From: Gemmatimonadota bacterium
Lineage (GTDB): Bacteria; Gemmatimonadota; Gemmatimonadetes; Gemmatimonadales; Gemmatimonadaceae
Assembly: GCA_016194585.1 (NCBI GenBank)
Contig: JACQBG010000017.1
Coordinates: 1 to 38,206, forward strand
DNA length: 38,206 nucleotides
Direction of reading: 5' to 3'
The notes under the pieces were generated by a model that made no database searches, was not told where the DNA came from, and saw only the letters and a list, made by a program, of their open reading frames with translations. The translations under genes and the position numbers were made by a program. Below are positions 1 to 38,206 of the stretch, one piece after another. The stretch's first letter is position 1. Each line of letters starts with the position of its first letter.

Positions 1-779
1 GCCGCGGCGGGACTCGGCTTCGGCGCGCCGTACTCGAGGCGGTCGAGCGCCTGCTCGAGCGCGACGTGCGCGCGTGCCAGCAGCGCGCGGTACGCGCGAC
101 GGCCCGCGAGCAGCACTGTCGTGCCGAGCACGAGAGGCGGGAGCGCGGCCGCCCACGGCGGGAAGCCCATCGCGAGCAGCGCGCCGCCCGCGGCGAACAG
201 CACGGCGACGGCGGCGATCGTCCCTCCCGCGCGGCGCGACCGCGCTTCGGCGAAGTTCGCCACGAGCCGCACGTGCACCCGCTTCCCGTCCACGGCCGCC
301 ACGCCGGCGGCGACCTCGGTCGCGCCGGCGAGATGGTGGCCGCGGCCGGCGAGCGCGAACCCGCGGCGCAGCCCGCCGATGATCCCGCGCTGCGCTTCCC
401 AGCTCAGTCGCTCGGGCCAACGGCGCTTGAGCACGAGCACTTCATCGCGCTGCATGGTCTGGTCGAGCGCCGCGAGCACCGAGGCAGGTGTTCCGGGCAC
501 GACGCGCGCCGCGCCGATCGACTCCGGGCCGGCGAGCCGCGCCGCGAAGCCGCGTTCCGCCGGCAACAGCCCACGGCCGCGCTCCTCGGCGAGCGCCTGC
601 CGCAGGTGTTCCGGCGAGATCCCCACTTCCTCGCCCAGTTCGAGCAGTTGCGCGTCGGTCAGCGCTTCGGGCTGGTCGCCCAGCGCGGCCTGCAGCTCGC
701 TCGCTCGCGCGAGCACACGTTCGAGCGCCGCGCGGTCGAGCGTGGCGGTCGTCGGCACCGGGAGGTTCTCGTCGGCCAC
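1..779 (-). CDS. Two-helix membrane protein, C-terminal part outside window
   Basis: Partial gene: the reading frame is open from a GTG at 777-779 to the window edge, about 259 codons. The first half is soluble and acidic/Arg-rich and includes a segment LLELGEEVGISPEHLRQAL that looks like a small helical domain. Two hydrophobic helices follow (around residues 195-215 and 218-238, the first containing VAVLFAAGGALLAMGF), then an Ala/Arg-rich amphipathic segment. It starts two bases after the stop of the zinc-ribbon gene, so the two are probably co-transcribed. I do not recognise a family. A membrane-associated partner of the zinc-ribbon protein is a reasonable guess from context only. Confidence 0.65.
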   Translation of the reverse strand, partial: MADENLPVPTTATLDRAALERVLARASELQAALGDQPEALTDAQLLELGEEVGISPEHLRQALAEERGRGLLPAERGFAARLAGPESIGAARVVPGTPASVLAALDQTMQRDEVLVLKRRWPERLSWEAQRGIIGGLRRGFALAGRGHHLAGATEVAAGVAAVDGKRVHVRLVANFAEARSRRAGGTIAAVAVLFAAGGALLAMGFPPWAAALPPLVLGTTVLLAGRRAYRALLARAHVALEQALDRLEYGAPKPSPAA

Positions 780-781
780 GG

Positions 782-1531
782 TCAGGGCGTCGACGCGCGC
801 CCGCATGCGACGCAGAACTTCCACGCCGGCTCGAGTTCGGCGCTGCACGCGGCGCAACGGCGCACGCGGAGGTTCTGGCCGCAGTGCGGGCAGAACTGGA
901 CGTCGCGTCCCTCGGGCAGCGGCTGGCCGCAATAACGGCAGCCCGGGCGAGCGGCACGATGCGGTGCATCGACCCCCGGCTCGATGGGGCGCGGCGCAGC
1001 GTTGGGACGCGTCGGGACGAACGGCTTCGGCACGGGCGCTGGACGCGGCGCCGCATCGGCCACCCGCGCGGGCGCCGGACGCGGCGCCGCATCGGCCACC
1101 GGGACGGGCGCCGCGGCGGTCGCCCCCGCTTCCGGCGCCGCCACCTCGGGCGCGGCCGTCGCCACGGGTTCGCTCATCCGCTCGAGCACCCGGCGCGCAT
1201 GCTCCTGCGAGAGCGTCACGCGCGCGTTGAGGTACGCCCGGTACGCCGCGAGGTCGGGGTTCGGCGACTTGAGCTCCGCCGCGAGATCGTCCTGCATGAG
1301 GTCGTCGGCGAACAGATATCCGCGTTCGCCCGCGAGGAGCCGCGTGAGGGCGTGCGCGTAGTCGTCGTTCGTGTCGACGCCGAGGTCGGCGCGCACGGCG
1401 CGGTACGGCACGAAGCTCAGCAGCTCCGAGACTTCGAAGCCGCGCGACAGGTATTCGGGGCGCGCGTCGCGCACGGCCCGCACGAGGCGGACGAAGAGGC
1501 GGTCGAGTTCGTCGCGCGGCGCGTCGTTCAC
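782..1531 (-). CDS. Double zinc-ribbon protein
   Basis: 249 residues from a GTG start. Residues 1-125 form a soluble, probably helical domain. An Ala/Pro-rich linker follows, with two near-identical copies of a VADAAPRPAP segment. The C-terminus carries four Cys pairs (CRYC, CPHC, CAAC, CVAC), which is two zinc ribbons of the double zinc-ribbon type common in bacterial proteins of unknown role. There are no membrane segments. It is followed after two bases by the membrane-protein gene on the same strand. A scaffold or nucleic-acid/protein-binding role is possible, but nothing in the sequence fixes the function. Confidence 0.8.
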   Translation of the reverse strand: MNDAPRDELDRLFVRLVRAVRDARPEYLSRGFEVSELLSFVPYRAVRADLGVDTNDDYAHALTRLLAGERGYLFADDLMQDDLAAELKSPNPDLAAYRAYLNARVTLSQEHARRVLERMSEPVATAAPEVAAPEAGATAAAPVPVADAAPRPAPARVADAAPRPAPVPKPFVPTRPNAAPRPIEPGVDAPHRAARPGCRYCGQPLPEGRDVQFCPHCGQNLRVRRCAACSAELEPAWKFCVACGRASTP

Positions 1532-1582
1532 GTGGTCGTCACCGGTACGAGGGCACGGCAGGAAAGTAACGTGCGCGCCGCG

Positions 1583-2200
1583 TCATGGCACGGCGGGGAG
1601 CGCCCGGGCGGCGCGGAACGTCGCCGCCTCGGGGAAGGGGAAGGGATCGCCGTGCTTCGCGCCCTTCGCCCGCGTCGCCGCCAGCCACGTCTCGAACGCC
1701 GACGGCACGAGGCCGTCGCTGTGCGTCTGATCGGCCGCGGCGCGCGTCGCGAGATGGTTGGCGTACTCGTTCTGGGCGTGGCCGTCGTGCCCCTTCACCC
1801 AGCGCCAGGCCACGGCGTGCTCCGACGCCGCCTCGATGGCCTCGTACCAGCGCTCGAGGTTCTCGATCGCGCCCCCTTTCCGCTTCCAGCCGTTCCGCGC
1901 CCAGCCGAACACCCACTGCGTCATGCCGTCGACGATGTAACGCGAATCGGTCGTGAACACCACGTCGAACCGCGCGCCCTTGGCGCCGAGCGCGCGCAGC
2001 GTGTCGCTCACCGAACGGAGCGCCATGCGGTTGTTCGTCGTCGCCCGCTCGCTGATCCAGAGGTCGCGCCGCACGAGCGCGCCCGTCGCCGGCACGCGGT
2101 ACTCGACGAGCGCTCCCGCGCCGCCCGGGTTGTCGCCGTCCTGGCCGTTGCCGAGGCAGCTCTCGTCGGCGTAGATCGCGACGAGCGCGCGGTCGCTCAT
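1583..2200 (-). CDS. rnhA: Ribonuclease HI-like protein with altered active site
   Basis: 205 residues. The fold signature of RNase HI is clear: YADESCLGN (residues 10-18), TNNRM (55-59), FTTDSRYIVDGMTQWV (82-97), WVKGHDGH (134-141). RNase HI cleaves the RNA strand of RNA-DNA hybrids using a D-E-D-D carboxylate cluster. Asp12 and Asp85 match E. coli Asp10 and Asp70, and His138 matches His124. However, the position of Glu48 is Ala60 and that of Asp134 is Asn148. The protein is about 50 residues longer than E. coli RNase HI, with a C-terminal extension. The ATG overlaps the stop of the upstream 72-residue gene (ATGA), so translation is coupled. It may be a degenerate or repurposed RNase H fold. 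Confidence 0.85.
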   Translation of the reverse strand: MSDRALVAIYADESCLGNGQDGDNPGGAGALVEYRVPATGALVRRDLWISERATTNNRMALRSVSDTLRALGAKGARFDVVFTTDSRYIVDGMTQWVFGWARNGWKRKGGAIENLERWYEAIEAASEHAVAWRWVKGHDGHAQNEYANHLATRAAADQTHSDGLVPSAFETWLAATRAKGAKHGDPFPFPEAATFRAARALPAVP

Positions 2201-2415
2201 CGCACCACCTCGATGGCGTCGGCCTCGTCGATCCACAACACGAGCGGCTGCCCCGTCGTGGGGTGCCGCGCCTCGATGCACTCGCGGTGGCCGCGCAGCA
2301 CGAGCCGGTCGGGGATGACGATGAACTCGTTGCCCCGCCGCGAGACCGCGACGCGGGTGCCGTGACGGATCGCGTGTTCGAGCGCGTCGTACTGCGCGAC
2401 GGTGAGTTGCGCCAT
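2197..2415 (-). CDS. Small conserved-looking hypothetical protein
   Basis: 72 residues starting MAQLTVAQYDALEHAIRHG. The start at 2415 is chosen because its ATG overlaps the stop of the M20 peptidase gene (TGATG), and its own stop overlaps the ATG of the RNase HI-like gene. An in-frame upstream ATG at 2430 is less likely. The sequence is alpha-helical at the N-terminus, then beta-rich, with an acidic LWIDEADAIEVV tail. There is no signal peptide or membrane segment. The double translational coupling argues that it is a real gene. I do not recognise a function. Confidence 0.75.
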   Translation of the reverse strand: MAQLTVAQYDALEHAIRHGTRVAVSRRGNEFIVIPDRLVLRGHRECIEARHPTTGQPLVLWIDEADAIEVVR

Positions 2416-3581
2416 CAGGCGGAACCGCACCAGGAGCGGACGAGCGACTCGAGCGCCGCCGAGGCCTGCTCGATCTCGTGCACCGGGACGTACTCCGCCG
2501 CCGCGTGGGCGAGGCCGATGTCACCCGGCCCGAAACAGATCGCCGGCACGCCGGCGGCGGTGAGCAGCGCGGCGTCCGTCCAGCACGAGAGTCCCTCGAT
2601 GGGCGCGGCGAGCGACGTCGCGGCGAGCGCGTCGGCGAGGGCGCGCACGATGGCGTGCGATGCCGGCACGTCGTTCGGACCCTGCGCGAAGCCCGGCAGC
2701 ACGTCGGCGCGGAGTTCGGGACGCCGCGCCTGCACGCGCACGATCGCCGCCTGCACTTCGGCGGCGAAGTCCTCGGCCCGCTCCCCCGTGATCGTGCGTC
2801 GTTCGAAGCGCACGGAGCAGCGGTCCGGGTACGTGGAGAGGCCGATGCCGCCGTCGATGAGCGACGCGTGGAAGGACGGACGGCCGAGGAGGGGATGCGT
2901 GCGCGCGGCGAGCACGTCGCGCTGGTAGGCGTCGAGCTCGGCGACGACGAGAGAGGCCAGCGTGATCGCGTCGACGCCGAGGTCCCACCGGCTCCCGTGC
3001 GCGGCGCGGCCGTGCACGACCAGCTCGAGCCAGGCGAAGCCGCGGTGCGCCGGACAGATGGCGAGCCGCGTCGGTTCGGTCACGATCGCCGCGTCGGCGC
3101 GGATCCCGGCGGCGAGCACCGCCGCCGTGCCCTGGCTGCGGAATTCCTCGTCGGTGACCGCCGTGACGATCACCCGTCCCGCGAGGCCGGCGCGCGCCGC
3201 CCGCGCGGCCGCCGCGCACATCGCCGCGACCCCGCCCTTCATGTCGGCGCTCCCGCGACCGTACAGCCGGCCGTCACGGATCGCCGGATCGAGCGGCGCG
3301 TGCGTCATCCCCTCGACGCCGACCGTGTCGAGATGACCGTTGAGGATGAGCGAACGACCCTCGCCCGCACCGCCGATGCGCGCGACCACGTTCGGGCGAG
3401 CGCCGCCGGAGTCCTGCAGTGTGACGTCGAATCCCCACGCCGCGAGCACGTCGGCGAGCGCCTCGGCGCACGCCCGCTCGCCCGGGGCATCGGCGGCGAG
3501 CGAAGGGTTGCGCGAGTCGATCGCGACGAGGGCGCGCGTGAGCGCGACGGCGTCGCCGAACGGGACCGGACGCGTGGGCAT
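2415..3581 (-). CDS. M20-family amidohydrolase (ArgE/DapE type)
   Basis: 388 residues. Members of this family are di-zinc hydrolases that cleave N-acyl amino acids or N-succinyl-diaminopimelate. The expected metal-site motifs are present in order: NGHLDTV (His/Asp ligands), GRGSADMKGG (bridging Asp), TDEEF (catalytic Glu plus ligand), VTEPT (ligand) and a C-terminal GLAHAAAEYV His. The inserted dimerisation domain lies between about residues 185 and 295. Specificity between acetylornithine, succinyl-DAP and other acyl amino acids cannot be told from sequence alone. It heads a coupled cluster with the 72-aa and RNase HI-like genes. Length is normal for the family. Confidence 0.9.
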   Translation of the reverse strand: MPTRPVPFGDAVALTRALVAIDSRNPSLAADAPGERACAEALADVLAAWGFDVTLQDSGGARPNVVARIGGAGEGRSLILNGHLDTVGVEGMTHAPLDPAIRDGRLYGRGSADMKGGVAAMCAAAARAARAGLAGRVIVTAVTDEEFRSQGTAAVLAAGIRADAAIVTEPTRLAICPAHRGFAWLELVVHGRAAHGSRWDLGVDAITLASLVVAELDAYQRDVLAARTHPLLGRPSFHASLIDGGIGLSTYPDRCSVRFERRTITGERAEDFAAEVQAAIVRVQARRPELRADVLPGFAQGPNDVPASHAIVRALADALAATSLAAPIEGLSCWTDAALLTAAGVPAICFGPGDIGLAHAAAEYVPVHEIEQASAALESLVRSWCGSA

Positions 3582-3599
3582 CGGTGGCGGGTGATGAAA

Positions 3600-3630
3600 C
3601 GGGAGCGCACCGCGGTGCGGCGCGCTCCCG
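3600..3630 (-). terminator. Hairpin after the phasin-like gene
   Basis: CGGGAGCGC and GCGCTCCCG form a perfect nine-base-pair stem over a 13-base loop. On the minus strand the stem is followed by TTTCATC, a short U tract. It lies 20 bases past the stop of the phasin-like gene and ahead of the M20 gene, so it probably ends the phasin-like transcript. The U tract is weak. Confidence 0.55.
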
Positions 3631-3649
3631 GGCTCGGTGTGGGTGACGG

Positions 3650-4183
3650 CTACTTCTTCGGCGCGGGCTTCTTCGCGGCCGGCTTCGGCTTGGCCTTCGC
3701 CGCCGGCTTCGCGTGCGCGGCCGGCTTGCCCTTCGGCGCGGGCTTCTTCGCCGCCGGCTTGGCGTGCGCGGCCGGCTTCGGATGTGCCGCCGGCTTCGAG
3801 GCGCCCTTCGCCTTGCTCTCCGCGGCCTTGGCGGCGACGGGGGGCTTTCCCTTGTGCTTCCTGGCCCAGGCGTCCTCCGCTTCGCGGATGAGCTTGTCGG
3901 CTTCGTCCTGGGTCATCTGGCCACGGCGGACCATATACTGGACGAGGTCGCGCGCGCTCTCGATCGCGAACGCGGTGAGCCCGGCGGCGGCGTTGATGAC
4001 TTCCTTCATCGCGGCGGCCATCTTGCTGCCAGCCTCGAGGGAGATCTCATGGGCCTTGGCCGTCATCTCCGCGACCGTGTCGCGGACATCGGCACCCCGG
4101 TGCCCGGGGTGACGGCGCACCGGCGGCGCACCGGCGGCGGGAATCTCGGCGGGGATGGCTGCGGGGGGAGACTTGTCGGGCAT
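3650..4183 (-). CDS. Phasin-like protein with histone H1-like tail
   Basis: 177 residues from the ATG at 4183, chosen because GGAG sits nine bases upstream. Residues about 35-110 form an amphipathic helical segment (AEMTAKAHEISLEAGSKM, then SARDLVQYMVRRGQMTQDEADKLI) resembling phasin/PhaF-type proteins. Residues 117-177 are a low-complexity Lys/Ala/Pro tail built of AAHAKPAAK and AAKKPAPK units, like histone H1 or the PhaF C-terminus, which binds DNA. PhaF-type proteins coat polyhydroxyalkanoate granules and tether them to the nucleoid. No PHA synthase gene is nearby, so a pure nucleoid protein is the main alternative. The gene stands alone between a hairpin and its own promoter. Confidence 0.65.
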   Translation of the reverse strand: MPDKSPPAAIPAEIPAAGAPPVRRHPGHRGADVRDTVAEMTAKAHEISLEAGSKMAAAMKEVINAAAGLTAFAIESARDLVQYMVRRGQMTQDEADKLIREAEDAWARKHKGKPPVAAKAAESKAKGASKPAAHPKPAAHAKPAAKKPAPKGKPAAHAKPAAKAKPKPAAKKPAPKK

Positions 4184-4236
4184 TCGCACTGACTCCGTGC
4201 ACGAGCTGGACGCCGTCAGCTGACCGGCATCAATGA

Positions 4237-4301
4237 CCACGAAATCGGGCCAGACCTTGGCCGGGAAGTTGCAGGGAAGTGCCCCTGCGGGATTTTCGTG
4301 G
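4237..4301 (-). ncRNA. Candidate structured 5' leader (three-way junction)
   Basis: Read on the minus strand between the predicted promoter and the phasin-like gene. CCACGAAAATC (4301-4291) pairs with GATTTCGTGG (4246-4237): ten pairs with one bulged A. Inside are two perfect hairpins, GCAGGG/CCCTGC (4288-4271) and GGCCA/TGGCC (4262-4248). This gives a closed multibranch element about 7 bases after the likely transcription start and 54 bases before the start codon. A further palindromic segment, GTCAGCTGAC, lies just downstream. The arrangement resembles a cis-regulatory RNA. I do not recognise a known riboswitch class. Confidence 0.4.
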
Positions 4302-4314
4302 AGTGATCGGGCCA

Positions 4315-4342
4315 AGTATACGATTTAAGCGGCGCGGGGCAA
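4315..4342 (-). promoter_or_regulatory. Sigma-70-type promoter of the phasin-like gene
   Basis: On the minus strand, TTGCCC (4342-4337) and TATACT (4320-4315) are separated by 16 bases, close to the TTGACA/TATAAT consensus. Transcription would start near 4308 and give a leader of about 125 bases before the ATG at 4183. Confidence 0.6.
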
Positions 4343-4364
4343 GTGACTGCGGCACATTGGGAAA

Positions 4365-4461
4365 GGTCGTTTTTGGGCGTTTTCGAGTAGTATTCTGTTC
4401 TAAAAAGCGCCTCTAAAACTAACACTATCAGAACACTATAGCATCATTATCAATACAAAAT
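4365..4461 (+). promoter_or_regulatory. AT-rich upstream region with direct repeats
   Basis: This stretch is strongly A+T-rich against a very GC-rich background and directly precedes the CaiB-type gene. AACACTAT occurs twice (4421-4428 and 4432-4439), 11 bases apart, about one helical turn, as expected for tandem protein binding. Several -10-like hexamers occur (TATTCT, TATAGC, TATCAA), so I cannot assign a single promoter. It probably holds the promoter and an activator or repressor site. Confidence 0.45.
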
Positions 4462-5559
4462 ATGGCTTCTCCACTAAAAGGCATCCGTGTGCTCGACCTG
4501 TCCCGGGTCCTCGCCGGACCGCTCGCCGGCATGATCCTCGGGGACTTGGGAGCCGACGTCATCAAAGTCGAGCGCGCCCAGACCGGCGATGACACGCGCG
4601 GCTGGGGGCCGCCGTTCGATGAACGCGGCCAGAGCGCCTACTTCCTCAGCTGCAACCGGAACAAGCTCGGTCTCGCGGTGGACCTCGACCTGCCGGCGGA
4701 CCAGCGATTGCTGCGCACCCTCATCGAGGGGGCCGATGTCGTCATCGACAACTTCCGCCCCGGCGTACTCGCCAAGCGGGGGCTCGATCCCCACACCCTC
4801 CTCGAGCGCCATCCGCGCCTCCTCTGGTGCACGATCACGGGGTTCGGGCTCGCCAGTGAACGCCCGGGCTACGATTTCGTCGTGCAGGCCGAGTCGGGTT
4901 GGATGTCGATCACCGGCGAGGCGACGGGCGATCCCATGAAGGTGGGCGTCGCGCTCGCCGACGTGGTGACGGGGCGCGACGCGGCGATCGCGATCCTCGC
5001 CATGCTCGCCGGCGGGCGGCGCGGCGGCGCGGCCGAGCGGCGGCTGCACGTCTCGCTGCAGCACAGCGCCGTGAGTGCGCTCATCAACGTCGCGCAGAGC
5101 GCGCTCGTCACGGGGAGCGACGCGCCGCGCTGGGGGAACGCCCACCCGAACCTCGTGCCGTACGAGTTGTTCGACACCGCGGGCAAGCCCATCGTCGTCG
5201 CCGTCGGCAGCGACGCGCAGTTCGCGGCGCTCGTCGACGCGCTCGACATCCCCATGCTGCGCGATCCCAAGTACGCGACCAACGCGGGGCGTCTCGCCCA
5301 CCGCGAGGAGGTGACGGGGGCGCTCCGCCTGCGGCTCATCACGGCCGACGACGCGGAGTGGCTGGGCCGCCTGCGCGACGCGCAGGTGCCATGTGGCCTG
5401 GTGCGCACCGTGCTCGAGGCGCTGCATGACGTCTCGGCGTCGGAACTCACCGGTGTCGCGCCGCTCGCGCCGGGTTCGGTGCGGCGCGTGCCGCCGACGC
5501 TCGATCAGCATGGGGCGCTCATCCGGTCAAGCGGTTGGGACGCCGTCGCGCGGGCATGA
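4462..5559 (+). CDS. CaiB/BaiF-family CoA-transferase-like protein
   Basis: 365 residues. Family III CoA-transferases and related racemases move CoA between carboxylic acids. Recognisable family features are the N-terminal GIRVLDLSRVLAGPLAGMILGDLGA, the VIDNFRPGVL segment (94-103), GYDFVVQAESG (136-146) and GNAHPNLVPYE (225-235). In the family the catalytic Asp lies in a V-x-L-L-D segment just before the GNAHP motif. Here that segment reads HVSLQHSAV, so His201 occupies the Asp position. The protein is slightly short but otherwise complete. Substrate is unknown, and no dedicated partner gene is adjacent. Confidence 0.85.
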   Translation: MASPLKGIRVLDLSRVLAGPLAGMILGDLGADVIKVERAQTGDDTRGWGPPFDERGQSAYFLSCNRNKLGLAVDLDLPADQRLLRTLIEGADVVIDNFRPGVLAKRGLDPHTLLERHPRLLWCTITGFGLASERPGYDFVVQAESGWMSITGEATGDPMKVGVALADVVTGRDAAIAILAMLAGGRRGGAAERRLHVSLQHSAVSALINVAQSALVTGSDAPRWGNAHPNLVPYELFDTAGKPIVVAVGSDAQFAALVDALDIPMLRDPKYATNAGRLAHREEVTGALRLRLITADDAEWLGRLRDAQVPCGLVRTVLEALHDVSASELTGVAPLAPGSVRRVPPTLDQHGALIRSSGWDAVARA

Positions 5560-5569
5560 GCCGCCGGTG

Positions 5570-5575
5570 TACAAT
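5570..5575 (+). promoter_or_regulatory. -10 element placed for a leaderless start
   Basis: TACAAT ends six bases before the ATG at 5582, so transcription would begin at or next to the start codon. No convincing -35 hexamer is seen 16-18 bases upstream. Confidence 0.45.
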
Positions 5576-5581
5576 CCACGG

Positions 5582-6859
5582 ATGACGGCACGCGTCCGAC
5601 TCTTCGCGCTCACCGCGGCGCTCGTCCTCTCGGGCTGCGAGGGGAGCGGGGCGCACGTCGTCGGTCCGAAGGGGGCGTCGGCCTTCACGCGCTACGTCGC
5701 CATCGGCACGAGCATCTCGATGGGGGTGCAGTCGGGCGGCGTCACCGCGTCGACGCAGGCGCAGGCGTGGCCGGCGCTGCTCGCCCACGCGGTGGGCGCC
5801 GACTTCCAGATCCCCTTCCTCCGCGCGCCGGGATGCACGCCGCCGCTCATCGCGCCGTTGCTCCTCGGCACCGACCTCGCGGGCGCGAGCGCGACGAGCG
5901 CCGACACCAGTTGCGCCGGGATGCTCGGCACGTACACGCCGCCGCTCAACAATGTCGCGCTGAGCGGGGCGACCGCGTTCGCCGCCCTGAACCTCACGCC
6001 CCGCCTCGTCACCGCCCCGCAGAGCGGCTTCTCCGCGGGCGACCGCGGACGTTACGCCGCGGTGCTCGGTACGACGCAGTCGCAGGTCACGGCGATGCTC
6101 ATCGAGCAGCCGACCTTCGTGTCGGTCGAGCTCGGCGCCAACGAAGTGCTCGGCGCCGTGACGACCGGCCTCCTGCTGCCGGCGACGTCGTACACGCAGT
6201 CGGCGCCGTGGACGGTCATGCCCGCCGCGCTGTTCGCGCCGGTGTACGCGTCGATCGTCGACAGCGTGGCCCTCTCCAAGGCCAACGCGTTGCTGGTCAC
6301 GGTGCCCAAGGTGGCGCACGTGGTGTCGCTGCGTGCCGGGAGCGAGTTGTATGCCGACCGCGCGAACCTCGCCGCGGCGGGGATCGTGGTGGCGGGCGAC
6401 TGCAACAACAGCGCGAACCTCGTGTTCACGGCGTGGCTCGTGCCGGCGCTCGCGGCGAACGCGCTCGCGAGTGGCACCCCGCAGACGCTCTCCTGCACCG
6501 ACGTGAGCGGCGCGGTGGACTACGTGCTGACGCCGGCCGACGTCGCGGCGCTCGATGGCATCGTCGACCAGATGAACGCGCAGATCGCCGGGCTCGCCAA
6601 GCAGCACGGGTGGGCGCTCCTCGACGTGAACGCCGTCTTCGGCACGATCGCGGCGGCCCGCGCGCCGTACGCGGTGACCACGCAACTGGCCTGCCTGAAC
6701 CCGTACGGGCAGTACGTCTCGCTCGACGGCGTGCACCCGAACGCGGCCGGGCAGCAGCTGCTCGCGAACGCGGCCGCCGAGGCGGTGAACGCCGCGTACG
6801 GGTACACGATCCCGACGGTGCCCGTGGCGGCGCAGACGGCGGCGCAGCTCTGCCCGTGA
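5582..6859 (+). CDS. SGNH/GDSL-family lipoprotein hydrolase
   Basis: 425 residues. The N-terminus is a lipoprotein signal with lipobox LSGC (Cys19), so the mature protein should be lipid-anchored in the cell envelope. The SGNH esterase blocks are present: block I as AIGTSISMG (Ser44, with GTS in place of the usual GDS), an N-containing ELGANEV block, and the C-terminal DGVHPNAAGQQ with the DxxH Asp/His pair. Such enzymes hydrolyse ester bonds of lipids or acetylated sugars; the substrate is not evident. The start at 5582 is preferred to upstream in-frame codons because it gives the signal peptide. It follows the CaiB-type gene by 22 bases but may have its own promoter. Confidence 0.85.
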   Translation: MTARVRLFALTAALVLSGCEGSGAHVVGPKGASAFTRYVAIGTSISMGVQSGGVTASTQAQAWPALLAHAVGADFQIPFLRAPGCTPPLIAPLLLGTDLAGASATSADTSCAGMLGTYTPPLNNVALSGATAFAALNLTPRLVTAPQSGFSAGDRGRYAAVLGTTQSQVTAMLIEQPTFVSVELGANEVLGAVTTGLLLPATSYTQSAPWTVMPAALFAPVYASIVDSVALSKANALLVTVPKVAHVVSLRAGSELYADRANLAAAGIVVAGDCNNSANLVFTAWLVPALAANALASGTPQTLSCTDVSGAVDYVLTPADVAALDGIVDQMNAQIAGLAKQHGWALLDVNAVFGTIAAARAPYAVTTQLACLNPYGQYVSLDGVHPNAAGQQLLANAAAEAVNAAYGYTIPTVPVAAQTAAQLCP

Positions 6860-6973
6860 GCCGCCGCCCGAACAGTTACCGACGCGCGGCCCTGTCGTCC
6901 TATGAATGTGACGGCACCTCCAGCACGGAGTTTCCGGCGGCGGGCGGGTCTGTCCACGGCGCGCGTGAGTGGT

Positions 6974-6979
6974 TACACT
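6974..6979 (+). promoter_or_regulatory. -10 element placed for a leaderless start
   Basis: TACACT ends six bases before GTG 6986, the same spacing as at 5570 and 28673. A -35 is not clear: the hexamer 17 bases upstream is TGTCCA. Confidence 0.4.
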
Positions 6980-6985
6980 AGCGTC

Positions 6986-7555
6986 GTGAGCATGACCCAA
7001 TCCCCCGAGCCGCTGGAACCTCAGGTCGACGCCGACCAGGCGATCATCGACCGTGTGCTGGCGGGCGATCAGACCGCCTTCAGCATCCTCGTCGCGCGCT
7101 ACAGCGATCCGCTGTACCGGCACGCGGTGGGGATGACGGGCAGTCCTGACGACGCCGCGGACATTCTGCAGAACTCGTTCATCAAGGCGTACCAGCACCT
7201 CGGCGAGGTGCGCGGACGCTTCGATGCCTGGGTGTTCCGGATCGTGGCGAACGGGTGCAAGGATTGGCTGAAGAACATCCGGCGCACCCATCTGAGTTAC
7301 GAAGAGGACGATCAACCGTCTGGATATGAGACGCCGGAGGAAGAGCTGGATCGCGGCGAGCTGCGGGGCGACCTCGACGGTGCCTTGGCGGCTCTCCCCG
7401 CGTCCCTCCGGGAGGCGTTCGTGATGAAGCACGTGGAAGGCCGTTCCTACGAGGAGATGGCCGACCTGTTGGGCACGAGCGTCGGAGCGTTGAAGATGCG
7501 TGTGCACCGCGCCCGCGAGGCGCTTCAGAAACTGCTGGAGGATCGTTACCTGTGA
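6986..7555 (+). CDS. ECF-type RNA polymerase sigma factor
   Basis: About 189 residues. Sigma region 2 is clear (LYRHAVGMTGSPDDAADILQ, then SFIKAYQHL and FDAWVFRIVANGCKDWL) and region 4 is the helix-turn-helix ALPASLREAFVMKHVEGRSY through LLGTSVGALKMRVHRARE. Regions 1 and 3 are absent, as in RpoE-like sigma factors. The start may be GTG 6986 (leaderless) or ATG 6992; neither has a Shine-Dalgarno sequence. The stop overlaps the start of the next gene (TGATG), the usual layout for a sigma/anti-sigma pair. The regulon is unknown. Confidence 0.92.
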   Translation: MSMTQSPEPLEPQVDADQAIIDRVLAGDQTAFSILVARYSDPLYRHAVGMTGSPDDAADILQNSFIKAYQHLGEVRGRFDAWVFRIVANGCKDWLKNIRRTHLSYEEDDQPSGYETPEEELDRGELRGDLDGALAALPASLREAFVMKHVEGRSYEEMADLLGTSVGALKMRVHRAREALQKLLEDRYL

Positions 7556-7848
7556 TGCTCGACAACCTCGAACCGCGCGACGCTGGCCACATCGAACCGG
7601 CGGCCCAGCGCCCTCAATCGGAGCACGCCCCGTTGACCGACCGCGAAGTCCCGCTGGCCGAGCACCGGACGTCGGACGCGATCCACGCCTGGCTCGACGG
7701 CGAACCGGTCAGCGAGGAACAGCTGCGCGCGACCGGCAAGGATTACCAGTTCTGGCAGAAGGTGCAGACCGAGACGCAGCAGCGTCGCCGCATGCAGACG
7801 CCGACGTACGTCACGGCACAGATCATCGACGCGATCAAGAAGGGCTGA
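7555..7848 (+). CDS. Small partner of the ECF sigma factor, possible anti-sigma factor
   Basis: 97 residues, translationally coupled to the sigma gene by a TGATG overlap. The central segment AIHAWLDGEPVSEEQL resembles the start of many anti-sigma and zf-HC2-type proteins. The His-x3-Cys-x2-Cys zinc motif and any membrane helix are absent. The C-terminal third is basic and polar (QQRRRMQTPTYVTAQIIDAI). By position it is the best candidate regulator of the sigma factor; the sequence alone does not prove it. It would act in the cytoplasm. Confidence 0.7.
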   Translation: MLDNLEPRDAGHIEPAAQRPQSEHAPLTDREVPLAEHRTSDAIHAWLDGEPVSEEQLRATGKDYQFWQKVQTETQQRRRMQTPTYVTAQIIDAIKKG

Positions 7849-7868
7849 GCGCACGCCCTCCGGAACGA

Positions 7869-7902
7869 CGAAGGGCCGGTCCCCGCGGGGACCGGCCCTT
7901 CG
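7869..7902. terminator. Bidirectional terminator hairpin between convergent genes
   Basis: A perfect 16-base-pair stem, CGAAGGGCCGGTCCCC with its complement, closes a two-base centre. It lies between the stop of the sigma partner gene (7848) and the stop of the pmbA-like gene (7918) and can serve both strands. There is no long T tract. Confidence 0.8.
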
Positions 7903-7917
7903 TGTCTCCGCCCGGGG

Positions 7918-9339
7918 CTACACCGCCTCGGAGAGCGAACTCATCGTGAACTCGCGCACCTTGATTGGCGGCATGTACGTCGCGCCGCCGGCGCCGAGCG
8001 CCTCGCTCGCGTTCACACGCAGCGCCGGGCCGAGCGCCTCGAGGTTGTTGAGGAAGAAGATCGGCGATTCGTTGAAGCGGAAGTTCTTCACCGATCGCGT
8101 CACCTTCCCGTTCTCGATGAGGAAGGTGCCGTCGCGCGTGAGTCCCGTGTAAAGGATGGTGCGCTGGTCGACGGGGCGGATGTACCAGAAGCGGGTGACG
8201 AGCAGGCCGCGCTCCGTGCTCTTGATCATGTCGGGCACCGACGTCGTGCCGCCGAGCATCCGCAGCGTGCGGTTGCCGCCGCCGAATCCGCCGCCGAAGC
8301 CGCCGCCGCTCCCCGAGCGCGTCGGCTTGACGCCCTGCTTCTGCGCCCAGAACCGGTCGTAGTTCAGCGTCTTCACGACGCCGTTCTCGATCCATACGAC
8401 CTTCTCGATGGGCGCGCCGTCCTGGTCGTAGCCGCCACCGGTGCTCGCCGAGTCGGCGGGGTCGCTCACGAGCGTCACCCGTTCGTCGACCACCTTCATG
8501 CCGATCTTGTTGCCGCCGCCGGGCTTGGAGAAGAACGAGCGCCCCTCGTCGGCGGCGCGCGCCTGCATCGCGCCGGCGATCTGTTGCACGAGGTTGCCCA
8601 CCGCGGTCGGCTCGAGGATCGTGACGTAGCGCCCCGGCTCGACGGCCACCGGGTTGCGCGACGCGAGCGCCTTCTCCGCCGCGGTCGCGCCGACGCGCTC
8701 GGCGTCGATGTCCGCGAACACGTCGCCGTCGGAGCAGGCCCAGCCCGACCCGGTGCCGTCGGTGGTGCGCACGGTGGCCGTCATCGTCACGACGGAGCTC
8801 GAGTCGTAGGCGAACAGCCCCTTGGAATTGGCGAGCGCCGAGGCGCCGGCGCGGCATTCGATGAAGCCGGTGGCGACGAGTCCCGCGGCGCGCGCGCGCT
8901 CGGTGACCTTCTTCGCGGCCAGGGCCCGCTCGGTGGGCGACGGCAGCGCGATCACCCGGCTGCGCATCGGCGGGTACTGGTAGTCCGACGCCCCGAGCTC
9001 CGGCATGCGCTCGGGATTCGGCGGCACGAGCTTCGCGATCTCGTGCGCCTGCTTCGCGGCGGCGGCGAGCGAGGCGTCGTCGAGGCGGTTCGTGACGGCG
9101 CTCGCGGCGCGGTTGCCGACGAATGCCGTGATGGTGACGGTGACGTCGCGGTTCTCCCCGGAGGTCGTCACCTGGTTGACGGCGAACCGGGTGTCGGCGC
9201 GCGCCGTCGAGTTGATGGTGACGCGCGTCTCCTCGGCGGGGGACAGCTTGAGGGCGCGGCCGGCGAGGTCCTGCGCCTCGGCGCGGGAGAGGATGTCGGC
9301 GGGCGCGAACAGCGACCGCGGTGCGGTGTGGTCGCTCAC
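7918..9339 (-). CDS. pmbA: PmbA/TldE-like metalloprotease subunit
   Basis: 473 residues. TldD and TldE (PmbA) form a heterodimeric protease that degrades small peptides and matures some modified peptides. This protein has the PmbA/TldD fold regions (for example AGLVATGFIECRAGASALAN, then the C-terminal TRDGTFLIENGKVTRSVKNF) but no HExxxH zinc site, as expected for the TldE half. A Gly-rich loop (GGGFGGGFGGGN) lies near residue 350. The GTG start at 9339 overlaps the tldD stop (GTGA), so the two are coupled and probably made in equal amounts. Unlike its partner it has no obvious export signal. Confidence 0.88.
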   Translation of the reverse strand: MSDHTAPRSLFAPADILSRAEAQDLAGRALKLSPAEETRVTINSTARADTRFAVNQVTTSGENRDVTVTITAFVGNRAASAVTNRLDDASLAAAAKQAHEIAKLVPPNPERMPELGASDYQYPPMRSRVIALPSPTERALAAKKVTERARAAGLVATGFIECRAGASALANSKGLFAYDSSSVVTMTATVRTTDGTGSGWACSDGDVFADIDAERVGATAAEKALASRNPVAVEPGRYVTILEPTAVGNLVQQIAGAMQARAADEGRSFFSKPGGGNKIGMKVVDERVTLVSDPADSASTGGGYDQDGAPIEKVVWIENGVVKTLNYDRFWAQKQGVKPTRSGSGGGFGGGFGGGNRTLRMLGGTTSVPDMIKSTERGLLVTRFWYIRPVDQRTILYTGLTRDGTFLIENGKVTRSVKNFRFNESPIFFLNNLEALGPALRVNASEALGAGGATYMPPIKVREFTMSSLSEAV

Positions 9340-10955
9340 GCCTTCCTCCCGGTGTTGATGATGTTGACCTGCGTGAAGTGGGCGGGCACGCAACCGTGGC
9401 TCACCGAGTTGGCCTGCCCCGGTTGCCCCTTCGCGTCGCCGAAGGCGCCGCCCAGGTGATAGCTGCGCGGACCGCCGATGCGGTCCATCGCCTTCCAGAA
9501 CACCGGCGTCTGGAACTGGTAGGCGACGTCCTTCAGCATGCCGACGATCTTGCCCCCCTTCACCTCGTAGAACACCTGGCCGGCGAACTGGCCGTTGTAG
9601 CGCTGCTGGTCGATCGAGAAGGAGCCGTCGCCGACGATGGCGACGCCCTTGTCCATGCCGGCGATCATGTCGTCCCACGTCGTGTCCTGCTTCCCCGGCT
9701 TGAGGGAGACGTTCGGCATGCGCTGGAACTGCACGTCGCTCCAGCTTTGCGCGTAGGAGCAGCCGTACGAGCGCACGGGTTTGCCGATCTTCTTGTAGTA
9801 CCAGTCGAGCATCGAGGCCTGCTCGCGCGTCGTCTGGTAGTCGACGAACACGCCGTCCTTGATGATGTCGAACGTCACGGGGCGCACGGCTTCGTCGTCC
9901 CACATGACGCGGCCGAGCGAACCATCCTGCTCGCGGTCGCCGACGATGTTCATGACGTCGGAGCCGTACTTGAGCTGGCCGAGCACCTTCTCCGGCGGCG
10001 CGACGAAACTGGTGCCGGCGTAGTTCGCTTCGTAGCCGAGGGCGCGGTCGAGCTCGGTGGGGTGGGCGATCGTTTCGTGGATGGTGAGCCAGAGGTTCGA
10101 CGGATGGAGCAGGAGGTCGTACCGCCCCGGCTCGACCGGCTTGGCGGAGAGCTTGGCGACGGCGTCGGCGGCCCAGCGCGCGGCATTCTCCCCGAGGTTC
10201 GCCTCGAGCACGTGCTCGTAGCCGCGCCCCATCGGCGCGACGTCGTTCGACTGGCGGGTCTGGAAGTCGGTGCGGTCGTCGGAGACGGCGGTGATGCTCA
10301 TCGACGGCTGCGTGCGATAGACGGTCTGCACGATGTAGGAGCCGTCGCTCGTCATCAGCGTCTTCTCTTCCTTGAGGAAGAACATCGACGAGGTGACGTT
10401 GCGCACCCCTCTCACTTTCGCCGCGGCGGCGTTGGCGTCGAGGAGGAGCGCGACCTTCTCGGGGATGGAGACGCTCCACGGGTCGGTCTGGATGGGCGTC
10501 TTCCACTCGCCGACCTGGTTCGCCGGCGTGGGCGCGAGGCGGACGGGCTTGAGCTGGCTGGCGCGGTTCGCCTTGGCCTGATCGATCGCGCTGCGGGTGA
10601 CCTGGGCGATCGCGTCCTTGGTGAGGTCGTTCGTGGCGGCGAACCCCCACGCACCGTCGACGAGCGTGCGCACGCCGAGGCCGAACGTGTCGGTGTCGCT
10701 CGCGCCCTGCACGATCCGGTCGCGGGTGTTGACGTTCTGCTGGCGCCGGGCGGAGACGCGCACGTCGGCGTAGCTCGCGCCGGAGGCCTTGGCGACGTCG
10801 AGCGCGACTTGCATGAGCGCCTTGACGGCGGGGTCGCCGGGCGTCGGCAGCGGGGCGCCGAGCGCGTCGCCGGCCGCGAGGATCCGCGCGCCGATGGCGG
10901 TGGTCGCCGCGGCCGCCGCGGAGGTCTTCAGGAAATCGCGGCGTGAGTGGGTCAC
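9336..10955 (-). CDS. tldD: TldD-like zinc metalloprotease with Tat signal
   Basis: 539 residues from a GTG start. The catalytic zinc motif HExxxH is present as HETIAHPTELDRALGYEAN, with a C-terminal Cys in SVSHGCVPAHF, as in TldD. The N-terminus reads SRRDFLKTSAAAAATTAIGA, a typical twin-arginine (Tat) signal, so the folded enzyme is probably exported; the classical E. coli TldD is cytoplasmic. The TldD core begins near residue 40. A GAGG sequence upstream of the GTG fits a ribosome site. It is coupled to the pmbA-like gene. The substrate peptide is unknown; no precursor-peptide gene is seen beside it. Confidence 0.9.
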   Translation of the reverse strand: MTHSRRDFLKTSAAAAATTAIGARILAAGDALGAPLPTPGDPAVKALMQVALDVAKASGASYADVRVSARRQQNVNTRDRIVQGASDTDTFGLGVRTLVDGAWGFAATNDLTKDAIAQVTRSAIDQAKANRASQLKPVRLAPTPANQVGEWKTPIQTDPWSVSIPEKVALLLDANAAAAKVRGVRNVTSSMFFLKEEKTLMTSDGSYIVQTVYRTQPSMSITAVSDDRTDFQTRQSNDVAPMGRGYEHVLEANLGENAARWAADAVAKLSAKPVEPGRYDLLLHPSNLWLTIHETIAHPTELDRALGYEANYAGTSFVAPPEKVLGQLKYGSDVMNIVGDREQDGSLGRVMWDDEAVRPVTFDIIKDGVFVDYQTTREQASMLDWYYKKIGKPVRSYGCSYAQSWSDVQFQRMPNVSLKPGKQDTTWDDMIAGMDKGVAIVGDGSFSIDQQRYNGQFAGQVFYEVKGGKIVGMLKDVAYQFQTPVFWKAMDRIGGPRSYHLGGAFGDAKGQPGQANSVSHGCVPAHFTQVNIINTGRKA

Positions 10956-10983
10956 TCGCGGTCCTCGGTGAGAAGGGAAGTGT

Positions 10984-11031
10984 CGGTCGGTACAACATAC
11001 GGGCGCTCACCGTCCGCTGTTGAACCGACCG
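10984..11031. repeat. Inverted repeat in front of tldD
   Basis: CGGTCGGTACAAC (10984-10996) and GTTGAACCGACCG (11019-11031) are complementary over 13 bases with one mismatch and a 22-base spacer. It fills the gap between the stop of the beta-barrel gene and the tldD start on the minus strand. It may be a terminator for the cytochrome operon or an operator for tldD. A -10-like TATGTT (minus strand) lies in the spacer. Confidence 0.55.
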
Positions 11032-11044
11032 CACGCCCCTCCCG

Positions 11045-12757
11045 TCAGAACCGATAGCTCAGCGACGCGTAGGTCTGGATGCTCCGGTCGAGCACGCTCG
11101 ACTCGCGGTACGACGAGAACATCAGGTACACGGAGCGGCCGATGCCGATGTCGGCGTCGAGGCTCGTCCACGTGATGCGCGGCGGCGCGGTCGTGTCGGT
11201 GGTGAGCGTGGATTCCCGGATCCCCGCCGTGTACTGCAGGTGCAGCGTGCCGAACGGGGTCGCCTCGAGCGACGCCGACTGCAGGTGGCCGGCGCTGAAG
11301 GGACCGGTGTAGGTCGTCGTCCGCAGGTGCATCCCCACCTGCGCGCGCGTCAGCCGGGTGAGCGAGGCCGACGACGTCACCGACTGGGTGGCGCCGGTGT
11401 TCCCGCCGCTGCTTTGGCGGAGCTCGCTGCTCAACCGGAGGCGGTCGAACAGCGTCAGCGAACCACCGCCCCACACCCCCTCGCGGAAGCTGTCGTCGAA
11501 CGTGATCTCGGGGTTCTGGTAGTCGCGGTACAGCCGCACGTTGCGGCGGTTGTCGGCGCCGCCGTAGAGCGAGAACGCGTCGGTGACGCTCAGCTGCGCC
11601 GTCACGAACGTCGCCGTGGGGGTCGTGGCCGATCCCTCCTGCACGCCCTTCCACCCGCGGTTGATGTCGAGTTCCTGCGTGGCGTACACCGAGAGGCGCG
11701 AGCTCGTGTAGGTCAGCCGCGCGAACGCGAATTCGCGGTCGATCTGTCCGCTCTCGTAGGCGCCGACGCCGCCGAGCGTGAGCGACCACAGTTGCGTGCT
11801 GCCGGGGCGATGGTGCACCTGCACGTACGCGCCGTACTCGCGCGTGAGGTCCGAGAGGCCGAGTGACGCGGCGTCGGGCTCCTGTCCGGCGAACGCGCCG
11901 GTGCTCCAGCGCGCGCCGTCGACGTCGAGCGCGACGCCATCGAACATCCCGACGGACGAGAGCGCCTGCGCGAATTGGCGGCCGATCGAGACGCGCGCCG
12001 CCGAGCCCGCGGGGGCGTATTGCACCATCGCCTGATACACGCGCGTGGTCTGTTCGTCGGGGCGGATCGTGTTCGCCGCGCCGGAGGCGAACGACGAGCG
12101 CTGCGCGCGCACGTCGAGGGTGAGGCTGAGCGGCGAGCCCAGCAGCTCGTGGCCGTCGAGCCGGGCGTCGATCCCCGGCTGCGCGAGCGCGCTGCCGGCC
12201 GTGGGGTTGAGGAGCAGGTAACGGAATCCGATGCGGCCGCGCAGTTGGCCGTCGCTCGCGCGGCGCAGGGCGGACGAGCCGGGGGTGGCGCTGAGCGCCG
12301 CGGCCGTCGCGGCGGCCTTCACGGGGACGAAGCGCACGGAGTCGCCGATCGTCACGGCGAGGTCGGGTGTCTGCCGCGTGCACGCTGCCCGCGACGACGA
12401 GATGAACGATACGATCAGTTCGCCGACGGCCTCGCCGGCACGCACGACGGTGAGCCGGGCACCTTCGCGCAGCCCGTCCTTCGAGCCCGCCTCGAGATAC
12501 ACCATCGTGCCGCTGAGATAGGTGACGCGCGTCCACGCGTAGGCCGCGTCGGCACCGAGGCCCGGCGCACCCGATGTCCCGGCGACCGCAGTCTGGGCAC
12601 CGCTGGCCGGCGCACCGATGGTCGGGGTGCCCACGGTCGGCACACCGGTCGATCGCGTCGCCGGCGCCTGCGCGTCGAGCGCGTCCGATACGCCCAAGGT
12701 GATGAGGACACCCGATGCGGCCGCCGCGACGCGGCGGCGCGTGCGGAACGAGGTCAT
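11045..12757 (-). CDS. Outer-membrane beta-barrel protein of the cytochrome operon
   Basis: 570 residues with a signal peptide (RRRVAAAASGVLITLGVSDA, cleavage near LDAQA), a Pro/Thr/Gly linker, and a small beta domain (about 75-150: TMVYLEAGSKDGLREGARLT). From about residue 180 there is a long run of alternating polar/apolar beta strands ending in aromatic YASLSYRF. The terminal Phe is the outer-membrane barrel assembly signal. Known porin-cytochrome conduits (MtrB, PioB) place a barrel around a multihaem protein; this barrel has no recognisable N-terminal CxxC. Its ATG overlaps the stop of the 31-haem cytochrome gene. It is most likely the outer-membrane sheath or anchor; that role is inference. 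Confidence 0.75.
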   Translation of the reverse strand: MTSFRTRRRVAAAASGVLITLGVSDALDAQAPATRSTGVPTVGTPTIGAPASGAQTAVAGTSGAPGLGADAAYAWTRVTYLSGTMVYLEAGSKDGLREGARLTVVRAGEAVGELIVSFISSSRAACTRQTPDLAVTIGDSVRFVPVKAAATAAALSATPGSSALRRASDGQLRGRIGFRYLLLNPTAGSALAQPGIDARLDGHELLGSPLSLTLDVRAQRSSFASGAANTIRPDEQTTRVYQAMVQYAPAGSAARVSIGRQFAQALSSVGMFDGVALDVDGARWSTGAFAGQEPDAASLGLSDLTREYGAYVQVHHRPGSTQLWSLTLGGVGAYESGQIDREFAFARLTYTSSRLSVYATQELDINRGWKGVQEGSATTPTATFVTAQLSVTDAFSLYGGADNRRNVRLYRDYQNPEITFDDSFREGVWGGGSLTLFDRLRLSSELRQSSGGNTGATQSVTSSASLTRLTRAQVGMHLRTTTYTGPFSAGHLQSASLEATPFGTLHLQYTAGIRESTLTTDTTAPPRITWTSLDADIGIGRSVYLMFSSYRESSVLDRSIQTYASLSYRF

Positions 12758-15105
12758 GGCGTGGTCCCCCGCGGATGGCAGGAGTAGCAGGTGGGGCTGT
12801 CGTACTTGTAGCCCGAACGTCCCTTATGGGCGTTGTCCATGTCGGGCTTGAGGTGGCAGTTCGTGCAGAGGAAGAGTGAATAGTTCGTCGGCACGGTGTG
12901 GCAGTCGCTGCACTGGCTCCACCGCCCCTTGTGCTTGCCGGAGTAGATCGGGAAGAACGACGCGTCGTGGTTGAACGTCGCGCCGAGCCAGGTGGTCGTG
13001 GTGTGGCACGACGCGCAGGTGGTCGGGAAGGCGACCGTCTTGTGATTGGGGTTCGTCGTGGCGTCGTAGTTCGCCTGATGGCAACCGACGCAGACCATCG
13101 TCTTGCCGCTGTAGACGCCGTCGCCGTGACAGCCGGCGCAGGGCGTGGTGACGTGCGCCCCGGTGAGCGGGAAGCGCGTCGTCGCGTGATTGAACGTCGC
13201 CGGCGACCACGCCGTGGTGCTGTGGCACGACGCGCACGACGCGGTCGGGAAGGACGTCGTGTTGTGCGGCGGGTTCTTCGTCGCCGCGTAGTTCGACTGG
13301 TGGCACGAGTAGCAGGCCGTCGACTTGCCCTTGTAGACGCCGTCGGCGTGACAGTCATTGCACATCGCGGCGCGATGCGCCCCGGTGAGCGGGAAGGCCG
13401 TCGTCGAGTGGTCGAACGATCCTCCCGCCCAGGCGACGGTGCCGTGGCACGACGCGCACGCCGTGGAGAATCCGAGCGCGGAGTGCGGCGGCCGCAGCGA
13501 GGCGTTGTAGTCCTTCAGGTGGCACGAGACGCACACCGTGCTCTTCCCCTTGTAGACGCCGTCACCGTGGCACCCGGAGCAGGCGACCGTCTTGTGCGCC
13601 CCCGTGAGCGGGAATTGCGTGACGCTGTGGTCGAACGATCCCCCCAGCCACGCCGACGTCGTATGGCAGGCGGCGCAGGCCGTCGAGAGACCGAGCTGCG
13701 AATGCGGCGGGCGCAGCGAGGCGTTGTAGTCCTTCTGGTGGCAGGAGACGCACGCCGTGCTGCGCCCCTTGTAGACGCCATCGGTATGGCAGCTCAGGCA
13801 GACGAGCGTCTTGTGCATCCCCGTGAGCGGGAAGAGCGTCGCGTCGTGGTTGAAGACCGCCCCCTTCCAGCTCGTGGTGCCGTGGCAGGCCTCGCACGCC
13901 ACGGGGAATCCCTGCGCGGCGTGGGGCGGGTTCACCGACTTGTCGTAGTCGGCCTGATGACAGCTCGCGCACGCGCTTGGCCGGCCGCGGTACACGCCGG
14001 CCGAATGACAGTCGTTGCACGTGGCCGTCTTGTGCGCCCCGGTGAGCGGGAACCGCGTCACGCTGTGGTCGTAGGGGGCGCCCTGCCAGGCGACCGTCGT
14101 GTGGCACGCCGCGCACGCGCTCGTGAAGCCGAGCTGCGAGTGCGGCGGGCGCAGCGACGCGGCGAAGTCCTTCTGGTGGCACGATTGGCACGCCGTCGGC
14201 TTGCCCTTGAAGACGTTGTCGCCGTGGCAGCTCGTGCACAGCGTCGTCAGGTGCGCGCCGGTGAGCGGGAACTGCGTGGCGCTGTGATCGAACGTCGCGC
14301 CCTTCCACGCCTGCACGGTGTGGCACGCCGCGCAGTCGGTGGGGAAGCCGCTCGCGGCGTGCGGCGGATTCTTCGACGCGGCGTAGTCGGCCGCGTGGCA
14401 GGCGTTGCACAGCATCGGCTTCCCCTTGAACACGCCGTCGCCATGGCACCCCGCGCAGCTCACGGCGCGATGCGCGCCGGCGAGCGGGAAGCGCGTCACG
14501 GAGTGGTCGTACTTCGCCGTGAGCCAGCTCGAGACGTCGTGGCACGACGCGCAATCCTGCGAGAAGCCGGCGCCCTGATGGTCGGGCGCCTTCGTCGCCC
14601 GGAACGTCGTCAAGTGGCACCCGATGCACGTGGTCGGGCGACCGCGGTACTGCGCCTGTCCCGCCGCGGTCGGCGTGTGGCACGATTCGCACGGCACGGC
14701 GACGTGTGCGCCGCGCAGCGGGAAGAGGGTGAGTTCATGCGCACGCGCCATGCGCGACGGGTCGACGAAGCTGCGCGCCGTGTGGCAGCGGTCGCACGTG
14801 GTGCCGAACTCCCCCTTGTGCACGTCGCTGTGGCACGACGCGCAGTTGGTGGCCGCTTTCGAGAATACGAGCGACGTGTGGCAGCTGCCGCACGCCGTGC
14901 GCGCATGCGCGCCCTCGAGCGGGAACGTCCGCTCGGCGTGGCGGAACGACGGCGAGATCGCGGCCGGCTTCCACCCGTCGGCGCGATGGCAAGTGCTGCA
15001 CGCGCCGACGTTGGGGCCGTGCGGGTTGTCGGCGCGCTGGGCCTGCGCCGGGATGGCCGCGAGCGCGAGCAGCAGCGCGGCGATGCCGAGTCGGTGGGGA
15101 CTCAT
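12754..15105 (-). CDS. Exported 31-haem c-type cytochrome
   Basis: 783 residues. A signal peptide (LGIAALLLALAAIPAQA) is followed by 31 CxxCH haem-attachment motifs, counted by reading. Between about residues 205 and 717 the protein is seven tandem 73-residue units. Each has three CxxCH motifs plus three further conserved His (in FDHS, TGAH and PPH), which fits bis-His ligation of every haem. With one haem every 24 residues it should be an extended wire-like protein. It has no lipobox. It is coupled by ATGA overlaps to the 23-haem gene upstream and the barrel gene downstream. A periplasm-spanning or surface conductor is the likely role. Confidence 0.93.
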   Translation of the reverse strand: MSPHRLGIAALLLALAAIPAQAQRADNPHGPNVGACSTCHRADGWKPAAISPSFRHAERTFPLEGAHARTACGSCHTSLVFSKAATNCASCHSDVHKGEFGTTCDRCHTARSFVDPSRMARAHELTLFPLRGAHVAVPCESCHTPTAAGQAQYRGRPTTCIGCHLTTFRATKAPDHQGAGFSQDCASCHDVSSWLTAKYDHSVTRFPLAGAHRAVSCAGCHGDGVFKGKPMLCNACHAADYAASKNPPHAASGFPTDCAACHTVQAWKGATFDHSATQFPLTGAHLTTLCTSCHGDNVFKGKPTACQSCHQKDFAASLRPPHSQLGFTSACAACHTTVAWQGAPYDHSVTRFPLTGAHKTATCNDCHSAGVYRGRPSACASCHQADYDKSVNPPHAAQGFPVACEACHGTTSWKGAVFNHDATLFPLTGMHKTLVCLSCHTDGVYKGRSTACVSCHQKDYNASLRPPHSQLGLSTACAACHTTSAWLGGSFDHSVTQFPLTGAHKTVACSGCHGDGVYKGKSTVCVSCHLKDYNASLRPPHSALGFSTACASCHGTVAWAGGSFDHSTTAFPLTGAHRAAMCNDCHADGVYKGKSTACYSCHQSNYAATKNPPHNTTSFPTASCASCHSTTAWSPATFNHATTRFPLTGAHVTTPCAGCHGDGVYSGKTMVCVGCHQANYDATTNPNHKTVAFPTTCASCHTTTTWLGATFNHDASFFPIYSGKHKGRWSQCSDCHTVPTNYSLFLCTNCHLKPDMDNAHKGRSGYKYDSPTCYSCHPRGTTP
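12956..14488 (-). repeat. Seven tandem 219-bp repeats coding haem-binding units
   Basis: A 219-base period is visible in the DNA: the segment encoding FPLTGAH recurs at about 12955, 13174, 13393, 13612, 13831, 14050, 14269 and 14488. Each unit codes 73 residues with three CxxCH motifs. Neighbouring units near 13490-13560 and 13710-13780 are almost identical at the DNA level, pointing to recent duplication or gene conversion. Confidence 0.85.
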
Positions 15106-17150
15106 GTCGTTCTCCGGGAGGGAGCCTTGACGTGACAGCTTTCACATGCGCCCGAGAGTGGCCGGTACAGGACGCGCCCCTTGGGGTCGCGGCGGTGGCA
15201 ACCGGCACAGGGCGTCTTCTCGTGCGCGCCGGTGAGCGCGAACGACGCATCGCGGGTGTGGTCGAACCGGGTGGCGGGCGCCCAGCCGGCGGCGCCATGG
15301 CACCCCTCGCACGCGCCCTGGTCCTTGCGTGCGGCGAACTGGTCGCCGTGCGGCGACTCATGGCACGTCGCGCAGCGGTCGCGATGCTGGACGAACGGCA
15401 GCGCCGCCATGCGGAGGGGCGCCGCGATGAGCGACGACGTCGCGGCGGGCGCCTTCATCTCGTCGTGGCAGGCGACGCACGGCGTCGCCCGGTGCGCGCC
15501 ATCGAGCGGAAAGGCGAATGCGGCGTGCGCGGCCGTCGTGATCGTGGACGGGCGGAACGCCGTCGCGTCGTGGCAGCCGCGGCATCCCGTCGCCTGCGCC
15601 CGGGCGCCGGCGGTGCTGTACCGCCCGGCGTGCGGGTCGGCGTGGCACGACTCGCACGCGGTCTCGTTCAGCGAGAGCGCGACCTTCGCCGTGCCGAGCG
15701 ACGCGTGCGCGAGCGGGGGCAACCCGCGGCGCGACGCCGCATGGCATGCGGCGCAGGGCACGGCCGCATGGCGTCCCTCGAGCGGGAGCTTCAAGGCGGC
15801 GTGACGCGCCGCGGAGAACGTGCTGGGCTTCCACCCCGCATCGTCGTGACACGCCTCGCACGTGCCCTTGCCGAGGCTCGCCGCGGTCTGTCCGCCGTGC
15901 GCGTCGGCGTGGCAGGACGCGCAGTTCGCGAAGGCGACCCGGAGGCGCACGACTTTGGCGCTGCGCGCGAGCGCCGCAGTGGCCGGTTCGAGTGCCGGCG
16001 TCGCACCGCGCGTCGCGGCCCGCGCCGGCACCGCGGTGTGGCACTGTGCACACTTCACCGCCTCGTGCTTGCCGTGCAGCACGAACCTGGCCGACCGATG
16101 CCGGGCGACGGTGAACGTCGACGGCGCGAAGCCGCCCACCGTGTGGCACGCCGCGCAGTCGGCCGGCTTGCCGGCGAGCGTCCCCTCGCCCTGATGCGCG
16201 TCGGCGTGGCACGAGCCGCAGGTCGCGAACGGCGGGTTCTTCTTGAGCGACGGACCGTGGCACGCCTCGCACTTCACCTCGCGGTGTTTCCCCTCGAGCG
16301 CGTAGCGCGTGCGCCCGTGGTCGAACTCCTTGCGGTCGATCACGAGGAAGCCGCGCGTCACGTGGCAGTCGCCGCACTTCGGCGAGAGCCGCCCCTTGTG
16401 TGGGTCGGCGTGGCAGTCGGAGCACTCCTTGTGGCTCACCGGCTTGAACAGCGGCTCCAGCTTGCCCTCGGCGTTGGGCTGGACCTTCAGCCGCGTCGCG
16501 AGGTGGCACTTGTCGCACTCGACGTCGGCGTGCTTGCCGGTGAGCGGATAGTCGGACTTGTCGTGATCGAACTTCGGCGCCGGCTTCCACCCCTTGGCGT
16601 CGTGGCACTTGTCGCACGATTCGCCGAGCGAGTTCTTGTGCACGTCGTCGGCGCGGTGGCAGCTGGCGCACCTCGTCTCGAGCCCGAGCCAGCCGGGCGC
16701 GTGGTCCTTTCGCGCCGTGAGGGACGCGGCCGGCGACACGCGGAATGCGTTGGTGTGGCACTTCTCGCACTTCACGTTCGCGTGCTTCCCCTCGAGCGAC
16801 CAGCCGGCACGCGTGTGGTCGAACTTCGCGGCCGAACCCTCGGGCCACGCGACGAGCGCGAACTTCACGCCCGCGTGGTCGGGGTGGCAGCTCGCGCACG
16901 TCTTCGCGCCGGGCTTCGCCTCCTTCGCGTGCAGCCCGCGCCCCCGGTCGATGCTCCACGCCACGTCCTTGTGGCAGGCCAGACAGAGCTGCGCCATCGG
17001 CTCCTTCCTCAGGCCGTGGCACTTCACGCAATTGCCCGCACCCTCGAGGTCGGCGTGCGCCCGGGCGAGCGGTCCGGGCGAGATCTGCCCGGACGCGACC
17101 GTCGTACAGAGTGCCAGCATCGGCACGGCCATCCAGCGCGTCCCTCTCAT
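15102..17150 (-). CDS. Exported 23-haem c-type cytochrome
   Basis: 682 residues from the ATG at 17150, which overlaps the stop of the oxidoreductase gene (ATGA). A signal peptide (MAVPMLALCTTVASGQ) is followed by 23 CxxCH motifs. The pattern is less regular than in the 31-haem protein, but the same auxiliary His occur (FDHT, LEGKH, DPHKG, DAHQG), consistent with bis-His haems. The Lys-rich first half (CEKCH, CDKCH) differs from the Ala-rich second half, suggesting fusion or duplication of two modules. By order in the operon it is a plausible periplasmic relay between the membrane oxidoreductase and the 31-haem protein. Confidence 0.93.
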   Translation of the reverse strand: MRGTRWMAVPMLALCTTVASGQISPGPLARAHADLEGAGNCVKCHGLRKEPMAQLCLACHKDVAWSIDRGRGLHAKEAKPGAKTCASCHPDHAGVKFALVAWPEGSAAKFDHTRAGWSLEGKHANVKCEKCHTNAFRVSPAASLTARKDHAPGWLGLETRCASCHRADDVHKNSLGESCDKCHDAKGWKPAPKFDHDKSDYPLTGKHADVECDKCHLATRLKVQPNAEGKLEPLFKPVSHKECSDCHADPHKGRLSPKCGDCHVTRGFLVIDRKEFDHGRTRYALEGKHREVKCEACHGPSLKKNPPFATCGSCHADAHQGEGTLAGKPADCAACHTVGGFAPSTFTVARHRSARFVLHGKHEAVKCAQCHTAVPARAATRGATPALEPATAALARSAKVVRLRVAFANCASCHADAHGGQTAASLGKGTCEACHDDAGWKPSTFSAARHAALKLPLEGRHAAVPCAACHAASRRGLPPLAHASLGTAKVALSLNETACESCHADPHAGRYSTAGARAQATGCRGCHDATAFRPSTITTAAHAAFAFPLDGAHRATPCVACHDEMKAPAATSSLIAAPLRMAALPFVQHRDRCATCHESPHGDQFAARKDQGACEGCHGAAGWAPATRFDHTRDASFALTGAHEKTPCAGCHRRDPKGRVLYRPLSGACESCHVKAPSRRTT

Positions 17151-18583
17151 CCCGTCGCGGCCTGCGGCGGCATCGGCACGTCCTTCTCCACGATCCGCAC
17201 GCCGATGCGCTCGAGGAACGCGTACGGCGCGTCCCCTCCGATGCGCACTACGACGTCGTCGTTCGGCACGATCGTCGTCTCGTCGCCCAGCTGGAGCACG
17301 GCGACGTCGTGGCGGATCTCGCGCACGACGCTGCCGAAGATCGCGCGCACGCGGCCGCTCTCGAGGAGCGTCGCGATCTTCGCGCGGTTGCGGTCCTTCA
17401 CGCGGCTGAACGTCTCGCCGCGGTACGACAGCGTGACCTCGGTGTCCTTCTGGTTGGCGAGGCCGAGCACGCTCTCGATGGCGCTGTCGCCACCACCCAC
17501 GACGAGCACGCGGCGTCCGGCGAACGCCTCCATCTCGACGATGTCGTAGAACACCTTGTCGAGCTCCTCGCCGGGAACGCCGAGGCGGCGCGGCGTGCCG
17601 CGCCGCCCCATCGCCAGCACGACGCGACGCGCGCGATGCACGCCCGCCGAGGTCTGCAGGCGGAACACCCCGTCGGCGCGGATGACCTGCTCGACGCGTT
17701 CCCCCGTTCGCACCTGCAGCCCCGTGTTGGCGACGATCGTCTCCCACACCTGCAGCAGCGTCTCCTTCGATGCGTCGGCGATCCACAGGTCGCCGTACAA
17801 CGGGATCGACACGGGTTCGGCGAGCAGCAGCTTGTGCCGCGGATACTTGCGCACCGTGTCGGAGAGCGATCCCTGCTCGATCACGACATAGCTGAGCCCG
17901 CGGCGCAGCGCCTCGAGTCCCGCGCTGAGTCCTGCCGGTCCGGAGCCGACGATCGCGACGTCCACCACATCGGCGTCGCCGTCGGGGCGTTCGGCACCCG
18001 GCTCGAGCGCCTTCACCACCGCCTCGATCGCCATCTTCCCTTCGTTGATGGCGTTCTTGATGAGGCCGCGGCCGCCCAGTTCGCCGACGATGTACAACCC
18101 GGGCACGTTCGTCTCGAACTCGCTGTTCGTGAGCGGCACCTGCACGCGGTTCACGGCGGTGCCCGTCGTCACCGAGATCGCACCCACCGGGCAGCCGCGC
18201 ACGCATTCGCCGTGTCCCTTGCAGAGCGCATCGTCGACGACCGCCAACTTGCCCCGCAGCGTGATGGCGCCCGGCTCGGGACAGGCATCGACGCAGGTGC
18301 CGCACCCCACGCACATGTCGGCGCGCACCATCGCGCGCGGCACGCCCCCCGCCGCCGCGCCCGGCGCCGACGTCGGCGCCTGCGTGAGTTCGAAGATCTG
18401 CTGCGGCACGCCGCATCCCGGGCAGAACGTCGAACCCTTCGGCACGAGCGCCTTGCACCGCGGGCACGGCGTGCCGCGCACGACGGCCGTCACCGTCGGC
18501 GCCGACGGCGTGCCGCGCGAGCGCAGGTGCAGCCACACCATCAGCGCCGTGAGCGCGAAGAAGCCGAGCGTCGTCGTGAGCAT
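17147..18583 (-). CDS. Membrane-anchored ferredoxin/flavin NAD(P)H oxidoreductase
   Basis: 478 residues. Domains in order: one membrane helix (2-20); a zinc-ribbon (Cys40, 43, 54, 57); a two-cluster ferredoxin domain with CVGCGTCVDACP (91-102) and CKGHGECVRGCP (121-132), the second having His124 where Cys is usual; a segment TNVPGLYIVGELGGRGLIKN (158-177) resembling the FAD-closing motif of thioredoxin reductases; then a full FAD/NAD(P)H module with GSGPAG (213-218) and GGGDSA (363-368). No thioredoxin-type CxxC is present, so electrons probably pass to the Fe-S clusters. It would take electrons from NAD(P)H to the membrane cytochrome or multihaem proteins. Six bases separate it from the cytochrome b-like gene. 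Confidence 0.88.
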   Translation of the reverse strand: MLTTTLGFFALTALMVWLHLRSRGTPSAPTVTAVVRGTPCPRCKALVPKGSTFCPGCGVPQQIFELTQAPTSAPGAAAGGVPRAMVRADMCVGCGTCVDACPEPGAITLRGKLAVVDDALCKGHGECVRGCPVGAISVTTGTAVNRVQVPLTNSEFETNVPGLYIVGELGGRGLIKNAINEGKMAIEAVVKALEPGAERPDGDADVVDVAIVGSGPAGLSAGLEALRRGLSYVVIEQGSLSDTVRKYPRHKLLLAEPVSIPLYGDLWIADASKETLLQVWETIVANTGLQVRTGERVEQVIRADGVFRLQTSAGVHRARRVVLAMGRRGTPRRLGVPGEELDKVFYDIVEMEAFAGRRVLVVGGGDSAIESVLGLANQKDTEVTLSYRGETFSRVKDRNRAKIATLLESGRVRAIFGSVVREIRHDVAVLQLGDETTIVPNDDVVVRIGGDAPYAFLERIGVRIVEKDVPMPPQAATG

Positions 18584-18589
18584 CGCCGC

Positions 18590-19684
18590 CTACCGCAGCC
18601 AGGTCGCGCCGACGGCGACGACGACCACCACGTGGATGACGACGGCGACGAGCGCGGTGATGGCGAACGGCCGGTGCGCCACGTGCCAGTAGCGGAACAC
18701 GCGGTGCGTCGCCTCGAGCATCCGCGTCTGCTGCGTGAGCGACATCTCGCGGTCGGCGAGCCGCACCGCGTCGCGCAGCGCCGCGCGGCCGATCGGGTGG
18801 CCGTCGGGCGACGCCGCGGCCCACCGCCGGCGCAGGTCACGCGAGCGCTTCCACCGCATGAGGTCGTTGGTGAGGAGGCGGCCGAGCACCCGGAGCGGGT
18901 TCTCGTTCGCTCCCGAGTCGTCGGAGACCGTGAGCAGCTCCTCGACGGCGTTCACGCTCGTCCCGGTCGCCTCGGCGAGTCGCACGATCAGCTCGCGCCG
19001 CTGCGCCGCCACTTCGTCGCGCGTCAGCTCGACGCCGCTCTTCGCGCGCGGGATGCGCACGTAGAGGTAGCGCCCCACGATGCCGCTCGCGCAGACGATG
19101 AGCATCGCCGCGAGCCCGAGCCCGATGACGCCGTCGGAACGCCACGCGGCGTGGATGGCGAGGAGCAGCGGGAGCGCCATCGCCGTCGTCACGTGCACGT
19201 CGAGCCACTTGCCCACCGAGCCGGTGAAGGCGAGCGCCTTCCACTTCTTGCGCAGCGGGTAGAGCCAGAGGAACACGAACACGAGGAGCGCGATGAGTCC
19301 GGCGCTCTGGCCGATGTACCCCGACGGGCGGAGCCACGCGTGCCACGGGTGCCGCACCCGTTCGCCGAGGTCGGCGAAGTAGTACTGGGCCCCGCCGATG
19401 TTGATGGCGAGGAGCGGCAGCACGATCAGCGTCAGCGCGAGCCCGCCGCGGCTGCCCTTCGCCGGCTCGGCCTTCGGAGCGCCCGCCCGCATGGGCGCGC
19501 GCGGTGGCTGGGGCGCGCGGTGAGGCTGAGGAACGCGCGACGCGTCGCCCGCCCCTGCATCGTCGGGACGATGAGGGAGGGGATGCGTGTGCGCTGAGGC
19601 TGCCGACGAGACTGATGGGTGCGGCAGAGGTACCCGCGGCGGCTGAATAGCCGTCCCGGCATGGGCCGTGCTCTGAGATGTCAT
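18590..19684 (-). CDS. Cytochrome b-like integral membrane protein
   Basis: 364 residues. Residues 1-80 are a Pro/His/Ala-rich cytosolic stretch; an in-frame Met65 is an alternative start. Five hydrophobic helices follow (about 81-102, 123-143, 162-181, 185-208 and 341-362). His164 and His178 are 14 apart in one helix, and His334, His337 and His351 sit at and in the last helix, a pattern suited to haem b ligation. Residues 210-330 form a soluble, charged domain. It is the first gene of the operon and would exchange electrons between quinone or the flavoprotein and the exported cytochromes. I do not recognise a named family, and the haem assignment is inference. Confidence 0.75.
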   Translation of the reverse strand: MTSQSTAHAGTAIQPPRVPLPHPSVSSAASAHTHPLPHRPDDAGAGDASRVPQPHRAPQPPRAPMRAGAPKAEPAKGSRGGLALTLIVLPLLAINIGGAQYYFADLGERVRHPWHAWLRPSGYIGQSAGLIALLVFVFLWLYPLRKKWKALAFTGSVGKWLDVHVTTAMALPLLLAIHAAWRSDGVIGLGLAAMLIVCASGIVGRYLYVRIPRAKSGVELTRDEVAAQRRELIVRLAEATGTSVNAVEELLTVSDDSGANENPLRVLGRLLTNDLMRWKRSRDLRRRWAAASPDGHPIGRAALRDAVRLADREMSLTQQTRMLEATHRVFRYWHVAHRPFAITALVAVVIHVVVVVAVGATWLR

Positions 19685-19836
19685 GCGATGTGCGAGGGAA
19701 GTTCGTGCTCTCGCGGCGAATCTTGCCGACGGCGCGCGTGGCTGAACTCAGCACAGGGGCCACAGAAGTGGCTTCACGCACGCCCGCGCTTCGCGAGGCG
19801 TCGAGGGGCAAGATCACGCCAGGCAACAGGTGACGC

Positions 19837-19852
19837 GGTGACGTACGTCACC
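19837..19852. promoter_or_regulatory. Perfect palindrome with CRP/FNR-type layout
   Basis: GGTGACGTACGTCACC is a perfect 16-base palindrome of the form GTGA-N6-TCAC, the layout of CRP/FNR-family operators. It lies 153 bases upstream of the cytochrome operon and 178 bases upstream of the DinB-like gene, in their shared divergent promoter region. A redox-responsive regulator would fit the cytochrome operon; the regulator is unknown. Confidence 0.5.
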
Positions 19853-19893
19853 AAAGCCGCCCCCGATATCACGTTGGCGTGTAACGAGTTAGC

Positions 19894-19907
19894 TGTAACC
19901 GGTTACA
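19894..19907. promoter_or_regulatory. Second perfect palindrome, LacI/GntR-like operator
   Basis: TGTAACCGGTTACA is a perfect 14-base palindrome with the central CCGG and flanks seen in LacI-type operators. TGTAAC also occurs at 19880-19885, 14 bases upstream, as a possible extra half-site. The rest of the 345-base divergent intergenic region (19685-20029) holds no gene I can support. Confidence 0.45.
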
Positions 19908-20029
19908 CGGCTAGCGTGCCGTTACCTCGCCGACTGACACTCGTCCGCGCGCGTGTCTCAACAGAACCGGTTGCGCGCGCGCCGCGCGGCGCGCTTTCGC
20001 GGACCCCGCCGTCGCCGCAACTTTCCGCC

Positions 20030-20569
20030 ATGACGAATATCGATACCGCCTTCGGTCGCCCGCACGACGACGAATACGCCCCGTTCTACGCCGGTTATGT
20101 CGGGCTCGTCCCCGCCGGCGACGTGCGCCACCATCTGCGCGCGCAACTGCAGGAGACGCTCGCGACACTCACCGGCGTCACCGACGCCGTCGCCAACAAG
20201 GCCTACGGCCCGGGCAAATGGACGCTGAAGGAGGTCGTCGGCCACATGAGCGACGCCGAACGCGTCTTCGCGTACCGCCTGCTGCGCATCGCCCGCGCCG
20301 ACGCGACGCCGCTCTCCGCGTTCGACGAGAACGCATGGGTCCCGGCGTCCGGCGCCGGCGACCGCTCGCTCGACAACCTGCTGCTCGAGTTCGTCGCCGT
20401 GCGCTTCGCGACGTCGGCGCTGCTCGATTCACTCTCGCCCGACGCGTGGGTGCGCCGCGGCACGGCGAGCGGGAAGTCCATCTCGGTGCGGGCGCTCGCG
20501 TACATCGCGGCGGGGCACGAGCGGCATCACGTGCGGATCTTGCGGGAGCGATATTTGGGGAACGGCTGA
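20030..20569 (+). CDS. DinB/YfiT-family four-helix metalloprotein
   Basis: 179 residues. The DinB fold is supported by the helical layout and the metal-binding His: KWTLKEVVGHMSDAERVF (around residue 73) and the C-terminal AYIAAGHERHHVRIL with two further His. DinB-like proteins include thiol transferases that use bacillithiol, mycothiol or glutathione. The start at 20030 is chosen because MTNIDTAFGRP begins a conserved-looking N-terminus; the open frame extends upstream through the operator region, which is unlikely to be coding. No thiol-biosynthesis gene is nearby, so the co-substrate is unknown. Confidence 0.85.
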   Translation: MTNIDTAFGRPHDDEYAPFYAGYVGLVPAGDVRHHLRAQLQETLATLTGVTDAVANKAYGPGKWTLKEVVGHMSDAERVFAYRLLRIARADATPLSAFDENAWVPASGAGDRSLDNLLLEFVAVRFATSALLDSLSPDAWVRRGTASGKSISVRALAYIAAGHERHHVRILRERYLGNG

Positions 20570-20579
20570 GGGGGAGGGG

Positions 20580-20750
20580 GAGGGAAAGGGGGAGGGGGAG
20601 GGGGAGGGGCTCACTACAGGGGGAGCCGACAGATGAGGAGGGCTCAGGGAGAGGGCGGGGTGAGCACTTCGCTCCCCCGCGTCGTCCCTGAGCCCTCTCT
20701 CGCTGTAGCCTGTGTCCTGCCGTCGACCCGCCCCCCTCCCCCTTTCCCTC
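20580..20750. repeat. Nested inverted repeat with G-tract/C-tract arms
   Basis: An outer perfect 19-base inverted repeat (GAGGGAAAGGGGGAGGGGG at 20580-20598, its complement at 20732-20750) encloses an inner 13-base one (GAGGGCTCAGGGA at 20638-20650, complement at 20685-20697). The inner one is itself capped by a GC-rich stem (20655-20680). It fills the gap between two convergent genes. The G tracts (20570-20609) contain more than four runs of four or more G, a G-quadruplex motif. Confidence 0.75.
20638..20697. terminator. Strong hairpin between convergent genes
   Basis: The inner arms of the nested repeat form a long stem between the stop of the DinB-like gene (20569) and the stop of lpdA (20770). 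It probably terminates transcription from both sides, though it lacks a U tract. Confidence 0.5.
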
Positions 20751-20769
20751 TCAACTCCCCCTATGCAGT

Positions 20770-22179
20770 TCAGATATGAATGGCGCGACCACTCACCGCC
20801 AACCCCGCCTCTTTGACCGCCTCCGACAGCGTCGGATGCGAGTGCACCGTGATGCCGATGTCCTCGCTCGTGCCGCGCACTTCCATCGCGAGCACGACCT
20901 CGGTGAGCAAGTCGCTCGCGTTCGCGCCGATGATGTGGCAGCCGAGGATCTCATCCGTCTGCGCGTCGGCGACGAACTTCACGAACCCGCTCGTCTCCGC
21001 CATCGTGCGCGCGCGGCCGTTCGCACTGAACGGGAACTTCCCCGTCTTGTAGGCGCGCCCGCTCGCCTTCACTTCGCTCTCCGTGAGCCCCACCGTCGCG
21101 ATCTCGGGCCACGTGTACACGATGCCGGGCATGTTGTGGTAATGCATGTGCACGGGCTTGCCGGCGATCACCTCGGCGGCGATCACGCCCTCTTCCTCCG
21201 CCTTGTGGGCGAGGAGCTTTCCCCCGACCGCGTCGCCGATGGCGTACACGTTCGGGAGGTTCGTGCGCATCCGGTCGTCCACCGCGATCTCGCCGCGCGC
21301 GCCGAGCGTGAGGCCGAGCGCGGCCGCGTCGATGCCGTAGAGTGACGGCTTGCGGCCGACCGAGACGAGCACGTAATCCCCCTCGAGCGTCTCCGCGGCG
21401 CCGTCCCTTTCGATGTCGACGAACACCTTCGTCCCCTCGCGGCGCCCACCCGTGACCTTCGTGCCGGCGCGGATGTCGAGCCCCTGCTTGCGGAAGATGC
21501 GGTCGGCCTCCTTCACGATGTCGTCGTCGTTGCCGGGGAGGATCGTCGGCGCGTACTCGACGACCGTCACCCGCGCGCCGAGCCGGCGCCACACCGATCC
21601 GAGCTCGAGCCCGATCACGCCGCCGCCGATGACGATCAGGTGCTTCGGCACTTCGGGGATCGTCAGCGCGCCGACGTTCGAGAGCACGCGCTCCTCGTCG
21701 AACGGGAAGAACGGCAACGTGCTCGGCACGGACCCCGTCGCGATGATGACGTGGCGCGGCTGATACGTGATCACGCCGTCGTCGTTCCCCTTCACCTGCA
21801 CGACGTTCCCCGGTTTGAGCGTCGCCCAGCCGCGCGCCCACGTGACCTTGTTCTTCTTGAACAGGAACTCGACGCCCTTGCAGTTGGCGGCGACGACGTC
21901 GTCCTTGCGCTTCATCATCTGCGCGAGGTTCAGCGTCACGCCCCCCACCGAGAAGCCGTGCTCCTCGGCGTGGAGTCGCGTGAACTCGAAGTGCTCGCTG
22001 CTCTGGAGCAGCGCCTTCGACGGGATGCACCCGACGTTCACGCAGGTGCCGCCGAGCGTGCGGTCGCCCTCGACGCAGACGACGGTGAGTCCGAGTTGCG
22101 CGGCGCGGATGGCGGCGACGTAGCCGCCCGGGCCGCCGCCGATGACGAGCACGTCGGGGGTGAGCGCGGGAGTGGTCAC
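20770..22179 (-). CDS. lpdA: Dihydrolipoyl dehydrogenase (E3)
   Basis: 469 residues, normal length. E3 reoxidises dihydrolipoamide of 2-oxoacid dehydrogenase complexes, passing electrons through FAD to NAD+. Features: N-terminal FAD motif GGGPGG (14-19), redox disulfide GGTCVNVGCIPSK (Cys46, Cys51), NAD motif VIGGGVIGLELGS near residue 180, FAD-closing NVYAIGDAVGG near 310, and the C-terminal catalytic HSHPTLSEAVKEA. It starts with GTG, supported by AAGGA three bases upstream. It follows sucB after 35 bases and is very likely co-transcribed with it. Confidence 0.97.
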   Translation of the reverse strand: MTTPALTPDVLVIGGGPGGYVAAIRAAQLGLTVVCVEGDRTLGGTCVNVGCIPSKALLQSSEHFEFTRLHAEEHGFSVGGVTLNLAQMMKRKDDVVAANCKGVEFLFKKNKVTWARGWATLKPGNVVQVKGNDDGVITYQPRHVIIATGSVPSTLPFFPFDEERVLSNVGALTIPEVPKHLIVIGGGVIGLELGSVWRRLGARVTVVEYAPTILPGNDDDIVKEADRIFRKQGLDIRAGTKVTGGRREGTKVFVDIERDGAAETLEGDYVLVSVGRKPSLYGIDAAALGLTLGARGEIAVDDRMRTNLPNVYAIGDAVGGKLLAHKAEEEGVIAAEVIAGKPVHMHYHNMPGIVYTWPEIATVGLTESEVKASGRAYKTGKFPFSANGRARTMAETSGFVKFVADAQTDEILGCHIIGANASDLLTEVVLAMEVRGTSEDIGITVHSHPTLSEAVKEAGLAVSGRAIHI

Positions 22180-22214
22180 GGGTCCTTCGTGTTGGAGGAG
22201 CGGGAGCGCCCGGC

Positions 22215-23495
22215 TCAGTCGATGAGCATCGAGGCCGGGTCTTCCATGAGCTCCTTGAGCTTCACGAGGAAGAGCACGGCCTGCTGTCCGTCGATGATGC
22301 GGTGGTCGTACGACAGCGCGACGTACATCATCGGCCGGATGACGACCTGGCCGTTGACGGCCACGGGGCGGTCCTGCGTCTTGTGCAGGCCGAGGATGCC
22401 GACCTGCGGGTAGTTGATGATCGGCGTCGAGAGGAGCGACCCGAACACGCCGCCATTGGTGATGGTGAACGTGCCGCCGGTGAGGTCGTCCATCGAGAGC
22501 TTGCCGTCGCGGGCGCGCTTGGCGACGGCGGCGATCTCGCGCGAGATGCCGAGGATGCCGAGCTGGTCGGCGTCCTTGATGTTCGGCACGACGAGCCCGG
22601 CCTCGCTGGCGACGGCGATGCCGAGGTTCACGTAGTGCTTATATACGATGTGTTCGCCGTCGATCTGCGCGTTCACGGTGGGGAACGCCTTGAGCGCCAT
22701 CACCGACGCCTTGGCGAAGAAGGGCATGAAGCTGAGCTTCACGCCGTGCTCCTTCTCGACCTTCTCCTTCATCCGTTCGCGCAGGGCCGAGATCGCGCTC
22801 ATGTCGATCTCGTTGAACGTCGTGAGGTGCGCGGTGGCGTGCTGCGCCTGCAGCAGGTTCTCGGCGATGCGCTTGCGGCGCGTCGTCATCTTCTCGCGCG
22901 TCTCGCGCACGCCGGCGGCGGGCGCGGGGCGGGGCGGGGCGGGGATGGCGGGCACCGCGGCGGACGGCCGCACGAGTGGCGCGGCTGGCGCGGCCGGGAC
23001 AGCCGGCGCGGACGAAGCGGACGACGCGGCGACCACGTCGGGCTTGCTCACGATGCCGCCGCGGCCGGTACCGGCGATGGCGCCGAGGTTCACGCCGGTC
23101 TCGTCGGCGAGGCGGCGCGCGGACGGCGTGCTGCGCACGTCGGCGGCGGGAGTCGCCGGAGCGGCCGGAGGCTGTGCCGTCGCAGCGGTTGCCGCCCCCA
23201 CAGTCGGCGCGGCGGCGGCGGCTGGGCCTGCGGCCGGCGCGGCAGTGGCGATCGCGCCGGCGGCATCGTTCAGTTCGCCGAGCAGGTCGTCGACGGCCAC
23301 GACGTCGCCGTCGTGTTTGGCCCGCGAAGCGAGCACCCCGGCTTTGAGGGCGGGGACTTCGACCGTAATCTTATCCGTCTCGAGTTCGACGAGCGTTTCG
23401 CCCGCAGCCACCGCGTCGCCTTCCCTCTTGAGCCAGCGCGAGACGGTAGCTTCGGTGATCGATTCGCCGAGCGGCGGGACTTTGATCGAAATCAT
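22215..23495 (-). CDS. sucB: Dihydrolipoamide succinyltransferase (E2 of 2-oxoglutarate dehydrogenase)
   Basis: 426 residues. One N-terminal lipoyl domain carries the lipoylated Lys42 in ETDKITVE. Ala/Pro-rich linkers flank an E3-binding domain (about 112-150: [20 protein letters not shown]). The C-terminal catalytic domain contains [13 protein letters not shown] with the active-site His and Asp. A single lipoyl domain and the [13 protein letters not shown]-type N-terminus favour the succinyltransferase over the acetyltransferase; the exact acyl group is inferred. It is followed by lpdA. The E1 gene is not in the window. No clear Shine-Dalgarno sequence precedes the ATG. Confidence 0.93.
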
Positions 23496-23604
23496 TAGAT
23501 AGTGCCGGGGGCCGGGGAAGTGAGGGCCCGCGGGCCGGCGCCGGCGGGCAACGCTTCAATATAACCAGCATCTGCCGCCGGATGGCGGCCTCGGAGAACC
23601 GCTC

Positions 23605-24642
23605 TTGAAGGCGCTCACGATCTCCGCCCACGGCGGACTCGAGCAGGTGACGTTCCGCGACGACATCCCCGAGCCCGTGGTGGAGCGCCCGGGCGATGTT
23701 CGGGTGCGGCTGCGCGCCGCCGCGCTCAACCATCTCGACCTGTTCGTCGTGCAAGGGATCCCCGGCGTGACGATCACGCCCGACTGGGTGCTCGGCGCCG
23801 ACGGCACGGGCATCGTGGACGTGGTGGGTGCGGGCGTCACGGACATCACGGTCGGCGACCGCGTGGTGATCAATCCCGGCATCTCGTGCCGCGAATGCGA
23901 TTACTGCGCGGCCGGCGAGCATCCGCTCTGCCCGAAGTTCCGGCTGCTCGGCGAGCACCGCAGCGGCACGTTCGCGGAGTACATCGTGGTGCCGGCGGCG
24001 AACGTGCGCCGCATCCCCGCCGACATTCCCGACGACGTGGCGGCCGCGTTCACGCTGGCGACGATCACGGCGTGGCGGATGCTGGTCACGCGGGCGAAGG
24101 TGCGCGCGGGGGAATCGGTGCTCATCCAGGGGATCGGCGGCGGCGTGGCGATCGCGGCGCTGCAGATCGCGAAGTCGCTCGACGCGAGAGTGTGGGTGAC
24201 GAGCCGGAGTGACGCGAAGCTCGCGCGCGCCGCGGCACTTGGCGCCGACGAGACGATCAACGGCGCCACGACCGACGTGGCGCGCGAGGTGCGCGCGCGC
24301 ACGGGGAAGAAGGGGGTCGACGTGGTGGTCGACAGCGTGGGCGCGGCGACGTGGGCGCAGTCGCTCGGCGCGCTCGGCCGCGCGGGGCGTCTGGTGACGT
24401 GCGGCGCGAGTTCGAGCCCGATGGTGGAGACCGACGTGCGCCGGCTGTTCTGGAATCAGTGGAACATCATGGGCTCGACGATGGGGAGCGACGCGGAGTT
24501 CGACGCGATCGTCGCCGAGTTCAGGGCGGGTCGGTTGCGGCCGCCGGTGGATGTGGTGGTGCCGTTGGCCGAAGGGCGGCGGGCGTTCGAGCGGCTCGCG
24601 AGCGGCGAGCAGTTCGGCAAGATCGTGCTGGCGATCGCGTGA
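23605..24642 (+). CDS. Zinc-binding MDR dehydrogenase / quinone oxidoreductase-like
   Basis: 345 residues starting at TTG, with GGAG about eight bases upstream. The medium-chain dehydrogenase fold is shown by LGADGTGIVDVVGAGV, GDRVVINPG and the nucleotide loop VLIQGIGGGVAIAALQIAK. Four Cys (95, 98, 101, 109; CRECDYCAAGEHPLC) form the structural zinc lobe. The catalytic-zinc Cys of alcohol dehydrogenases is absent: the region reads NHLDLFVVQG, so a quinone- or enoyl-reductase-like reaction is more likely than alcohol oxidation. It diverges from sucB and is coupled to the following zinc-ribbon gene. Confidence 0.9.
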   Translation: MKALTISAHGGLEQVTFRDDIPEPVVERPGDVRVRLRAAALNHLDLFVVQGIPGVTITPDWVLGADGTGIVDVVGAGVTDITVGDRVVINPGISCRECDYCAAGEHPLCPKFRLLGEHRSGTFAEYIVVPAANVRRIPADIPDDVAAAFTLATITAWRMLVTRAKVRAGESVLIQGIGGGVAIAALQIAKSLDARVWVTSRSDAKLARAAALGADETINGATTDVAREVRARTGKKGVDVVVDSVGAATWAQSLGALGRAGRLVTCGASSSPMVETDVRRLFWNQWNIMGSTMGSDAEFDAIVAEFRAGRLRPPVDVVVPLAEGRRAFERLASGEQFGKIVLAIA

Positions 24643-24863
24643 CGGAGCGCGCGCAGTACGACGCGGCGGAGCAGCGCGCGATGCGCGAGGCGCTCGGGCG
24701 CGGGGAGATGCCGCAGTGTCCGCGGTGCGGTGTGGCGATGACGGAGCGGCCGATCGGAGGAGGGAGTTTCGGACTCGGCTACGCGCGGAGGAGGGAGTGG
24801 TTGATCTGTCCCGAGTGTCACCGGAGTGCGCTGTTCGATGTGAGGAGGGGGACGAGGAACTAG
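24639..24863 (+). CDS. Small zinc-ribbon protein
   Basis: 74 residues. The GTG start overlaps the stop of the dehydrogenase gene (GTGA). One treble-clef or ribbon-type zinc site is formed by Cys27, Cys30 (CPRC) and Cys57, Cys60 (CPEC). The rest is basic. No family is recognised; coupling suggests it is translated with the dehydrogenase. Confidence 0.7.
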   Translation: MTERAQYDAAEQRAMREALGRGEMPQCPRCGVAMTERPIGGGSFGLGYARRREWLICPECHRSALFDVRRGTRN

Positions 24864-24894
24864 GGCGCCGTCCCGCCGGGCGGCACACGCCGAC

Positions 24895-24924
24895 GAGTCC
24901 GACTGTCACCCTGGGATCGGACTC
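24895..24924. repeat. Inverted repeat, possible terminator
   Basis: GAGTCCGA and TCGGACTC form a perfect eight-base-pair stem over 14 bases, just past the end of the zinc-ribbon gene. A second pair, TCACCGG/CCGGTGA (24957-24976), covers the end of the facing gene. No U tract follows either stem. Confidence 0.45.
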
Positions 24925-24956
24925 AGCGCAGGGCACACTGCGCGCGCTCGAACCAC

Positions 24957-25379
24957 TCACCGGGGACCACCGGTGACGTATGGCCCTCTGGTCACATACC
25001 ACGCGAAACAGCGAGCAAGCGCTTTCGGGATTCTCGGAGCGTGCTTCATCGCCCAGCTAGCGATCTCTTGCTCCTCGGTCACTCGGGCTGCGCCACTCCA
25101 AATTGTGACATACCTACTTGTGCGCGGATCCGCTCGGAAGAACAGAAATGGCGCGTCCGACGCAGGCACCTTCACGAACACAATTCTCCACCCGCCCGTC
25201 GCGAAGGACGCGAGCACGGAATCGACGGGCTCGTGCAGTTGCTTCGCGATCGCTGAGCTCAATATGATCTTGCGCTCGTCGCTGAGGCGCCGGTCTACCC
25301 CAGAGCAGGGCTTAGGCTGGGCCTGGCAATCCAGCGTGAGGACAAAAGCGAGAGAGCCGGCGAATATGAGTGGTTGCAT
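24957..25379 (-). CDS. Exported hypothetical protein in the Rhs island
   Basis: 140 residues from the ATG at 25379, chosen because it gives a signal peptide (MQPLIFAGSLAFVLTLDCQAQ). The mature part has a predicted helical first half and a beta-rich segment (WRIVFVKVPASDAPFLFFRA). Base composition is less GC-rich than the flanking core genes. It lies downstream of the HExxH Rhs module and its lipoprotein on the same strand, so it could be a second immunity-type protein. No family is recognised, and it may be unrelated cargo. Confidence 0.55.
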   Translation of the reverse strand: MQPLIFAGSLAFVLTLDCQAQPKPCSGVDRRLSDERKIILSSAIAKQLHEPVDSVLASFATGGWRIVFVKVPASDAPFLFFRADPRTSRYVTIWSGAARVTEEQEIASWAMKHAPRIPKALARCFAWYVTRGPYVTGGPR

Positions 25380-25495
25380 GGTGGGAAGTCCGTTCTTCCT
25401 GGTTCCGCGAAATGGCCGACGGCCTGCATTCCGGATGCTCCTCTCATCTGAGCAGTGCATTGACCCTTCCTGGCTCCAGTTATGTGCTGGAACCG

Positions 25496-25960
25496 TCAGC
25501 CAGAGCAATCACCGGTTTTCGCGCGGCGCGCGGCATCGAGGTACCGCTTCGCCTGCGCGCTCTTGACCGAACCGGCACTTCGCTCAACAGCGGCGCTCAG
25601 GCTTCCACTCTTCGCTTGGGCGGTGTCACGGCAGATGAGGACGTACGCCAGATAGTAGAGGTCAGAGCGCCGTGCTTCCGAGGTCGACGAATCCAAGACC
25701 GCCGCTACGTGCTCCTGCAACGCGGCGTCGATGTCTGCCACCTCATCTGCAATCCAGATCATCGGCGGATGGTACAACTCGACCGCTTCGAGATACAGCG
25801 CGATGCGTTCACGCGGACCAAGCGCCACTATCGCCACGCGTCGCTGGTCGTGAGAGAGACGGAGAATCCTATCGTACTCTGGAGAAGGCTTCCGCGTTGA
25901 TTCCCGCGGACACGCCAACAGCAGGCCAGCCGATGCTAGCAACAAGAGTTTAGCGCGCAC
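25496..25960 (-). CDS. Lipoprotein, candidate immunity protein of the HExxH Rhs toxin
   Basis: 154 residues from the GTG at 25960, which lies inside the last codons of the Rhs toxin module and couples the two. This start gives a lipoprotein signal (VRAKLLLLASAGLLLACPRE, lipobox LLAC). The mature part is mostly helical and acidic, with ALYLEAVELYHPPMIWIADE. A membrane-anchored periplasmic protein encoded directly after an Rhs toxin is the expected form of an immunity protein against an envelope-acting toxin. No family is recognised; the role is inferred from position. Confidence 0.6.
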   Translation of the reverse strand: MRAKLLLLASAGLLLACPRESTRKPSPEYDRILRLSHDQRRVAIVALGPRERIALYLEAVELYHPPMIWIADEVADIDAALQEHVAAVLDSSTSEARRSDLYYLAYVLICRDTAQAKSGSLSAAVERSAGSVKSAQAKRYLDAARRAKTGDCSG

Positions 25961-26459
25961 AGATACTTCCGCACGACCGCAAACCGTTACTACGACCCAA
26001 ATCGCTTCGAATTCGATCACTAACTCGGCGCGCGGCATCCTCGAGAGCGGATCCCTCGTATCTGTTGAGTAGCCAGTCGAATCCGTACAGCGTTGTCATG
26101 TATGCCTCGCCGACCGTTTGGAATTGAACTACGTGCTGGAGCTCATGTCCGACCAAAACAGCTAGTTCGTTTTCCGTGAGTTGGTCAGTGTAGGACGGGT
26201 CGAGATAGATCGTACTTCCAAAGGTGAAGCCGGCCGGAACGATTCCTCCGAACCTCCCTGCCCCCCACCTGACGACATTCGGGATTCCACGCCGGATGTC
26301 AACACGCTCAAAGTCGATTGTCGGAAAATACTGCCGGAAGAACTCTCGAGCGCAGGCAGAGAGCGGTTCCAATCCGGTTGGATCGATGAGCCCGACTGGA
26401 TTTCCTCCGACGTAGGCATAGCCGTTCGACCCTCCCGCGAAGCCGATCGGATCCTTCAC
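25950..26459 (-). CDS. Orphan Rhs C-terminal toxin module with HExxH domain
   Basis: 169 residues from a GTG. Residues 1-30 (KDPIGFAGGSNGYAYVGGN through LIDPTGL) are the conserved end of an Rhs core, immediately before the variable toxin tip. Residues 31-169 are the tip and contain NELAVLVGHELQHVVQF, with HExxH at 105-109, like the zinc site of DUF4157-type metallopeptidases. A Glu-rich segment downstream (NRYEGSALEDAARRV) could give the third ligand. The rest of the Rhs protein is missing: a stop codon sits directly upstream of the GTG. It is therefore a displaced toxin/immunity cassette or the remnant of a broken rhs gene. Confidence 0.75.
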   Translation of the reverse strand: MKDPIGFAGGSNGYAYVGGNPVGLIDPTGLEPLSACAREFFRQYFPTIDFERVDIRRGIPNVVRWGAGRFGGIVPAGFTFGSTIYLDPSYTDQLTENELAVLVGHELQHVVQFQTVGEAYMTTLYGFDWLLNRYEGSALEDAARRVSDRIRSDLGRSNGLRSCGSICAR

Positions 26460-26584
26460 CTACTTTCGCGTAAACAGCGACGGAACGGTGTCACCGCACT
26501 GAGCAGTCGTCGGAGCGCGGCTCCTGACGCGGAAGCGCCGTCGGCGGCCAGAGCCTGGGCGGCATCTTCTACGGCGCCGACGGC
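26460..26584. other. Junction between two opposed Rhs fragments
   Basis: To the left, the minus-strand module begins abruptly at its core sequence; to the right, the plus-strand Rhs frame opens at 26528, just after a TGA at 26525-26527. The roughly 65 bases between show no similarity I can see to either frame and contain no insertion sequence. It probably marks a rearrangement breakpoint. Confidence 0.5.
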
Positions 26585-28030
26585 TTGCCGGTCAACATCG
26601 GGCCGGTCTCGATGAGCTACCGCGCCGACAACGCCCTCCTCCAGACCGTGAGCGGCGGCAACGCGACCACCACGTTCGCGTACGACTCGCTGGGGCAGGT
26701 GCTCTTCTCCGCCACGGTCGGCGACATCAACGCCGACACGCTGCTGCGGCAGGCGTTCACGTACGACGCGCTGGGGCGCGTGGTGGGCCTCTCGGAGCGC
26801 GTGCAGGGCGACACAGCGACGTACGCCTATGCCTACGACGCGGCTGGCCGGCTGTCGGAGGTCCGCACGGGCGGCGTGGTCACGCAGGCCTATACCTACG
26901 ACCTGAACGGCAACCGCACGCGCGTCGTCACGGCGAGCCAGACGCTCACGGCCGCCTACGACGCGCAGGACCGGCTGCTCAACAACGGCACCGCCACCTA
27001 CGTCCACGCCGCCACCGGCGAGCGCACGCTCACGGTCGTGGGCCCCGACACCACCCGCTACCGCTACGACCCCTTCGGGAACCTCCGCGACGTCTGGCTC
27101 CCGAGCACCCAGGGCGGCGCGCACGTCCAGTACGAGGTCGACCCCCAGCAACGGCGCACGGCGCGCCTTGTGAACGGGGTGGTGACCAACCGCTGGCTCT
27201 ATCAGAGCCAGCTCGCGATCGCCGCCGAGGTCGACAGCGTCGGCAATCCCGTCCGGACCTACGTCTACGGCGCGCATGTGAACGTGCCCGAGCTGATGAC
27301 GACGCCGAGCGGGCAGACCTTCCGGTTCGTGACCGACCAGCTGGGGAGCGTGCGGCTGGTGATGGACGCCCTGGCCGACACCGTCGTGCAGCGGCTCGAT
27401 TACGATGCCTATGGGCGGGTCGTCCGGGACACGAAGCCGGGGTTCCAGCCGTTCGCTTATGCGGGCGGGGAGTATGAGCCGCTCACGGGGCTCGTGCGGT
27501 TCGGGGCGCGGGACTACGACGCCGAGACGGGGCGGTGGACGGCGAAGGATCCGGCGGGGTTCTTAGGCCAAGATGAGAACTTGTATGCCTATGCGGGGGG
27601 ATCTCCAGTCGGCGACACCGATCCAAGTGGCTTGACGGTCTTGAATCCACGGCACTATGTCGTGTCCGATAGTGTCATGCGTGCGTTGAACGCGTTCAAT
27701 AGGCTCATCGGCTGCGATCGCGACATCCTTATCACTGGTGGGGACCGCCCTCGCTCCTCTGTGCTTGGCGCTCGCAGCGGCAGCCTTCACACCCGAGGTT
27801 TGGCAGCGGACATTCGTGTACCCGGGCAGCGAAATCTGCAAACTGCGAATCAGGCGGCGAGGAGCGGACTCTTCAACGGCGTTGGCTGGTACGAAGAAGG
27901 CTATCAAGGAGAGAATGGTGAGGGCCCCCACGTGCACGTCGACCTGAGAGCCGGACCGCCCGCTCGCTGGGGTTATTCCGCGAGCGGGGAGGTCTTCCAT
28001 GGGTCGTTTCCAGCGTTTCCTCCCAAGTAG
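26585..28030 (+). CDS. 5'-truncated Rhs protein ending in an M15-type peptidase domain
   Basis: 481 residues from a TTG; the coding frame is open from 26528. Residues 30-290 are YD/RHS repeats (YDSLGQVLFS, YDALGRVVGLS, YDAAGRLSEV, YDPFGNLRDV). Residues 305-350 are the conserved core end, ARDYDAETGRWTAKDPAGF through DPSGL. Residues 351-481 form the toxin tip with SLHTRGLAADI (His402, Asp409) and HVHVDLR (His449, His451), the zinc-site pattern of M15 D,D-carboxypeptidases that cut peptidoglycan stems. The N-terminal export and shell portions of a full Rhs protein (over 1000 residues) are missing, so it may be silent or a cassette donor. The tip is followed by a candidate immunity gene. Confidence 0.8.
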   Translation: MPVNIGPVSMSYRADNALLQTVSGGNATTTFAYDSLGQVLFSATVGDINADTLLRQAFTYDALGRVVGLSERVQGDTATYAYAYDAAGRLSEVRTGGVVTQAYTYDLNGNRTRVVTASQTLTAAYDAQDRLLNNGTATYVHAATGERTLTVVGPDTTRYRYDPFGNLRDVWLPSTQGGAHVQYEVDPQQRRTARLVNGVVTNRWLYQSQLAIAAEVDSVGNPVRTYVYGAHVNVPELMTTPSGQTFRFVTDQLGSVRLVMDALADTVVQRLDYDAYGRVVRDTKPGFQPFAYAGGEYEPLTGLVRFGARDYDAETGRWTAKDPAGFLGQDENLYAYAGGSPVGDTDPSGLTVLNPRHYVVSDSVMRALNAFNRLIGCDRDILITGGDRPRSSVLGARSGSLHTRGLAADIRVPGQRNLQTANQAARSGLFNGVGWYEEGYQGENGEGPHVHVDLRAGPPARWGYSASGEVFHGSFPAFPPK

Positions 28031-28051
28031 ATCGCAGATTCTGAGGCCGAA

Positions 28052-28555
28052 ATGAAAAATCGACGGTTACTAGCGCACGTCGCGATCTTGCTGCTCGTCG
28101 CCATGCCGCTCGCGGCACAGAACGTGTCAGCGGCGCGCGACTCCTTGCACGCACAACTCGCGGCGCCGGCGTTGATCAAAGGCTTCAGCCCGGACTCGTC
28201 GTTTCGTCGAACCGTTGCGATGGTCGGTGGGCCAGAGCTCTTGGCCGCCCGCGGTGCTCTCGTGGCATTTCTGATCGAGGCGCAGAGTCGGCACCCGAAT
28301 CTTCGTCCACTTCTTACGCAGAGGCTTCTGCAACGGTACCCCGGCGGTACCGGCATCCTCACGGCGATCTTCGCTCCGGAGATGCACGTTCACTCGCTGT
28401 CGATCGTTGGCGCGCGCGGCATAAGTGCGGAGATGATCGAGTTGGACGTCGTCTTTCTGATCTTCGTAGAGGGGAAATTCGACGTGAATGAGACCAAGGC
28501 ACGGTTGCGGCGTGTTTCTGGGCGCTGGCTTCTCGACGGATTCGGCGCCGTGTAG
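28052..28555 (+). CDS. Periplasmic protein, candidate immunity to the M15 Rhs toxin
   Basis: 167 residues, 21 bases after the Rhs stop, with GAGG about five bases before the ATG. The signal peptide (LLAHVAILLLVAMPLAAQ) sends it to the periplasm, where a peptidoglycan-cutting toxin would act. The mature protein has a helical first half and a beta-rich C-terminus (EMIELDVVFLIFVEGKF, then RRVSGRWLLDGFGAV), reminiscent of small NTF2-like or cystatin-like folds. No family is firmly recognised. The immunity role is inferred from gene order and location. Confidence 0.6.
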   Translation: MKNRRLLAHVAILLLVAMPLAAQNVSAARDSLHAQLAAPALIKGFSPDSSFRRTVAMVGGPELLAARGALVAFLIEAQSRHPNLRPLLTQRLLQRYPGGTGILTAIFAPEMHVHSLSIVGARGISAEMIELDVVFLIFVEGKFDVNETKARLRRVSGRWLLDGFGAV

Positions 28556-28672
28556 GAAGCGGCCAACGCGTGAGGGCTCCGCCTTGAGAGTCGCGTCGCC
28601 GGCCGTTGCACCAACGGTGTGTTGACCAAGTCGTGCACGCGCCCCACCCTAGCCCTCCCGCCCCGCCGCGGC

Positions 28673-28678
28673 GATAAT
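28673..28678 (+). promoter_or_regulatory. -10 element placed for a leaderless start of gspG
   Basis: GATAAT ends six bases before the ATG of gspG, as at 5570 and 6974. It stands out in a C-rich, AT-poor stretch (28556-28684). A TTGACC at 28622 is too far away to be its -35. Confidence 0.45.
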
Positions 28679-28684
28679 CCCTCC

Positions 28685-29122
28685 ATGCGCCCCTCCCACT
28701 CGCGCCTCCGAGGCTTCACCCTCATCGAAGTCCTCGTCGTCATCGTCGTCATTGCGATCCTCGCCACCCTCGTCGCGCCCAACGTCTTCCGACACGTCGG
28801 CGCGGCCAAGGAGACCACCGCGAGGTCGCAGATCGAGATGCTCGGCGCTGCCCTCGACGCCTACCGCCTCGACAACGGCCGTTACCCCACCACCGAGCAG
28901 GGACTCGCCGCGCTCTGGCAGGCGCCCACCACAGAACCGCGCCCCACCAACTGGCGCGGTCCGTACCTGCGCAAAGCGGTGCCGCTCGACCCGTGGGGCA
29001 ATCCCTACTCGTACGTCGCGCCGGGCGTGCAGAGCACGACGGGGTATGACCTCGTCTCCTATGGCGCCGACGGCAAGCCCGGCGGTACCGGCGACGACGC
29101 CGACATCACGAGCTGGAAGTAG
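28685..29122 (+). CDS. gspG: T2SS major pseudopilin GspG
   Basis: 145 residues. The prepilin cleavage site RLRG/FTLIEVLVVI (Gly10/Phe11, Glu15) leads into the hydrophobic pilin helix. The globular part carries GspG hallmarks: LDAYRLDNGRYPTTEQGLAALW, then DPWGNPYSYVAPG and YDLVSYGADGKPGGTGDDADI, the calcium-binding loop of the major pseudopilin. It polymerises into the periplasmic pseudopilus that pushes substrates through the secretin. First gene of an eleven-gene operon; no Shine-Dalgarno sequence precedes it. Confidence 0.96.
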   Translation: MRPSHSRLRGFTLIEVLVVIVVIAILATLVAPNVFRHVGAAKETTARSQIEMLGAALDAYRLDNGRYPTTEQGLAALWQAPTTEPRPTNWRGPYLRKAVPLDPWGNPYSYVAPGVQSTTGYDLVSYGADGKPGGTGDDADITSWK

Positions 29123-29144
29123 CACGCGAGCACGAGGCACGCTG

Positions 29145-30341
29145 ATGCCAGGCTTCGAGTACCGCGCCATCGACCGCGCGGGCCGTCGCGCCCGCGGTGA
29201 GGCCGTCGCCATCGACGCGGCCACCCTCCAGCGCGAACTCGAACAACGCGGACTGACGGTGCTCGACGTCGCCGAGCGCTCGGACAATGCCACGCGCGCC
29301 GGCGATCGCGTGCCACACGCCGCGCTCGAGGACGCGATGCGCGCCCTCGCCGCGCTCCTCCCGGCCGGGATGGCGATCGGCCAATCGCTCGACGCGGCGG
29401 GCTCCACGTCGCCTCCGGCGCTCCGCGCGCGCCTGCTCGACATCCGCGCCCGCGTCGAACGCGGCGAGTCGCTCGCCACGGCTTTCGCCGCCCACGGCGA
29501 CGTGTTCTCCCCCGCGATGGTGGGGATCATCCGCGCCGGCGAACGCGCGGGCGATCTCGACGCGGCCTTCGCGCGACTCGCCGACCAACTCGAACGGCAG
29601 GGCGCGCTGCGCGCGCGACTCCTGTCGGCGGCCATCTACCCGGCACTGCTCGCCGTCGTCGGCGGCGCCGCGGTGCTCGTGCTCCTCCTCTTCGTGCTCC
29701 CGCGATTCGCCGCGCTCCTCGGCGATACGGGCGCGGCGCTGCCCACCTCGACGCGACTGCTCCTCGGCGCGGCCTCCGCCGCGCGCCGCAACTGGTTCAT
29801 CTTCCCCGTGCTCGCGCTGGCCGCCACTGCGCTCGGCGCCTGGCTGCGGCTCACCGCCGAGGGACGGCGCGCGTGGGCGCGCACGCTGCTCACCCTCCCG
29901 CTCGTCGGCGCGTTCCGGCGTGAGACGCTCGCCGCCGAGTGCGCGCGGCTCATCGCCGTGCTCCTCAAGAGCGGTGCGAGCCTCATCTCCGCGCTCGACG
30001 ATGCCGCGCTCTCGGTCGCCGACCCGCTCGCCCGCGAGGCGCTCGTGCGCGTGCGCGAGCGCGTGCGCGCGGGAGGCACACTGCACGGGGCGATCGCTGA
30101 GGAATCGGTCTTTCCGCCGCTGCTCGCCTCGCTCGTCGCGACCGGTGAGGAGGCGGGCCGCCTCCAGGACTTCCTCGGCAAGGCCGCCGAGTTGTTCGAA
30201 GTGCGCACCGAGCGCGGCGCGCAGCGGCTCGTCGCCATCGCCGAGCCGGCGATGATCGTCTTGTTCGGTGCGATGGTGGGGCTCGTCGCGCTCTCGCTGC
30301 TGCAGGCGATCTACGGCGTGAATCCGGCGGCGCTGCGATGA
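29145..30341 (+). CDS. gspF: T2SS inner-membrane platform protein GspF
   Basis: 398 residues starting MPGFEYRAIDRAGRRARGE, the typical GspF N-terminus, with GAGG about eight bases upstream. Two repeated GspF cytoplasmic domains (about 60-180 and 265-370) are joined by hydrophobic helices near 165-190 and 215-240, and a last helix near 370-390. It forms the rotor-like platform that couples the GspE ATPase to pseudopilus assembly. The stop overlaps the start of gspH. Confidence 0.95.
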   Translation: MPGFEYRAIDRAGRRARGEAVAIDAATLQRELEQRGLTVLDVAERSDNATRAGDRVPHAALEDAMRALAALLPAGMAIGQSLDAAGSTSPPALRARLLDIRARVERGESLATAFAAHGDVFSPAMVGIIRAGERAGDLDAAFARLADQLERQGALRARLLSAAIYPALLAVVGGAAVLVLLLFVLPRFAALLGDTGAALPTSTRLLLGAASAARRNWFIFPVLALAATALGAWLRLTAEGRRAWARTLLTLPLVGAFRRETLAAECARLIAVLLKSGASLISALDDAALSVADPLAREALVRVRERVRAGGTLHGAIAEESVFPPLLASLVATGEEAGRLQDFLGKAAELFEVRTERGAQRLVAIAEPAMIVLFGAMVGLVALSLLQAIYGVNPAALR

Positions 30342-30769
30342 CGGCGCGCGCGCGCGGCTTCACGCTCGTCGAGATCGTCGTCGTGCTCGCCCTCCTCGCG
30401 CTGTCGGCGGCAGTGTCCGTGCCGGCGTTCTCAGCCGTTGCCACACGCAGCTCCACGCACGAGGCGGCCGCGCAGGTCACGGCGCTGCTAGAGGGCGCCC
30501 GCTCGCGCGCCCTCGCGCGCGGGTACGAGTCACAGCTCACCATCGACGCGGCGCATGCGCGCGTGTGGCAGGCGGAGCCCGACTCGACGTTCGTGCTCGA
30601 CCTCCCCGCCGACTGCCATCTCGCGAGCGACAAGGCGCGGTTGCACGTGCGATTCGCGGCCGACGGTTCGGCGGCGGCCGACGCGATCGTCGTGCGGTGC
30701 GACCGCGGCACCGCGGTCATCGCCGCCGATGCGTGGACGGGTGCGACGCGCGTCACGGAGGGACGATGA
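30338..30769 (+). CDS. gspH: T2SS minor pseudopilin GspH
   Basis: 143 residues with cleavage site ARG/FTLVEIVVVL (Glu at +5) and one N-terminal helix. The globular part, with LEGARSRALARGYESQLTI, matches the GspH/FimT type. It overlaps gspF (ATGA) and gspI (ATGA). GspH links the pseudopilus tip complex to the GspG shaft. Assignment among minor pseudopilins rests on the FimT-like sequence and gene order. Confidence 0.88.
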   Translation: MTARARGFTLVEIVVVLALLALSAAVSVPAFSAVATRSSTHEAAAQVTALLEGARSRALARGYESQLTIDAAHARVWQAEPDSTFVLDLPADCHLASDKARLHVRFAADGSAAADAIVVRCDRGTAVIAADAWTGATRVTEGR

Positions 30770-31164
30770 AGCGCGTGGGGTTCACCTTGCTCGAGGCCGT
30801 CGTCGCGATGGCGATCGTGGGCACGGTGTCGATCGGGGCACTCGGCGCGCTCGCCGCGGAGTCGCGCGCGGCGGCGCGGGCGCGCGACACGGCGCCGGCC
30901 GCCGCGCTGGCGCGCGAGCGGGTGGCGCGGCTCGAACTGGTCAGCCGGCACACCCTCGCCTTTCTGCCCGATTCGCTTTCACACGGCGAGGCGGCGGCCG
31001 GGACACAACTATATAAGTGGGTGGCCACCGCGAAACCGGTGTCACAGGAGCACGACCTCTTCGATGTCGCCGTGGAGGTGCAGTGGGCGGGCGGTGCCTT
31101 CACGCTCCGCACCCGCACGTGGCGCCCGCCCGATGTGGCGCCTCTCGCCGGTGCGAGTCCGTGA
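30766..31164 (+). CDS. gspI: T2SS minor pseudopilin GspI
   Basis: 132 residues with a very short leader, MKRVG/FTLLEAVVAMAIVG, and Glu at +5. The small globular domain ends in VEVQWAGGAFTLRTRTW. Position between gspH and gspJ and the FTLLEAVVAM signature fit GspI, which nucleates the tip with J and K. The next gene starts inside its stop (GTGA). Confidence 0.87.
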   Translation: MKRVGFTLLEAVVAMAIVGTVSIGALGALAAESRAAARARDTAPAAALARERVARLELVSRHTLAFLPDSLSHGEAAAGTQLYKWVATAKPVSQEHDLFDVAVEVQWAGGAFTLRTRTWRPPDVAPLAGASP

Positions 31165-31784
31165 CGCGCCTGCGCCGCGGGATGACGCTGCTCGAACTCG
31201 TCGTCGCGCTCGCCGTCGGCGGGATGGCGCTCGCCGCGGGGGGCGCGGCGTTCGCGACGGTCGCCGACCAGCGCGCGCGCGCGCTGCGCGAGGCCGATGT
31301 GGATCGTCGCGCGCTCGCGGCGCGGCGCGCGATCGCCGATTGGATCGGCGACGTGCAGCTCTCCGCCGATGGCGATGCGCCCGGCTTCCGCGGCATCGAT
31401 GGCACGCGCCGCGCGAATACGACGGAACTCCCCGACGACGAGGTGAGCTTCCTCACCACGGCCGCCACGCCGCGCGGCGATGATCCGTCGCGCGTGCACT
31501 TCTTCATTGCGCGTGCCGCGGATTCGACGTCGGGCGCGCTCGTCGCCGAGTTGAGCGACCGGCGCGGCCGCGACCTGGTGCGCGTGACGCTCGCCGAGGG
31601 AGTGGCGGGGTTCAACGTGCGCTACTTCACGCAGGCGTTCGGCCGCGCCGAGTGGCTCGACAGTTGGGCATCCGCGACGCTGCTCCCCGGCGCCGTCGAA
31701 GTGACGCTATTCGCCGCGCCGGGCGACTCGCTGCGCGGGCCGCTGCAATGGCCCATCACCGTTCCACTCGCGAACGGCCGATGA
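31161..31784 (+). CDS. gspJ: T2SS minor pseudopilin GspJ
   Basis: 207 residues from GTG 31161, overlapping the gspI stop. The cleavage site is RLRRG/MTLLELVVALAVGG; the first mature residue is Met rather than the usual Phe, with Glu at +5 kept. The longer globular domain (IADWIGDVQLSADGDAPGFR, later VRYFTQAFGRAEWLDSW) fits GspJ. It assembles with I and K at the pseudopilus tip. Confidence 0.88.
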   Translation: MTRLRRGMTLLELVVALAVGGMALAAGGAAFATVADQRARALREADVDRRALAARRAIADWIGDVQLSADGDAPGFRGIDGTRRANTTELPDDEVSFLTTAATPRGDDPSRVHFFIARAADSTSGALVAELSDRRGRDLVRVTLAEGVAGFNVRYFTQAFGRAEWLDSWASATLLPGAVEVTLFAAPGDSLRGPLQWPITVPLANGR

Positions 31785-32713
31785 ACCGCCGCGGCTTCGC
31801 GCTGCTCGCGAGCATCTGGCTGATGGTGGCGATCGCCGCCGTGGCGTTCGAGGTGAGCTACCTCGCGCGGTCGAGCCGGCTGGCGGTGGCGAACACGCTC
31901 GAGCAGGAGCAGGGGAGGGGTGCCGCGAACGCCGCGCTCGAGCACGCGCGCGCCCGGCTGGCGCGGCTGCTCGTCGAGCACGGCGACGCGGCCGGATCAT
32001 CGCTCGCCGACCCGTGGCGGTTCGCCGAGGGGAAGAGCGATACGGTGCAGATGGGCGAGATGCGATACGCGTTCTCACTCGAGGACGATGGCGCGACGCT
32101 CGACGTCAATCGCGTGACCGAGGCCGACTTGCACCGGCTGTTCGCCGCCTGTGGCGCCGACGACGCGCTCGCCTCACGCATGGCGCAACGTGTGGCCGAC
32201 TGGCGCGACGAGGACGACAGCCGCCGCGCCCAGGGCGCCGAGCGTACCGACTACCTCGCGGCGGGCGCGCGCGAGCTGCCGCGCGACGGCGCCATCGAGC
32301 GGGTGGACGAGTTGCGCGACGTGCTCGGGATGCCCGACACGCTCTGGCGCCGCGCGCGGACGTTCCTGAACGTCGGGGGTATCGGACAGGTGAACGTGAA
32401 CGCCGCGCCGCGCGAAGTGCTGCGCTCCCTCCCGGGGATGAGCGACGCGGCGGTCGAAGCGCTGCTTGCGGCTCGCCGGTCGGGGGAACGCGTCGCTAAT
32501 TTCCAGGAACTCAGCGATCGTTTGCCGCCGGGCGACCGCGCGGCGTTGCTCGATGCCTCGGCGCAACTGCTGCCGCGGCTGTCGTTCGACGCGTTCGCGA
32601 TGCGCGTGCGCGGCGAGGGGTGGGTGGAAGGGAGTCCGGTGCACGTGCGGGCCGAAGCGCTCATGGTACGTGGAGGTGGCGCGGTGTTCGTGCAATGGAG
32701 GCGGATCCGGTGA
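31781..32713 (+). CDS. gspK: T2SS tip pseudopilin GspK
   Basis: 310 residues. The leader is MNRRG/FALLASIWLMVAIAAVAF and lacks Glu at +5, as is normal for GspK. The protein is the largest pseudopilin, with the inserted helical domain that caps the tip, and helix-hairpin-helix-like segments (VNVNAAPREVLRSLPGMSDA, then VANFQELSDRLPPGDR). Its ATG overlaps the gspJ stop. Confidence 0.92.
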   Translation: MNRRGFALLASIWLMVAIAAVAFEVSYLARSSRLAVANTLEQEQGRGAANAALEHARARLARLLVEHGDAAGSSLADPWRFAEGKSDTVQMGEMRYAFSLEDDGATLDVNRVTEADLHRLFAACGADDALASRMAQRVADWRDEDDSRRAQGAERTDYLAAGARELPRDGAIERVDELRDVLGMPDTLWRRARTFLNVGGIGQVNVNAAPREVLRSLPGMSDAAVEALLAARRSGERVANFQELSDRLPPGDRAALLDASAQLLPRLSFDAFAMRVRGEGWVEGSPVHVRAEALMVRGGGAVFVQWRRIR

Positions 32714-34011
32714 GCGCCGCGCGCACGGTGGGCATCGCCCTCGGTGCGGGGCGCGGCGTCGTGGCGTGGTGGCCGGGGGCTGTCGCCTCGCTCGCGTCGG
32801 CCGCGCGTGCGCGCACGGCCCAGTTCACGTTCGATGCCGATGCGCTCGCGCTGGGCGACGCGTCGTCGTTGAACGACGCGCTGCATGAGGTGCGCGCACA
32901 GATGGTCGCGGGCGACGCGACTGCCGGCCGGCCCGGCACCGCGCACGGGGCCGCCGAGCCGCTGCGCGCGTTCGTCGCGCTCGCCTCGCCGTTCACCGCG
33001 CCGCGCGAGCTGTCGCTTCCGCCTATGCGCGTGAACGAGGCGCGCGCCGTGCTCGAGCGCGACGCGGCGCGCTGGTTCCCGCGGCGGCGCGCCGAGCCCG
33101 TCGTCGCTGTGCGCGCACTCACGCGCGGTGCGCCGGCGACGTATCTCGGGGCCGAGGCCGACGGCGTGGTGCTCGAGGCGGTGCGGCGCGCCGCGGAGCA
33201 ACTCGGCGGCGAACTGGTGGAGATCGCGCCGGCGATGGGCGCGTGGGCGCGCGCGAGCGGGAGTGCGCAGCAGGCGGTGTTCGTGCTCGATGGTGAAGCG
33301 ACGGTGCTCGCGACGCGCGATGGCGTGGTGACACGGTTGCGGCGGTGCCGTGCGGAAGACGTTGGAGCCGGCGCGTCGCTGGGCGCGCCGGCCGTGCAAA
33401 GTGGCATGACCTCACGCGCGACGATCGAGTCGGCGGCTGACCCCCTCGAGACGGCCGCGCGGTTCGCGCCATGGAACCGCGAACGCGAATTCGTGCACCC
33501 GGCCGTTCGCGCGCGACGGCGCACCGCGGCGAGTCGCGTGACGCGCCGCCTCTCGACCGTTGCTGCCGCGTTCGTGCTCGTTGCCGGCGCCGCGTGGTGG
33601 TGGGGCGCGGCGCGCGAGGCGCGAGTGATCGCCGCCGAACGCGCGGCGCTCGAGCCCGCCCTCACGGTCGCGATGGCGCAGCGCGATTCGGTCGTCGCCA
33701 TCGAGGAGCAGCTCGACGCCCTCGACCGCGCCGAGCGTGCGTCGCCCGCGTGGAGTGCGCGCCTCTGGACGATCGTCGCCGCGCTCCCGGCCGACGCCTA
33801 CCTCACGGCCGCGCGCGGCGCCGGCGATTCGCTGCAGGTGGAGGGGCGCGCCGTGAGCGCCGCGAAGGTGTTCAACGCGTTGCGCGCGGTGCGTGGCGTC
33901 GAGGGCGTGCGTGCGACCGCGCCCATCCGCGTCGACGACGGCCCGGGACTCACGCACGAAGCGTTCTCGATCGCCGTGCGGCTGCGCGCGCCGGGAGCCG
34001 GCGGCAAGTGA
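32710..34011 (+). CDS. gspL: T2SS assembly protein GspL (PilM/PilN-like fusion)
   Basis: 433 residues from GTG 32710, which overlaps the gspK stop and has GGAG nine bases upstream; the ATG at 32695 is an alternative. The first 270 residues form an actin-like cytoplasmic domain related to PilM/GspL. One membrane helix follows (about 280-300, VAAAFVLVAGAAWWWGA), then a coiled coil and a PilN-like periplasmic domain. GspL recruits the GspE ATPase to the inner-membrane platform. Sequence similarity is weak, as is usual for GspL, so gene order supports the call. Confidence 0.82.
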   Translation: MSAARTVGIALGAGRGVVAWWPGAVASLASAARARTAQFTFDADALALGDASSLNDALHEVRAQMVAGDATAGRPGTAHGAAEPLRAFVALASPFTAPRELSLPPMRVNEARAVLERDAARWFPRRRAEPVVAVRALTRGAPATYLGAEADGVVLEAVRRAAEQLGGELVEIAPAMGAWARASGSAQQAVFVLDGEATVLATRDGVVTRLRRCRAEDVGAGASLGAPAVQSGMTSRATIESAADPLETAARFAPWNREREFVHPAVRARRRTAASRVTRRLSTVAAAFVLVAGAAWWWGAAREARVIAAERAALEPALTVAMAQRDSVVAIEEQLDALDRAERASPAWSARLWTIVAALPADAYLTAARGAGDSLQVEGRAVSAAKVFNALRAVRGVEGVRATAPIRVDDGPGLTHEAFSIAVRLRAPGAGGK

Positions 34012-34622
34012 CGGCCACGGGGATGCGCTTCGCCGCGGGCGCGCGCCGGATGTCGACGCGCGACCGCCGCGCCCTCTGGCTCGGCGCGCTCGTCGTGGTG
34101 CCGGTGCTCGCGTGGCGCGCCGTCGTCGCGCCCGTCGCGGCCGGCGTGCAGCGCGCGCACGACGACGCGGCGACGCAGCGCGGCCTGCTGGCGCGCGAGA
34201 AGGCGCTGTTGCGCGACGCGCCGCTGCTGCCGGCGCGGGCGAAGCACGTCGCCGAGCGCGCCGCGGTGATGGCGCCGCGCCTCTTCAATGACGCCGACAC
34301 GGTCGCCGCGAGCGCGGCACTTTCCGCGTTCGTGCGCGACGCGGCCCGCTCCGCGGGGCTGCGTGTCACGCAGACCGACGCCGCGCCCGTCGAGATCCGC
34401 GGCGCGGGCGTCGTCGCGCTCGGCGTGGACACGCGCGTCGAGGGCACGTTCGGCGCGATCGTGAGTTGGCTCGACCAGCTCGAGAGCGGCGAGCGCGTGC
34501 TGACCGTGGAGCGGTTCGAGGTCACCGCCACCGGCACCTCCGAAGGCACGATCGCCGCCAGCGCGCGTGTGCGCGGCTTTGGCGCGCGGCTCGGCCGCAC
34601 GGCGAAAGGGCGGGGCAAGTGA
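34008..34622 (+). CDS. gspM: T2SS assembly protein GspM
   Basis: 204 residues from GTG 34008 (overlapping the gspL stop); the ATG at 34023 is an alternative. It has a short basic cytoplasmic start, one membrane helix (about 27-47, LWLGALVVVPVLAWRAVVAP), a coiled coil with REKALLRDAPLLPARAKHVAE, and a ferredoxin-like periplasmic domain ending VERFEVTATGTSEGTI. This layout is that of GspM/PilO, the partner of GspL. Confidence 0.83.
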   Translation: MTATGMRFAAGARRMSTRDRRALWLGALVVVPVLAWRAVVAPVAAGVQRAHDDAATQRGLLAREKALLRDAPLLPARAKHVAERAAVMAPRLFNDADTVAASAALSAFVRDAARSAGLRVTQTDAAPVEIRGAGVVALGVDTRVEGTFGAIVSWLDQLESGERVLTVERFEVTATGTSEGTIAASARVRGFGARLGRTAKGRGK

Positions 34623-34632
34623 GGAGCCGCAC

Positions 34633-35109
34633 ATGACGTGGCGCATCTCGAGCGAAGCCGACGTGCGCGTCGCCGCGGCGGCGGTCGTAGTCGCGGGCGC
34701 GCTCGCACTCGGCGCCGTCTGGCAGGCGACCCGCATCGCGCCGGTCGACCCGGCGCCTCCGATGCCGGCGCCAGTCGTGCCCGTGGCGTCAGCAATCGAA
34801 CAGCCGGTGCCCTTCGACCGGATGATCGCCCTCGCGCCCTTCAGTCCCGACCGCCGCGCAACGCCGCCGGCGGCGACCGTGGTGGTGACATCGCTGAACC
34901 TCGCCGGAACGATCCGCCTCGTCGGCACCGTGGTCGGCGACGGCGCGCCCTTCGCCGTGTGCCGCGCGGGTTCGGCGCGTCCCCGCACGCTGCACGCCGG
35001 CGACACGCTGAGCGGCTGGACACTCAAGACCATCGCCCCGGCGCGCGTCACGTTCATTGACGCCGCGGGCGCGACGCACGAGCTTCGCCTCAACTCCCCG
35101 GGGAACTGA
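34633..35109 (+). CDS. gspC: T2SS GspC-like protein
   Basis: 158 residues, with AGGAG seven bases before the ATG. A short cytoplasmic start and one membrane helix (about 14-32) are followed by a Pro-rich linker (APVDPAPPMPAPVVPV type) and a homology-region-like beta domain (LAGTIRLVGTVVGDGAPFAV, later LHAGDTLSGWTLKTI). GspC bridges the inner-membrane platform and the secretin. There is no C-terminal PDZ domain, so it is a short form. PilP-like is an alternative name. Confidence 0.78.
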   Translation: MTWRISSEADVRVAAAAVVVAGALALGAVWQATRIAPVDPAPPMPAPVVPVASAIEQPVPFDRMIALAPFSPDRRATPPAATVVVTSLNLAGTIRLVGTVVGDGAPFAVCRAGSARPRTLHAGDTLSGWTLKTIAPARVTFIDAAGATHELRLNSPGN

Positions 35110-35110
35110 C

Positions 35111-36631
35111 GTGAGACTCCGCCCTTCGACCATCGCCCTCTGCCTCGCCCTCGCGCTGCGCCCGCTGCACGCGCAGCAGCCGGTGAAGGTGACCGACGCG
35201 GGCATCGTGGTGGATTTCCAGGACGCCGAGCTGAGTGTCGTCCTCAGCGCGCTCGCTGAAGCCGGACAACTGAACGTGACGTTCGGCGAGGTCCCCAACC
35301 GCCGCGTCACGCTGCGGCTCCGCGAGCCCGTGCCGCGCGGCGACGTGCTCGCCCTGCTCAAGAGCGTCGCGCAGGCGAACGGGATGCGCGTCGAGGAGGA
35401 GGGGCACCTCATTCGACTCGTGTCCGTCGCGACGACGGTGCCGCAGACGGCGGCCCCGGGCGCCACGGCGCAGGACGCCGGCGACGTGCGCCTGTTCGTG
35501 TATCGCCTCAAGCACGTGCGCGCGGCCAAGCTCGCCTCCACGCTGCAGTCCATCTTCGGCGGCCAGCGCGCCGCGCCGGCGACGCCGGGGCTGAGCTCGC
35601 TCACGCTCACCGACCGCCTGCAGGGCTCACGCCTCAACATGTTCGGTCCCGACACCACGTCGCGCCTCGCCTCGCCGGTGGTCCTCGGCGACGCGGGGAT
35701 GCGCGCCGAATTGAAGGGCCCGGTGCAGGTCGTCCCCGACGAGACCACCAACGCCCTCCTCGTGCGCGCCCTCCCCGCCGACTGGACGATCGTGCAGGAA
35801 GCGATCACGGCGATGGACCTGCGCCCGCTGCAGGTGTGGATCGAGGTGCTCGTGGCCAAGGTGCGCGAATCGAAGGACCTCGACGTGCGCGTCTCCGCGT
35901 CCGGACTCATCGCTCCCGACGCGAAGAACAGCACGCAGGCGAGCACGGGGAGCGTCGACAGCGCCTCGCTCGGCGCCTTCCTCCTGAATCTCACGCGCGG
36001 CGGCAAGCTCAGCACCACGGCGGCGATCTCGGCACTCTCCACTCGAGGCGATGTGCGCATCCTCTCGCGCCCGCTCCTCCTCGCGCAGAACAACCTTGAG
36101 GCCAAGATCCTGGTCGGGAGCCAGCGGCCGTTCGTGCAGGTGTTCCGCACGCTTCCCACCGACGCCGGCGTGCGCGACCAGGTGGTGCAGTACCGCGATG
36201 TGGGCACGACGCTCGCCATCCTTCCCACGATCAACGCCGACGGCTACGTCTCGCTGCAGGTGTCGCAGGAAGTCAGCTCGGCCACCGCCGAGACGCAGTT
36301 CGGCGCGCCGGTGATCAGCACGCGCGAGGCGTCGACGCACCTCTTCGTGAAGGACGGCCAGACGGCGGTGCTCGGCGGGCTCGTCGACCGGCAGACCGAG
36401 AAGACGCGGTCGGGGATCCCGGGGTTGATGTCGCTGCCATGGGTCGGCTGGATCTTCGGCAGCACGCACAACACGACGACGAACAGCGAGCTGTTCCTCT
36501 TCCTCACGCCGCACATCGTCGCGAGCGACGAGGACCTCGAGCGGATCCGCAACGCGGTCGACGCGAAGTCGGCGCGGCCAGACTCGGCGCAGGCCAACCC
36601 GCCCGTGGTGCCGCGCAAGCCGCGCGACTGA
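35111..36631 (+). CDS. gspD: T2SS secretin GspD
   Basis: 506 residues from GTG 35111, which gives a signal peptide (RLRPSTIALCLALALRPLHAQQ). N0/N1-type domains cover about residues 25-250 (VDFQDAELSVVLSALAEAGQ; FVYRLKHVRAAKLASTLQSI; later VVPDETTNALLVRALPADW). The secretin domain (about 285-475) has the hallmark IPGLMSLPWVGWIFGSTH and ends ELFLFLTPHIVAS. It is shorter than the roughly 650-residue classical GspD, lacking some N repeats. It forms the outer-membrane channel. No pilotin is seen. Its stop overlaps the gspE start (TGATG). Confidence 0.95.
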   Translation: MRLRPSTIALCLALALRPLHAQQPVKVTDAGIVVDFQDAELSVVLSALAEAGQLNVTFGEVPNRRVTLRLREPVPRGDVLALLKSVAQANGMRVEEEGHLIRLVSVATTVPQTAAPGATAQDAGDVRLFVYRLKHVRAAKLASTLQSIFGGQRAAPATPGLSSLTLTDRLQGSRLNMFGPDTTSRLASPVVLGDAGMRAELKGPVQVVPDETTNALLVRALPADWTIVQEAITAMDLRPLQVWIEVLVAKVRESKDLDVRVSASGLIAPDAKNSTQASTGSVDSASLGAFLLNLTRGGKLSTTAAISALSTRGDVRILSRPLLLAQNNLEAKILVGSQRPFVQVFRTLPTDAGVRDQVVQYRDVGTTLAILPTINADGYVSLQVSQEVSSATAETQFGAPVISTREASTHLFVKDGQTAVLGGLVDRQTEKTRSGIPGLMSLPWVGWIFGSTHNTTTNSELFLFLTPHIVASDEDLERIRNAVDAKSARPDSAQANPPVVPRKPRD

Positions 36632-38121
36632 TGGACCTGGGATCGGTCGTCTCCGTGTCGCCGCTCCTCAACGCGGCGTTCCTCGAGCACCACGGCCTGC
36701 TGCCGCTCGAGCAATGCGACGGCGCGTTGCGTGTGGCGAGTTGGCACGAACGCCCCGATGCGCAGGCGGTGGACGACCTCGCGCTGCTCTGCGGCGCGCG
36801 CGTCACCCTCGAGCGCGGCGACGAACCATCGCTCCGCGCGGCCATCCAGCGCGTGTACGGCGCCGGCAGTACGGCGCAGGGGGTGATCGACGCGATGCGC
36901 GGCGACGAGAACGGCGACGCGCCTGCCACCGAGCGCGCCCTCGACGACCTCGTCACGCAGGCCAACGAAGCACCGGTCGTGCGGCTCGTGAACTTGCTGC
37001 TGCTCGAAGCGCTGCAGGCCCGCGCTTCCGACGTGCACCTCGAGGCGTACGCCGGCCGCCTGCGCGTGCGCTATCGCGTCGATGGCGTGCTGCAGGAGGC
37101 GCCGTCGCCGCCCCCCGCGCTCGCCGCGGCCGTGACGAGCCGCCTCAAGATCATGGCCGACCTCGACATCGCCGAACGGCGCGTGCCGCAGGACGGGCGC
37201 ATCCGCCTGCGGCTGCAGGAGCGCCCTGTCGACGTGCGCGTCAGCACCGTGCCCACGCTGCACGGCGAGAGCATCGTGCTGCGCCTGCTCGACAAGGCCC
37301 GCGGCCGCATCGAACTCGCCGGGCTCGGCATGAGCGACGACGTGCTGGCGCGCTTCAAAGCCGCGATCGCGCGCCCGCACGGCATCGTGCTCGCCACCGG
37401 CCCCACCGGCAGCGGCAAGACGACGACGCTCTACGCCGCCGTCGACGTACTGCGCACGGGACGCGAGAAGATCCTCACCGTCGAGGATCCGGTCGAGTAC
37501 GAGCTCGCCGGCGTGCCGCAGGTGCCGGTGCACGAGAAGGCCGGCGTCACCTTCGCGAGTGCGCTGCGCGCGTTGCTGCGACAGGACCCCGACGTGATGC
37601 TCGTCGGCGAGATCCGCGACGGCGAGACGGCGGCCATCGCCACGCAGGCCGCGCTCACCGGGCACCTCGTGCTCTCGACGCTCCATACCAACGACGCGGC
37701 CGGCGCACTCACGCGATTGCGCGAACTGGGCGTCGAGCCCTACCTCGTCGCGAGCACGGTCGAGGCGGTGCTCGCCCAGCGGCTGGTGCGCGTCGTCTGC
37801 CGAGCGTGCGCCGAGCAGGTCGCCCCCGGCGACGCCGCGCTCGCCGCGCTCGGGGCCACCCGCGGCGAGCTGCCGCTCGTGACGCGCGGCCGCGGCTGCG
37901 ACGAATGCCGCGGCAGCGGGTACCACGGCCGCGTGGGGATCTACGAGCTGCTCGTGATGGACGAGCCGCTGCGCAAAGCGCTCCTCGCCGGCGCCGACGC
38001 CACGGCCCTGCGCGCCCTCGCGCTCGCGGGCGGCATGCGTTCCCTCCGCGACGATGGACGGCGCCTCGTGGCGCTCGGCGTCACGACCCCCGAGGAAGTG
38101 GAGCGGGTCGCCTCGGCCTGA
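36631..38121 (+). CDS. gspE: T2SS ATPase GspE
   Basis: 496 residues. An N1E/MshEN-like domain (1-90) precedes the catalytic part: RASDVHLEAYAGRLRVRYRV, Walker A GPTGSGKTT (257-265), Asp box LTVEDPVEY, Walker B DVMLVGEIRD (321-330), His box STLHTND, and a tetracysteine zinc site (Cys390, 393, 423, 426) as in GspE/PilB. It powers pseudopilus assembly from the cytoplasm. The gene ends the operon; genes for the prepilin peptidase (gspO) and gspN are not in the window. Confidence 0.96.
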   Translation: MDLGSVVSVSPLLNAAFLEHHGLLPLEQCDGALRVASWHERPDAQAVDDLALLCGARVTLERGDEPSLRAAIQRVYGAGSTAQGVIDAMRGDENGDAPATERALDDLVTQANEAPVVRLVNLLLLEALQARASDVHLEAYAGRLRVRYRVDGVLQEAPSPPPALAAAVTSRLKIMADLDIAERRVPQDGRIRLRLQERPVDVRVSTVPTLHGESIVLRLLDKARGRIELAGLGMSDDVLARFKAAIARPHGIVLATGPTGSGKTTTLYAAVDVLRTGREKILTVEDPVEYELAGVPQVPVHEKAGVTFASALRALLRQDPDVMLVGEIRDGETAAIATQAALTGHLVLSTLHTNDAAGALTRLRELGVEPYLVASTVEAVLAQRLVRVVCRACAEQVAPGDAALAALGATRGELPLVTRGRGCDECRGSGYHGRVGIYELLVMDEPLRKALLAGADATALRALALAGGMRSLRDDGRRLVALGVTTPEEVERVASA

Positions 38122-38181
38122 CCGGAGTTGATGGGTACCGTGGCTGGAACGGAGAGACCTGCGCCGGCGAATTCTTGAGGG

Positions 38182-38200
38182 GATCAGGTCTGATCATTTT
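38182..38200 (+). terminator. Possible weak terminator after gspE
   Basis: GATCA-GGTC-TGATC forms a five-base-pair hairpin followed by ATTTT. A third GATCA follows at the window end. The stem is short, so this may instead be a protein site or chance. Confidence 0.3.
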
Positions 38201-38206
38201 GGATCA

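Follow-up and report, generated by a model that had tools for sequence, protein, structure and literature searches.

A conserved PCC3-type porin-cytochrome operon with an NAD(P)H-flavoprotein partner in Gemmatimonadota and other phyla

The Operon and Its Setting

The operon analysed here is a real, conserved conduit of the published PCC3 type, joined by a conserved NAD(P)H-flavoprotein partner. At a probability of roughly 0.6, we read it from its sequence as a porin-cytochrome conduit of the PCC3 type that has its own NAD(P)H dehydrogenase. It lies in a stretch of 38,206 nucleotides from a Gemmatimonadota bacterium of the family Gemmatimonadaceae (the window), which is an entire contig (C31) of a 3.34 Mb genome that is 98.3% complete.

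Five genes follow one another on the minus strand. The first encodes a cytochrome b-like inner-membrane protein (IMP; 18590-19684, 364 aa) and, after a gap of 6 bases, comes the gene of a membrane-anchored ferredoxin/YpdA-like flavoprotein (FLV; 17147-18583, 478 aa). They are followed by a presumed periplasmic cytochrome c with 23 CXXCH motifs (MHC23; 15102-17150, 682 aa), a presumed extracellular cytochrome c with 31 of them (MHC31; 12754-15105, 783 aa), and a predicted outer-membrane beta-barrel (BAR; 11045-12757, 570 aa), with ATGA-type 4-base overlaps at the FLV/MHC23, MHC23/MHC31, and MHC31/barrel junctions. The CXXCH motifs predict 54 haems for the operon (23 + 31). The original prediction, which had listed the five one-strand genes, the 54 haems and the junctions, proved exact at its coordinates, with all genes on the minus strand. 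An assembly artefact was ruled out, since genomes of the same genus have the operon flanked by the same genes.

Elsewhere in the window, the plus strand carries a fragment of an RHS-repeat/teneurin-like protein (26612-28030) and a type II secretion cluster (28752-38121; GspF, prepilin-like, GspK, GspC-like, secretin GspD, and GspE), located about 9-19 kb from the conduit.

The Inner-Membrane Module

IMP carries a WX3HX13H motif at 160-178 (W160, H164, and H178), an SGXXG motif at 200-204 (SGIVG), and a second WX3HX13H motif at 333-351 (W333, H337, and H351). Its structural model has five helices (77-97, 123-147, 157-178, 186-209, and 333-357), the motifs sitting on helices 3, 4, and 5. All of 48 IMPs compared, drawn from several phyla, have H164, H178, S200, G201, G204, W333, H337, and H351, and nearly all have W160. 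The IMPs of PCC3 and PCC4 are defined by five helices, with WX3HX13H on TM3 and TM5 and SGXXG on TM4 (He et al. 2017, PMC5566968). By its sequence, IMP is a five-helix, putatively di-haem cytochrome b-like protein of this PCC3/PCC4 type. Family searches of Pfam and NCBIfam gave no match for it, and the comparison of its model with solved structures (Foldseek) returned no convincing match and no haem protein, an absence that excludes nothing.

After an N-terminal membrane anchor, FLV has a zinc ribbon and two further domains, one of the ferredoxin type and the other a YpdA-like FAD/NAD(P) domain. Arginines directly follow the N-terminal helix, which would place the protein on the cytoplasmic face. 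The flavin part (residues 206-470) is YpdA/thioredoxin-reductase-like without the redox disulphide, and it contains zero cysteines, so that a disulphide substrate can be discounted; its nearest solved relatives are YpdA/Bdr and the ferredoxin-NADP reductases. The ferredoxin domain (residues 86-137) is an atypical double Fe-S domain, with the motifs CxxS/TGxC and CxGHGxC at residues 91-131. Across 88 aligned FLV homologues, the second cysteine position of the first motif is Ser/Thr in most and Cys in 22, while that of the second motif is His in 87. CxxHxxC is a typical motif in ferredoxins of the [3Fe-4S] type, and we take the CxxSGxC/CxGHGxC motifs of FLV to resemble those of [3Fe-4S] ferredoxins of higher potential. 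Such Fe-S clusters would have an above-usual potential, favouring electron flow away from NAD(P)H.

Conservation and Exchange of the Flavoprotein

Within the phylum, IMP is present in 36 of 298 genomes at E<=1e-3, 31 of these being clear, and FLV is present in 30 at E<=1e-40. Both occur together in 28 genomes, i.e., 28/31 of those bearing IMP and 28/30 of those bearing FLV (Fisher p about 1e-33, a value that ignores kinship). The operon is patchy, being present in 3 of the 11 genomes that share the window's genus. A scan of species genomes identified another 143 relatives; the 80 that were retained come from Gemmatimonadota, Bacteroidota, Rhodothermota, Ignavibacteriota, Chlorobiota, Latescibacterota, and Acidobacteriota; none of the 80 belongs to Pseudomonadota in this one contig scan. 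Neighbourhoods were read from stop-to-stop frames, some of the MHC genes being high in GC. The conservation of gene order on which the original prediction depended was thus borne out, the same module recurring in at least six phyla, which is not chance; the barrel gene is kept alongside the cytochromes, so that the objection that it might be an unrelated porin fails.

FLV accompanies the conduit in all the phyla named above except Acidobacteriota. Over 111 loci, its gene takes four positions: second in most loci, last in Rhodothermota and other Gemmatimonadota classes, upstream and divergent in the sister family f2, and upstream on the same strand once. These arrangements match the IMP tree; FLV has thus been relocated several times without being lost. 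Seventeen rows were scored without FLV; in most of these the contig ends close to where FLV should lie, or FLV is cut off or just below threshold. The clear exceptions are two Acidobacteria loci (L142 and L146), in which the gene directly 5' of IMP encodes a non-homologous FAD_binding_6/NAD_binding_1/2Fe-2S reductase, as established by a Pfam run on L146 and, for the near-identical layout of L142, by eye. On proteobacterial plasmids, small IMP relatives also adjoin a reductase of this type; they retain the HX13H pairs, fall short of the full signature and, in 2 of the 3 examined (Methylophaga and Legionella), adjoin a 7-haem cytochrome c. Porinless clusters of Gemmatimonadota (L066, 4494-7514; L065, 6034-9393) combine a Pyr_redox_2-like flavoprotein and a cytochrome of 9 or 12 haems with an IMP that is short.

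We read these loci as one cytochrome b family that appears to have been paired repeatedly and independently with NAD(P)H flavoproteins. Because unrelated NAD(P)H flavoproteins converge on IMP, the conduit family would be fed by NAD(P)H, instead of or besides quinol, and this swap is our best evidence for such feeding. The NAD(P)H link that had been suspected at the outset thus gains support from the retention of FLV with IMP and from the flavoprotein exchange.

The identical five-gene order was also observed on plasmid pEMTOL02 of Emticicia oligotrophica (L147, 11941-20637), with 23- and 40-haem proteins and ccsA in front. The plasmid location in this cultured species is a sign of operon mobility.

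The Haem Wire and the Barrel

Both cytochromes have signal-peptide-like N-termini. All the cysteines of MHC31 belong to CXXCH motifs, as do those of MHC23 except one, and the non-motif histidines (32 in MHC31 and 28 in MHC23) suffice to give each haem bis-His ligation. MHC23 is built of cytochrome c7/c3-like repeats. MHC31 contains seven near-exact triheme modules of 73/74 residues each (CXXCH spacing 32/16/25; mean pairwise identity 57%), which show in the DNA as 219-base repeats; it has no match among the sequences of solved structures. By analogy with MtrC, which is exported by type II secretion in Shewanella, MHC31 could be exported by the type II secretion system encoded nearby.

Repeats and variable haem numbers have been reported for PCC3 (PMC5566968). 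We found, over deduplicated complete genes, that 80 of 89 first MHCs carry 17, 20, 23, or 26 haems and that the haem count of the later MHCs is 1 mod 3 in 61 of 73, the outer MHC ranging from 10 to 76 haems in complete genes. If the genes were independent, which they are not, the chance of these series would be about 1e-18 and below; counting distinct outer values only, 17 of 24 fit 1 mod 3 (p = 2e-4). Since haem numbers change in threes, wire length seems to evolve by whole triheme modules. We did not find this rule stated in the main texts of the open-access PCC3 literature.

BAR has a signal peptide, a soluble N-terminal domain (about 74-143), and a C-terminal Phe, and its AlphaFold model (mean pLDDT 78) displays 22 consecutive long strands (171-569). 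Its best structural matches are the barrels of TonB receptors, ushers, and porins; TonB receptors that bear a plug, and ushers, align with the barrel part at Z of about 15-16 and rmsd of 4.3-5.6 A over about 260-370 residues. MtrB is absent from the best matches listed, which carries no weight either way. These matches to the model support a barrel fold, which is predicted to lie in the outer membrane, and say nothing of function. Most complete loci carry 3' of the outer MHC a barrel of about 520-560 aa with a signal peptide and, in most, a C-terminal Phe. Barrels in other loci were assigned by position, the iterated barrel profile having also matched shadow frames.

Electron Flow and Alternative Explanations

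We infer the following electron path, along with its cofactors, direction and substrate, the localisation of the proteins, and their assembly into a complex. FLV, on the cytoplasmic face, would oxidise NAD(P)H and pass the electrons from FAD through its Fe-S clusters to the two b-haems of IMP, which would move them through the inner membrane. MHC23 would carry them over the periplasm, the 22-strand barrel would let the wire pass through the outer membrane, and MHC31 would hand them to an extracellular acceptor (humic matter, a partner cell, or a mineral of Fe(III) or Mn(IV)). Net flow would be outward and would allow a heterotroph to respire or to carry out redox disposal. Alternatively, quinone or ferredoxin could be the partner to which FLV gives electrons or from which it takes them.

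In the same genome, an ImcH-like gene (6-haem, NapC/NirT-type) lies divergent from 3-haem, 12-haem, and CbcL-like genes (L151, G000:C13, 4676-11278); the CbcL-like gene is of the 19-haem/cytochrome-b type and, like the ImcH-like one, is a candidate quinol-linked gate. Because these candidates exist separately, the window operon may provide an additional route that is fed by NAD(P)H and runs in parallel. On another contig, genes for an 8-haem lipoprotein-like, a 9-haem, a 480-aa barrel-like, and a 16-haem protein stand in a row (L152, G000:C32, 2389-7707). This set is possibly a second porin-cytochrome cluster, its 480-aa candidate barrel being without family match. The genome also contains cytochrome c maturation genes.

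Published PCC3 models are quinone-linked and inward-directed, and both features have to be weighed here. If quinone-linked, as put forward in 2017 (PMC5566968), IMP would exchange electrons with the menaquinone pool, and FLV would be accessory, as a second entry point or a redox-state regulator. IMP is indeed similar to quinone-active cytochromes b, and the Gallionellaceae PCC3 has a flavoprotein-free cluster that was modelled on quinone. However, FLV or a substitute flavoprotein stands beside IMP in nearly all the examined loci and the genome already possesses its separate quinol gate candidates, so we consider this reading unlikely. As for direction, which the original prediction had left open, we favour export. 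No RuBisCO was found in the genome (other fixation pathways lay outside the search), and this result, the three haem-copper oxidases, the cytochrome c maturation genes, the other multihaem loci with their ImcH-like and CbcL-like genes, and thermodynamics all favour outward flow: electrons that ran inward to NAD(P)+ would move uphill and against the membrane potential. Electron uptake from Fe(II), a cathode, or a partner cell to IMP, and then to NAD(P)+ or quinone, draws on the discovery of PCC3 in Fe(II) oxidisers and on the possible reversibility of multihaem conduits. Against it stand the same energetic obstacle and missing RuBisCO, the Fe-S motifs of FLV, which presumably denote higher-potential clusters, and the finding that both S. 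lithotrophicus PCC3 clusters were at a lower level with Fe(II) than with thiosulfate (PMC8788666); we judge it improbable.

The long cytochromes might also chiefly store charge or bind surfaces, with no continuous conduit. Such a capacitor role has been proposed for proteins of this kind (PMC10734462, PMC11495043) and would accord with the very variable haem number of the outer protein. The constant inner module, the barrel, and the tight operon of complete loci nevertheless favour a through-path, and the capacitor and conduit roles are compatible; as a full explanation, storage seems very improbable.

To our knowledge, the characterised Gram-negative conduits draw their electrons from quinol gates (CymA, ImcH, and CbcL). 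If it is fed by NAD(P)H, the conduit would be non-conserving or dissipative, which suits redox disposal and not growth-yielding respiration. This would explain the large multihaem cytochromes of fermentative or aerobic Bacteroidota and Gemmatimonadota that are not known as metal respirers. At somewhat less than even odds, we propose that the PCC3-like conduits of Bacteroidota, Gemmatimonadota, Ignavibacteriota, and Acidobacteriota are a quinone-bypassing EET class, made of a swappable NAD(P)H flavoprotein, a cytochrome b, and a haem wire that gains or loses whole triheme units. PCC3, functionally untested since 2017 and still so (PMC12442390), would thereby gain a specific biochemical hypothesis. 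Cultured carriers exist (Emticicia oligotrophica DSM 17448, Mangrovibacterium lignilyticum, and Mariniphaga sediminis), and the haem-count variation across loci offers a natural series of wire lengths.

Comparison with Known Systems

The closest system is PCC3 of Sideroxydans lithotrophicus ES-1 (Slit_0867-0870 and Slit_1446-1449; He et al. 2017, PMC5566968). There, IMP has about 300 aa (364 here) with identical motifs and helix count, the order is IMP-pMHC-eMHC-porin, as in Slit_1446-1449, with FLV inserted here after IMP, and the published median haem numbers are 21 and 34, against 23 and 31 in the window. The earlier statement that no named system matched is therefore withdrawn, IMP signature, sizes, and gene order all agreeing with PCC3, and a categorically new system is ruled out on the same features. 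The probable homology to proteobacterial PCC3 is one of signature, size, and order, and not of alignment. The differences are the fifth gene, FLV, between IMP and pMHC in place of the published four-gene clusters; a predicted barrel of 22 strands, fewer than in the largest PCC3 porins (up to 42), a high strand number being usual in PCC3 porins but not strictly defining; haem counts that mostly step by threes, at either 2 mod 3 or 1 mod 3; and occurrence in other phyla than the Alpha-, Beta-, and Gammaproteobacteria of the published clusters. No description of the flavoprotein with PCC3 was found in the main texts of the open-access literature. Novel PCCs have been mentioned without detail in Bacteroidetes (PMC6344600), an anode biofilm contained a Bacteroidetes cluster that was left uncharacterised (PMC8258643), and giant multihaem proteins of Saprospiraceae were noted in sludge (PMC11495043); the window-type operon may account for some of these reports. 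PCC4 shares the same-motif IMP, a porin, and extra redox proteins, including Fe-S ones, but has 4-, 5-, and 10-haem MHCs and lacks the extracellular MHC.

With MtrCAB, MtoAB, and PioAB, the operon shares its functional plan, i.e., a barrel with inner and outer multihaem cytochromes. Membership of MtrCAB is ruled out, the family models not being reached: the window barrel does not match MtrB/PioB (TIGR03509), and the MHCs score 46 and 50 bits on DmsE/MtrA (TIGR03508) against a cut-off of 192 bits. A search of the whole genome for the MtrB/PioB family gave no match, the controls being equally silent. The inner-membrane gate of MtrCAB is CymA, while that of the window would be the cytochrome b-like IMP with FLV. 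The proposal of a self-contained trans-envelope conduit with its own inner-membrane module thus stands on the conserved order and the IMP signature; its contrast with classical systems holds for MtrCAB/PioAB but not for PCC3, in which an inner-membrane cytochrome b-like protein is already present.

The last comparison is with NADPH oxidases and ferric reductases. IMP has no Pfam match to their family (PF01794), and its fold searches returned no haem protein, which excludes nothing. The likeness lies in the two HX13H helices for two b-haems and in the feed by an NAD(P)H flavoprotein, which is YpdA-like in the window, whereas the Acidobacteria flavoprotein is itself FNR-type, as in NADPH oxidase and ferric reductase. 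FLV and IMP together would thus be a two-polypeptide counterpart of the NADPH-oxidase/ferric-reductase core.
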